Part shown: positions 1 through 64,000 of the stretch, piece after piece | Numbering within the stretch: position 1 is the stretch's first letter | How the letters are laid out: the number at the start of each line of letters is the position of its first letter | DNA from: Isoetes taiwanensis | Lineage: Eukaryota; Streptophyta; Lycopodiopsida; Isoetales; Isoetaceae | NCBI GenBank assembly: GCA_021234155.1 | Contig: JAJEKV010000535.1 | Location: 91,530-155,529, forward strand | Direction of reading: 5' to 3' | DNA length: 64,000 nucleotides | Made by a program: the position numbers and the translations under genes | The notes under the pieces: model-generated | Databases searched by the model: none | What the model was told of the DNA's origin: nothing | The model's input: only the letters and a program-made list of their open reading frames with translations

Positions 1-286
1 ACTAAAAGAATAAAACCCAACAAAGAAACAAGAAGAATAGAGCTTCAAACTAATAGAAAGGAAAGGTGAAGAAGGTAGAAGGTAACCACAAGGATTTGAA
101 AACTTTCAAAAGCAAGATTGAACATGTCAAAAGAACTAAAAAGACCAACCAACCATAGAACAAGCGGAGCAACATGGGACAAATCAAAGTAGAAGGAATG
201 GAAAAAAGGATACCATGATGACAAAAGATGGCGTATCCAAGAACTACAGAAGCGGGTGAAGCACAAGTGAAACTGCAAGGATCCAT

Positions 287-329
287 AAGGAAGGAAGGAA
301 GGAAGGAAGGAAGGAAGGAAGGAAGGAAG
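287..329. repeat. (GGAA)n microsatellite
   Basis: About ten uninterrupted GGAA units. Read on the minus strand this is a (TTCC)n run. It follows a short stretch that loosely resembles the 3' end of the LINE family seen at 2,105 and 9,012, so it may mark the tail of a third, very short LINE copy. That last point is inference. Confidence 0.9.
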
Positions 330-437
330 AAACGGGACAATTGGAACTAGTATAAAAATAGAGCAACCAATTAAAGAAACTCACGGATTATGAGAGACAA
401 ATGGAGCAATAATAAACAACTAAAACTAGGTATGTGA

Positions 438-538
438 TGGGTAACATGGACAGAAAAAAAATGACTAAAGTAGTGAAAATTAACAAGATGGGTAACATGG
501 ACAGAAAAAAATGACTAAAGCAGTGAAAATTAACGAGA
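438..538. repeat. Two-copy tandem repeat, about 51-bp unit
   Basis: The unit beginning GGTAACATGGACAGAAAAAA and ending in GTGAAAATTAAC occurs twice in direct succession, with only a few differences. No coding potential is apparent. Confidence 0.85.
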
Positions 539-599
539 TAAAAAAGGATTAAAGGCACATAGGCCTTAGGGTAGCTGAACATCAACAAGAACCAAACCC

Positions 600-1860
600 C
601 ATAAGAGACACGTATAAACCATTGGGAAAAAACGAGTCCAACATCATCGCTGCTAGACATATGAAAAAAGGTCAGATCAAGCAACAAGCACTCTGGAGGA
701 AAAACAGACGAATCTACGAAAATAATCTTATGCAAGAGACCATGCCTAATGCCTATAACTTGGATATGTGCAAGTCTACTATAAGTTATAGTTTCCATGA
801 GGAAAAACAAGCGGTAGGAGAAATGACGGGGCATATTGGTATTAATGCAGTCATAATACCGACAAGAAACATACCGTATAAGAAAAAACATAAGCAAGAT
901 AGAGGAACTACATGTAGCAAATGTCAATGCATCATGAACCAAATATATCACATACCTATAACATATACTGATGCAGTATGAAAGATGAACTAGAATTATC
1001 CATGTCAAACATAATATATACATGCGCGATATAATATGCTTGCCAAACCATAAGAATGCTTATACATAACCCCATTCCAAACATCATGCCCAATACATAT
1101 AACTTGGATACGTACACGTCTACATCATGTTAAAACTCGAAATATAGGAATGTAGAATACCAAATCACATAGAACTAGGCAAAAACGAGTCCAACATCAC
1201 TACTGCTAAACATATGAAAAAATGTTAGTTCAAGCAATGTGAGCACTCTAGAAGAAAAACAGACTATACTACGAACATAACCTCTATGTCAGATATCATG
1301 CCTAAAGCCTATACCATAAGATCCGTGCAAGTCCAACCACAAGGTATCATTTCCATGAGAAAAAACGTGATAAAAGAATTGACAAGGCACATTAGTGATA
1401 ATGCAATTGCAACACCGATAAGAAATATACCACCCAAAAGAAAAATCATAAATCCAACGCATCACACTCATATAATATGAGACATGAAATAGAAAGATGT
1501 CAACAGTTATCCATGTCATAATATACATGTCCAAAATAATACGCTTGACAAACCAGAAAGAATGCTCATGCATAACCCCATGCTGACATCATGCCTAAAA
1601 CGCATACCCTAGATACGTACATGTCTACCGTACGTGTCTACCGTAAGTTATAGTTTCCATAAGAAAATAAGCAACTTTTGAGGTAAATATATATTTTTTT
1701 TTTTTTTTAAACATGCATCATGGAAAAACTCGAAATATAGAAAATTAGGCTACCAAACCTTATGGAACTAGGGAAAAAACGAGACCAACATCACCGATGC
1801 AAGAAGGTTAGTTATGGTAATCACCACTTTGGCGGGAAAACAAACTAACCCAAGAAAACA
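600..1860. repeat. Degenerate tandem repeat, about 570-600-bp unit
   Basis: Blocks containing AAAAACGAGTCCAACATCA followed by a CATATGAAAAAA-type segment start near 622, 1,172 and 1,767. A second sub-motif (CATGCCTAA...CCTATA...GATACGT) recurs near 745, 1,075, 1,295 and 1,585. The long minus-strand reading frame over 388-1,023 is hydrophobic and follows the repeat, so it is not called as a gene. Confidence 0.75.
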
Positions 1861-2918
1861 ACGCGAACCACATAATATAAGAATCTAAAACGGGAAAACG
1901 GAATTGGGGAGGCGTCTGTAAAATCCAAACTGACAAACCAACAAGGTGAACCAAGAACTATACAAGCCGAAACTGACAAACCAAAAAGTGAATCACAAGC
2001 TATACAAGCACCAACAAACAAAAACATATCAACCTAGAGAAAACCACCACACCAGACTAACATCGATAAAAACATATATAATCAAGCAGACAAGTTAAGG
2101 AAGGAAGGTACTTTTATCGTCCACGGAGACCAATCGGTCTATGGGACCCAATACAAAACGCGGCAAAGCGGATTCCGCCCCGGATTAAAACCCCGCCCGG
2201 GAAGGGTTTTCGAGGGAAAACGCAAACAATCGGCCTGACAAACCGTGGCTAATCATATAAAATGCGTAAAACATCCCAATATATCTGATCCATGCACCAC
2301 CCCCGTAGTGCCTAGTCAACGGACAGCCGAGGGGGGCAAAGGTGACCTCGCAGTCCGGGGTACCTCGGATGTATGACCCCGTGGCACGCATCGACGGTGT
2401 GTTCATCCGGCAAATGCAAAGGGCACGTCCCGCCATTACTAAGGGGCGATTCGGCCCGGACCGGCAACGCCGGGCAACTCGAAAGTGTGAGACTCATCCT
2501 CAATGGCACCCGTTTGACAAAGACCGACAGAGAAGCTCGCCCCGGCGGGGCTCCCCAATCCACCGCCCCTCGGCGAAGATGGTGGGCACCAGGCGAATGG
2601 AGGCAATGAGTCCGCTTTTTTCAGGGCAGTGGGAAACGCGGGGGATTTGGGGCCCCGCTAACACTCTGGGTTGATGTGCTCCCTTGTAATGGGCCATTTT
2701 GACTGCTCTAGAGCAATGGGGTCCCGTGAGCTTGCCAAGGAAACAAGCATCTAGGGTACTCCCGCAGTCCCACGATCGACCATTTGCGCCCACCAGACGC
2801 GATCTCGTGCTCTCACGCGTTCCATCTGGCGAACCACCGGCGATCTCTCTTACCCCTCCAACAGGCCCTAATTGCCGCGGACTCATGGCCACGGTAAAAG
2901 CCAAAGCGGAGCCGAGCA

Positions 2919-3212
2919 TCACCTATAGTAACCACTTTCTGAAAATGACGATGTGTCTATCAAGGGTTGCCGCCGAAGCGCAAGAATCCGGTTTCTGCGG
3001 CCCGAGAATCCGATAGGGGGTGAAGGTTTCACCCCAAGTGCCCGCGGGCTAAAATGCCTTACGCACTGCTCCAAGTCATTCCGGTCGCCAAAGAGACGGC
3101 CGCCCCAAACCTCGACCCGCATTGAAGGACAGTTCGGCGTCAAGGAACAGATGTGATCGATGGCCCCAATCATATAGCTACGCACTGGGTGACTATTGTT
3201 CCCAGATGGCAT
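2919..3212 (-). pseudogene. LINE ORF2 C-terminal region
   Basis: The minus-strand frame contains MRVEVWGGRLFGDRNDLEQC followed by VRHFSPRALGVKPSPPI. This resembles the segment after the polymerase in many LINE ORF2 proteins, of the type YGxEVWGxxxxxxxxxxIExxQxxFLxxxLxVKxxTP. It places the element in that ORF2 class and confirms the minus orientation. Frame quality decays downstream. Confidence 0.6.
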
Positions 3213-3758
3213 AAAGCTTTCAAAATACTCGGGCCGTCACCCTAAGCGGATAGAGCGCCCCGCCAGGCGAGGAGGGGAACTCCACCCCTAGGTACTTGTA
3301 GGTGGGCGTGACGTCCACGTGTCGGCCCCCGATATGTGAGTGCGGGGAGGCATGGGGTGGCGGAAGAGGATATGCGAGAACCACCTCGGTCTTGGCCGAT
3401 TGACGCCAAGCATTATCCGTAGCCCCGACAAAATGTGTCTAGGGCATCCAGGTGAGACCGCGATAGCTTCGGGGTGTGGCGGCCAGCAGCCAACATCGCC
3501 CCGCAGATAGATGAGCTGGCGGATGACACCGGTGCAAAAGTCGTGATGCCATCCCCCCCATGCTTTCGAAGCCGGGCTCTAACCGATCAATGTAGAGGCC
3601 AAAAGTGTTGGCGAGAGGGGCAACCTTGGGACCTCGATACTACCGGGTGAATGCTTGGCCCGTCGGGCCGCATCCCCGCCAAAACAACTCTCATACAACC
3701 CGTATATGGCATTACGACAGGCAGCGGAGCCCCGCTGACGCATCTTCAGCCAGACTTT

Positions 3759-4151
3759 TCAGGGGACCGTATCAAAAGCCTTGGCGAAGTCCACAAAGCA
3801 GCAATACAAGTCCGGCCGATGATTCCGGCCATCTTCAATCGATGCCAAAGCCGTAAAGATATGGTCAATCGTTGAGTGGCGGGTCGAAAGTCTGCGTGTG
3901 AGGGCTCGCACATCCGCACGCCTCGCCCGTGGGTCAAGCGCCGCCGAGAATGCCGCCACCGGTTTGGCAAATACCTTGGCCGACCATGATCGTCCGTGCA
4001 TTGGCGGCCAGTGTGGGTCGCCCCCTTGTGAATGGGAACAACCACGCTTGTGGTCCATTGTCGGGAAACCCTCCCCGCAATGCTCTGTTGAAACAGGTAG
4101 TGAGGACCGGCAGACAAGCGGGCTGCCCCCCACTTGAGTAACTTCGACCAA
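3759..4151 (-). pseudogene. LINE reverse transcriptase, N-terminal part
   Basis: A 130-residue frame ends in STRHSTIDHIFTALASIE and then YCCFVDFAKAFDTVP. These correspond to the conserved R-Q-x-S-T-x-D-H-I and FxDFxKAFDxV blocks of non-LTR reverse transcriptases; the D of VDFAKAFD is a metal-binding catalytic aspartate. The YADD block should follow at lower coordinates, but the frame is broken there and I could not place it with confidence. Confidence 0.85.
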
Positions 4152-4669
4152 GATACCATCGAGGTCCGTTGCCTTCCCATTAGCTAGCCGTTGCGGTGCC
4201 CCTCCTCAACATCCTCGCCCACGAGAACCAATGGGGGGCCATCCTGGGGGGTATGGGCGCACGCTGCCCCCGGGGCGGGTCATAGAGCTGCTTTGCAAAG
4301 TCTTGTTCCCCGCCGGGTGTGATGTCCCCCGTAGGCTGGCTGGCCTTCGAAAGCACTCTGGCCAAAAGGTTCGAGGATGAGTGTCCAGCGGCCGAACATC
4401 TCCCCCGATGCTTGGCAAGGTATGCTAGCGCTTTGTGTCCTTCGGGATGGGCGATGATGCGTGGTGGCCGCAAGCCGGTACGGATCCGAATCGTGAGCCG
4501 GAGCTGCCGCTTTGGCGTTCTTTACAATCCGCATCAAACCATGGGTTACGAGGGAATGTTATTTGACCCGAAGGGCGACGCTGGGGGTCGGCTAAAGGGG
4601 TCGGGCCAAAGCTTACTGATCCGTACATCCGGTCACCGGTCCGTCCGCTTCTAGTGTGGAGGTCTCTAA

Positions 4670-4955
4670 TTGTGGAGGGCGCCCATGAGCATTCGTCCAT
4701 GAGCATCTCTGCGCCATAATCGAAGTCTCAATGTCGAGTCGGCGCGAGGGGGCTGGCATAGTGGGGGTCCCGGCTCGCCAAACCAGGTCCAAATAAAGTG
4801 GGAGGTGATCCGAAGTCGACCTCTCCTCATCCCGACTGTCTGTGCCCACCCGGAAACGACTGATGAGATGCATATCTTGCGCAACTACAAGCACATAGTC
4901 CACCACACTAGACCCTCCCCCCTGATTGTCCTGTCTGCCAAACATGGTCCTATAG
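4670..4955 (-). pseudogene. LINE endonuclease, C-terminal fragment
   Basis: The minus-strand frame reads GGGSSVVDYVLVV, then about 30 residues later STSDHLPLYLDL. The pattern S-x-VDYVL ... SDHxPL is the distal half of the exonuclease-endonuclease-phosphatase domain of LINEs, which nicks target DNA to prime reverse transcription; the SDH histidine is a catalytic residue. The N-terminal half is missing, and upstream sequence in the same frame is low-complexity hydrophobic read-through. It lies directly upstream of the reverse transcriptase, as expected for ORF2. Confidence 0.75.
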
Positions 4956-6976
4956 TAAAAAGAAATGACAAAGTCCATGGGGATGGCAAATTGAAAAAAG
5001 GGAAAGGATATATCGATGGCTATCTTAAAAAAAACCAGGAAAAAACAAATGAAAGTAGGCAAAAAACATAAATGCAGAATAATCATCATTAACATTTCTC
5101 AAAAATATACATAACATCAAAATCAACAACCTGAATCAGGCGGAAGAAAGAACCCGGATCACGAAGAAAATTGCGCCCATCTGAAAATCAAGTCATTGTG
5201 AAGTTGTATTAGAATCGCACTCACTGAAATCTGCAAGAAAGGAAATGAGAGCAGCCGCCATCTGATATCTGAAAGAAAGAAAAAGTGAGCAGCCACCATA
5301 TGATATTGAGTAATAACCTGTAAATCCACAAAACCATAGCAAAAGCCAAACCAATGGTTAACCAGCAGATAACCATCCATGTAACCACACCATCAACTAA
5401 CCAAGCACTGACACTCGCCAAAACGCTTTTGATCATATCTTTCACCCATAGTATCGGATTTCCGCAATTCTTGGATCTTTAGAAAGCCTATCCAGAGAGC
5501 TTTTCAAAAATATAAGATTTGAGCCTATTGGATGGTAGGAAGGCTATGAAAAATACAGATTCACGATTTAGGCCAGAGAGAGCTCGGCAAAACACTTTTT
5601 CCCATATCTCCCTCCCAGAATATCAGATTCAAGCAATCTTTAGAGGGATAGAAGCTCTCCAGGAATATAGAAATCGAATAGTTTGGACGGAAAAAAGGCC
5701 GTGGAAAATGTAGATTAGTGATTCTGGCCAGAAAAAGCTCGGCATAATGATTTTTCGCATATCTCCCTCTCAGAATATCGGATTCAGGCGATTTTTGGAT
5801 GGATGAAAAGCTTATCCAATGGACTTTCCAGTGATATAAAATTCAACTATGGTTGGGAGCAAAAAGTCTGCGAAAAAATCAGAATGGAAATCTTGACCGG
5901 ATTCAGAGGAAAAAGGGCCCCGAGAAAAGCTTGAAAGGTTTGATGCTCAAAACCAAGAATAGGGCAACAAACAACTAACTAGGAAAACTAAGAACAAACT
6001 AGGGATAAGCAGAAAAGAAACTGACACCAAGAATCAAATTTCCATCTCAAAGAGAACCAACAGAATTCAGCTCAGAGGAAACGCTGATGAGGAATGCTAG
6101 CAGTAGACAGAGCCAAAGAAAGCCTGCGCCATAGAAGGCTCAGGCCATAGATAGATCTGACGCTCAAAATGGTGTGACGCCAAAACAGGCGTCCCCTTCC
6201 CCAGAATGATGGTTCTCTTCTATATAAAAAGAGAACCATGGCATTTTCTCTCTTTTTCGCGTAGGTTCATGACAACACCCTTGGATCCCTTATGTTCTGA
6301 TCTAATGGGTAGGGAACCTAGAAAACATCTGGAAATTCTCCACCCTACTCTTCTTTCTTGCTTCCTTTCGTTTTCTTCTTCTTCTTCTTCTTCTTCTTCT
6401 TGCAGGCATGTGGTTGGCTTTTGAGACTGCAGGGTAGCTATTTAGGGTATGGCACATGACGAAGCTCTTCTTTGGCTTTTTTAACTTCATGCAGATAAAG
6501 AATATTTCCAGATAAGACGAATCATCATCTTTGAGGACGAACAGAAATTGGTCCATGCCTTATTTTTCAAAGTATGAAGGTGATGTTCTAGCATAATATA
6601 TGATAATATCACAGTACATATCAAGGGATTTAACATGTACGGGTGAAAGCATGTTGTAGTGGAACAAAAACGTGCATTTTAGCACCACATTTTTGGGTGC
6701 TAAGTGTGGTGGGAACTACCGAATTTGTAGTGGGAGAGGCAGTTATTTTTTCAAAAATACACATGATTACTTATTCAAAATTTTGTCCTTTCAGGTCTTA
6801 TTGGGCTTATTCAAAGAATGTACACGATCATTTTCCCTCAAAAACTCCGATCACGCTCCCTTAATCCAAGCAAGACCATTTCGATTTGAATTTTCATTTT
6901 CCCTCAAAAACTCTGATCACGCTCCCTTAATTCGGCAAGACCATTTCTGATTTCTGGCAAGAAGATCGATCACGAA
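4956..6976. other. Non-coding stretch with degenerate repeats
   Basis: No gene recognised. Between about 5,420 and 5,950 a unit of roughly 150-190 bp recurs in degenerate form, recognisable by CATATCTCCCTC followed by AGAATATC(A/G)GATTCA (5,603 and 5,758) and by GCTCGGCA(A/T)AA. A (TTC)n microsatellite occupies 6,373-6,402. A direct duplication lies at 6,828-6,950, each copy holding TTTTCCCTCAAAAACTC and GATCACGCTCCCTTAAT. Confidence 0.6.
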
Positions 6977-7577
6977 ATGGCTCTGATCATACCGGACTTG
7001 AATGCCACGGGATACACCTACAAGGAAATGTACAAAGAAGAAAAGCATTACGCCACACAAGAAGAAATCGAAGTCCCTTTTGGGGACCGAAAGTATTAGG
7101 AAAATCCACTTACGGTGGGTTGCATTCTAGATTCGAGGGGATGCCCATGATTTCTGTTGTTTAGAATATTGTTTTGTTTCATCATGCAGGTTGAAGAATC
7201 TGAGCAAGGAGAGGTATAATGAATATATGTGCCTTTACAAAAAAATCACAGGCAGGAAGTGTGCCTGGGGAGGCATGGCCTCACAGACTATGGCTGTTGC
7301 GTATTACCTTCACACAAAAGGAAAAGAAATAAACTGGTTGAGTTTCTGGCAACAGTTAAGAGAAAACGAGTCTAAAGCCTCTCCGTCCCAACGTAAGAGG
7401 AAGAATGCAAGCATTTCAAATAGTGAGGAAGCAGAGCAACATGCCACAGATGATGCTTCCTCTCGTGAAATGACTAGGCCACAATTCAAGCCTCCTCAAG
7501 CTGTAAGAAGAATCTCGGGGAAAATCACTGAAAAAATAGGTACTTTTCAACCCTCTTCTTTTGGAACCACCATATGA
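6977..7577 (+). pseudogene. Possible two-exon plant gene fragment, unknown function
   Basis: A short frame starts at ATG 6,977 (MALIIPDLNATGYTYKEMYK) and ends at a stop near 7,099. After a possible intron with acceptor CATGCAG at about 7,188, a 120-residue frame runs to 7,577. It begins LSKERYNEYMCLYKKITG, contains WGGMASQTMAVAYYL, then a lysine/serine-rich tail (SPSQRKRKNAS). I do not recognise a domain. The tail is charged and could be nuclear, but that is only composition. The two parts may not belong together. No promoter or partner gene is obvious. Confidence 0.35.
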
Positions 7578-7719
7578 TGCAATTTAATATTGGAACTGTT
7601 ATTTTCCAGCAAGGTCTAGCAAGCTTGAACAATCAGGTACACCACTTCTTCATTTGGGTGTGTTGTAAGTTATGTGTAGGAAATTTGTCTTTGCTAGTTT
7701 GAGTTGTGGTGGATAATTT

Positions 7720-8305
7720 CAGTTCCACGTAGTATGTAGCTCCAAATGTGTTACGGGGCAGTCATATGGTGCCAATTATATGTTAATAATGTAGTTTGTA
7801 GCATATGTAGTGTCACATATAGTACCAAGCGTGGTACCTTATCCGACTAGTGAATTGGCTTCCATATGTTTCTATACTTAGTGTCATATGTGATGTTAGA
7901 TATGGTGATACTTGTGAATGGTGGATTGTCCGCCATATGTGGTGCCAAGCGCTGCGCTAAATATTGCACCACGCTATACGCCACATATGGGGTGGTGGAT
8001 GCTGCTTGGGATGTGGTGCCTTACGTGCATTGTGGTGCCACATGTGGTGTCTAATGTGGCACCACTATGGATCACATTTTGCACCACATGTGGTGTCTTT
8101 GGCGCCATTTGTGGTGCGGCAATGAATTGCCATATGTGGTGCCTTGGGTGCATTGTGGTGCCATATGTGGTGTGGCATGTGGCACCAGTTTGGTGCCACA
8201 TGCCACACCACATGTGGTGAAATATGACGCCATTTGTGGTGCAAAGTTTGTCATGATGGAATTTGTGGTGTGTAAAGTGGTGCTTTGTTGTGTCATGTGG
8301 TACTA
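7720..8305. repeat. Dense array of GGTGCCA / CATATGTGGTG motifs
   Basis: About 600 bp built from irregularly spaced copies of TGTGGTGCCA, CATATGTGGTG, CACATGTGGTG and their complements. Spacing is not constant, so it is not a classical satellite. It includes a 15-bp stem inverted repeat at about 8,176-8,210 (arms GTGGCATGTGGCACC and GGTGCCACATGCCAC). Reading frames across it on both strands are by-products of the repeat. Confidence 0.85.
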
Positions 8306-8639
8306 ACCTTGGATTACTTTCGGTTGAATTCAACGAGGACGGGAGAATGGATCAACTCTACAAGATCGAAGTGATTGGTGTAAAGGCAAGGTTGCAAACT
8401 TGTGATCAAAGCCTGCAGAGTGCTACAAATGAAGGTTCAGCAACTTAAGTTCGGGAATCGGAGAAGATGAATAAAGATTTAAAAAATGGGAAGGAATGAT
8501 TAAGGATAAACCAAGTCGCAATGCGGGCGGTATACCGAGCTATATGCCAAGATACGTAGGCCGAATTGAAGGAACTATTACGAACTTGAGCGCACAAAAA
8601 TCGAGGAGCTTAATGCGATTTGTCGGCCGGGGCGGACAC

Positions 8640-9013
8640 AACAAAGACATTGAAAGTCTTTGGAACCAAGGTTAGAGGTTTTACGTCTTGCACGGGGAGC
8701 TATCATTCGGGATCACTGGCCACTTGATCCATGGGCAATGTCTGTGTAGTTGGTTGACTCCGAGCTCTGCTTGGGCTTATGCCCTTCTGTTTTATTCTAG
8801 CATTGTGATTTGCTACGGGGCATAGTCCCCGAGTTCTGTGTACTGGGGCTAGTCCCCACGTTTGATTTTGGCTTCGGCCTTTTTGGTTTGGTCACGGGGC
8901 TTGGTCCCCGAGTTTCAGTCTGGGCTTTTGCCCTATCTTTTGTATTAGGTCCCATAACCCGATTGGGTTCCGTAAACGTTAAAATTTCCTTCCTTCCTTC
9001 CTTCCTTCCTTAA
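8640..9013 (+). mobile_element. LINE 3' end with (TTCC)n tail
   Basis: The segment TTTTGTATTAGGTCCCATAA, followed by CCGATTGG and a TTCC run (8,990-9,013), matches the 3' terminus of the minus-strand LINE near 2,105. Upstream are three hairpins of the form CGGGGC...GTCCCCG at about 8,816, 8,842 and 8,895. No coding part is recognised, so this is a severely 5'-truncated copy. The 5' boundary is uncertain. Confidence 0.65.
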
Positions 9014-10438
9014 TTAATTCTTTAGAATATAGTTCACATATACCACATTCTGTATGATAACATTAGTTGGTTAGGGGGGATTGTCTATCTAAAGGGTGAT
9101 ACTGAAGCACAAAAACTAAGCAGTTAAGGGCTACTTTGTATGTATGTGGACATCCATTTATATCTTTCAAAAGTTATCTCATACGTAATGAGAAGCCATA
9201 GTATCATTGTAGGGGATAAAATAAATAGAACTGGTGCAAATAACTAGAGAGATTTTTTGCATCCAATTGATCTAATCCTGGACCTATAAATAGTCCATGT
9301 CTATTTATATTCAGATCTTGTATATAATATGTTCTTCTAACATGAAATTTGAGATATATATTGCCAATAAAGGTTCAGATTCACAAAAATTATAGCCTAT
9401 CATAAAAGGTGATCTACATATACTATGGTCCTTATTTAGACTAAAGCACTTTGGAGCAGCCACACATTGACTAATTTTATAATAGTAAGAAGTAAGTAGG
9501 TTTCTTAATTTTTTTCTAATAAGACCACATCAAGAACCTCTATATCCTTTTTTATCATATATTATCATTTGAAAGGCTTATGGGAGAAATGTAATACAAT
9601 AAATCAATCTTTTAGATGAACTAGTAAAACAGGTACGGAAAGTTCTTCGATCTATTTATTTACAGTCATGGCTAAACTTCGTGATATTGTCCTTCATTCA
9701 TCAGTAACCATCACTAGCTACATCATTATTCAGTTTTTGACCCTTAAGGATGTGATCAATGCACTTTTGACCTTTTAATATGTTCATCCTGTTGTATTAG
9801 ACCTTGTTTAGATATAGATAATGCATGATTATGGCCTAGTTACACTAGATTTAAGTTGATAGAGTAAACTCTTACATAGAGTTAACTAGAATGCATCATT
9901 TACTATTCTTGTGAGACTTATAGATGGGGTTTATTGGAGCACTTTAATCTATATTTTTGTTCTGAATTCTGTACAATACTTTCTTTAGTTAGTAACAATA
10001 CTAATATAGAACATCTAAAAAGTTCCTTGGGCTATAGCTTGTAATGTTAAGAATTCGTTGTCACAAGAATTACGTCAAAACTTATAATAGTAGGGTTTGG
10101 CGACTTCAATTGATATGAAATGATCGCGGCCAAACATGGAAATATATAAATCCATATGCTTTTATATTTAGCAAAGTTTAGGTACTTTTATGCTAGAAAA
10201 TTGAAGAATGCAGTTCTAGAGTGCTGTTCAAAGAACAGTGGTAGAATAAAAAAATTAAATCTCTCTTGTGAGATATATAGTTTTGAGTGGCAGGGGGTAT
10301 GGTGGACCATTTCTGGTCCATGGACCGAAATGGTCCCTAGGATAACTCTAGTATTAAAGTATGTTTTCTTTTGTTCTTACTTGCTTCTATGTTTTTATAC
10401 TTTTTAGCGGGGTTCACTATCCTTTACCCCTGGCATAT
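9014..10438. other. AT-rich intergenic DNA, no gene
   Basis: Strongly AT-rich with short broken frames only. The one structured site is a near-perfect 33-bp palindrome at 10,304-10,336 (core TGGTCCATGGACC). Confidence 0.7.
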
Positions 10439-10443
10439 CCATA
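10439..10443. other. Target-site duplication CCATA, left copy
   Basis: CCATA immediately precedes the TGTTG start of the left LTR and is repeated right after the right LTR. Confidence 0.9.
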
Positions 10444-12310
10444 TGTTGTCTTTCACAGAATCCTTGCAAAAACTGTGATGCACAAATCTCTAAATTGTGG
10501 GATTTCCTAAAAGATACTTGCCAAATTCTGTATTTAGGGTGCAGAGAGCCAAAGGTGTGGTGAGGGGATGTGAAAAGATGAGAAAAGAGGTGCAAATGTG
10601 AGGAAATAAGGTGATATGTGAATGCAGGTGTATGACTGGGATGTTCTCTGTAACAACGTGGAGAAAATGATTGAAGAAAAAAACTCTGGGATGCAGTCAA
10701 ACTTCCTTTGAATGCAAATGAAATATTCGAGCAAATTCTGGCAGAATAGCTATTAGTTTAGCTAAATCTAGATAATATCAAATAATTTGAATTGATTTCA
10801 ACTCATTTGTTGATCGGGATTGATGGGAAAATTGTAGCAAAGTTCGCCGTAAATGGACGGGCACATAAGAAATGGGAAAAAGCTATTTTTTTTGAAAACC
10901 ACTTTAAATCGATTGAAGAAAAGGGGAAACACCATGGATTGCTCAAGAAAACTTTTCTCGGATTATCTTAGAACATAATACAATCGGGTAATCCATTAGA
11001 TCACTCAAATAGAATTTGTATCGTAACTTCCAAAATCTTTGCTTTTCAAGAACAAGGGCTGGTTTCTAATCAAAAAATCTCCTCTCCTTACGTGGAATAT
11101 GGCTCGGATCATCTTTATAGACTGTGTCGGGGTAGTTAGAGCTCCAATTTGTCCTCATATGGCCACGAACTCTTTTTTTCCAAAAATAGGCAATGCTCGT
11201 TCTTGGCATGATCTCCATTAATTCGCATCCTCTTCATGATTCGATTGGTTCCGTAAGCCTAAGTCGGTTAAGGTCGTGAAGCCGCCTCGCATCATTCAAA
11301 GTCTTGGAAGCCAGAATCATAGAACCCTAATGGTTTTTCTCGCCGGATTTTCTTGATGGATATATCCCACAGGCCTGAATTAAAAAAGTCACTGGGTATA
11401 TATAGCTTCGATCCAGCAAACTATTAAATTGACGGTCTTGCCCACGTGGGATTGGTACCTCCACCGCCCCACACACGGGTGAGCCGGGGGTGGGGGGTGA
11501 TTGGCTGAAAAGGAATCTAGGTGGGGGTAGAATAGGACAATTTTTTTATATTTTTCAAAGGGCACGATTCCCAAGGATTGGAATTCAAAGGTCTATATAA
11601 GGTCTTTTTTGGAAATTTTTTGTGCCAGGTGGCATATTTTCACTGGGGCAACATGGTGATGTGGTCAAGTTTTTGAAAAATGGCACTTTGATTTTTGGCT
11701 AAAAAAAAGGTGAATCAATGGTGACCTGGACATGGTATAATGATGACTTGGCATAATGGAGGATGATGTGGCAAGGTCAAACATGGCTTTTGCCCAAGTG
11801 GATTTTCTTTTTTAAATGCCCCTTGATATTTTTGATGAGGTGGCATGATTTTGACCCAAGTGGCAAAGATATAACCAAAGTTGGATGACAAAGCATTTTG
11901 GTAAGCAAGGTGGCCATCCTAGGTGGCATTTTGACTCTTGATGACGTGGCAAGGGTATTTTTTGGAAAGTGTGCCTTTTGACTTTCTATTTTGACTTTCA
12001 CTTGACTTTTTGACATCTTTGGTACTTTAGGATGATGACTAGGATGCCACTTGGCCAAGGTATAGATTTTTAGGTATTTTTGGGGAATATTTGGCTAGCG
12101 ATAGGGGAAATTCAAGAAAAAATAGGAGATAGGCTCAAAAAATTTGGGAAAAATCAAGGATGGCTAGTTTTGGCTAGGGGATTTGGTAGGGGTACTCACC
12201 TGGCCTAGATTCTCTTTCAGCCTGATACCTTTCCTTAATAGCTCCCCCAATACTTAGAATTTTCTTCATATCTTCATCTCTTCTTCATGTTGCCACTTCA
12301 AGGGGCAACA
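10444..12310 (-). repeat. Element A left LTR (3' LTR in element sense)
   Basis: 1,867 bp, TGTTG...CAACA. Contains several GATGANNTGGCA-type repeats between 11,655 and 12,060, including TGATGACGTGGCA near 11,940, which holds a bZIP-type ACGT core. Differs from the other LTR mainly at CAG/CTG positions. Confidence 0.95.
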
Positions 12311-13397
12311 TCTTTGCCCAAAAGAAAAAATGGCTGGTCCCCCAGCCTTGAAACCTGTTAAAAACTCCTCCTGACATCTGGATCTGAATTATCTTGTTCT
12401 GAAATATCAGAGCTTCTTAGAATGCAGTATAAAAGCATCTGAAAAGTGCAAATATATGAGAGTGAATGCCAAATCAATGCATTTCCTGTTCCTGAGATAA
12501 TATAAGGTTTTCTTGAGGTCTTCATGAATGGAAAATGGTGCCAGAATAGGAAACTGGATAGAGCTATGTGTACTTCACATTTTTGGTGATGAATTCTGCA
12601 ACTTTTGAACACAGCAGCAACTTTTGAACATTTGTGACTTGTAGGGTCTGCTAACATGTTCTTTTGACTTCCCATAAGTGTTGAAACTTGGGGGGAACGT
12701 CCAAAATCTGCTTCAATGATCTTGTGAATAAAACTTGATACTTTTAGGATTTCAGCTACCCATTCTTGTAGGGGTCTTGAAGAAATGACTTGGTGGATGG
12801 AGCTAGAATGTTATGGGAGAGTGCAGACACATTCTAGAAGATGTAATGGTCCTGCAAATTTGCCCAAAAGAAAAAATGACAGTGGTATAAAGTTGGCTAA
12901 TGAGTAAAGGATGATCCTGCAAGTGACATGAAGTAGAGAGTTAGGAGGCTGCTTTTTATGATGCACAGGGGTGAATAGCAGCCTGTAGGTGATGAATAAG
13001 AGTAGGAGTAAGGCTTATATGAGTAGGAGGCCAATAAATGAAAAAAGAATGGTATGGAAGACTAGGATGGTCCTGCAAGTGACATGGTGACTCAGATTAG
13101 TACTTCAATCCTGGCATTCATCACAAGATGTTTCAGCAAACTGTTCATGATGTTTTTGAGTTCCTGCATATGAGCACAACTTTAGGAAGCAATGGTTTTT
13201 CTGGCTGGCTTTAAACAGAACAACTAATGAACCTGCAAGTGACAATGTTAGAGATCAAAACGCATATTTTTTCTTTTCAACTTTTCTTCTTTTTATTGTT
13301 TTCTTCCCATAGTGTTAGCAAATTATATCTAGAACAATTTTAACTACTCCAACCCCTTTTTGACTACCTACAACTATACTACCTAGCATTAGCTAGT
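12311..13397 (-). other. Element A untranslated region between integrase and 3' LTR
   Basis: No conserved ORF. TTTGCCCAAAAGAAAAAATG occurs twice, once 3 bp from the LTR (12,313-12,332) and again at 12,859-12,878. The 12-mer CTGCAAGTGACA occurs at 12,917, 13,073 and 13,233, about 157 bp apart, marking a degenerate internal repeat. The purine tract expected next to the LTR is weak (minus-strand GGGCAAAGA). Confidence 0.65.
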
Positions 13398-14420
13398 TTA
13401 GATCCAATAAGCTTTCAGGTGTTGTGCATTGAGAGGATTTGGCAAAATTCTCTCAGACTCTAACTCCTGTAAGTAATATGAGTTTACTCCAGCATGTGAA
13501 GAAATGACAAATGGACCTTCCCAATTTGCAGAAAACTTACCTAGAGTGGGATCTTTGTTTCTAGCTAACTTAAGCACCAAATCACCAACCCGATAGTTGA
13601 CTTCTCTTTGCTTGTTTGTCAAATTTCTTCTTGATCTTCATCTTGTGTTGGGTTATTATCTGTAGAGTCTTATCTCCGAAGTTCCTCAAGAGCTAGCATC
13701 TGCTGTAGCACGCACCGGATAGCATCTTCTTCACTTTTGACTTGTATTTGCATTGTCCTTGGCGAAAAGTACACGTAACTCAAAGGGTAGAATGACACTA
13801 GTACCATACACAATAGAGGCAGGAGTGTTTTTATAGCCACTTTATAAGTGGTTCAGAGGGACCAAAGGGCATAGATCAACTTTGTATGCCGACTTCTTGA
13901 AACCTATCTACCGTCTTCTTCATAATGGATATCGAGTTTTATTGGTGGATTTCGCTTCGGCCATTTCCACGAGGGTAGTAAGCGAGAACTTTTTTGTGTG
14001 TCTTATCTCAAGCAATTGGGTAAGCTTGTCTATTACTTCATTCATAAAGGGCGTTCCCTGCCGAGAAACAATCTTCAATGGTACTCCAAACCTAGCACAT
14101 ATATTGGGACAAGAGGAAGCTTGCGTGGTATCTGCATTGGCACTTGTCAATGGAGTGGCTTCAGCCCACTTAGTGAAGAAGTCTGTAGCAACTAGGATGT
14201 ATTCATGTCAGCGAGGCAGGAAGATGGGTGTATAGGACCAACATAATCTAATCCCCAAACAAGAAATGGGCGGGGGCCACAATAGGTGAAAGGGGAGGTA
14301 CCTTCAAGGCGCTTCTTCGGCATGCTTTTGACAATCAAAACAACTCTGCCGCACGCACCTTTTGACATCATGATGAAGTGTAGGCCAATAGTATCCAGAA
14401 CTTAGAATTTTTCTTGGTCG
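13398..14420 (-). pseudogene. Element A integrase
   Basis: Inserts the DNA copy into the genome. The zinc-binding N-terminal segment is visible near 14,400-14,300 (YWPTLHHDVKRCV...CFDCQKHAEEA, an HHCC arrangement). The core contains FGVPLKIVSRQGTPFMNEVI (14,150-13,920). The C-terminal part at 13,398-13,622 reads VNYRVGDLVLKLARN, then GKFSANWEGPFVI and LNAQHLKAYW, the usual GDLVL...WEGPF...HLKxY ending of Ty3/gypsy integrases. No chromodomain follows. Confidence 0.9.
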
Positions 14421-14667
14421 TGGCATCCATAGAATAGTGTCCACCCAAGCCAGAGATCATGAGCATGTCTTAGAGCTTGTACTGTTCTTCTTCCCCCAAG
14501 CACCTCAACAAAAACTTGAAGGCATCTTCCTACATAAAATGTCCTCAACCAGCACATATGTTAGACATCTTTTCCTAAACTTAACTTTCTCAGATGGTGA
14601 AAATGTGGCAGGGACCTCTTGATATTTTAGATAATTGACAATAGGTTGCATCCAAGACCACGGCTTC

Positions 14668-15965
14668 TCAATTAAATGACATACCTCTTCTTACTGTTTG
14701 ATCCTCTTGAGAGGTCAAATCATATTTTGTAGAAGGCATAGGGTATGAAACTACTCGGATCTTTTCTGTTTTGACAAGGTGGACTTCAATGGCAAAGTCT
14801 TGGAGCATGGCAGCCCACTTATAGAACTTGGTCTTCAGGATTTGTTTACCATACAACATTGGAAGAGGATTGACCTTCATATAGACTTGAATCTTTGGAG
14901 CTTGCATCAGAAGATGGGGAAATTTAGTGGTCAAAAATATTAGGGCAGACAGACTTTTCTAGGATTTGGATAATTCACCTCATGGTTCCGACCCTTTGTT
15001 TGCACTGCATAATTTAGTACCCTTTTGTTCGAAATAAGGCTAATCCTACAGCAAATGATGTAACTGTTACATAAACTTGGAAAGCTTCATTTGGTTTAGG
15101 GGCAAGAAGTGTTACCTTCTTGCTGAGCTCTTCTTTGATCAATTCAAATGCCCTTTGGCAATCTCCATTCCACTCAACTGGTACTTTTTGACTTGTATTT
15201 TTGGATACATACCCTACTTTGGTGAGCTTGGTGATAGGTCTCAAAATGTGAGAGAAATTTGGGATGTAAATCCTCAAGCCTTGAAGTGTACCTACAAAAC
15301 CTTTGATCTGCTTCAATGTTTTAGGTACTGGGAGGTCGAGAACCATCGGAAACTTTGTCCGCAAAGAATCTGAACTCCCTCTTCTGATATCTGATGGCCT
15401 AACAGCACACCTTTGTCAGTCAAAAACAAACACTTCTTTGGATTTAAGTTCACACCACTGGATCTGCACAAGGAAAACATATTAGTGATTGTTTTTAGAT
15501 GATCTTCCAAAGAGGTGGCCAGAGTCAAATCATCAAGAAAAGCCCTGAAATCTTGGGGAGATAATGACTCAAAAATATTGTTCATTGCCCTCGAAAAAAG
15601 TTAGGGGGGCATTTTTCAAGCCAAATGGCATTCTTAGCATCATATAAGTTCCCAAGGTGTAATGAAGGCGGTTTTTTTGGCGTGGATAAAGGATCAACTT
15701 CTATTTGGTTGAAACCAGAGAAGCCATCCATAAGAGAATAGACTTCTTTTCCACTCATGGTATGCAAAACTTCTTCTAGAAACGGTAGGGGGTAGCAGTC
15801 TTTGATAGTAACCTTATTGATATCTCTATAATCAATACAAATTCTAAGTTGGCCACTCCTCTTCTTGACTGGCACAATGCAAGACAACCACTCAGGTTCC
15901 AATGTCTCACATATCAGCTTAGAACTCTCCATGGTTTTTAATTCTTCATAGATAAGTGGCGGCAA
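14668..15965 (-). pseudogene. Element A reverse transcriptase with linked RNase H
   Basis: Copies element RNA into DNA. Blocks in order: LRICIDYRDINKVTIKDCYPLP, shortened here to IDYRDINKVTIKDCYPLP, then YSLMDGFSGFNQIEV (first catalytic aspartate region), AFLDDLTLAT (the YxDD box with F and L substitutions), then the connection VPKTLKQIKGFVG and VEWNGDCQRAFELIKEEL. The linked RNase H-like part at 14,668-14,934 contains LPMLYGKQILKTKFYKWAAML. Family-typical order. Frames switch at about 15,585 and 15,340 and 15,000. Confidence 0.9.
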
Positions 15966-16329
15966 AGGCAGAATTTATCCTCTTAACCTGGCACGAGCGG
16001 GATCGAGAGCCCTCTTTTACTTTTATTTCAAATTTTGCTTTAGAGGGAGGAATTCCTTTTAATTCAGAGTAATCCCAAGCAAAGACATCTGAGAATTCTT
16101 GACACAGCATAGGAAATGAGTTGAAGCAAGGTTCAGGAGCTTTTGGACCAACTTTCAGGGTTCTGGTTTGGCCATTCTTTTGGATACAAATGACTTGCTC
16201 TCTGCTTGTTTCCTCTATCCCTATAGTTAGAATTGGGCAAGTCTGTGAGAGGTTCAGTTCTTCTTCCCGAAAGGCTCCTTGACTAAAAAATCCAATATGG
16301 TGCCTTTAGCTAGCTTTTGTCTACTTCAC

Positions 16330-16742
16330 TATTCAAATGCCTAGGGATATGCTCTATAGTCCGGGCCTCAAATTTGTCTACAAGGTCCCAAAACCTCTTC
16401 TTTAAGTTGTACTAACCTTGAATGCTTGGTTTGGTATACCTCTTGGACTTGATTGCACACGAGCCGAGAGTCCCCTTTATATTCGACTTCTTGATTCCCA
16501 TCATGTAAGCTTCACGGAGACCTGCAATCAAAGCTTGATACTACGCCTCATTAGAGGTTATATTTTTGTGAATTCTTCTTGTTTTGGCCTTGCCAAAGCC
16601 TCGGGGCTTTTAATGATGGCGGCGGCCTGAGGGCTAGGCTCAGCTTCTCGCTACAAGCGCCATCAAAGAACAATGTATGAGTATGCTCATCAAACTTTTG
16701 CTCTTCTTCTTCCAAAAGTGGATCTACATAGATGTTGTACAC
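16330..16742 (-). pseudogene. RNase H domain upstream of RT (element A)
   Basis: Minus-strand frames read HTLFFDGACS, then LAKAKQEEFTKI, then SNEA*YQALIAGLREAYM, then YKGDSRLVCNQV, and finally FEARTIEHIPRHLN. These are the successive blocks of an RNase H type I fold: first D in FFDGACS, E in NEAxYxALIxGL, second D in GDSRLV, and the HIPRxxN block. RNase H removes the RNA strand during reverse transcription. The unusual point is position: it lies between protease (17,038-17,223) and RT (15,014-15,965), while a separate RT-linked RNase H follows RT at 14,668-14,934. Three frame changes and one stop interrupt it. Confidence 0.8.
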
Positions 16743-16984
16743 ACCTACATCTTTATAAATTAGTGCATCATCAATTGAAAAAGCAAATTCTTCACAGGTT
16801 TACCTTCTGGGTTGTATAGTGTGACTTCTTGCTTACCATTGGTTATTGTGCATTTACCTCCTCCCTAACGGCTTTGCGAGAAACCACCCCGAGCCATTTC
16901 TGCCAAAAGAAGGTCATAGCTGCCAATCGAGAAGGAAAGCGTACTACAACAAAGAGGGGTCATCTTGATGCCCCCCTACATCCA

Positions 16985-17223
16985 TCAAGACATCATTAAT
17001 GACTCCTTTTGGTTGTACACTCTCATTAGCAAAGATTTTAGAATAATTGGGGCTGTGAAGTGATTTTTAACCCTAAAGAGTCCATAACATGTAAAGGCAT
17101 GATGTTTATACGAACCTCCATCCAAGATGACTTTAGAGAGTGTTTTACCTTTGACTTGAGCTTCACATGAGAATATACCGGGGTCTTTCCCAACTCTAGA
17201 AATGTTGTGGACAATAGGTTCAA
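16985..17223 (-). pseudogene. Element A aspartic protease
   Basis: The minus strand encodes VILDGGS, followed after a frameshift by NIMPLHVMDSLGLKI. This fits the retroviral-type protease active site (D-[TSG]-G-[SA]) and the flap-side hydrophobic block that follows it. It cleaves the Gag-Pol polyprotein in the particle. Position between Gag and the polymerase domains is canonical. The frameshift lies just after the active-site triplet. Confidence 0.7.
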
Positions 17224-17591
17224 TTCTCCTCTATAAGTGTTTTGACACGCTCTCTATAGGAAGGCGCTATTCTTAACAAGGTCAAAACATCTAGTGTGAC
17301 TCGTAGACTTCAATACTGGGTCAACTTCACCTAACACAGCCAGGCCCTGTCATTTTGAGGTGAAATTGGCTCAGAATCACTGGAGGGCGAGGAGCTATGC
17401 TATTTCTAGGCATGTTGGTTTGCCGAGGTGCGGATCTTAGGCTATAGGGAGTACCCAAAGAGCCAAGACCTCTTCTTCTCTTTGAAGTTCATCACCTCCT
17501 TCTCAGATCATGTCGAGAAACAAACATGAGAAGAGGATGCATCTACAGATCTTACCTTTATCTTTCAACATATACTCTTTGATCCACTTTT

Positions 17592-18690
17592 TGTCTTCAT
17601 AATGGCCTGTTTCTTTACAATATGAACAAACAGGGCACTCCTTACCAGTGTGGCCCTTTTTATCACATCTGGGGCAAGGCTTGGACCAGCAACTACTTTC
17701 TAAATGGCCTGATTTCTTGCAGTAGGTACAATGCTTTCTACTTTGTGTAGAATCTGAAGACTTGAAGTCGATGCCTCATCTCGGCAGGTTTGGAGCCTTC
17801 TTGAGCTCGAAAGTTGCTTGGTAACCTCCATAAGTGTCTCTGCCTCAGTCCCTGGCATGTTAGGGGGTTGCAATTTTAAGGTTAGTAGCTTGCAACTTAG
17901 AGATCTCTTCTCTCATATCTTCTTCAAAAGAATTTTTCTTCTTCACTGTACACACAGGTTCATAGTTAGTCTCTAAATCATTGAAATAATCAAGATCAAC
18001 ATGCTCAAAAGTAGAAAATGCAGCCCTTAGCCTGCTGATCTCAATTGCTTTGGAAAATACCCTTGGTAATGTCTCAAAACGTTGTTGTTGATGTATTTTC
18101 ATTAACTTCTTGTAAGCGTGAGGTCCTGAACTTCAAACCATGTGGAGAAAGCGGTGATCAAATGCAAAGGAGGATTATCTACACCCTTTGACTCACACTT
18201 TATCACATGCTCTCCAAATCTATCAACATAAGCTTCTATGCTTTCATCACTTCTAATAGAAAGAGAATGCAATTCTTTGAAGCAAAGTTTCAGGAGTCCG
18301 ATTCGCCAAACCTATCAATGAATCTGCTCCTCATCTCTTCAAATGTGTGAACACCATAAATCTTTCTTTGAGTGTTAAACCATTTAGTAGCAAGATCATC
18401 AGATAAAGAAAGCTTGAACAATTCCAACTTAGTCATACCTCTAGGAGCATGATTCCTAAAATAATCATCAAATGAGTTTAGAAATACCTCCAGGGGTTTC
18501 TTTCTGTCATAAAGAGGTCCGTGAAGGAGGCGTCTCCAACCTGAAGATAGGGTCGCGATAGTTGCCTAGGGGGGGGCCGCTTTGGGGCGCTACATCGGGC
18601 ATTTGTTACTCCAGGCTCCAGAGGCATATCTTCGGCATGGCTAGGCTCCCCATTACCATCCATATCTGTACCAGTCTTCCTTGGAGGCCT
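17592..18690 (-). pseudogene. Element A Gag with three CCHC-type knuckles
   Basis: Gag forms the particle and binds element RNA. A frame near 18,480-18,361 reads NSFDDYFRNHAPRGMTKLEL, then SDDLATKWFNTQRKIYG, typical of retrotransposon Gag. After a charged segment (17,860-18,102), three zinc knuckles follow at 17,592-17,745: CTYCKKSGHLESSC and CPRCDKKGHTGKEC are perfect CX2CX4HX4C; the third, CSYCKETGHYEDKKW, has lost its last cysteine. The N-terminus lies near 18,690 (MVRPPRKTGTDMDG). Frame changes occur around 18,300 and 17,830. Confidence 0.85.
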
Positions 18691-18732
18691 CACCATGAGG
18701 GCTCTCAAGTTTTTTGCAAGAGTTTTTTAGAG

Positions 18733-18751
18733 AATCCCGGTAGGACCTCCA
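18733..18751 (-). promoter_or_regulatory. Element A primer binding site
   Basis: On the minus strand, five bases after the LTR end, the sequence reads TGGAGGTCCTACCGGGATT. Its complement ends in CCA and has the form of a tRNA 3' end (AATCCCGG...CCTCCA). It is not the initiator-methionine site TGGTATCAGAGC common in plant elements. I cannot assign the tRNA without a search. Confidence 0.65.
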
Positions 18752-18756
18752 AAAGA

Positions 18757-20639
18757 TGTTGTCTTTCACAGAATCCTTGCAAAAACTGTGATGCACAAAT
18801 CTCTAAATTGTGGGATTTCCTAAAAGATACTTGCCAAATTCTGTATTTAGGGTGCAGAGAGCCAAAGGTGTGGTGAGGGGATGTGAAAAGATGAGAAAAG
18901 AGGTGCAAATGTGAGGAAATAAGGTGATATGTGAATGCAGGTGTATGACTGGGATGTTCTCTGTAACAACGTGGAGAAAATGATTGAAGAAAAAAACTCT
19001 GGGATGCAGTCAAACTTCCTTTGAATGCAAATGAAATATTCGAGCAAATTCTGGCAGAATAGCTATTAGTTTAGCTAAATCTAGATAATATCAAATAATT
19101 TGAATTGATTTCAACTCATTTGTTGATCAGGATTGATGGGAAATTCGTGGCAAAGTTCGCCAGAAATGGACTGGCACATAAGAAATGGGAAAAAGCTATT
19201 TTTTTGAAAAACCACTCAGAAATCGATTGAAGAAAAGGGGAAACACCATGGATTGCTCAAGAAAACTTTTCTCAGATTATCTTAGGAACATAATACACTG
19301 TCAGGTAATCCATTAGATCACTCTGAAATAGAATTTGTATCAGAACTTCCAAAATCTTTGCTTTTCAAGAACAAGGGCGGGTTTCTAATCAAAAATCTCC
19401 TCTCCTTCTGTGGAATACGGCTCGGATCATCTTTATAGACCTGTGTCAGGGTAGTTAGAGCTCCAATTTGTCCTCATATGGCCACGAACTCTTTTTTTCC
19501 AAAAATAGGCAATGCTCTGTTCTTGGCATGATCTCCATTAATTCGGCATCCTCTTCATGATTCGATTGGTTCCAGAAGTCGGTTAAGGTCAGGTGAACTG
19601 CTCTGCATCATTCAAAGTGCGCGGGAAGCCGAGAATCATAGAACCCTAATGGTTTTTCTGCCGGATTTTCTTCAGTGGATATATCCCACAGGCCTGAATT
19701 AAAAAGTCAGCCTGGGTATATATAGCTCGATCCAGGCAAACTATTAAATTGACGTGTCTTGCCCACGTGGGATTCGGTACCTCCACCGCCCCACACGCCC
19801 GGGTGAGCCACGTGGAGGGGGGTGATTGGCTGAAAAGGAATCTAGGTCGGGGGGGGGTAGAATAGGACAATTTTTTTATATTTTTTCAAAGGGCACGATT
19901 CCCAAGGATTGGAATTCAAAGGTCTATATAAGGTCTTTTTTGGAAATTTTTTGTGCCAGGTGGCATATTTTCACTGGGGCAACATGGTGATGTGGTCAAG
20001 TTTTGAAAAATGGCACTTTGATTTTTTGGCTAAAAAAAGGTGAATCAATGGTGACTGGACATGGTATAATGATGACTTGGCATAATGGAGGATGATGTGG
20101 CAAGGTCAAACATGGCTTTTTGCCCAAGTGGATTTTCTTTTAAATGCCCCTTGATATTTTTTGATGAGGTGGCATGATTTTGACCCAAGTGGCAAAGATA
20201 TAACCAAAGTTGGATGACAAAGCATTTTGGTGAGCAAGGTGGCCATCCTAGGTGGCATTTTGACTCTTGATGACGTGGCAAGGGTATTTTTTGGAAAGTG
20301 TGCCTTTTGACTTTCTATTTTGACTTTCACTTGACTTTTTGACATCTTTGGTACTTTAGGATGATGACTAGGATGCCACTTGGCCAAGGTATAGATTTTT
20401 AGGTATTTTTGGGGAATATTTGGCTAGCGATAGGGGAAATTCAAGAAAAAATAGGAGATAGGCTCAAAAAATTTGGGAAAAATCAAGGATGGCTAGTTTT
20501 GGCTAGGGGATTTGGTAGGGGTACTCACCTGGCCTAGATTCTCTTTCAGCCTGATACCTTTCCTTAATAGCTCCCCCAATACTTAGAATTTTCTTCATAT
20601 CTTCATCTCTTCTTCATGTTGCCACTTCAAGGGGCAACA
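18757..20639 (-). repeat. Element A right LTR (5' LTR in element sense)
   Basis: About 1,883 bp with the same ends as the left copy. As the 5' LTR on the minus strand it should carry the promoter. Confidence 0.95.
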
Positions 20640-20644
20640 CCATA
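20640..20644. other. Target-site duplication CCATA, right copy
   Basis: CCATA directly follows the final CAACA of the right LTR. It abuts the first base of the inverted-repeat element at 20,645. Confidence 0.9.
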
Positions 20645-22058
20645 GGATAGTTCTGATTAGATCGAAGGCCTAATCTCTGAGGTTGGAGCATGCTCGACCC
20701 GCCTAATGTTTTAGTCATAGTGCATTCTGGTTGATGCATTCTCGAAGCTTAGCCGAAGGGGTTAATCTGATCTGTGCATTCTCGATTTGGAAGAGAGGGA
20801 TCTAGTTTGGGTTGAGGCATTTTTCACTCACGAGTCGAGAACATACCTTCTCGACTAGCCAGTGGGGAGAACTATAGGGATTAGTTTGATCGAGGCCTTA
20901 TTCAGCTCGCTAAGGAGGGTTAGCCTAGGATGCAGTATATCCCGACTCGTGAGTCAGGAATGCATTCTCGGCCTGCAAATGGAGGATGCCTCCACCTAGA
21001 CTAAGCCCCTCCTCTTTGAAGATTTGGAGGAGAGGGATCTAGCCTGGGTTGAGGTAGTATTGATTCACGAGTCAAGGATAGACCTTCTCGACTAGCCAGT
21101 CGGGAAAATTATAGGGGTTAGTCTGAGTGAGAGGCTTTATTTGACTCTCCAAGGGAGGGGTAGGGGGTTTGGGGGAAAGGGGAGGTAGTCCGGGTTGAGG
21201 CATATCCCGATTCGCGAGTCAGAAATGCATTCTTAACTCGCAAATTGAGGATGCTTCCATCTAGATTCTAAATCAAACCCCTCTTCTTTGAAGATTTGGA
21301 GGCGAGGGTCTGGTCTGGGTTGAAGCATTCTCGACGCTTGCCTCAAAAATAGGCCTTCTCAACTAGCTAGTTGGGAAAACTATAGGGGTTAATCTAGGTT
21401 GAAGATTAAGCAATCTAGTCTAGATTAAGGCATTCTTGGCTGCCAGTTGGAAAAGCTTAAGATGCTTAGTCTAGATTGAAGCTTAAGTGGTCTAGTCTGG
21501 GTTGAGGAATTCTTGACTCTCACATCGAGAATGCCTCCATTCACACTAAGCTCCTCCTCTCTAGATTTAGACTGAGTAGATGCATTCTCGACTCGCGAGT
21601 CGAGAATATGCGGAGTGAGGTTAGTCTGGATTGAGGTTTAGGTGAAGGCATGTTCTCGACTTGCAAGTCGAGATTATGCCTTCTCGACTCACCAGTCGGG
21701 AAAGCCTAGAATTCTCCATGCTACGATGTCATTTCTATAAGGTATGATGTCATTTAGGTTATTTGAATTTGATACTTCCACGAATATCTTTCTGCAACCG
21801 CCACTTTTAAAAAAATTTGTGGAGTGCATCTAAACAGAGTTTCTAAACCTAAAAAATCTAAACTGACCAATCTTGAGCAGATTACATCTCAATAGAAGTC
21901 TTTACTAACCGACTTGGTTGAAGCAATGGAACAAGAAGCCTCTTTTATAACTGGTTTGATCTTCAAACAGACACTCATAAGTCTAAAATACAGGTTTGTA
22001 GATCTACAACTATTCTCTAACCTCAAAGATTAGGCCTTCGATCTAATCGGAACTATCC
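20645..22058. mobile_element. Inverted-repeat element filled with CTCGACT palindromes
   Basis: The first 41 bp (starting GGATAGTTCTGATTAGATCG) are repeated inverted at 22,018-22,058 with three mismatches by eye. Between them lie many near-palindromes of the type CTCGACTCGCGAGTCGAG (perfect at about 21,585-21,605) and repeats of GGGATCTAG / TTAGTCTGGGTTGAGGCAT. No coding region. The structure suggests a foldback or non-autonomous DNA transposon. I found no clear target duplication, partly because element A has inserted exactly at its left edge. Confidence 0.7.
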
Positions 22059-23059
22059 TTCCAATGAGTAGGATCTACAACTGTTCGAAAGCCTCTTCAG
22101 TTGCTTGCTTCCTTGCTCAACATCTCTCAATGTAGAGAAATTCTTGACATTGAAATATTTAAGTGAGGATTGAACCTCGACCAATTGGTTTAAGTGAGGA
22201 TTGAACCCCCACCATGTGAAAACATGTGTCTTATAAAAACACCTCTTAGATGATTAATTTTTATAAATTCCAAACTGATATTTTTATTTTATTTTATTTT
22301 ACCTTCTCTTTGCTCTTTATCACATGTCCGTTCAGGGCAAATGCCTGTTGGCGGTAACACATTTGCAAGCGCCAAGGTCCTGGCTATGGCAAAAATCTGA
22401 CAGCTCTGAGGACGATGCCTTTGTCTTTATGCCTGGCCTGGCTGCAAGATGGGTGACTGGTGGTCTATTCGCAAATTCGTGGGCTTCCTATTGACTGGCT
22501 GGTTCCTTTGCAACCACAGCCATGAGGGATGATGCTTAGAGATCCAGGATCCCAATATATGGGACCTTCAGGCACTCATCGACCTTGAGAACTGATTAGA
22601 TTCATTTGCCCACATGCCACCTTCCCATCTCCATCTTTTATCATAAGCCCTGTATCTCTGTTCCTCTATAAACTTCTGCAGTTCTCCTGGCAATTCTTTC
22701 TTGCCGATCAGAAGCTTTTGTCATGTTTTTATGGTTTTCATCTTTCTGCAATTTGTAAGTACAAACTGTCTTTCTTGCCAATGGCATTAATGAAGCATGT
22801 TTTATCAAATCGCCTTGCTCTTCATTTTTGTTGCAGAAATTGTTCTAATCTGGACCCCTACAAATACTGCCAGGGCGAATTCACTGCGCACTATATGCAA
22901 ATGTTTTTTCTTTTTAGTTCACCGGAGAAAAATGGGAGCAATGTCCAAATTGGGGTAGTCTGAGAGTAAAACTGAGTGCCCAAATCCTTGTTTATGAATC
23001 GCCACTTTCATATATTCTCTATCATTCTTAAGATCGTCTTCTCCTACAAAAGGAAAGAA
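22059..23059. other. No gene recognised
   Basis: Contains an 18-bp direct repeat (TTAAGTGAGGATTGAACC near 22,160 and 22,192). An 81-residue plus frame at 22,718-22,963 has no recognised domain. Confidence 0.5.
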
Positions 23060-23760
23060 GAATCCTTAAAATTCTTATAATCTTGCACATATGCAAGATC
23101 CTTATTCCCTTCACTCAAACCTAGATGAGTAAAATCATTCTTAAGATTCGTAAAAAAAATCCATGTTCTTGTTCTTATGCTTTCATGCTGGAAAGCTTCT
23201 TATTGATGTTTTCATTTACATTCACATCATTCCTACTCATTCCATTCATATGAATTGGAACTAAAGGTTTTTGTTCTTAATAAGAAAAATTCTTACAATC
23301 TTGCATATTGGCAAGATTCTTAGTCAATGCTTCCATTTTGGATGTTTTTCACAAGATTGTCTTCCATGCTCTGATACTAAATGTAATGAACAAGGAACAA
23401 GAAACGCATCTACAAAGAGAGCACGAGTACCTAAACTACATCTCTTATTCCAAGTTAACAAAAACATACACATTTGTGGCCTTTTGTCCATGTGAAAAGG
23501 CATGAACCAAAAGACACGTACAAAAATATTATACACAACAAATACATGTACAAGAATTTAGCGCCGGCGGAGCCGGCGCATGCACCCCTAAGGGTCGGAC
23601 CCAAGTGTGTGATGTGTAGAGCGAGCATTGATCGCATGTATTAAGATATATACTGGGGTGAAAACTTTGACCTAATATATCTTCTTTGGTTTTTTCTTTG
23701 TTAGATTTCTCTCGCCTGTGATATTTCCTCGTGAAGTTCATTCCTTTATTTTTGTTGAAG
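23060..23760 (-). mobile_element. Truncated Ty1/copia LTR with primer binding site
   Basis: On the minus strand, TAGTATCAGAGCATGG (plus 23,364-23,380) matches the initiator-Met primer site and downstream codons of copia elements, with TGG changed to TAG. The putative LTR lies to its right, ending in TTCATTACA on the minus strand, and holds a GC hairpin at 23,561-23,579 (GCGCCGGC, loop GGA, GCCGGCGC). A degenerate repeat of about 50 bp (AATCTTGCA...TGCAAGAT) lies at 23,060 and 23,290. No second LTR was found, so this is a remnant. Confidence 0.6.
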
Positions 23761-25394
23761 GTGCTTGTTTATAGGCTATCAGAATATTGTAGAATGCCCT
23801 AGAGTGTGTTGATATGTGGGTGAATTGAAAATGCTTGATCAAAGCCTAGTGAAACCACTGGTCAATTATTTGGTCAATTCCCTAGGCAAACTCTCGTTCA
23901 AGTTCTAGTGAAAGACCAGATGCATGGTATTCGGCGTATTAGGATTGTATACGGCTGCATGTATTATGCAAAACTAGGATTGGTGTCTTTTCAAATATCT
24001 GTTGGGCTAGGTTAGCAACTTAAAGACGGGCCCATTGTTAGTAATAAAACAACTTAGCGGTCATTGCCATGTGCAAGTCTAGTATCTAATGTCCATGCTA
24101 TCAGGTTGACCTTAAATGTGGTTCTTCACTAAACCGTTAGGATTTCCAGTCATAAGGCTCCAATGGCTAACCTAGTCTTCCTTGATGCTTAAATGTGACA
24201 GTTTAGACTTGTATGTGGGCTGGTTCAAAGGTGTTCATTGGCATATATTTCTTGTCCTTGATTTTGTAATATAGTATGTTTTATATTGGTCTAGAAAGGA
24301 TTTGCTTTCTCACATTGTACTGTATGAAAACTACAACTCCATAACATAAAGTTTAAACTTATAGTTCTTGTTTTCCTGGTAGTGCAAATGGTATTACTAT
24401 ACCAAAGTTTTAACTTTGAAATACTTGAAGCAATAAATCAAATGCGATGTGCTCATTTGTATTCTAGGCAATCAAAGCATTGGGCGAAGTTGCCTACATA
24501 ACGAATTCAGATGGAGAGTCTGGAGTTCTTTTAGCAATGGGTGGGATAGCTTGCTATCCGAGCATCTAATGCCTTTTTATTATTGCTTAGGTAATGTATA
24601 CATGTTAAGGTCAACCACACTATTGTCGATAAATATTTAGCATCCTAGGAATTGATGGCATGGTGGTGATTTGTTCATCTGTCACAACGAGGATCATTGC
24701 CTAGCTGGGTCTCGTCATTGTTGTCATGGATAGGATATTTTTTATTGCATTTGTGCATCTATGGAAGGCTGTGGTGTTGGGTCTTGCTTGTGGTTTATTG
24801 GCAACAACAATGGCGTTGCAAAGAATTTGGCAGTGCCATTGTTATATACTAAGGAAGCGAGGACCATTATTACATACTAAGTACTAACAAAGCGAGAGAG
24901 TCGAGAAGGGTTAGACCTACTTTCATATAATGTCTGTAGAGCAATATGAGGGTAATTATTGCATTTGTAAATGTGCGTCATCTATGTTCTTATGGTAGGT
25001 CGATGGTTTTTCTTCTTATGCCATTTATATTATTGAGCATTCAATACAATGAGGAAAAAATGCCGATTACCTTGGATTCATATTTTGTTTTGAAAGTTCT
25101 TTTTTTCAAGAACATATAGTCAAAAATCTACATGGTGAAAAATCTACATGGTGAAAATCTATAGTTCATAAAGCTATCGGCCTTAGAGATACACAGCAGG
25201 AGATACTTTCGATTGTAATTTTCATTCCAATTTGGCTCATACTGTGCAGAATCTGATGCAGCTCATACTGTGCTTGCCAAAAATCTTGAGGCTGGCCCTG
25301 TACATTGAAATATCAAATTTCTGAATTTGAGAGTTTCTCTTGTAGCAAGCGCATAAGATTCTTGAATCCATCCACGAGTTTCGGAAGGAGTCTT
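23761..25394. other. No gene recognised
   Basis: Moderately AT-rich sequence with short broken frames and no repeat structure that I could identify. Confidence 0.5.
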
Positions 25395-25490
25395 AATTTG
25401 CATGAGGAGAAAATTTCGCGATGAAATTTTCTGGCGGCCGCCAGCTGACCTCCAGAAAATTTCAAGCGAAATTTTTTTCTCATGCAAATT
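25395..25490. repeat. 96-bp imperfect hairpin
   Basis: Arms run from AATTTGCATGAG to CTCATGCAAATT with long matching inner blocks (GAAAATTTCGC / GCGAAATTTTTTTC and ATGAAATTTTCTGG / CCAGAAAATTTCA). The centre holds CTGGCGGCCGCCAG, a perfect 14-bp palindrome. A MITE-like or small-RNA precursor structure is possible; neither is shown. Confidence 0.8.
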
Positions 25491-27071
25491 ACCGGACGAA
25501 ATTTCAATCAGCTTGAAATTTTGCCCTTTCTTGAGGCTCGAATGCGTTCCGATCTGTAGCAGTTCTTTTCCTATCTTGTCTTTAGAAAGTTCCTCAGATT
25601 TTGATGAAGCTTGGGCGCAGTAGAGGCTGGTGCAGGCCGGAAATCTTGAGTGCAGTATTAGAAGCTCAACAATCGGCTGAAGAAACAGAGATCCGCTAAA
25701 GAAAGAAATAGAAATCGGCTGAAGAAATAGAGGCAAGAAATAGAGATGTAGGCGGCGCCGCCCAAAAATTCGGCACGCAACCAACAGGGTATTTCGGTTT
25801 ATAAAAACCGGATCAAAAGGGGTATAATTTCAAGGTGATTGAAATTTCGTGGCCAAAAAATCTGAACAAAAACTCTTTGACGAAGTGCAACCAACATGCG
25901 AATTTGGCACTCTGATCCCTCAGAAAGAATGAGTCGGATTCTTGGGAAATGATGAGATTCTTAAGCAATTTTACCCTGGGCAGTGGTAATTTGCCACAAA
26001 TGTATCTTGAAATCAATCCCCAAATCTAAGTTTGCGCTGATGAACGGTAGCCGAATTTGATAGAATGATTGTGCAACACTGATCAATCGCAACAATGCAC
26101 AAATTTGCGGAGTTAGACCTCAAATTTAAGCAGTAAAATCTGCCGAAATTTTGCTCAAAATTTGATCGATTTTTTTACCTTAACGGATATACAAATTTGA
26201 CAGATACACAAATTTGCAGAATTTGCACCCAATTTAAGCACTAGAACCTGCCTGAGCAGTGCTGGGCGTCTGATTGAGCTATGGCCGATCCGGCAACTGT
26301 AATTTTGTGTCAGGCCGGCTTTGGCTCTTGCTCTGAGGGCTGCAAATCAGAGGTTCGCTCTAAACGCAATTCACATTTTATGCTGTTAAGATGTAACTTC
26401 CAATCCTTTCTCTATTTGTGTATACTCTTCTTGTTCCGACATGCTTCCAATACGCAGAACCCAAGCTTGCATATGTAAGAAGGCGGATCAAATTGAGAGA
26501 GTAGAAATTCCATTTTCACATGGAAGAAGGCACTCTGAACTCTAATGGAATCAGGCCTATAAATTGCAATCAAACTCTAATCTAATTTTCAAACTAAACT
26601 TAGAAAAATTACCTCTTTACGCATGTTCACAGAATCAAAATCCGGGGGATGCCGGAGTGTCTACAAAGCCTAACCCTATAAACTCAACGCAGGATTCATC
26701 GACCTTTTAGCCCTGAATCCTTCCTCTTTTTTTAGTATGGCATCCTCGAAGCTTTTTTAAACTCCTCTAAACCTGATTCCGAAGCTATATGGACGCCATA
26801 CTTTTACGAAAAGCTCCTCCATTCTCCTCTAACGGAGTAGAGCCAAAACTTCCCATTAATCCATCGAATTCATATCATCCAAAAACCATAGAGAATTCCA
26901 ATTTTTTTTTTTCTAGTAATCTTATATTTAATTAGATAGATAAACATATATCTCATTTTGTCCTACAAGAAATTTATCGCGACGGTCTTTTCCTAAATTA
27001 TCATAAGGAACTTTTGTGTTAATTCGAGAATGGTGTGAAAGAAGGCCGCAAACATTTGTTTAGTTCCTAGC
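25491..27071. other. No gene recognised
   Basis: Includes a small repeat of ATCGGCTGAAGAAA at 25,673 and 25,717. The 65-residue plus frame at 26,281-26,478 has no recognised domain. Confidence 0.5.
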
Positions 27072-27425
27072 CTATTCAACTGGATCCATTATAGCATTCC
27101 TAACCTGTTCAATTAAATCCACTATGTTTTTAACAATGAGAAATAAAACACGCGCAGTTAAACTCATTATTAACCATTTGTGAAGATGGGGGCACTCTGA
27201 TTCACTTGGAAATTCTAAGCCCCCAACTTCAATCAGTGCTGACAGCCATACCACAAATGGGAAAAGAGCAATATCAGCAAATCCTATGGTTGTGCCGTTA
27301 AAAAATGGCCCTTCTACCTTGCTTAGAGCTCCATCCAATATTATGGCATTGTCCACAAAATCTTTCTTTCTCTTCTCCTTCTCTTCAGCTGTGCCTCTCA
27401 TTGCTTTGAAAGCAGAATCCACAAA
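27072..27425 (-). CDS. Glutathione S-transferase, C-terminal exon (Lambda-like)
   Basis: GSTs conjugate or reduce substrates with glutathione in the cytosol. A minus-strand acceptor TTTCAG at 27,426-27,431 opens a frame of 117 residues beginning FVDSAFKAMRG and ending IEQVRNAIMDPVE. It contains LSKVEGPFFNGTTIGFADIA then FPFVVWLSALIEVGG and CPHLHKW, the all-helical C-terminal domain with the N-capping/hydrophobic-staple region (GPFFxGxxxxxADIA). This resembles plant Lambda-class GSTs. Upstream exons with the thioredoxin fold and active-site residue were not found within 1.1 kb, so the gene may have long introns or be a fragment. The ORF itself is uninterrupted. Confidence 0.75.
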   Translation of the reverse strand, partial: FVDSAFKAMRGTAEEKEKRKKDFVDNAIILDGALSKVEGPFFNGTTIGFADIALFPFVVWLSALIEVGGLEFPSESECPHLHKWLIMSLTARVLFLIVKNIVDLIEQVRNAIMDPVE

Positions 27426-28573
27426 CTGAAACAGATTACAACATTTGAATAAATCAGAAGTCAGATCTACAGTTGAATTCTCACTCAAAAATCAGATCTA
27501 CAGTTGAATACTCATCACTGTAGACATCATAAACAATAAATAGGGCAAATGAGAAAGAAAGATAGGCCATAAAATAAGGTGATTATATGAAATTGTGCAG
27601 ACTCCAGATTCTAATTCTAGGAAAGATATATCTGCCCCTAGATCGTTATGCATTCTGAGAGTGAGACATCTTTATGCAGTTCAAAATGCTTGTAAGACAG
27701 ATCTATGAGTGTATCGTGTTTTAGCAAAGCACATCAAGTAGAAAAGGTCTAATGCTTCAATATAATACCAGAATGTTGCCATCGTAACAAGGTACAAAAC
27801 CTTCAGTTATTTCTTTAAGTCCAAATAACTCCTTACATCAAACATATATCCAATAAATAGAATCTAAAAGCTCAAATCAATGTGTACATTACATGATGTT
27901 AGCCCAGAGCTTGTGTATCCCAAAGAATTGTCTAGATCCACCTAATTTTTGCGCAGATACGTGAGGGGCAATTCAGCTGCAATAAGTGCACAAAAGTTTC
28001 AAAATATAGATGACAATAATTGCAACCAAATATCTAATCAACAAAGCAAAACATGAGAATTACCTGTTCATACAGATTATTGTTTGAGTATAAGCAAAAA
28101 GACATGGTTTTGCTTTGCAACAATGCTCCAAAGTTCAACTAAGCATTGAACTAAGTTGCAAATTGGCTCACGTTCTAAACTGTGTTTTTGCATATGGAAT
28201 CCCTTTACAGCAATGATACTGCCAAGTCTTTTTCTTCTTGATCAGAAAGAAGGGGGGAATAAATTTCCGGCAATAAGGAGATGAAGGGTTTTGAACCCTA
28301 AGCTGCAACATATGTTATGTTTGGCCGTTTTACAACATGCTCTAATTGTTGCATGCTAACATTTGTGGCTAGAAGACATAAAACCAGGACAAAATAAAGA
28401 ACAAAAAAGACCCAACTTACAGGGTTATCCATTTGAGTCCGTATCAGTGCTGCTTGGACCCTATTCCAAAGCCAACCAAGCCGAACTTGTTTGCTGCCAT
28501 GAAGATAGAATATCGAAGGAGGAATCCTGTACTGATGCTTGATTTTCGTTAGCATCAGAAACATTATCCCACT
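27426..28573. other. Intron or intergenic DNA
   Basis: AT-rich. No GST N-terminal exon and no further NEK exon recognised. Confidence 0.5.
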
Positions 28574-29164
28574 CTAACCTGGGCCTTTTTCCTGTTCTTT
28601 GAATCTTAGCCGCAGGTCAGAGTTTCTACCGGAGTCCATGTTGGTGGGCTGGTAGAAACTGGCTCGATAATCTGGACAGGCAAGGGCTATGCTACATTGC
28701 GAAGGAAAAGGGGCTATGGCCGGCAAGAAATGCTTTTCCTTGTGCCCCACAATATAGGGATGCTTAATTCTTGCAAGCAGAGCCATCTGCAAAATGCAGG
28801 TACGCTTATATTAGAACCATATAGCATCTCATGCCATCAGTTCCATGAGTCACCGTGCCACAATGTTGAGAAAATGCAATATACGGTAACTCTCAGCAGA
28901 ACTTACTTCTTGATGTGCAGATCTCCCGCATCTGTCTGTTTGGCGAGCAAGTCTAATCTTCTTCAGAACATACCTGCGATGGCAACATCAGCATTAATCC
29001 CGATCTCAAGCATCGACACAGATGCTTAACAACATAAGAATCGAAAGAAGATGAAGCCAGGTACTTGGGCTTTCGTCTTACTTCTTTTTTTCCGCTTTGT
29101 GATAAACCAATATGGCAGACCCAAATCCGCCTCCAAGAGGTCCTCTGGCAGCTGGTTGAGCCAT
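28574..29164 (-). pseudogene. NEK-type Ser/Thr kinase, N-lobe exons only
   Basis: Three minus-strand exons join in frame. Exon 1 (29,082-29,164): MAQPAARGPLGGGFGSAILV then YHKAEKK, the glycine-loop region. Donor AA|GTAAGAC. Exon 2 (28,907-28,973): begins YVLKKIRLARQTDRC and ends RSAHQE, with the catalytic lysine of the LKKIRLARQ block; donor GTAAGT. Exon 3 (from 28,786): MALLARIKHPYIVGHKE. The order GSAILVxHKxEKKK / YVLKKIRLARQTDRC / MALxARxxHPYIV is diagnostic of plant NEK kinases, which act on microtubules. After GHKE the similarity stops, and no HRD or DFG motif follows. The usual MxxYExxExIGxG start is also missing. It is a partial copy, probably a pseudogene. Confidence 0.8.
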
Positions 29165-31269
29165 CCAAGAGGCCTTCAGATGGCTGCAGTTACTTCCAGT
29201 TTCGGCCCTTTCTGAGTTCTTCTATCCTGTGCCGTTTAGAATTGAGTTTCTTCAAGACTTCTTGTTGCTGCCAAATCCTTGCAGTACCCACAACTGCGAT
29301 GGCGACCGGAGGCCTAATCTTTAAACTGCTGTTTCTATAGAGGCAGTTCCGGCAGGGAACTTCCTTAAGACCTTAAATCCCTTCTTTAGATCTGGTCAAA
29401 TCGGCCCAGACCCTTAGAATCGGCCTGCTTCAAATCCGATTTCCCCACAATCCGACCCTGGCTTAACCTTTCGATTTTTTTTGCTTGGCAATGGTCGATT
29501 CAAGCATGAATCCGAGAGATGATCTTGAAGACCACGGAATTTGCTGCCGCCAGGGTCGTGACCGTCCACTATAGCTTGTGGAGGAAGAAAGAAAGATTGA
29601 TTGCAGGGGAAGAAAGAAAGGGGGCAGGGAGAGCACGGCGACGTCACATTAATGGAATTTAGTTTCTCATTTTTTTAATTTTTAAAGGGCACGTGTCATG
29701 CCCACATTTTTTTTCAGGGTGGAAATATTAGGCTCAAACAGAAATTGTACCTGCTTTATATATGTATTGAAAATTCCTTACAGAGCATCACTATATGGAT
29801 AAGTTCTTGGTCTCTCAAAAAAATATGGACCCTTGGAGGGGCAGGAGTTTATGAAGGATGTGCCATTGTTTGGCAAGGTCAGCATTCATGGTACTATAGG
29901 TCCAATCCACAAGTTTCCCATATGGCCAAGGGTTATCAAGTACTTTATTACAAGCTTAATTGATGAAGATCATATTGTATGCGAGTGGTATATAAACAGT
30001 CTGTTATCCCAAGGGGATATGTTATTTGGAATGAAGTCAATATCTATAGTTGGGAACAAGGCCTTGATTGAAATGCATCTGGATATAGTTCGCCTTTATG
30101 AAATTTCTCTCTTCAAGGTGGCAGGGAATCTGGCACAGCTCCCCCGCAGAGCACTCTTACCAGGGCATTAGGATAAACTTACTCATAATTGTAGGTATTA
30201 CAAAACTGGAAGGGGCCCTGAGGAAAGGAAGAAGATTTTCCAACTTTATGGACTCCAAAAGATCATGCAAGTATTGCATAAGATCCATGGAGGTGAGTGA
30301 AGAAGCAGTTTTTGCCCGAACATTGAAGACAGGATACAAAAAGAGGGCGGCGAAATCGGTTGAATGGGCTAGCTCATGGCTCAAAAAACATCTCTTCATG
30401 AGGCTTTTCATCGTCTTCAAGTTGTTTTCAAAGCTTGAAAAAGGTTGGAGGGTGTTCTGGGTGTTGTTCCCTTTAGGTGGGACTGTGTGATGAGGATGTA
30501 ACCATTATGACAGCACGACCACCATGGTCTTTTCGTCCACTGTAATATATATTGTAGTGATCTCGTTTATGAATAAAAATTCTTTCAAGTCTGACACTTC
30601 GTCTTGTATGAGTAAACAATTTCCTTATTTTTTTTATGTGCTTTTGCTTTTCTCGACTCGCCATCTAAGAAAAAAGAGGCAAAATGTCTTCGTAAAGGGT
30701 CAAACCTCACACGAATAAACTCTTCTTTTTAATGATTAATTAGGCCGAAAGCACTTCGCATATTCTTCTCGTTTAAAATAAGAGGGTTCCAAAAAGAATG
30801 GGAATCGCCTGAGACCCACTTTAATTAAATGCTACTTATAAGCCCAAATGAAACCTAGGAATTAAACCCCATCATAAAATACCAAAAAAAAAAAAGAAAC
30901 TAAAAGTAACCCAACTAGGGGTTCTGAGGCCAAGGGTCAGAAATGAGTGCTGCTCCTCCCCTGTACACTGCCCATTTTTTCTGGAGTCTTGCCTCTTGCA
31001 CCTTTGCACAACTCCTCATGCCATTGGATTAACTGAACTGGGGAGAGATCTTCTTGTACAGAAGAATGCGTGCCCTTGAGGTGACTCCCATATTGTGCTA
31101 TTTGAAGCTCTTAAGGTGACTCCAATGTTGTGCTAGATGTGTGCTATCTTGTTTCTAAACTCTGTGCACTATCCTTGACCCCTTCCTGCCTCTTTACATC
31201 TACTCTCTACGTGTTGTTGTGCCTCAGCTCCTGGGAATTATAGCATTTCATCTGTCTACACCATGGCAG
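29165..31269. other. No recognised gene; two weak plus-strand frames
   Basis: Frames at 29,833-30,171 (112 residues, MEGQEFMKDVPLFGKVSIHG...) and 30,098-30,490 have no recognised domain. A G-box-like CACGTGTC lies at about 29,690. Confidence 0.4.
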
Positions 31270-31279
31270 CGTCGGCTCG

Positions 31280-31378
31280 GGAAATAATGGCACTACAATC
31301 TACACCAATAATTCACATCAATAATTTTACTTCACTATAAAAGCAGCTCCATTTGGTGGTAGAGGTCATTCATTTCCC
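31280..31378 (+). promoter_or_regulatory. Core promoter and 5' UTR of small gene 1
   Basis: TATAAAAG at 31,336-31,343, 43 bp before the ATG, with ACCAATAATTCACATCAATA upstream (CCAAT-like). Nearly identical to the region before small gene 2. Confidence 0.75.
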
Positions 31379-31606
31379 ATGGCTTCCTTGTCTCCTCGTC
31401 TGGAGCACATCCAAACCATCAAGTGCTACACGATTGGTGAATGCGAGAGAAAGGGTGTCAAACTTGATCCCTATCTGCAATCCAAAGCTGATGGTCCTGA
31501 GATTCGTTGCCTCGAGCTCACTCGTGTTGTGATCCACCTATATTGGCTTCCTGATCAGGAGATCTATGAGCTGAATGCCATCACCTCAGCAGGTGTTGAT
31601 GAGTGA
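31379..31606 (+). CDS. Small tandem-duplicated protein, copy 1 (unknown)
   Basis: A 75-residue, single-exon ORF. The body reads LDPYLQSKADGPEIRC, LTRVVIHLYWLP and YELNAITSAGVDE. It shares this core with the next gene at 32,006: LDPYLQSKADG-x-EIRC, LTRV-x-IHL-x-WLP, YE-x2-x-ITSAG-x-D-E. No signal peptide or membrane segment. A real TATA promoter at the right distance and a conserved core with third-position changes support a functional gene. I do not recognise the family; size and lack of introns suggest a small soluble protein. Confidence 0.7.
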   Translation: MASLSPRLEHIQTIKCYTIGECERKGVKLDPYLQSKADGPEIRCLELTRVVIHLYWLPDQEIYELNAITSAGVDE

Positions 31607-31904
31607 ATCAGTGATGACTTGTGTACCTGTTAAGGATATAATGATATGAGCACTTCTGAAATATGTAAGGATGTATAAGCATAATGAATATTATTCGATG
31701 TATCGAACCTGAGTAATTTGTAACGACGTGCTCTTCGACCTCCACTTTTTCTGCAAGCAGTCCCTAATTTCAAGCACACCTAATTTACTCAAGCACAAAT
31801 ACTTTTACCTTACTAAAATCCAAGATACAAAACATGATTTCACATGCCACATATATCCATATAAAATATGCATTATACTTGTACGTGTACATGAGTCTTG
31901 TACA

Positions 31905-32005
31905 CGCTCAATAATGGCGCTACAATCTACACCAATAATTCACATCAATAACTTTACTTCACTATAAAAGCAGCTCCATTCGGCGGTAGAGGTCATTCAT
32001 CTCCC
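31905..32005 (+). promoter_or_regulatory. Core promoter and 5' UTR of small gene 2
   Basis: TATAAAAG at 31,963-31,970, again 43 bp from the ATG. About 100 bp align with the gene 1 promoter with only a handful of differences. Confidence 0.75.
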
Positions 32006-32248
32006 ATGGATTATTCGCCATCTTCTGTGCACCACATCGAGGAGATCAAGTGCTCAATGAGCTACAATGATCTTGTCGGTTGCCAAATAAGGGGTATTCT
32101 TCTTGATCCCTACCTGCAATCCAAAGCTGATGGTGCTGAGATTCGTTGCCCCGGGCTAACTCGTGTTATGATCCACCTTATTTGGCTTCCTGAGCGCAAT
32201 AGCTATGAGATATCAGGGATCACCTCTGCAGGTGCTGATGATGAGTGA
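32006..32248 (+). CDS. Small tandem-duplicated protein, copy 2 (unknown)
   Basis: An 80-residue ORF. Core: LDPYLQSKADGAEIRC, LTRVMIHLIWLP, YEISGITSAGADDE. Its first 30 residues (MDYSPSSVHHIEEIKCSMSY) diverge from copy 1 far more than the promoter or the core does. That pattern suggests a recent tandem duplication with a fast-changing N-terminal part. Two cysteines are shared (in IKC and EIRC). Function unknown. Confidence 0.7.
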   Translation: MDYSPSSVHHIEEIKCSMSYNDLVGCQIRGILLDPYLQSKADGAEIRCPGLTRVMIHLIWLPERNSYEISGITSAGADDE

Positions 32249-32885
32249 ATCACCTATTCAGCAATGTATATTGTAGTGATATTCTGGTATATAAGATATA
32301 GTAATGCATAAGAGCACTTAACAAGGTTGCAAATTAAATGGGAGTGTTGCAGCACTCCTGTTTCAAAGATTCCTATAGAAAAAGCACGTCACTTCAAAAA
32401 TTGGGCTTTTTTAAGAGAGGTTTAAAGTTTCAGGAGTATCAATTTTTTTTTGGGCCTATTTTTGGGGTATTCTTTGGACACGACTTTGGTTTTTTGGAGT
32501 TAAGCACGTGAAAATAGCAGAATTGAGACATGAGTACGTAATTTTATAGAGGTGGATGTAAAAAAAACACAAATTTAGTAAACATAATAATAATAATTTC
32601 ATTACTGTTTTTGTGTTATATCAATAATGACAATCAATAATAAATGTCAATCAGTAGCCACAACATAAATCCGTCAGAGATCTAAATTAAAATCTTCTTC
32701 ATTCTTCTTTTTTGGTCTCAAATTTTGATCGACTCTATCTTTTCACCTTTCTCCGGTGACTTAGGCTTTTCTCAGATTGGTGGTTGCTTCCAGTATTGTA
32801 GCTAGAGCAACTTCTTTCAGCTCTGCAAATGTAGCTTCGTCTTCGAAAGAGCTTGTAAAAGGAGATCATCTTCTAAGATGTCATC
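32249..32885. other. Intergenic, no gene recognised
   Basis: AT-rich, between the tandem small genes and the 3' end of the methyltransferase locus. Confidence 0.5.
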
Positions 32886-33970
32886 TTAGCAAAATCGAAT
32901 TAGACTTTGCCCCAACTCTTGATTCTCCCCGGTAGAGTTGGTAAGGCGAAAAAGTCTCATCTTGATGAACTGCATGACCTCCTTATCAATGTCAACAGCT
33001 ACACAATTTTGGCCCTTCTTAAGTGCACAAGCAATAGTTGTACCAGAGCCAGAAAATGCGTCGAGCACCCAATCTCCTGGACGTGAGAACATGTCCAGAA
33101 GATGGTTAATCAGCTTCTGTGGCTTCTGGTAGTGATTCACTATTCTTCCTTATGCACTAGGGTCCTGCACTTTGTCAGAACACGTACCTGGAAACTCCAA
33201 CACGTTTGAAAAGTTCGCGCACTGTGGTTGAAGTGTTCCATTGTACGTTTCCCATCGAAACTCAATAAGCCACATGGAGATATTCGACCTTACTCAGCAG
33301 TCGCGGGCCTCCACGATGGTAATTAATATTTGTTTTATACCTAAGGAACAAAAAAATAAAAAAGGATTTAAGTACAGCCAAAAGAAACGTATTCCGGAAT
33401 AGAAACTCCTAACAAGAATTTAAAAATGCTACAGTTGTAACTACAAAAAAAAAAAAAAAAAAGAAGGTAATGAAAACAAAAGGACTTGTGTATTCCAGAA
33501 TAAGTGCTTACCAAACCAGATTTTCATAACCAGCTTGCGCAGGCGAACCAAAATAATTCTTGAAGCTGGCTTTCACAAGGCGGGATTGCATGCTTGAGTG
33601 AAATACAACCAGCCTCCAATGTTTTGCCGTGGTAATTTGCTTTATACCGTCGACGAAAGCGTTAAACTCAGAGTTTTTAAATGGCTGGTCGTCGTAGCGG
33701 CTGTCTTTCAGCTTAAACCCATATGGAAGGTCAGCTATTACCAAGGTAAAATCTTGAGGCTTTATTGATTCAGCTAATTTGGTGCAATCACCGTGTACTA
33801 TACAGAACAGGTTATTTTGATCGTACATTGTAAACCGTTCGTAATCGGAGGGCTCAGTATCCAAAACACGCCGTCTGTCCAAAGATCCTCTCTTCTCGCT
33901 ACCGCCGTGACCAGATGCATGAACCCTCCCGGCAAGTCCTTGTTTTTCTTTTTGCTCGCAAAAAGAACGC
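32886..33970 (-). CDS. Beta-class DNA methyltransferase, catalytic exons
   Basis: Two minus-strand exons. Exon 33,512-33,970 carries FCIVHGDCTKL, then FTLVIADLPYGFKLKDSRYD: motif IV, the catalytic (D/S)PPY box, here DLPY. It ends YENLVW at donor GTAAGC. Exon 32,886-33,340 starts after acceptor CTTAG and continues in phase: YKTNINYHRGGPRLLSKVEY; then NHYQKPQKLINHLLDMFSRP (motif X) and GDWVLDAFSGSGTTIACALK with VAVDID (motif I, AdoMet binding). Order IV-X-I defines the bacterial beta class that makes N6-methyladenine or N4-methylcytosine. One frameshift (after VEYLHVAY) and one TAA (before GRIVNHYQKP) break the second exon; both could be decay or assembly error. The leading D favours adenine over cytosine, weakly. 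Confidence 0.75.
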
Positions 33971-34020
33971 CTTAGTAACAAGAAAAACAACAATATAAAA
34001 ACAATTCAACATACCCAAAC

Positions 34021-34156
34021 CTTCAAAATTTGGCGATATTGATAATCCTTTTCGTCCGAGGTTGCGATAGGGTAAAGCTCTTTTGCACCTTTCCAAATTG
34101 CCGACATTTAACTGTTCCATTAAGCATGTTTGACATGTGATGACATTTTTCCGGGG
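34021..34156 (-). CDS. Methyltransferase locus, Cys-containing exon
   Basis: Acceptor TTACAG at 34,157 opens an exon encoding NVITCQTCLMEQLNVGNLER then LPYRNLGRKGLSISPNFEG. The exon ends at 34,021 before GTTTGG. Spliced to 33,970 the reading continues as GVLFASKKKNKDLPGGFMHL then VTAVARREDLWTDGVFW before the frame shifts into the motif IV frame. CQTC could be half of a zinc site. If one A is missing in an A5 run, this exon also joins in frame with the exon ending at 48,269. Confidence 0.55.
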
Positions 34157-34302
34157 CTGTAATATAATACAAACGTTAGAAGGAAGAAACTAAAAAGGAA
34201 AGCAACAAGAAAGAATCATTTAAACCGTGAAGCTAAAGTGTATTCCGTAATACACTTCACTGCTTTGGGGTCCGGGTTCGAACTTCGCGAAGACAGCCCC
34301 TC

Positions 34303-34742
34303 TGTGGAGGACCCTTGATCTAACAGAGAATCCGGGGAACTATGTCACGGATTTGCAAGAAAAGAACAAGAAGAAGAAAAACAGTAAGTAAGAGAACAAT
34401 GAGAGGAAATGATAAGCTTCCTTTGATATCAATGATGAACATACATGAGCTCTCGAATCGAGAGAAGATCAAGAGAGACAAGACTCAAAACTCATCTAAA
34501 ACTCATGTGCTAGCTCTACTCATATATATAGTACAATGGCCTTTGGCCCAATATAGACACTCGGACCGATCTCGGTGTCGACTCCTCGGAAGGAGGCCCG
34601 ATTTGGTGAATATTGGCGGTGCCTCTTGAAGTGCCTAGAATCACCTTTGATGGCTGACCCGCGGGTCGACCGCGGGATCCTTGAGCTTGACCTGGTCCGT
34701 CAGATGCATGAATAGTCCCTGAACCAGAGGCACAGACTAACA
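34303..34742 (-). repeat. Element B left LTR (3' LTR)
   Basis: 440 bp. Aligns with the right LTR throughout but lacks about 110 bp found there between AATCAC and CTTTGATGGCTGACC. Outside its left end the PBS-like sequence GGTCCGGGTTCGAACTT continues. Confidence 0.85.
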
Positions 34743-34825
34743 CTCCCCACCAAACGCACACTCGAGTGAAGAAAAAGGAGGAAGTGTCTCCGAGGGCTGG
34801 AAGCCATCGGGCCTGAAAGTGATCC

Positions 34826-36116
34826 TCACGGGAATGAGGACGGCACCATTATGGTATCGCCAATGAGATCCCGGGCGTGTTTGAAGAGCGTGAGGAGTGT
34901 TGAGGCCAAGGGCAGGATCTCGTGATCAATGAGAAAACGAGATCGCACCATGTCTTCAAGGGCGCGATGGGCGCCTAAGAAACAAACCGACATTCCATGA
35001 GGAGGCAGGTCCGAGGCCAAGGCACCGACCGCATTCTGGATTGCAAGAAAATGGGACGCCGGCCGATTTAAGGAGCTGAGCAAGATGCATTTTAGAGCAG
35101 CACAAAACCCGCTTTGAAGGTGGACCAAAGGATCCGTGAGGTGAGGTATGCATTCTCGCAAGAAGGTGTCAAGACCATGGAGCGATCGCCAGGCGCTGCC
35201 AACCACGCCATTAGCAATATAGATCCAATTCGTGGTGTTATCAAGAGTGGCACCCTCCTCCCAATGGGAGCGGCGAACAAAACGGGATCCCACCGAGATC
35301 CGCCGAGATCCGAGGTGGAGTCCATCCAAAGATGGCCATCCATGACCTTTGTCCAAAAGGGGAGACGCCAATCGAAGTCGTGAACCGGGGCGCGGAGGAA
35401 CACCTGTGGAAGCATATGGAGAGGGAACCATGCCCGTGGGCGGGTTGTTGAGCCCGCTCCCGTAATTCACTCGACAAGGGCCGGATCAAGAGCTTTACAC
35501 CAACGATCCCGCACAGGAGCGTAGAGTTGAGAGTTGACAGGAGGGCTATCCCACTGTGGGGACCGCCTTGCTATCCGTAAGAGCACGTGAATTGATTGTA
35601 ACCAGCGAGGTGTCGCATATAAATTTGTGCATAGGGAAGATCCTCGTGATGTCCCGTGATACTTCCTTATTTGTTGCAAAAGACTTCCGCTTGCCGGAGA
35701 GGTAAATGATGTGCAAGCTCGTGCATGTACTCTTGATGAAGAGCGCAGTGTCCGAGCATGATCAGCCAGGTAGGGGTTGTTATCCCTAAGCAACCATTGA
35801 AGGGTGGGGTCACCCCGATAGTTCCTGCGGGTGGCCCATCCCGAAATCTCTCCCGTGTCACCCGGGATAGAAATCATGAAAATGTAAGCCATGGGCTGAA
35901 CAACTCTGAAGGTGATGAACCGGATCTTCGCAGTTGAATGAGATCAAAGACTAAAAGGGCACAGCAGACACCTTTGTCTTCAATGGAGAGTTCCGCCAAC
36001 CGAAGAAAATCTGCAGCAGCGTCGATTGGAACATCCACGGACCATCAGCCCCATGCCACTTCAGAAAGAAAGAGGTGGCGTGCAACCACATAATCCGAGA
36101 TAGCGTGAAGGAAACG
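34826..36116 (-). pseudogene. Element B extra ORF region, part 2 (unknown)
   Basis: Continuation of the region above beyond the copia-like insertion. Frames include RHLFFLKWHGADGPWMFQST, LLQIFFGWRNSPLKTKVSAV, then a 141-residue frame (35,467-35,892) and a 214-residue frame (34,826-35,470) with WIYIANGVVGSAWRSLHGLD. The long open frames on the minus strand suggest it was once coding. Not recognised. Confidence 0.45.
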
Positions 36117-36465
36117 GGCCAAGGTTGCACCAAGAAAGGGAGAGAAGGGATGCACACCAATATCCGAGAGCCGCTAAAGCTCCCAAAACAAAGGCAAATT
36201 GGAATTGTATTCAATGTTGTATGTCAATACATGAAGTACAATGATATAGACAAACGGTGATACTAAGAATAGTATTAGCCGTTTCAACCACCGCCCACTA
36301 ATAAATACCAAGTTACTTAGTTAGGTCTCGGTGCTCAAGGCCGATAAGGCCGCCGACGGTTCGGGCTTCAAAGACTTTTCAAAGACCATCAGGCCGAAAA
36401 GCCGAAGTCGCCGCTTCAAAGACGCCTAGCAAGATGGTGGTCTCGATATCACATATATCTTGACA
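36117..36465 (-). repeat. Copia-like element left LTR
   Basis: 349 bp. Its first bases read GGCCAAGG instead of TGTCAAGG. Confidence 0.8.
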
Positions 36466-37885
36466 CTCCTCCTGATGAGAGATCGCCATCTCCATGCTTA
36501 GCCTCCTCCTCCCGGAGATAAGATCTGAATCTTGGTCAAGGCTCGCTTTAATCGTGGTCATCCAAAAGCTCAAAAATCAAGTTTGCATGAAAGATCAGCT
36601 CTATTCTCTCGGTAGGTAAATAGACCTTCGCTTGACCTTGATCAAGTGTTGCTAGAAGTAAAGAGTCAACTACTCCTCCTTGCTTTGGAATCATGATCAT
36701 ATATGACGCATATTCAACTCCTTCACATTCAAGTGAATTAAGGTCTCCTCCTTGATCTGGAAATAAAATAGAGTTGAGTGCCATATCAGGTGCTGGAAGT
36801 GTTGGAAGTGCTGTAAGTGCTGGAAGTTTCAGAATCCGAAACAAAAAATCTGCCGACTGTGTGTTAGAACCCGAGTGCCTCCTTGCATAAATGCCACCAA
36901 AGTATCGTAGAAATGAATGCCACTTGATGAAGTGTTGCTACATTGTCCTAAAAATGGGGAGACGAAGCCACATCAAGATATCCTAGCTCAATAGCTGAGG
37001 TATCTATTAATCCTTGCTTTGAAGGTGCTAGAATATCGAAATTGGCATCCATTTATTGGATGCTATCCCATCGTCGATATCCGTAAAAGTAGAAGTGAAA
37101 TCCACTACTTTATGCTTACTAGGAAGAGATAATCACGCCGCCAATGTGCTTTTCCTCCTCATCATGCTCATCCCCATCCATGGTAGATTGAGTCTTTGAA
37201 TGCCATGCTGCAAAGAGAGTGGCATGATTATCTTTACCGCATCTTGCCTCATCATGATCTCCTCCTTAATAGAAGTGATTGCTTGATGGAAGCCCATATC
37301 TTTGTCTTGCATGAAGTCTGCCGCACAAAGAATCAAATGCATTAGGTAATGACCGAGGAAGAAAAATAGTTGCATCGATTGAGATCCGATGCTCTTCTCC
37401 AAAAGCTTCAATGCCGGAAGGTGTGCTTCATGTGATCCGAGAACTCGCCAAGACTTTCGCCAGCCTCGGCCCCAAAGACATATCCATCACCTCCGCATAC
37501 AAGTGCCCAATCTTATGGGTCTTTTTGGTCATGCTTCAATGAGAGCATGCCACAAATCGTGGCTATTCTCTTGCCGGAACTCATCAAGGATAGAGTCACC
37601 TAAAGAGAGCCCAATATATGCCATTGCCTTGTCATCTCAAATCGCCAAGCATGCAAATCAGCAATATTCTTAGCATCCCATGTGTTCTTGGCCATTGACA
37701 ATTCCCCAAACTCCTTCATCCTTGAGAATGAAGATCATTCCGCTTTTCCATTGTTGGAAACCCGCGCTGGCCAAAGATTTGAATCGCATGACCGCCGTGG
37801 AAGGTAATCTGATTGTAGCTTGCATCCTTCTCCATTGGCCGGTTGATCTTGAATCAATCTCAAGACACCCGCAAGCTCGATACCA

Positions 37886-38227
37886 TGTCAAGGTTGCACC
37901 AAGAAAGGGAGAGAAGGGATGCACACCAATATCCGAGAGCCGCCAAGCTCCCAAAACAAAGGCAAATTGAATTGTATTCAATGTTGTATGTCAATACATG
38001 AAGTACAATGATATAGACAAAACGGTGATACTAAGAATAGTATTAGTCGTTCAACCACCGCCCACTAATAACAGCCGCTACTTAGTTAGGTCGGTGCTCG
38101 TCGATAAGGTGCCGACCGTGGTTCGATTCAAAGACTTTCTCGAAGACCATCGCGGCCGAAAGGCCGAAGTCGCCGCTTCAAAGACGCCTAGCAAGATGGT
38201 GGTCTCGATATCACATATATCTTGACA
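37886..38227 (-). repeat. Copia-like element right LTR
   Basis: 342 bp with perfect 7-bp inverted ends TGTCAAG...CTTGACA. Confidence 0.85.
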
Positions 38228-40805
38228 GAACGGGAAATCAACAAAAGTGTGTTGCTAACGATGGTGATATAGCCGCCCGGTTTGGTTCGAGCCTCATCGC
38301 CAGACCGAATAGCGCGGTCAGAGTCGTTGTTCGAGGTCACGATCCCGTGGTCCTTTTCTAACGTATATGGATCGGGTCACGGACCCGCTTCGAGAAGTGT
38401 TAACCTGCGGAGGAGGATTGCCCAGAGCATTGAGTCGAAGACGCATAATCTCCGGCCATCAAGAAGTTTCGCTTTTTCGAACCTCCGTAGTTTCGATCTT
38501 GAGGGACGTGGTCGAGAAGTTCCGCGTGGAGAGCCGAGCCGCCAAAGAGGCAATTTGAGCATCACGCCTGTGAAGGTGTTGAACTTGAGTGTCAGAATCG
38601 TCACAAAGCTCGGAGTACAAGGCCGAGCTTAGCAATATCTTTCTCCTTGTCACCCGTGAGGGTGGCTTTGGACTTGTTTTGCTCCAATAAGTCCTGAATT
38701 TCGGATTGAAGCCGAAGCCCGCTGATCCGCAAGGAGGCTGGTCCGATCCCGTGCACTTTTGAGATCTATGCGGGCCGTAAGAAAGCCCCCGCTTTTCTTG
38801 AAGTTGGGCTTCCAAAGTTTGAACTTGTGCGTTGCAGCTTTGAAGATCACGGTGAACCGTGACGGAGGTCGCCAGGCCGCGGTGAACCCCATTTATAAGA
38901 GCTTCTTGGGATTCTTGTAACTTTAGAACAGCAGCCTTTGAGCATCCCCGCCGATATCGATACAACAAACCGACGAGGGTGCCGTGGTGGTGGAATCGGC
39001 TGCGGGCCGGGTTTCATGGCGTTTGTGAGACATGGTGTGAACCGGAATGCTTGGATTCTCAGAAAGCGCAGGAGGAGACAAAGGACATGGGAGTGCGGAT
39101 TTTGACATGACCGAGGAAGAAGGGCGGAAGTGCCGACCGGGTGAGTCCGAGGAAGGGACCACTGAGTGGGAATCATGAGAATGAGGAGGTGTGGGAGGAA
39201 AGTAATGACGGATAATAGCTTGAAGGTGGCCTCCCACGTAAACTTCAAATAGAAGTGGCAGCCCTAAGACGGTCCACTTCTTGGAGAAGACTAGAGAACA
39301 AAGAATTGGGGCCAATCAATGTGGTGGGTTGAGCGAGTAGCAAAGGACTACTTATATTATAGAAAGGTTTATTGATATGGGTGTTCTTGATAGAATACCC
39401 AAGGAACTTTGCCACAGAACTTAACAAAGGTCTCATGGGGCTTGTCAATATTGGTCGCGATGCACATTTGCATGATAAGCGGAGCACCAAACTCAAGAAC
39501 ATCGGAGATCCCGTATGGCGACCAAGATAAACAAGGGTTTGCAAAGGAATATGGAATACCTCGAAATCAGGTGCCGAAGTCAAATAAATGGTGGTGCCAT
39601 CAACCACCGTGGTGTATCCATATGGGCTATTGACGATGTTCGCGATGAACCGCCTTAACCGGTCGATTTGGAGCCGGTTCCATTTGAGAGAATTTGAAAG
39701 CGGGCGTTTCGGCGATCGCACGATTCGGGCCAACAAGGGCTTCACGGAAAGTGGGCGCTAAGAAAGATAATCGACTAAAAAGAGACAGCCTCCCGGAGCA
39801 AAGAGTTTGAAGTGTAGGAAATTTTGGGGCAGCCATGGCAAAGAGCTTTAAAAGAACGGTGATGCAAAGGCGAGAGCGGAAAATGTATAGGCTAAGAACG
39901 GAGGACGGCGCAGAGGGATAAAAGGTTTAGGGGCCGCGAAATGGAGGTGAAGAGGCATGATAAGGGCTAAGCCGCAACCGCTGATGGTGCCGTGTCCAAA
40001 AGATGCCAAGGAGGCGCATTGAGAGGCAAAAATTTGGCTAAGTCCCCAAACAACAAAGGGAGAAGTAATGAACGTGGAGATGAGGCGGAGAGAATGATGG
40101 ATGTGACAGATGGCCAAAGGACACACATTAATGTTCGACCGGGCGGAAAAGAAGCAATGGCATTTAATGCCGGCAACTCGGGCGGGATATCATTAAAACG
40201 TAATGTGTCGAGGGTACCATGGCTAGATATGCGCGGAGAAAAGATTCTCTTTTTAGAAACAGCCTTTGCATTGCAAAACACGCTATGCATTTTTTTTATT
40301 GGTCCACGCCGACAAGGAGTTTTCGGGCTTGGCTATATAAGACTAACCCGGAGGAAGCCGAAGGCATCCGATGGCGCCAAAGATGGTCGGCCGGTTTGAA
40401 CGAGAACCCATCGATGCCCACTAACCGCCAAGAGTGGATTACTTGCAAAATGAATTGTCCGACCTTCGGGCGCCGCCACAATCGTGGCCCGAGAATGGAT
40501 GGCTGGTGTTCCCGGATGGTTGAACATCCCGATCCTCATACCAACGGGATGGAGGTGGTTCCGACCTTCGGCGGGACCCCTCGAAAGCGTAACCTCTACC
40601 ACATCTCAAGATCACCACCGCCTTCCCAACCCGAGTAGAGGGTTTTTCTTCCGAGGACTTAGTAGATAGGGCTCGAGCCCGCTTTTTGTATATAGGGCAA
40701 AGTGCCTCTTAGCGAAAGAGTCGGGTCAGGCCTACATTTTGTAAAAAGTTCCACCTATAATATAATATGCCTTTTAGTCACTATCATTTGTGTTTGCGCC
40801 TTGAA
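38228..40805 (-). pseudogene. Element B extra ORF region, part 1 (unknown)
   Basis: Between integrase and 3' LTR. One frame starts MAAPKFPTLQTLCSGRLSLF at 39,836 and continues, after a shift, with RPLSNSLKWNRLQIDRLRRF, SPYGYTTVVDGTTIYLTSAP and FLGYSIKNTHINKPFYNISS (39,245-39,745). A coiled-coil-like segment follows (LQSCNAQVQTLEAQLQEK, QVQHLHRRDAQIASLAARL; 38,459-38,968). No known domain, and no clear signal peptide or membrane segment. The stretch 40,130-40,805 holds no convincing minus-strand ORF; plus-strand frames there (39,992-40,638) are of unknown value. Confidence 0.5.
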
Positions 40806-41855
40806 TCAGACCGCTTTGTTGATTTTCACTTGCTGTGGTATGAAATGTTTTGAGGCTAAAGCCATTAACGTTGTAGGTAATGGAGTTCCATCTAACTCAC
40901 CACCTGGAAAACGCCGGGTTGAACCACTTGAACTATTTGATAAGGGCCAAGCCATCAAACTTAAGCTTACCCGAAATTTTTTGTACCGAGAATCATAAAG
41001 AAGAACCAAATCTCCTTCTTTGAATGTTTTTGTCTTCATACTTTTGTCATGTAGAGATTTTTGCAACCGCTGTCCATGAAGAACACCTAATATAAGCATC
41101 CCTTCTAAGTTCATCCAACTGCTCCAATTGATAAACCCTTTCTTTGAGTGGCAAAGCAGCGGATTATGGGCGAGCTAGTTGAAAACGAGAGTGGGGAGAA
41201 TGTACTCAAAAGGCATGAGAGCTTCTTGACCATAAACCAATTTGAAAGGAGGTGACCAAGAGCTATTTTGAAACAAGTATTGTAAGCCCAAAGAACAAGA
41301 GGGAAGCTTGGTTTGCCGGGCCAAGGGTGAAGCCACAAATTTTCTTGAGTATTGTGACCGAGTTTTGTTGGTGCTTTTCGCCAAACCATTCCCTTTGAGG
41401 ATAGTAAGGTGTGCTCTTGTGATGATGTATCGTGAGATAGTCCGCCAGCCCTTGATGGTATGATTGATAAAATGGACACCAACGATCACCGACTCAGCCG
41501 GTGGGGCAGCCAAATCGCGGTGATAATTTGTTGATAGAGGACCTTGGTTGTGCTTGCCGCAGTTGTTGTCCGAAGCGCGCAAGCTTCCGCCCATTTAGTA
41601 GCCGTGCAGTCGCTGAGAACTAGAATGTAGCGGCACGGTGTGCCGGGCAGAGGATCGATGGTCCCACAAAATCCATTCCCCATTTGCGGGAAGGGAAGTG
41701 GGGTGGCGACCGGGCGCCAAGGGAAGAGCGCCACGGTCGTGGGTCGCCCCCACACCGACAAGCATCACACGTATGGCGTGGGCATGAGCTGCCTTTAAAA
41801 GCTGGGCCAAAAATACCCAGCCTAGAAGGATTTTTGGCGTCGTGGGTGTCACCAT
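40806..41855 (-). pseudogene. Element B integrase
   Basis: Core fragments FVGPSIL (about 41,650) and HHKSTPYYPQREW (about 41,390), then LVYGQEALMPFEYILPT (41,200-41,250), and the C-terminal KTFKEGDLVLLYDSRYKKF (40,950-41,040). These are the usual order of Ty3/gypsy integrase blocks; STPYYPQ holds part of the catalytic core. No chromodomain recognised. Split over at least four frames. Confidence 0.85.
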
Positions 41856-42084
41856 GAAATGACCACCACCTAGCCCTTGATGAGCTTTATGGACAATATC
41901 CGAACTTCATGAGGGAGAACACAGTCAAGGATGGTATCCTTACCCTTTTGTAAAGATGTCCCGCTACCATTGTGTAGTCACGACGTCAGCGACAAATTGA
42001 TGACGACGGATTGTCGCTTTGGTATTAGAGAGCCGCCATGTCCTCCGGGTGGAAGAGCTACCGTGAGGAGGTAATCGCTGAAAG

Positions 42085-43810
42085 TCATGGAACCAACGTG
42101 GTGTTGCCGCCACTAAAAAAAGAGTTGAGAGCCGTGAAAGGCGCCCGAGACTCCAAAGGAGGGATCATCCCGGTGGATGCGGAAAGATAATCCGGGATTA
42201 ACGCGGAGATTTGGCCGGCCTTGTGAACAATTTCAAAAGGGGCAAATTTTGAGAAGAAGGACCCATCGAGCAATGCGCCCGTGGGCGTGGATTTGTTGAT
42301 CAAATAAAGGAGTGCTTGGTGGTCTACAAAAATTTGATCCGACCGCCTAAAAGATAGTGACGGAAGCCGCTGGACACGTAAAATTAAACCCAAGGCTTCA
42401 CGCCTGCGGGCAGAGTAGTTGGCGCCGCCAGAATTGAGTTTCCTCACGGGCGATTCGCTTTGGTTTGTCGCTGCAGCGATCATATTCTTGAGAAAGAACA
42501 GCTCCAATAGCAAACGCCAGACATCGACATGAACATGAAAGGGCTTGTCCCATTGAGGAGGAACAAGAACCGGCCCGAGTAAGTAAGAGCTTCAACCGTT
42601 GAAAGATCCGCTCGGGAATTCCAAGCCCGTGTGGATTCATCACCCGTGAGTTTATGAATGGGATCCGCAATGGTCGCTAGTCCAGAATGAAAGTGGAGTA
42701 ATAATTAACCTTACCCAAGAAAGAGCTGGTTTCTTTTGATATTGGCCGGTGCTTGAGCCTTGAGCACACAGCCTGATTTTGGCGTGATCAGTGGTGATAC
42801 CGCTTTGGTCGACAACATGTCCCAATAGAACACCTGAAGTGACGCAAAAAGGTGCATTTCTCGATTGAGACTAATGCCGGACTCATCACATTTTCTGAAA
42901 GACGAAGTTCCAATTTATCCAAATGGTCAGCCATGGAACTCAGAGGCGAGAAGTCATCTTGAAAAATTTGCAAGAAGGGATTTTCCTTCATAAAATCATG
43001 AAAACCGAGAGCATGATACTGAAACGTGGATGGGGAGTTTGATAATCCAAAAGGAACCACCTTGTAGGCAAAAAGTGACTTACCGGGTGGTGAATGTAGT
43101 CTTGAGTTGATCGATTCTTTGATTGAGATCCGATTGTAGCCTTTAAAACCATCCATGAAGGAGTACATCTCATGTCCAAAGAACCTCTTCCTAACCCGGT
43201 CCGTGAAGGGAAGTGGAAAATGATCACGCCCGCGGGCCCGATTGAGTTTTCGGTAGTCCACACAAACGCTGATCTTACCATTGTGTTTGAGTGCAATGAT
43301 GATGGGGCTCACCCATTCGTAATGTTTGACCTCATAGATCAAACCCGCAAAGAAGGAGTTTGTCAATTTCCGCTTTGACTCGATCACGGTAATTTGGGTT
43401 GAGCCGGCGATCGCCGTTGCTATAATCGCGGCATCGACTTGGTAGGAATGGTGAGTTCCCCAAGGTTTTGTTGATCTCCAAGATCTCTCAGAGCTCCGTG
43501 CAAAAATGTGTTTGAACTTTTTGAAGAGCCGGACGCCCCTGCTACGATATAGGGTGTCGGAAGATTTTGCGCAATTCGACAAAGCCGATTGTTGCCTACG
43601 CCCACAATCTCGACTTTCGTGGAGTTTGAATATGGGGATAACTTCAGGTCCCGGACAATATGAGCAGGAGGTTGAAGCATAACAGATGCTGCACTCTGCG
43701 GGTGAAAAAGAGAGAGGTTGTTGAGTTTCATCCGCCAGAGGTTGCTTCGTAACATCATGTACATCTACAGAGGGCGGGGGAGATTCAAAGATCCGAAAAG
43801 TGATCAACAC
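42085..43810 (-). pseudogene. Element B reverse transcriptase and RNase H
   Basis: A 340-residue frame (42,788-43,810) contains SVCVDYRKLNRARGRDHFPL, YSFMDGFKGYNRISI, VPFGLSNSPSTFQ and IFQDDFSPLS (YxDD box as FQDD). The RNase H at 42,085-42,513 reads NYSARRREALGLI, QIFVDHQALLYLINKS and FAPFEIVHKAGQISALIPDY. Domain order is canonical for Ty3/gypsy. Frame breaks fall at about 42,790 and 42,500. Confidence 0.9.
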
Positions 43811-43877
43811 GTTGGATGCGATTGCAAGGAGCCGTAAGGGTCAAGCAAAGCAGCCACAGCCTGGTCCCGATCAAGAG

Positions 43878-44418
43878 TCATTTCTCCCCAAGGATCAAAG
43901 ATATTCGGGGTAGGATGACAGAGGCGACTCGCTGGTGGAGCCCGAACTTGATAGATATTCGGGCCCCTAATTGGTGTCGAGAGAGAGGGTTCAGCATTGT
44001 CGACGGAAATGATTTTGCCTCTGTTTCCAAATCCATGGTGGCATTAAGGTGACCATCAGGATGACTAACCGATCCGCGGGCCCAAGAATGGATACTCTTG
44101 TCCGGCGGGAGAAAAGGTCCGCCGACCAACATTTCATAATCACCTGGATCTTCTCCAGCCTTCCAAACACCAAATTCCAAGGGGAATCTGAGATCACCAA
44201 TGTTGATGTGAAGAAGAGGGTGGCTTTGAGGTCGTGGATATGGCCATTGGCCAATTTGATGTCATATGGAGCACGATAGAGTTGTTTGATGCCCATTTGT
44301 TTGCGAGTTTATCCGTGATGAGATTAACCGTGCTACCTCCGGTCAATTTGAACATGGTTGACTTGCTGATTGCCCACCGTGGCATGTACCGTGGGTATAG
44401 AGGTAGTAACAGCCCCAA
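43878..44418 (-). pseudogene. Element B aspartic protease
   Basis: Frames read TGGSTVNLITDKLANK, then after a shift LYRAPYDIKLANGHIHDLKA and WNLVFGRL. The pattern [D]-x-GS-x-VN-x-I followed by a W-x-L-[VI]-x-G block is the retroviral-type protease. The catalytic Asp position reads Thr in this assembly. Located between Gag and RT as expected. Confidence 0.65.
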
Positions 44419-44883
44419 CTAAAACAAGCCGGGAGTGGTAATCGGTCCTTGAGAGCGTGATGAGTTTCAAAATCGTTGCTAGACTTAGAGGAATTTTGAT
44501 TTTTGCCGCTCCTCTTGGAGTTCCGTGAGGCACATGAGAAAAAGGATCTACGGGATCCACAGGTGCTGGAGTGCGTGGTAAGGAAGCTGCAACTTCTTTG
44601 AGGAGGTCTACCTCAGCAGCGATATTGGGATATGGCTGAGAGTGTGGAGGTTGAGACATAGAAGGAGCTTCTTGTCGGTGTTGAGCTCTAGTGGTGGCAT
44701 GAACATTAGCCAACGTGCGGCCTTCAGCAGCTTGCATGAGGTTCAGAATGCTTTGGCAAACTTTAGGCATGACATGCGGCATGAGTTTCTCCAAGTCAGG
44801 TGCAAAGTGAACCTTTTTTTCTTCATTATGAGGAATTAGGTCGACCGCAAAGGCGGGTTGGCGCGTGCCTTTAGGAATAATGG

Positions 44884-47416
44884 TTAAGGGTCGTGGACGC
44901 CGGGTCCGGGCGCGGAAACCAAACCTACCCAATTGGATGGCTGGACTGGAGGATTAAGAGCTTGAAAAATTTCTTCCCCGCTTGTTGATCCATCCGAGGT
45001 TGACGGCAGGAGCTGGTTGATAGCGTGATTGCCGAGGCGCGAGGTGGCTTCCGAAGAACGGGGACGCTGGCCTTGTTTGCCATTAGCAATCTCCAGAGTT
45101 GGTAAGCCGTGGAGGCGGACCGATGTGGTCTGATTTGTGCCGTGAAGCCGCACTCGAACTTGTGGAAGTTGAGGACACGCCGTGGTGGTATGACCCCATT
45201 CTTGACAGCTGATAACACCGAAGCTTCGGGAAGGATCAAAAGGAGGACGTGTTGGGTCCCCATTGTTGCTCCCCTGCTGATAGAGTTGATTGGGTGGGCG
45301 CTTTTGGTGGTCGCTGGAGCATTGGGCGATTGGTTTGAGGTGTGGTTTTGCACTTGATAAACCATTTTGTTGCGGAAAGGTGTAGGATGAGTCGCGAGTG
45401 CACTCTTCCGCGGCATGATTGCACATGTTGCATCTTTACAATGAGGCGGGCCATTGGTGGAGTTGCACTCATTCGCCAAGTGGCCTTGATATTTGCGAGA
45501 TATGGCACGATCCGATGGCCATGGATTGGTGTGTTGAGGTTGAACAGCCAGTCCGGGGAACCATGACGGGCGGAATGAAAGGGAGCTCCCGAAGAGCCAC
45601 GCCACGGGGAGGAAACATTGACCGAAAGTGATTGACAAGATCGATAGCCTGCTCCAAAGTCTTCGGGCGCAGTATTCACCATGAGTCGGATAGCCGGAGG
45701 AAGTCCTTGGAGAAACGGACCAAGATCCGCCTCGTGTGGGGTACTCCTTGAGTTTGCCGAGCGTAATGTGAAGACGATCCGCAAAATCCCCGGCGGACTC
45801 GTGGGCTCTTGTTGAAGGTCATTGAGTTGCTTGAGATGAAGTTGATCATCATCCGTGGTCCCATAGTGAGAAAGAAAAGCAGTTTTCATTTCGGACCAAT
45901 CCTGTTTCCAGTGGCTTTTGTTGGACATGAGCCATTGATGAGGGGAGCCACGCAGTGTGGTGGAAAAGATGTGGAATTTCAGTTGAGGTTGCGCATGACC
46001 ATTCAGGACAGCCAGAGCCTCAAATTCTTCCATGTGGGCCTGAGCACTTTGGTCTAAGGGTTTGCCTTTCGTGTTGCCAAAGGTGGGATAAGTCAGCTTA
46101 AGGGTTTGAAAGGTAGAGGTAAAAGTGCTGGGCTGGACAGGAACATGATAGTGAGGATATTGAGGTGGAGTTGGAGGTGGTATGGTGCTGGAAAGACCCA
46201 TGGAATAAATTACTACTCCTATATTTTAGTGTAGCCAAAATAGGTTTAGCTAAATTACCTTCAAATTAGGGCTGGAAGTTTCTAACATTTGGCTAAACTA
46301 AATGGTTTTTCTCCATCATAATTTCTTGCTTTTGGCTAAACTTTCACAAAATGGAAAGGCAAATATTAGCCATCACGCTATAATAATTTAAAAAAAAAAT
46401 CCAAGCATTTTGGCAAAGGTATTGAATTTATTGTAAATACATAAATCAAGACACAAACATACATGAACATGTTCAAAAACCTAAAAAAAAGGGACTACAT
46501 TGTTCCTTTTCCTCTAATGCTTCAATTTTGTACTTGGAACAAGAAAGAGAGTGGGAAAAAAAAAAAGGAAAAGTATAAACCCCATTTGAAATTTTTAAAG
46601 TTAGTACATACATTGGTGTTGAAATTCAGGCTAATCTATCTTTTTTTCCAAGCCCACTCTATCTTAGGTTTAGCTAATCGATGTCCTGATGGATATGTCT
46701 GGAGGTAAAGGTTTGGCTATTCAACCTAAAAATTCACTTGGGCGGCAAAAAAATTGGGCTAAAATTTTCTTTTTTTTGGGCATTTTTTCCATTTACTTTA
46801 GCCGTTTTTCTTGGCAAAACTGCTACAAAATAGCCATTTGGCTAACCTTAGCCGTTATTTTATTCCATGGAAAGACCCTGCTGAAGGGGTGGCTGAGGTG
46901 GAGGTACTGGAGGTGCCTGATCATTGGGTTTGAGGTCTGTAAGATTGTAAACAGGAAGAGCGGTGGGAAAGGTAGGGAAGGGAAATTCCTGGGGAGGAGC
47001 AAAAGAGATATGTGGATATCCCTGTCCCCCCGTGAGGAGATGATGGTTGTGAAGGCAGAGGCGTATGGCCGTAAGACGGATGGATGAAGGCATGTTCGGG
47101 GTATGAAAGTAAGGTTGAGCAGGTTGAGCCTGGATATGGCTCCCCCGGAGTAGTGATGAGGAGATCGAGGTCGGAGCAATGTTTGCACGCTTGAGGCGGA
47201 GAATTTGACGAGACAGACACGAGGGGTGGGTGGCGCCCGGAGCCCTAGACCTAATGTGGCCTCCTCAATGTCATAAGTAGATCCATACATGTCACTTAAC
47301 CGCCTTCGATGATGGCGCCCAAGCCAGACGCCCCACGGGAAAGAAGTTCTTCCGGGCGCGGAAGTTTCGGACGTACATGGCGCATGTAAGAAAGGAAAAT
47401 CGAATCGCATCCGCAA
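44884..47416 (-). pseudogene. Element B Gag
   Basis: Proline-rich N-terminal part (PPVPPPQPPLQQG, near 46,870-46,930) continues after the MITE as STIPPPTPPQYPHYHVPVQP, then the core TYPTFGNTKGKPLDQ, ALAVLNGHAQPQLKFHIFST and WKQDWSEMKTAFLSHYG (45,800-46,150). Knuckle-like blocks follow: CKYQGHLANEC near 45,490 and CQEWGHTTTACP near 45,180. This is Ty3-type Gag, which packages element RNA. The frame is broken at about 45,800 and again through the knuckles. The MITE splits the ORF exactly between QGLS and STIP. Confidence 0.8.
46200..46868. mobile_element. MITE with 10-bp target duplication (copy 1)
   Basis: Ends ATGGAATAAA...TTTATTCCAT. GGAAAGACCC occurs at 46,190-46,199 and again at 46,869-46,878, a 10-bp target duplication. 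AT-rich interior with repeats of TTTAGCTAAAC / TTTGGCTAAAC. A 9-11-bp duplication is the Mutator-superfamily signature. No transposase. It interrupts the Gag ORF of element B. Confidence 0.85.
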
Positions 47417-47467
47417 GCCGCTTATGTTGTTTGGGGTCCGGTTCGAACTCCCCGCAAGACAGCCTCC

Positions 47468-48022
47468 TGTGGAGGACCCTTGATCTAACAGAGAATCCGG
47501 GAACTATGTCACGGGATTTGCAAGAAAAGAACAAGAAGAAGAAAACGTAATGGGTAAGAGAACAATGAGAGGAAAATGATAAGCTTCCTTTGATATCAAT
47601 GATGAACATACATGAGCTCTCGCGAATCGAGAGAAGATCAAGAGAGACAAGACTCAAAACTCATCTAAAAACTCATGTGCTAGCTCTACTCATATATATA
47701 GTACAATGGCCTTTGGCCCAATATAGACACTCGGATCGATCTCTCGCGCTTAAGCTCTCGAAGGAGGCCTGATTTGGTGGAATATTGGCGGTGCCTCTTG
47801 AAGTGCCTAGAATCACGACTGGACGACGCTGGGGGTGACGGGTCCGCACTTGTCCGAGCGGGCGCTCTTTGTTGAAGGGACGCAGTTTTGATCTGCGTGT
47901 TCGGCCGCTTGGTCTTTCACGAGCCTTTGATGGCTGACCCGCGGTCGATCATGGGATCCTTGAGCTTGACCTAGTCCGTCGTATGCATGAATAGTCCTGA
48001 ACCAGGAGGCACAGGACTAACA
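47468..48022 (-). repeat. Element B right LTR (5' LTR)
   Basis: 555 bp. Followed on its internal side (47,435-47,467) by a primer-site candidate, GGAGGCTGTCTTGCGGGG then AGTTCGAACC on the minus strand, resembling a tRNA acceptor plus T-arm complement. Confidence 0.85.
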
Positions 48023-48042
48023 CAGCCCTCATACTGTAAGGC

Positions 48043-48230
48043 AAAGTGTATTCCGGAATACACTTTGTCTCTTGCGTGAGGGCCAAAGTGTATTCCAGAA
48101 TACACTTTGTCTCTTACGTGAGGGCCAAAGTGTATTCCGGAATACACTTTGTCTCCCGCGTGGCCAAAGTGTATTCCGGAATACACTTTGTCTTTCGCGT
48201 GTGAGTCATAGTGTATTTCGGAATACACTT
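48043..48230. repeat. Five tandem 24-bp palindromes, about 42-bp period
   Basis: Palindromes with core GTGTATTCCGGAATACAC begin at 48,043, 48,085, 48,127, 48,166 and 48,208. Spacers are near-identical (GTCTCTTGCGTGAGGGCC). The second has CCAGA for CCGGA and the fifth ATTTCGG. A lone copy (GTGTATTCCGTAATACAC) sits at 34,235-34,257, beyond the other end of element B. Confidence 0.95.
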
Positions 48231-48268
48231 CTTCCTATCAATCAAAAAACCCAAAGTGGCATTCTTAC

Positions 48269-48720
48269 TTGTGGAGCTCCTTGGACATTTCTTCTAGTGT
48301 AAATTCCTTATCAACAACCTTTTGCTTGTTAGCCTTTCTAGTATATCCATATCCGTGAAGCCCCTCGCATTTTGCCGTACGCTTATTGTCATTTCCTTTT
48401 TGGGGACGCCGGATCCTTTTTCTTTTAGGAGACCTTTCCTTTGCTTTTCAAATCACCACGCTCGAACATGGTGAAGATTTCGTTTTGGAGGTCCCAAATC
48501 TGCAGAGAAAAAAGCGATGTCATTAGGAGGATTCTGCGGGGGTATTCCGAATCACAAAAGAAACTTACTCTGCCATCTCTAAAGGCTAGTTGAAACCGGT
48601 TGTCATGTGGTATTAAAGACGCCATTTGTTAGCCTTGTCGTATTTGAGGCAAAGACACTCCACAAGACATGCTTCCGGGCAGTTGAGAGTCTTGTGGTTT
48701 CTTTAAATCATCTCCATATT
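48269..48720 (-). CDS. Methyltransferase locus, upstream exons
   Basis: Two minus-strand exons separated by a 69-bp intron (GTAAGT at 48,568 to CTCTGCAG at 48,500). The first contains LNCPEACLVECLCLKYDKAN and, after a frame change, IPHDNRFQLAFRDGR. The second starts IWDLQNEIFTMFE, shifts frame, then reads RSPKRKRIRRPQKGNDNKRT, CEGLHGYGYTRKANKQK and DKEFTLEEMSKELH up to donor GTAAGA at 48,268. The region is rich in Cys and basic residues, as in DNA-binding nuclear proteins. Function not recognised. Linkage to the catalytic exons across the retrotransposon is inferred from strand, phase and a shared intronic motif. Confidence 0.5.
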
Positions 48721-48801
48721 TTTCTTTAAATATAACATATTCCATGTGCATGAACCTGATTTTGTCCATTTTAAACTCATTTTAAGCTTATATTCGTTGT
48801 A

Positions 48802-49970
48802 TTAAGATTGTGCGTGTTGGTAACGATTTTGGCTTCTTCTGTCATCGTCAAAGCCACAAGAACAAATTAGAGCAATGTAGAGATATCTTGATTGTTTTTC
48901 TCTTTGTACAACCGCCTCCTTGCTTTGAAATCGGTGGTTTCCCCAAGGACATAGTGCATGTAGGTGTTCGCATTTTCTCTCGTCAGTTAGTCCTTGGGGT
49001 CCATGCATTGGGATCTCATCAACAAGAACAACAATTGGAGCAACATGGGCATTTGATTGCTCCTTATTACGTCCCTTCAGATTTTTTAAGTGGTCAAGAT
49101 AGATTTTGCTTAACCCGAAGAAAGGGCTCGCCATCTTCATTCTTCGGTGGCAACCTCATGGAAGTTACTGGCAAGTATATTACACCTTGCACATACTTGT
49201 TCTGATTTATTTCTTCCATCCTCTCTGAGGTCTTGTCCACCTTTTTTTCTTTAATGGCCACCCCAGGTGCCTTGCCCTTTCCCTTCTTCTTTTTTGGTTG
49301 TTCCTCGGGGATTTCTGCAATTTCAAGCTGCTGTGCCTTCCGTTTCTTTGGTTCCTTAGTGGCTATAGTGGCTCTTGGCCTGCTAAGTTTCTTTGGCGGC
49401 ACTGGGGGGACTTCCTGTTCTTGTTCTTGGGAACCTATATCTGATGACCTCCCTGAAGTACTAGGAGGAGGTGATGATCCTGATCTACCTCCATCTGAAT
49501 GCTCGGACTCACTGACAGGAAAGTCCTCGCTCGTACTAGAACAAACCTGTCTAATTAGTGAACACAGACTTCGTTTGGTCCGGTAGTGTGAAAAGAATTT
49601 GTACAGTGCCTGTGGTTGCACACAGACAATTCTAAAGAATGCGATGTCTACAACGATGAAGCCTTGGGAGGTCTTGAAGGATAGCCTCCCCGACCTCCCC
49701 GTCCCAAGAACTCCTGAGACCTCTTTTATTGTCCCTAGGTTAACAAACTTCGTGTCGGGCACCTTTTGTTCCCAAAGACTTTTACGATGTGTAGAAACGC
49801 CAATGTGTTTGTATTTTCCGTCCTGCACCTCGTTCTTAACCATTGCATTTGAAAGTTTTCAGAATCGCAGCTCGTCCAGGTCGGTCCGCGGTGCTTCATT
49901 GGGTTTCATACGCTTAATCTTCAGAGATCTTTTTGATGCCCTCTTGCTTTCTTCTTCCCTGCCACTGAAA
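48802..49970 (-). CDS. Methyltransferase locus, putative N-terminal coding region
   Basis: The longest frame (49,094-49,843) reads MVKNEVQDGKYKHIGVSTHR, then VPDTKFVNLGTIKEV, a Ser/Pro-rich stretch (SSPPPSTSGRSSD), and a Lys-rich segment (EPKKRKAQ, QPKKKKGKGK) like bipartite nuclear signals. Upstream coding (KRASKRSLKIKRMKPNEAPR) follows an acceptor near 49,972 but meets a TGA just before MVKNE. Downstream, another frame at 48,802-49,140 encodes HVAPIVVLVDEIPMHGP and CEHLHALCPWGNHRF. I recognise no named domain. It may be a separate gene; same strand and short gaps argue for one locus. Confidence 0.4.
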
Positions 49971-49991
49971 CGTTTAAAACAACAATGTTAA

Positions 49992-52900
49992 GACATAAAA
50001 TGGGACGAAAACTGTATTCCAGAATAAGATTTACTAATCTTGTGCCCTAAAGGCCAGCAAAAGACAGGAAAACAAGCAAAAATATTGTCACTCTAACTCA
50101 ATTTTTTATGCCTTAATTAGACTAAAAAGTGGTATGTTTAACCTAAAAAGTGGTCTGTTTCAGCTAAAAAGTGGTATGTTTATGTGATGTTCCAAGGGAA
50201 TATACGCCATAAATACGTATATTCCTGGACCCGTCACCATACAAGTCTACCTAGGTAGCCTTGTATGCATTGGATAAGTGGCAAGGGGTGCATATCTAAG
50301 TTAATTGTTTAACTTAGATAACCTTAGGATAAGGCCCATTTCCACATGGCCTTATCCTATTGGGCAACAGCCACACGGCCTCATCTTAGTGGTGCCACGT
50401 GGCATCCCACGTGGACCCACACCTATATTGGCTCTAACCCTAACCCTAGACCCTTTTCCCCGACCTAGCACCTGATCTTCATCCACGCGTTCAAACCCCG
50501 CTTTCGAGCACCGTCATTATAGTCTAGCTCGAGCGCCAGCCCCTGGAAGGTGTGTATGATCGTAGAGGGAGCAAGACTTCGATCCACGTCAAGGAGCATG
50601 GAGACGCCAGGGATGGGAGGAAGCGCTTCTGGAGGAGGTAGGTTGAGTAGAGTTCATGTTAGTTCATCCGGGAAGTTAGTACTCCGTGATGGGTTAGTAG
50701 TTCGTGATCTAGAGTAGAGCCACCCTAGATCCTTTGTTGAACATCTTGAACCCTAATCAAGGAACCCTAACCTGTTAGTTAGCTATGTATGATTAGGTTA
50801 AGATGTTCATAGGATATTGATATTGATCATGATGTGATGTATGTGATATTGGTTGATCATGTTGCTCCTCTTGTATTGGGAAGGGGGGTAGAGACCTAGG
50901 GCCATATGTAGTATGCTCCTAGTGTAGATCCCTTTAGTTCCTATTAGTTTATAACAAGCGGCCTGTGCATAGGAACCCACCAGGCTATGGAAGCTATGAT
51001 ATGACTCCAGCACTATACAACGGGCTAGAGGCAAGATGGGGGTGGATCCCCGCCGAAAGTGGGGGCTTCGGGGATCCCATAGTGGACTAGGCTTATGGTC
51101 GGGTCACCGTGTGTGGGGCGGAGCATGGGTCCCACACCTCCGGGCAATGGTGCCGCCTCCTCAAGAGTTGCAAGTGTCGGCTTGGCTCTTGTTTTGGGGG
51201 GTTCAGTCGGGTAAGAATCGTGTGTCGCCACGATTCTCTAGTTGCCCGTGGAGCCTCTAGACCCCGGGTTGGGGAGATGCAACCCTTCCTACCTCATCGG
51301 ACCAGGGAGATGCAACCTGGAGTAGTCCCGATGGGTGATGCCATGGGATTGCGTATCCGGAAGGTTAGAGTCGTGTCGTAGCTCATTAGAGTTTTTTTGG
51401 GTTCACTTATTGTCCCAAGCTCGATGCCAGCATGGAAATCGCGCGGCCAATGAGAATTCGGGGGGGTACAGGCTTTTCTTCATCCATGCCTCCCTTCCCA
51501 TGCCAGGTGTCGTCAAGGTAAAGGTTCGACATTATCCTTACCTACCTGCCCCGAGGTTCTGGTATGGAAGTAATAATTACAAATTATTCCACCGAATATC
51601 AACTTAACCCCAAATGTTGGGGTGTCTATAAGTACCCCCTTCATCAACGGCTCTTCTTTTCGCGTCTCTCCATCCAGGTTTGCTAATGCTTTCAATCCTT
51701 CTAGTTGCGAGCTCATCTGATTCAGACTGTTTGATCTAATTAATTTGCCGGTTCATTTCAGATGGCGATTACCTCACACCTGGTGAGAACAATTTGGCCG
51801 CTTCAATATATTTCTTGGGAGCTTAAGTGACAATCCGACCGCCACTCGGAGGTCCTCATCGGGTGATCAAAGGCAGGAGAAATGTTATTTCAAGCCATTG
51901 GAAGGCTATTGTTGTCGGGTTCGAGGTGAGAGGGGAAGTATATATCAAGGTCAGACACCTATACACACCGACAGATATGAGAAAAGAAAAGATAAGATCT
52001 CACGTAATTTCCCCGAGCTTCGCGTGCTAATTGTGAGTTTCATTATATATTGCTAATCCGGTCATTCATTATATTTTTAAGAAATCAACTAATTGGGTTT
52101 CGTATCTCGTGGCTCAGATTTCGATGTGCCGGACTCGAACCATCGAAGTTCTATCACAAGCATCTTCCCGTACTTTCTATTATGATATTGGATCCTTGCT
52201 TTTGAAGGTCAAAACAAGTGCAACCAATGGAAAGGGGATTTGGTTCTAAAATATGAGTATTATCCCTGAAAGGCAAAATTGTTGACTTACCATTGCCCCC
52301 ATTATCACGCCTTAGTTCCCGCCCCAATGGATTCCAGTTCTGTTTTTTGCCAAGCTGAAATTGTCACAGAAATTTTCGCTGCTTTGAAGGAGAAAGGTGG
52401 AGTCCGTGGGCACGGAAAGTAAATGTACCCATCGATATGTTTATTACCTTGTTTAAGAATGTCGAGAATGTCAAGAAGACTTCAAAAATGTTTTACCGTA
52501 AGTGATTGTCGGATTGTTTCGGATGACATTTTATGTGATGAATGGTCATCCCGTCTCGCATGAAGGAGTTGAGAAGGTATGCTATGTGATAAAGAAAGAA
52601 AGCTGCTCGAATCGTATTGTATTCGAAAAGCAAACAGGTTTACATTACCTTCAAATACGTAAGATGGAGGGAAGTAAAAGAAGGGAGCAGATGGACGTGG
52701 GTTCCAAAGTGGAACAAGACGATGCCGATGGTACCCATTCTCAGCGGGGTCATTGACATTGCTATCTTCAAAAGTGGTCAATTGTTTAAAACTTTAAAAG
52801 TCGAAGAAGCATGGTCTTTATTTGATGTAAGAATTATTTTGGAATCAGAATGTGACTTAAACGTCTTCCATTTTTTGGTGGATGGTGTCAAGGTAGGAAA

Positions 52901-53066
52901 ACGTAGGGAAGAATTGTATACAACAAAGCTCTGTATGCCTCCTGTTGTACTTTCTTTAAGTGAAAACAGTTAAATTAATAAATGACAATGGTGTTACTGG
53001 GTTCAAATCCCAGTGTTGTTTGCCAATAACTTATATCCTTTTGCAAAGATAGCACCGTGGGCCCAG
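49992..53066. other. Intergenic DNA, no recognised gene
   Basis: A 24-bp unit (AAAAAGTGGTATGTTT...) is repeated three times at 50,123-50,185. A 10-bp stem hairpin, GGAATATACG...CGTATATTCC, lies near 50,195. Weak frames at 51,036-51,607 and 52,617-52,973 carry no recognised domain. TAACCCTAACCCTAG at about 50,437 is only two telomere-like units. Confidence 0.5.
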
Positions 53067-53667
53067 GGAATAAATTACTAATCGCATATTTTTTATTAGC
53101 CAGAATGACTTTAGCTAAACTTGCTCGATATTAATCCCAAAACTTTCTGTGGTTTAGCTAAACTCTATACATTTTTCCTCTCATACTTTCTAGCGTTTAG
53201 CTAAACTAACCCAAACATCATCCCAAAAATTTCTATCGTGTGGCCAACAGAAAATATTAAACCAAATTACTATACTTTTTTTTCAATATATTCCACTTAT
53301 TTTAGTCATTTTCTTTGTGAAAACATTCTAAAATAATGCTAACTAGTAAAGTCTAGGACTCAAATCAATTCATAATGCTAGAAACTAAACTACTAGTCAT
53401 ATATTTTATATAAACTAGAATGATGTTAGCTAAACTAGCCCGAAATTCATTCTAAAAGTTTCTATGGTTTAGCTAAACACTACAAAATTTCACGCTCTTA
53501 TTTTCTAGCGTTTGGCTAAAGAGCTCTAGGGTTGGTGCAGTCCCGAAAAAAGTTAAGCTAAAATTATTATTTTTTTCCCAATTTTTTCCATTTACTTTAG
53601 CCAAATTTTTTTTAAAATGTGCTAAAAAATCGCCAAATAGCTAAGTTTAGCCCTTAAATTATTCCAT
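53067..53667. mobile_element. MITE, second copy of the same family
   Basis: Starts GGAATAAATTACTA and ends AATTATTCCAT, like the element at 46,200. The interior has the same GTTTAGCTAAAC repeats arranged as two degenerate units of about 300 bp (53,105 and 53,410). No clear target duplication; both flanks fall inside GC-rich CACCGTGG / GACCGTAGCC sequence. Confidence 0.8.
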
Positions 53668-56600
53668 GACCGTAGCCACCGTGCGAAATATGTGGAGTTC
53701 GTGTAGTCGTGTTGTGTAGTTTCAAGACCGGGTACATGTGTAGTATGCCACCGAACATAAATTTGGCCTTCTTTTTCAGAAATATCGCGACCGCGGGGCC
53801 ACCTGCAGCGTAATACCTTATTGTTGTCTTTTGGCGTTTATATTTGTTTCGCGACCGTAGCCCGCGGTGCATATATTCTCGCCGACACTTAAGACATTTT
53901 ACTTTTCGGGCCACCAAGTTGTGCACTTACTTTTAGGCTTATCAGGTTTTATTGCACTAAAGGAGGCTTACATAATTCCGCAATGTCAAACGGCAGTCGA
54001 AAGCTTGGGAACGGGGCCTGTGCATGGTATGACCAGATCGTCCGAAGGAAGCAGAGTATCTACTGTCACACCTGTGATGAGTTCGCCTAACAGCCTGAAA
54101 ACCCTGTGAGACGCCATCGTGTAGTCTACAATAACTCTCGCTTAACGGTAGATATAATCTCCGAGGCCAACAAACACATTGACGGTATGGTCAAGATATC
54201 TGTGAAGTTTCATGGCCGTGGCGTAAACTGGCCCTTCTCCCTCGACCGAAGATTGTATTGAGTCTAAAGTCCTTTTCAATCTTTTTCCCAAAGGTGACCA
54301 AGATAAGGTTCAAGGTCGCTCAAGAGATCACAAAATTTAATTTATGTGAGAAGGATTCGAAGGATAATTTATATCCATTGACATCATGTTTGCTACTTAC
54401 ATGATATATATGGTTCCACCAACAGATTGGGAAGAACCATGTGTGAAGGCTATTGCGTAACCTCACCACCTGTAGAGGAGGTATTTGATGCAGAGAAAGA
54501 GAAGGAACTGGTGGAAAAGCTCGATGAGGACGAGGATGAAGACGAGACGAAAGCATGAAGAGAATCTTGATAGATGGGGTGTCACGGAAGCCTTGCCAGA
54601 TTATCATAGGAGGGAAGGACTATCTTCTTCTCCACGATATATCTTCCATTACTTGGTTTGAGGGAAGATGAGGTCCTTGGACAAATCTATGCTTTCGTTG
54701 TTGGTCTAGACGACTTCATTGACTTCGGTAGGAAGTGCCTAGGGACCCGCGACGATCTCTTAACCTATGATGGAACTTCAATAGCTCCCCGAGAATGCTT
54801 TTGATAGAGTTCGAGATGACGTAAATGGGCCTGGAAGGAAGTTTCAGAAGTAAAGTTCGAAGCAGTACATCGAAGCTAAAAAGATTATGCAAAACAAGTA
54901 TCAAAGAGTTTAATCAAGCTCTTCAAGGTCGCCCATCAACATTTCTACCAAAGGGGTTATTGCATCCGATGAAGTGGAGATAAGCTACCATAAGTTTGCT
55001 TATTTTGTTAAGTGCCTAAGAACCATTGTTTATTGGCGCAGAGATTTTTGGGACGCATTTTTGCCGCATTATGACAGAGTTACCCTTGGCAAGAGATGCA
55101 AGTATCGCCCACTATATGGGCTACCTTTATAAGGAGAGATCGTTGTGTTCCATTCTAAGTACAGCCCATATGGACCGAAGAGGTCTTGAAACTCAAGGCC
55201 CTCTCGTTGATTGGTAATCACATCCCATTATCCGCCAATTTGATCGAGTAGTGGTCGTTAGGAGAGATATCGCCACGCATATTTTTGGTGGCTTTAGTAT
55301 GTATTCTATGGCTGCCAAGAGCCGCATTGGCCTTGTCCGGACGCGTGGATAAGGCTACAATTCGACCGATTTGGGAAGAGAGGGAGCCCTGCATTCCTCG
55401 CCTTTATGTACTGTTGTTGGATGCCGGTCGCAGGAGTCCGGAATTGGAAGAAGTCGGTGTCCGATGACTTACATGTTTCTAAGAAAATGAAGTTGTAACC
55501 ATTGTCAATTAATGCAAAGACTTGTTTGAAATCTATTCTTGTTATATCGAACATAAACTTCAGGGCCATTTTAATTTGTTTTACGCTTCTATTTTACTTT
55601 GCACCGCGGGTACACGGCATAAAACCCGGTTGTCCGGTAGCATAACTATCTGATAGACCGCGGGCTACGTGAATGAATGACTATTCCACATTCTCCGCGG
55701 GAGAAGCCTATTTCGACCGCGGGCTACGTAAAAGCGAAGCCATTTTGAGGTGCAATTTCAAGACCGCGGACTACAACACACCGCTAAGAGAATGCTTATC
55801 CGAATTTAGAATCTACATGTAAGAAAATGGCCAAGAGCTTCCAAATTGAAAATGTGGGGTAAATAGATGGATCATATGTATCACTTATGATTACATACTT
55901 ATAACTCATATAAGAGGCATAGCATATACTTAGAACTCATATAAGAGGCATAGCATACATGAATACGGTTCATTCAGAATCGGGATCGCCATGAAAAGGG
56001 AGTTGAGGATGCGATTAATCTCATAGACTCGACGCCCAAACCCCGCAAAGGTGGATAACAACACGATAAAACCCTCCGAAGAACGATTTCGACCCTCCGC
56101 TACTCCTTCCAGCCCGAGTGGATCAAGGGGATACCCCTCCGAGAACATCTACAAAGATCATTATATGTCATAGTGCAAGTAATGGAGTCCATATTTTTTG
56201 GGACCCCTCAGAATAAGAATAACCAGACCGAGACATAGCAAATGGATGCCTTCTTATATCGAACAAAATTATTGACATGCACTCAGAGCAGCATTATTGG
56301 TTATACATAACGAGCATAATGTACAAAATACACATGTATATAATGCACGATACAAAGATATATACCTTCCGAAAGTATTGAATTAGGGGACTCTTTCTCG
56401 AGTCATTGTCACCGTGCACCCAAAGTGATCTTTTCTATCATGTACATTTGATGCTCTCTATTCCATATTAGATGGATGATAACATCGAAGGGATCAGGAT
56501 AATAGCGAGGATTGAGAGCCGCAGCTGGTCATCCAGTCTTCCATGGGTATTTCTCGCGACACCGCTTGAAGTTTTCGCGGATTCATCTTGTGTGATGGAA

Positions 56601-56929
56601 TCCACGCTCAGACTGTGAGGAGGCCACATGGCCAATGTTGCTGCACTCGGCAATTTGATGTATATTTATACCCACCAAAATTATTGATGGTAGCACCAAA
56701 ATTATTGATGGTATATACATAGAAATTATTGGATTATATACATACTTGTATGGTACTCGTGATAATGGCATATATACCGATTTTTCTTTAAATAGGCATT
56801 TATGCCTTCATTGTCTTGTTTGCTCTTTGCCCGCTTTTGTCCGCTTCTTGTCCGCTCCTTTGCCTCCCCGTCGCTTCCACTAATTTCTTGTCTGCTCCAC
56901 TAATTTCTTGCAAATGGTAACTTTGCAAG

Positions 56930-57180
56930 AACATCCTCGCTGGGCTGATCCGGAATACCTGCAAGCATGCGCAGAAATACGTGCACTTTGATGATTTTTT
57001 TGCAACTTTGGGAGCATCGATGGCGCCACGGTCCAACAAAATGAGCTTGCAAGGCAGCTGAGCAACTTCATTATCGATCGCTATATTCTCGCCATCTCCC
57101 TCCACCGGAGGAGATCAATTCGAGTCGCAAGGTTCAATCTAAGTGCTTTGGGACTTTTTGAACCCCCTCGATTTAGAAGA
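56930..57180 (+). pseudogene. Decayed paralogous ORF, unit 1
   Basis: Plus-strand sequence encodes PEYLQACAEIR, then LARQLSNFIIDRYI and LSALGLFEPP. Similar order and nucleotide blocks (CCTGCAAGCATGC; GAGCAACTTCATT; TTTTTGAACCCCC) recur at 58,215-58,470. Family not recognised. Confidence 0.4.
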
Positions 57181-58204
57181 TAGGCTAGAAATTTGAAGGA
57201 CATGCTTTTCCATGGTTTCATGGCCTACTCTCCTCGATCAAGATGCACCTCTGGTCATTCCTACTAGTGAGAAGAATAGGATTTATATCCTCATTGAACT
57301 TTACAACTTCCATTACAAATCTTTTGTGGATATTGGTAAGCTCCTATTCGGGTTCCCTTGACTTCAACATCCCGTGGTTACCGCCTAGATTCCCACCGGG
57401 ATACAATTCCTTGGGATACACGTGACCTATGGCTACATAGCACACAAAGACATAATACGCACATATCACGTGAAGATACCCATAGGAATATGTGTATAAA
57501 CTAGATTTTCATAGAAATTAAGTATATAAGCAAGTGAGTTTCGCGGTAAGTAAGTTACATCGTCGCGGTAATTAAGGATTTTCGCGGCAATTAAGTAATT
57601 AAGTAATATCTTCTACCATTTTCCTTGTATTTTTCATGTGATTGTTCTATTTGTGGTCATATTCGCAACCGTAGCCAATGTGCTAAATCGCCCGGCCATA
57701 AATTATTGAAGTGCCTATTTCGCGACCGCGGGTAACGGTGCGGAAATACGCAGATCCCGCTTTTGTTACCACAATCAATGGTATAATACTTCAGCATTAT
57801 TGGTATTATTCTTCATCATTCTTGGTATTATATTTCAACAAGATTAGTATTATACTTCAACATTATTGATTCAGAGCTATAAATTCTTTTCAGCTTGCTT
57901 TCACTTTCACCTTTGTTCCATGTTTTCACCTTGCTTTCACTTCTTGGTCTTTGGTCTCCTTGTTCCTTGCCACTTGATCTTGATGTTTGTTCTTCGCTAC
58001 TTCATCTTGTTCCTTGCTCTTGATCTTGCTACTTGATCTTGTTCCTTGCTTTCTTGCTCCATGATCTTCCTTCTTTTTTTTGATCTTCTTGCTCCTTGAT
58101 CGCATTTTGATCTTGATGCTCCTTGCTACTTGATCTTGATGCTCCTTGCTACTTGATCTTCGCGGCTCCTTTGTTCTTTGCTACTTGATCTTCGTGTTTT
58201 GCAA

Positions 58205-58738
58205 ATGATTGACCGGAATCCTCCCCTCGGGTTACCTGAAGGCCTGCAAGCATGCCCCTGCATTCTCAGGCGGCCTGGAATGGATGAGCTATGGGACCAT
58301 TTCTTGAGGGAGGTTGCGCCCACAGTCCCACCAAGGAGCTTACAATGGAGTTGATCAACTTCATTCTCGAGCGCATTTGATTGTGGTCATGAGCCACCGA
58401 TGGAAATTAATCCATCCGAATGTTATAGGAGACTTGCAATGAGGGGACTTCTTGAACCCTCCTTATCCGACTAGATGCTACAAAAGAATTGAGGCCTCTT
58501 CTTCGTGGCCGGATATTTAGCACACTCTCGGATGCATACATATCGTGAGTTCATTCATGAAATTAACCGGGGACAGATGTATGGCCTTATTAGGGTGTAC
58601 TACAACGAAAGTACAACGGTTTTGTGGAGTTGGGTCCGCTCTTCTTCCGTGGAGTATCATCCCCGTGGAATTACTTTTCTAATGACTAGGTACCCCATAT
58701 GGTGGGAAGAATCAGGCTGGGAGGAGCGCGGATTTTGA
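58205..58738 (+). pseudogene. Decayed paralogous ORF, unit 2
   Basis: Encodes MIDRNPPLGLPEGLQAC, DELWDHFLREVAPTVPPRSL, then, after frame changes, LINFILER and LLEPSLSD. A further frame at 58,505-58,738 reads REFIHEINRGQMYGLIRVYY then STTVLWSWVRSSSVEYHPRG and ends EESGWEERGF. Function unknown. Confidence 0.4.
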
Positions 58739-60819
58739 CTCCTAACCCGATGCATGGGTTAGACCTCGCAGGGGAAGGGGAAGGGGTTAGAAACCTAGGG
58801 GAAGGTTACTTGGACATAATTCAAGCATTTCCGCTCTCTAAATGTTCTCTAATATGTTAATATATTCTCTAACATGTTAATATGCTCACTTTGATCTTGT
58901 GGTTCACCTTCTATGGAATGATTCAATTTCAAGACAAAGGCTACCTGCGGCGAAATTGCCCGCCTCACACATTAATTCATAGAATTTCGCAGACCGCGGG
59001 CCACGGTGTAAAAATACCTCCCTAAAGTAATTTATACCCATTTCAAGACCGCGGGCAGCGGTGCATTGTAAGTACACATAGAGAATAGATACAATCAAAA
59101 TACTTAGCAAGCAAACAAAATATACAACAAACATCGCTTCATTAATATAAAACACTTTACATGCCTCGAAGTAATTTGTCAAGGCAATATCCCTGCCTCA
59201 TTATTGTCACTCTCTTGAATGCACAGCACATTTCACCGCGGTCCGAAGAACTCCCCATGTGATTCTCGGCCGCCTCGCAGAGCATCAAGGGTATCCGCGA
59301 AGTGAATCGAAGTCACCTGCTCGCATTGGAAAATCAGAACCAGCTCTCCTGGGTACCTTGCACCATCCCTCTTCATCTTATGTGATCTCTCCAACGAACC
59401 ACCTCCTTACATATTCTAGCCATTGTGAGCTTCGAAGCACCCACTCCACGTGGTTCCGAAGTGCCGGATTTCGCGATCCATCTTAACTTTTTGATTAAAC
59501 GGCTGCCCTTCTATTCAAATTTTAGAGGGCCTTTGCAGAGAACCCGCTTTTCGGAACTGTTAGGCTTAGTCTTCCCTCAAGACTACAGTCGCTTCATCAA
59601 CAGAACTACCAATGTGATCTCGTACAACCGCTTTCAGTGCACAACCGTCGATGCCCCCATGGCTCTTGTAGAACGATATTTTCTTATTTGAGCCGGCACA
59701 GAGACCTGGAAAGGGACCTCCCGTACATAATATTCGTGGGTTTCGCTCAACAGCAATAGGAACATTCGGGATGTGATTATCAAGAACACGAACATCCCCG
59801 ACATGCACATCCCGATGGTCATCCTCATGGGGCTTAGCATTCTCATTGTCGGGCTCCAAGCAAGTCCGTCCCCCGGTTTATCTCCACCAATCCAACTTCC
59901 GCATCGCACGAGGAAGTCCCGTTATGTAATCTATCCATTAGCCAAGACAGAATGTGTTAGAGTTAAGGCCAAAGAAGCCATCAACCTGGGCCACACGACG
60001 AAGGAATGGAGTGCCTCAAGCAAGGTGTCACCCCATCGACCTTAACAGCAACGTGGTTCTGGTGTAATCACCACATCGACGCTAACGACGATGTAATCAT
60101 CGTGCACGTGAACTCCATGATGCATACCGCCTCGCACGAAGGTTCCTTCTCCGACTAAATGGTTAGAAGAGAATGTAAACACGCTTTGGCTCGAAGGTAT
60201 GTCTCTAAAAATCTCCTCTGGGCACATTGGCAACATTCTGAACTACAGCCCGCATCGCTTTGATGGATGTTTTCTCGCTCTAAGACGGTTCGCTCGGGTC
60301 GCTAGAAGCTAACCGACATAGTTAGTGGCGCCGCCCTCACGCCTTCACCATGATGTGGGCTCCAGACGGCTTTCTTCTATTTTTGGTTGTTGGGATTGTT
60401 AGATCCGCATCACCGCTTATTCTCGCGCTATTGTCTCCTGAACAGAATGCAACAAATGAGTGGACAAGATTGATAAATATGCAATGTAATGACTTAGAAC
60501 AAATATCAAAAGCGCATAACATCGATAACAAAGATAATTATATAAAGAGTACCGCTGCTACCGTATAAAACGGCAAAAGATAGACATCGAAACTAATGCT
60601 TTCAAGACCGCGGGCCACCGGCATAATAGCGCTTTAATCTATAACTAATTCCCAATCATTCAAGACCGCGGGTTAACGGTGCGAATACTTGTCATTCAAG
60701 AATTGAATACCAACTGTCACCGACCGCGTCTAACGCCAACCTAACATATTTGAAACATTATAGTTGCACATCATGGTCAATAGTTATACATTAATATGAA
60801 TTTATTCATACAAATTGAT

Positions 60820-63600
60820 TCCCCGTATATATCTTCTACCCCGCTCGATCCTTGTGGATCGCCATCGCTTTAACTTGTTCACGCGACTAGAGCTACACCA
60901 TAACCGCTTTTTTTCATGCTCAACTTTTCTCCTCAATATTCTAGCCAACGCCGCGGTCTTGTTTAGCTTTATCTTTTTTCTAGCTTGCAGATAATCCTTC
61001 TATAGAACCATTGGCACATCTCGTAATGAGTTACCACACCTAACCTCGATGTTGTGTGAACCGAAAAAGCATTCTTGGCTTGCTTATGTGACTTCTCCAT
61101 TCCCTCGCGGAGATTCCATATTCCCAAGCTCCCGTGACTTTGGCAAAACCACAAGCCATGGGCGGAAGTATATGAATGTAATGTGTGACATTGCATTCTC
61201 CCCATGCTTAGATAAATCTTCCGCGGAATTCGCCATCGCTACACTAACCATCTAACTTTCCACCCACCATTTTCTTTCTCTCACATCAAAGTTAGCTCAG
61301 ATTCTCGCCCACGCTTAATTTTCTTTTAGTTTTGCCCTCCCAATGAAGTACGATCATCTTCTCGCCCAAAGAAGTCCTTATACCCCTCCCACTTTCCAGC
61401 TTGGCAATGATCCATTCTTACGAATTTAGTACAAGGCAGAAATCTCTTCGCCACCCCACCCATAGATGGTTTTACAAGGAACCTTGCCCTTCTTAGGATC
61501 TTGCAGGATTTTATAGTCACCACCATGAAGACCAAGATCGTAAAGCACGCTCTCAACATCTTTCATACACTTTTCTCCGGGCTGATTGTGGAGACTTATT
61601 CCAAGCAAAAAGAATGCTCATGTACACCATCTTATCCACTATTCTTAGAAAGGCATGGAGAGTGCAAATATGTACTCTTCACAGAATTGCAAGTACGGGA
61701 TCAAAGTTTTGTCCTCCTTCTCACGCTGCTGGTTCAAGATCCCCGGGTCACATCTCGAGAGTACCATTCCCTTTCCCTTATCATCTACCCTAGCATACAA
61801 ACAAGTAGCGACATGGATAGTCTTACCGTAACCATGTTTCATGTTATACATGCACTTGATGGTCTTTAGATCAGCAGCTGATGCCATTCAACCTCGTGAA
61901 TCTCCGTGAGCTGGCAGAACCTCAAGCTTTCTCCCACTCCATGAGCAAGCAATAATAGTAGGAATAGGTGTCCGGCCGAAAGACCCATCAAGAACACCAT
62001 GATTTTCTTCCAGATTTTGAAATATCCCTATCCACTCAAATATGGTCCCCTGATTGAACAGAGAACTTCCCTTCCTCATTATCGAATTTGACAACTGCTC
62101 ATTAATGTCAAAGAACCTCTCATACTTTTCACCTTTTGATCGGGCCTCCATCTCATCCAACTTTATAGCAATTTGGAGTTTCCTCCACATTCTTCCACTT
62201 TCATATCATAGAAGCTTAACCAATGTAAGAAGCATTTTAGAGAGATCCATCCAACAATTATTCTTCTCATTAAGAACAAATAGATCATTTTCCGAGCCAC
62301 CCTTCTTCTTACTAAATTCCCAAAGGATTAGTGATCCCAAGTGCACTGATGTGGTGGACTCGTACATCTCTCCCAAATGTTCGTGGTACTTCAAGATTCC
62401 TCTTTGTTCTCGCTTTGTTCGACATAACCGAAGTCTTTGGCGCATGGTCTTCAAAAATACCCCTCAAGGTGTTTGATACCATCCCGCAAACATCTAAAGA
62501 GAGCAATGTAAGTTTGTCGACCGATACCCACATTGTCACATAATTTTGCATGTTATCAGCACTTTGACTCTTTTCCCAATCCCAAGAAGTACTATGTTCA
62601 AAGAACAAATTTTCTTAAATGGTTAGCCCGTGAAGCTTCAACATATCTATAACATCATCTTTAGTTACAAGCTTTTCAAACAAACCAGCCATATTACAAG
62701 GTTTCTTCTTCTTTCAGCCATAGTAGGATTTTAATAGCTGGATCCTTCTTCGAGAGCCCCCACCACTAGGGGCAAGTATATTTAGGGCCTTCAGCTTTTT
62801 TTCCTCTCCCTCATGCCCAAGCAGGTCATTTTTCGGGCTTTTTAACTTCCTCTCCAGCTTTGTCATTGTCCTCGTGAGCATCTCTTCAATCCTTGTTTAA
62901 GTGATTCCACCTCCATAAGCAACCTTTTGATTGAAGCTTGTAGCTTCTTCTCAGATTCTTAGACCGTTGGTTAAGAAATAGTTACACCTGGAGGTAATTA
63001 CAATGCTACCATATTGCAATGCACTCCACACAATTGATTGTACATTGTTCTCAAATGCACATCGGAATTATTTGAAATATTATTGTAATAGCCAAATGTA
63101 TCTTTGATTACCCTTAATGTGCAAAATGAATAAGGCCCGATGGAGAATGAAATTCAGATGTCTTCGGTGATCGGATCGATGGGATACAGTTCCCCCACGC
63201 CAGAGATCAATATTCATTGCACTAAGCTCTAAGAGCATTCCTCATCGACTGCTCCTCCGACATATTGATTTTTGTAGGGCAAGCAATCTTTTGGGCACCT
63301 CCACCGAATTGGCCTTTGCCTTTCAGATTCAAAAAAGAATTACCTTCATTGTCATTGCCCAACTTAATAGAACAAGCATTTTCCACATAGATCTAATTCG
63401 TCAGAGTCACAAGGATCGCTTCCGAAGCTCCACAGTCCCTGGGACCAAATTGATGCAATTCTTCGCCAAAATACTAAGGAAAACTAGAGAATTCCTTCTC
63501 GATTTGGGCGCAGGATTGACATCAAAACTAAATTCAAATGCCTCCAAAGCTTTGGCTTCAATTGAGCCTATTCCTAGGTGGTTCACTGCTACCTCGTAGC
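60820..63600 (-). pseudogene. Long frameshifted minus-strand coding region, unknown family
   Basis: Successive minus-strand frames have protein-like composition: GIGSIEAKALEAFEFSFDVN (63,520-63,590), a coiled-coil-like LQASIKRLLMEVESLKQGLK (62,890-62,950), FEKLVTKDDVIDMLKLHGLT (62,630-62,690), KMLLTLVKLL (62,206), LDEMEARSKGEKYERFFDIN (62,100-62,160), ADLKTIKCMYNMKHGYGKTI (61,815-61,870), CMKDVESVLYDLGLHGGDYK (61,510-61,570), and ARILRRKVEHEKKRLW near 60,930. No family recognised. Either a decayed gene, an unfamiliar transposon protein, or a real gene with introns and assembly errors. Confidence 0.45.
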
Positions 63601-64000
63601 TTCAGCCGTGGGAAGGTGGGTAAAGGAGGATTTAGGCGAATGAGTAAAACATCAAGTAATAATGACGCTTACCAGTTCGCTGCTCCGTATCGAGGTTCGG
63701 TTTAGGTTCGGGAGCTTTTGCCCATACCCAGTTCGGGTACCACCCAAAAATCCAAATTTAAAGGGCTTACAAGGGCGCATTAGACTCCACCAAACCTCTA
63801 TCGTGATCTAGTCCATCCGCAGTATGCACTGTGAGGGGCAGATGGAGGGTCAACCCTAGCCATTGTCTTATGCCAGCCCCCGCCGCATTGTGCTATGACT
63901 CTGGCCTCATTTATCTTGAGGATTCATTCAACAATGACTACCTTTATGTGTCGTACACGGGTAGGTTTCCTCATGTTTGATGGTATGTGATTATGTTCTT
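63601..64000. other. No gene recognised
   Basis: Mixed-composition sequence at the window edge with no conserved frame. Confidence 0.4.

Follow-up and report, generated by a model that had tools for sequence, protein, structure and literature searches.

Organization of the methyltransferase locus

The window, a 64,000-nt stretch of the Isoetes taiwanensis genome (contig JAJEKV010000535.1, positions 91,530 to 155,529), carries on its minus strand a bacterial-type beta-class amino-methyltransferase gene that is interrupted by introns and split by a nested LTR retrotransposon (Table 1). The motifs and their beta-class order are present as the original prediction had read them (ADLPYGF, WYK across a splice, NHYQKPQKL, DAFSGSGTT), and its claim that an intron-bearing gene of this kind lies in a plant-like genome and is not contamination is supported. 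The ADLPYGF exon ends at 33,512 and the splice TTTG/GT...AG/GTATAAA joins it to the exon starting at 33,340, creating WYK, while the exon at 48,499–48,269 ends in a GTAAG donor and the next begins at 34,156 after ACAG. Nesting of the retrotransposon (element B) in the intron between the latter two exons, also foreseen, is confirmed by LTR stretches that are 90–92% identical (34,264–34,644 versus 47,430–47,816, plus a second piece), and a frame at 42,788–43,840 matches RVT_1 (E 1.8e-7). A duplicated target site was not identified at the ends of element B as read by eye.

Table 1. Positions of the transposon copy and its parts in the window
Feature	Positions	Strand	Basis
Window copy of the transposon, methyltransferase (right-hand) half	32320..50173	-	blastn of L018, L015 and L016 against the window
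Right terminal sequence: hairpin ACAGGAGTGCTGCAACACTCCCAT, then TTAATTTGCAACCTTGTT (terminal inverted repeat end)	32320..32361	-	
Exon 6: motifs X (NHYQKPQKL) and I (DAFSGSGTT), with an acidic tail	32674..33340	-	PF01555 on the L018 counterpart exon
Exon 5: motif IV ADLPYGF; open in the window copy; start approximate	33512..33950	-	
Exon 4: contains Cys (KNVITCQTC); the window copy changes frame	34015..34156	-	
LTR retrotransposon (element B) nested in intron 3; approximate ends, by eye	34261..48022	-	
Palindrome array AAAGTGTATTCCGGAATACACTTT, four cores 39-42 bp apart, intron 3	48041..48230	.	
Exon 3 (IWDLQNEIF...MSKELH); stop and frame changes in the window copy	48269..48499	-	
Exon 2: N-terminal part, Lys-rich linker, ParB-like region; the window copy carries a stop and a frameshift	48569..49964	-	

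Compared with better-kept copies, the window copy has one stop and one frameshift in exon 2. Exon 3 contains one stop and exon 6 more than one, both with changes of frame, and the frame also changes around exon 4. The original prediction had restored the frame by adding one A to an A5 run; this shortfall is real, the run being A7 in copies L016 and L018, but it is only one of several lesions. Blastn comparison of the window with three elements (L018, L015 and L016) found no transposase half. Because of these several stops and frame lesions, together with the missing transposase half, we conclude that the window copy is a pseudogene, the dead relic of a DNA transposon. Its right end differs from that of L018 by two substitutions.

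A multicopy cut-and-paste transposon

The full element, ~8.4 kb long, is bounded at its termini by short inverted repeats, AACARRRTTGC on the left and GCAA(Y)..TGTT on the right. A 4-bp target-site duplication was identical in 12 of the 12 copies for which both true ends were found, and the right-end hairpin pattern gave 922 matches in the genome against none for the reversed control. Better-kept copies contain two divergent genes, coding for a DUF7869 transposase and a ParB-like/methyltransferase protein. The two genes of an element lie on opposite strands, transposase frames on the minus and cargo exons on the plus, as in the Ectocarpus-type Sola-1, and the transposase half is present alongside the cargo in 17 of 20 copies. 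With inverted repeats, a duplication of fixed length and an RNase-H-fold DD(E/D) transposase, the element is a cut-and-paste (TIR) DNA transposon, present at many hundreds of places in the I. taiwanensis genome.

Target-site duplications of 4 bp, the length found here, are a feature of the Sola superfamily (Sola-1) (PMC10741241). We use the name Sola-1 provisionally, because of the duplication, the transposase fold and the shared cargo. The terminal hairpin hints at a Helitron, which the 4-bp duplications and inverted repeats rule out; no Rep/Hel domain was present among the frames scanned. A SET-domain gene next to the methyltransferase fragment in L002 and L029 was considered as a partner and discarded: this neighbour resembles part of another, CACTA-like element (a label given by eye).

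The fold of the DUF7869 protein is RNase-H-like, with a BAH-like tail. In Foldseek searches, the Argonaute PIWI domain ranked first (E 8e-4, the sole match below 0.001), followed by viral terminase nucleases and UvrC, with the Sleeping Beauty transposase at rank 31 (E 0.11). PIWI domains, terminase nucleases and UvrC have RNase-H-like folds too, so that the fold alone does not name the DUF7869 protein a transposase. Among the best 120 of 161 proteins, relatives came from Riccia, Ceratopteris, Adiantum, Branchiostoma, Mya and Cymbomonas. Viral contigs gave 31 pattern matches to the transposase and no relatives, and its profile matched none of the PDB sequences.

These results bear on the original proposal of a single captured host gene, in which a plant, on the analogy of rotifers and liverworts, would have acquired a bacterial methyltransferase and domesticated it as an epigenetic writer, the transposon copies being derived from it. 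The introns and eukaryote-style exon structure agree with such a capture, as does the strong purifying selection described below, but the copies are bounded by transposon termini and 4-bp duplications, number in the hundreds, and hold the transposase half in the same unit in the proportion given above, and the window copy is dead. Since transposon termini and target duplications mark the copy ends, we reject host-gene capture, which we regard as very improbable; the gene is cargo of a multicopy DNA transposon. A transposon-borne gene was the outcome that the original prediction had itself set against capture, and it is the outcome obtained, though at least L027 retains open frames in all predicted cargo exons, and purifying selection acts on the cargo.

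The cargo protein and selection on it

The cargo is an accessory protein, probably encoded in six exons, in which a ParB-like region precedes a beta-class N6/N4 amino-methyltransferase. The PF01555 search suggested in the original prediction gave E 5e-18 with the last exon of L018, and this model scored above its curated cut-off in 150 of the 150 genome candidates scored (from 1443 first-look candidates; the rows listed do not include the window copy). In L027 the domain reached E 3.6e-19 (70 bits versus a cut-off of 26.7), the best stretch being the X–I part, and the methyltransferase domain also matched phrog_67 (4.5e-26, residues 11–260). The permuted motif order IV ... X, I is that of beta-class amino-methyltransferases. 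As a rule of thumb, a motif IV starting with D leans to N6-mA; for ADLPYGF, therefore, N4-mC cannot be assumed and the sequence leans to N6-mA. Domain structure does not settle base specificity (PMC8885841).

The methyltransferase gave 88 pattern matches and no relatives in bacterial and archaeal genomes, and 106 pattern matches with two distant relatives in viral contigs. The domain matched 122 phage records at <60% identity, and the two examined among the 12 listed were stand-alone phage methyltransferases. A full-length cargo search retrieved one protein, a 540-aa PF01555 protein, among 7988 scored, whereas the domain alone retrieved 102, three of which are 86–93% identical pieces on short contigs and the others, where named, bacterial. 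These protein searches, which need shared 5-residue words, yielded no annotated eukaryotic homologue for the cargo.

The original prediction had found no recognizable domain in the upstream exons; the Lys-rich exon, however, has a weak, repeated ParB-like match. TIGR03764 matched five of seven members with E values from 7e-4, the best, up to 1, all far short of its cut-off; phrog_1033 matched L022 (2e-4) and phrog_723 matched L027 (0.014). All ParB matches fall below curated cut-offs, yet they recur across copies. The divergent copy L026 matched none of the ParB models; its matches were DUF6551 (0.027) and, unrelated, a phage-connector model (0.022). The ParB-region profile gave two chance matches and no ParB chain among PDB sequences, the ParB-to-motif-IV part had no matches among plasmids, and the ParB region found three phage records at E 6–7 only.

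Between subfamilies, cargo dN/dS was 0.03–0.13 (nine pairs), indicating strong purifying selection as judged from the coding sequences. The pairs, which are not independent of each other, were drawn from the 150 PF01555 rows and restricted to open frames with dS 0.15–1.2, so that selection is judged on the fitter copies. Young pairs, with few changes, showed weaker constraint (L012–L028, 1.84; L012–L015, 1.13; L015–L028, 0.36; L020–L022, 0.29), and exon 5 of L019 reached 0.44. A cargo that simply rides along as neutral baggage would fit the many broken copies, the window copy included. The low between-subfamily ratios make this highly unlikely, as do the catalytic motifs of L026, kept but for one residue change in motif IV at 56% identity over the domain.

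Palindrome arrays and possible functions of the cargo

The 24-bp palindrome AAAGTGTATTCCGGAATACACTTT was found in 18 of 21 sequences, repeated every 41–42 bp and mainly in introns. In the window, cores lie at 48,048, 48,090, 48,132 and 48,171, and none was found outside the element; L026 lacks the core, and in L016 and L028 cores occur only in isolation. A spacing of 41–42 bp is about four helical turns and would put all sites on the same side of the helix. We regard the palindromes as candidate binding or modification sites.

Taken together, the locus is very probably a dead, half-deleted copy of a Sola-type cut-and-paste transposon, with the following proposed roles for the two genes of the full element. 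The DUF7869 protein would cut and paste the element, while the ParB-like part would steer the accessory protein to the element's own phased palindrome arrays. The accessory protein would methylate element DNA, N6-adenine being likelier than N4-cytosine, and this methylation may help to assemble or license transposition, or counter host silencing. The window copy would have lost its transposase half, gathered stops and frameshifts and received the LTR retrotransposon in intron 3. That the ParB–methyltransferase recognizes its own element through the AAAGTGTATTCCGGAATACACTTT arrays and writes a bacterial-type base mark controlling transposition or evading silencing is a proposal we make tentatively, thinking it somewhat likelier to fail than to hold.

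Alternatively, the cargo may serve protection or anti-silencing and not the marking of a binding array, in which case the palindromes would be transposase sites instead of targets of the ParB–methyltransferase; we place this only a little short of an even chance. Transposase-binding repeats are common inside transposons, and selection on the cargo was at least as strong as that on the transposase in the pairs tested, both of which favour this alternative. So do giant-virus mariner elements, described as DNA transposons with methyltransferase cargo beside endonucleases (PMC3627910), although these differ from the Isoetes element in transposase superfamily, methyltransferase class and endonuclease partner, and no endonuclease domain was seen among the Isoetes frames scanned. 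The arrays, moreover, sit in the element interior, mainly in methyltransferase-gene introns, and do not adjoin the ends.

The element on record most like this one is Sola1-1_Ec32, from the brown alga Ectocarpus. This DNA transposon encodes a transposase and, on the opposite strand, a 1104-aa protein carrying ParB-like and N4C/N6A methyltransferase domains; its authors suggest that proteins of this sort bind the element that encodes them and modify it (PMC12477816). The two elements, likened here by description, each have a transposase and an opposite-strand ParB–methyltransferase gene, but Sola1-1_Ec32 measures 21.5 kb against ~8.4 kb in the vascular plant, and the available text of that paper makes no mention of palindrome arrays. 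Similar proteins are also reported from transposons of green and red algae (Iyer 2011; Petroll 2025, cited in PMC12477816). A new architecture, which the original prediction thought possible, is not supported: ParB–methyltransferase transposon cargo is already known from algae, and the Isoetes element adds a vascular-plant case. N4CMT of bdelloid rotifers, a chromodomain-bearing host gene whose product has 4mC activity in E. coli (PMC8885841), is likewise a permuted PF01555 beta-class enzyme with introns in a eukaryote; likened by description, the Isoetes enzyme differs in being transposon cargo and in its ParB-like part and D-first motif IV. Transposable elements carrying DNA methyltransferases include retrotransposons of Symbiodinium and Klebsormidium with DNMTs, the latter reported under purifying selection, and DIRS elements with Dam-like enzymes (PMC5890265), but these are retrotransposons with 5mC or Dam-type enzymes, whereas the Isoetes element is a DNA transposon with a beta-class enzyme.

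No comparable vascular-plant element was found in the literature searched; within the reach of that search, self-marking, if true, would be without precedent in vascular plants, and the element has >900 ends in one genome. The results move the claim from a plant-captured bacterial enzyme to a selfish element using a bacterial-type enzyme. With this number of ends, a copy with open frames, a cargo under selection and phased arrays, one can test directly whether, and why, transposons put N6-mA or N4-mC on their own DNA, and where bacterial-type methyltransferases are reported in plant genomes, transposon ends should be looked for first.

Boundaries and copy number of the transposon

The methyltransferase-bearing feature is a transposon, as indicated by sharp two-sided boundaries common to the aligned copies, inverted repeats at those boundaries (for example AACAAAGTTGC at the left and GCAACCTTGTT at the right), 4-bp duplications, and the multiplicity of PF01555 matches and right ends. 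In the genome searched (1,658,258,908 bases, 1110 contigs), a first look gave 1443 candidates and all 150 of the 150 scored matched PF01555, every listed match lying above the curated cut-off; 20 copies picked from these, plus 3 more, were studied. Immediately inward of the right end lies a hairpin, ACGGGAGTGCTGCAACACTCCCGT. Ends were surveyed in 21 sequences (the 20 copies and the window). Both true ends were located in 12, all flanked by identical 4-bp duplications (AAGC, CTAA, GTGA, TAAG, TCAT, CATT, ATAT, ATAA, TGTG, ATCA, TTAA and ATCC). One of them, locus L028, carries an internal deletion and measures 4.1 kb. By the end pattern used, the other nine lacked an end, and in four pairings built on a spurious end the flanking 4 bp did not match. 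The right-end pattern occurred 922 times genome-wide with ≤2 mismatches, a count of ends rather than of full elements, and its reversed control gave 0. At locus L027 (C976:450178-460177), flanked by TTAA duplications, open frames are retained in the long transposase exon as well as in every predicted exon of the cargo. Matched proteins P0002, P0003, P0004 and P0104, from short contigs, are 75–93% identical to cargo or transposase.

The window holds the right-hand half of one copy (50,173 to 32,320, minus strand). Its exons, tabulated below, agree with the ones originally described, with ADLPYGF, NHYQKPQKL and DAFSGSGTT encoded on the minus strand, and the proposed intronic retrotransposon, whose LTR stretches are 90–92% identical, was located in intron 3. 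This copy is dead, since exons 2, 3, 4 and 6 carry stops or frame changes and the transposase half is missing from the window. Elsewhere in the window, also on the minus strand, are a frame with a glutathione S-transferase C-terminal domain (27,072-27,491; PF13410, E 9e-8) and pieces of another retroelement polyprotein (15,014-15,974; RVT_1 and RT_RNaseH_2).

Coordinates of the window copy and of palindrome arrays
Feature	Location	Strand	Context
Lys-rich exon	49,964-48,569	-	window copy
Exon	48,499-48,269	-	window copy
Intron 3, containing LTR retrotransposon	48,268-34,157	-	window copy
Exon	34,156-34,015	-	window copy
Exon with ADLPYGF	about 33,950-33,512	-	window copy
Exon with NHYQKPQKL and DAFSGSGTT	33,340-32,674	-	window copy
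Phased 24-bp palindrome array, 41-42 bp period	window 48,041-48,230		within transposon
Phased 24-bp palindrome array, 41-42 bp period	L018:4417-4730 and 6747-6989		within transposon

Selection on cargo and transposase

For pairs with open frames only and dS between 0.15 and 1.2, dN/dS was 0.06–0.08 in methyltransferase exon 6 (5 pairs), 0.03–0.13 in the ParB region (4 pairs) and 0.27–0.34 in the transposase core (5 pairs). Since such copies were drawn from the best PF01555 matches and pairs share copies, these values speak for lineages that went on transposing. Young pairs gave 1.84, 1.13, 0.36 and 0.29 for exon 6, a weaker constraint based on few changes; exon 5 of locus L019 reached 0.44, and many distant pairs were saturated. 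The divergent copy L026 (domain identity 56%) retains ADIPYGF, HYQKPQKL and DAFSGSGTT. At loci L002 (2495-3445; PF00856, E 2e-6) and L029, a SET-domain frame adjoins a methyltransferase fragment and, judged by eye, a CACTA-type transposase.

Phased palindrome arrays

Twenty of the 21 sequences, all but L026, carry the core GTATTCNNGAATAC, with 165 occurrences between them. It belongs to a conserved unit of ∼24 bp (AAAGTGTATTCCGGAATACACTTT), and successive units are separated by poorly conserved spacers. Spacings of 41 or 42 bp, about four helical turns, account for 86 of 117 successive core spacings under 130 bp; a spacing of 41–43 bp is present at least once in every sequence except L016, L026 and L028 (18 of 21). 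For the 12 end-defined elements, the 93,007 bp of element sequence contain all 103 cores, whereas the 26,993 bp of flanks contain none, nor was any found in the window outside the element. Arrays fall mostly in cargo introns 1 and 3, placement in intron 1 resting on a first exon identified in three sequences. Looser sites (ATTCNNGAAT) lie outside marked frames in 19 of 19 cases in L018 and 12 of 15 in L027, the other three being in an open frame near the transposase gene start. Of the 165 cores, 57 have CA or TG in place of the central CG, as would be expected if host 5mC acted there. We hypothesize that the arrays are bound by the ParB-methyltransferase or the transposase.

Affinity and possible mechanism

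Sola elements are described as having 4-bp duplications and encoding a DDD transposase (PMC10741241), and amoebal Sola2 elements likewise have 4-bp duplications (PMC3627910). Sharing these duplications, the Isoetes taiwanensis element is very probably a Sola-1 relative, a name resting on duplication, fold and shared cargo. The present analysis adds its high-copy occurrence in a vascular plant, evidence that both domains of the cargo are under selection, and the arrays of phased palindromes.

We regard the element's structure, copy number, target duplications, selection and predicted fold as established. As a rule of thumb, D at the start of motif IV leans to N6-mA over N4-mC. The cargo would methylate DNA and, because its motif IV begins with D, would more likely produce N6-mA than N4-mC, although base specificity is not decided by domain structure (PMC8885841). 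The transposase would cut and paste the element, the palindrome arrays would be recognised, and the element may gain by having its transposition licensed or silencing countered.
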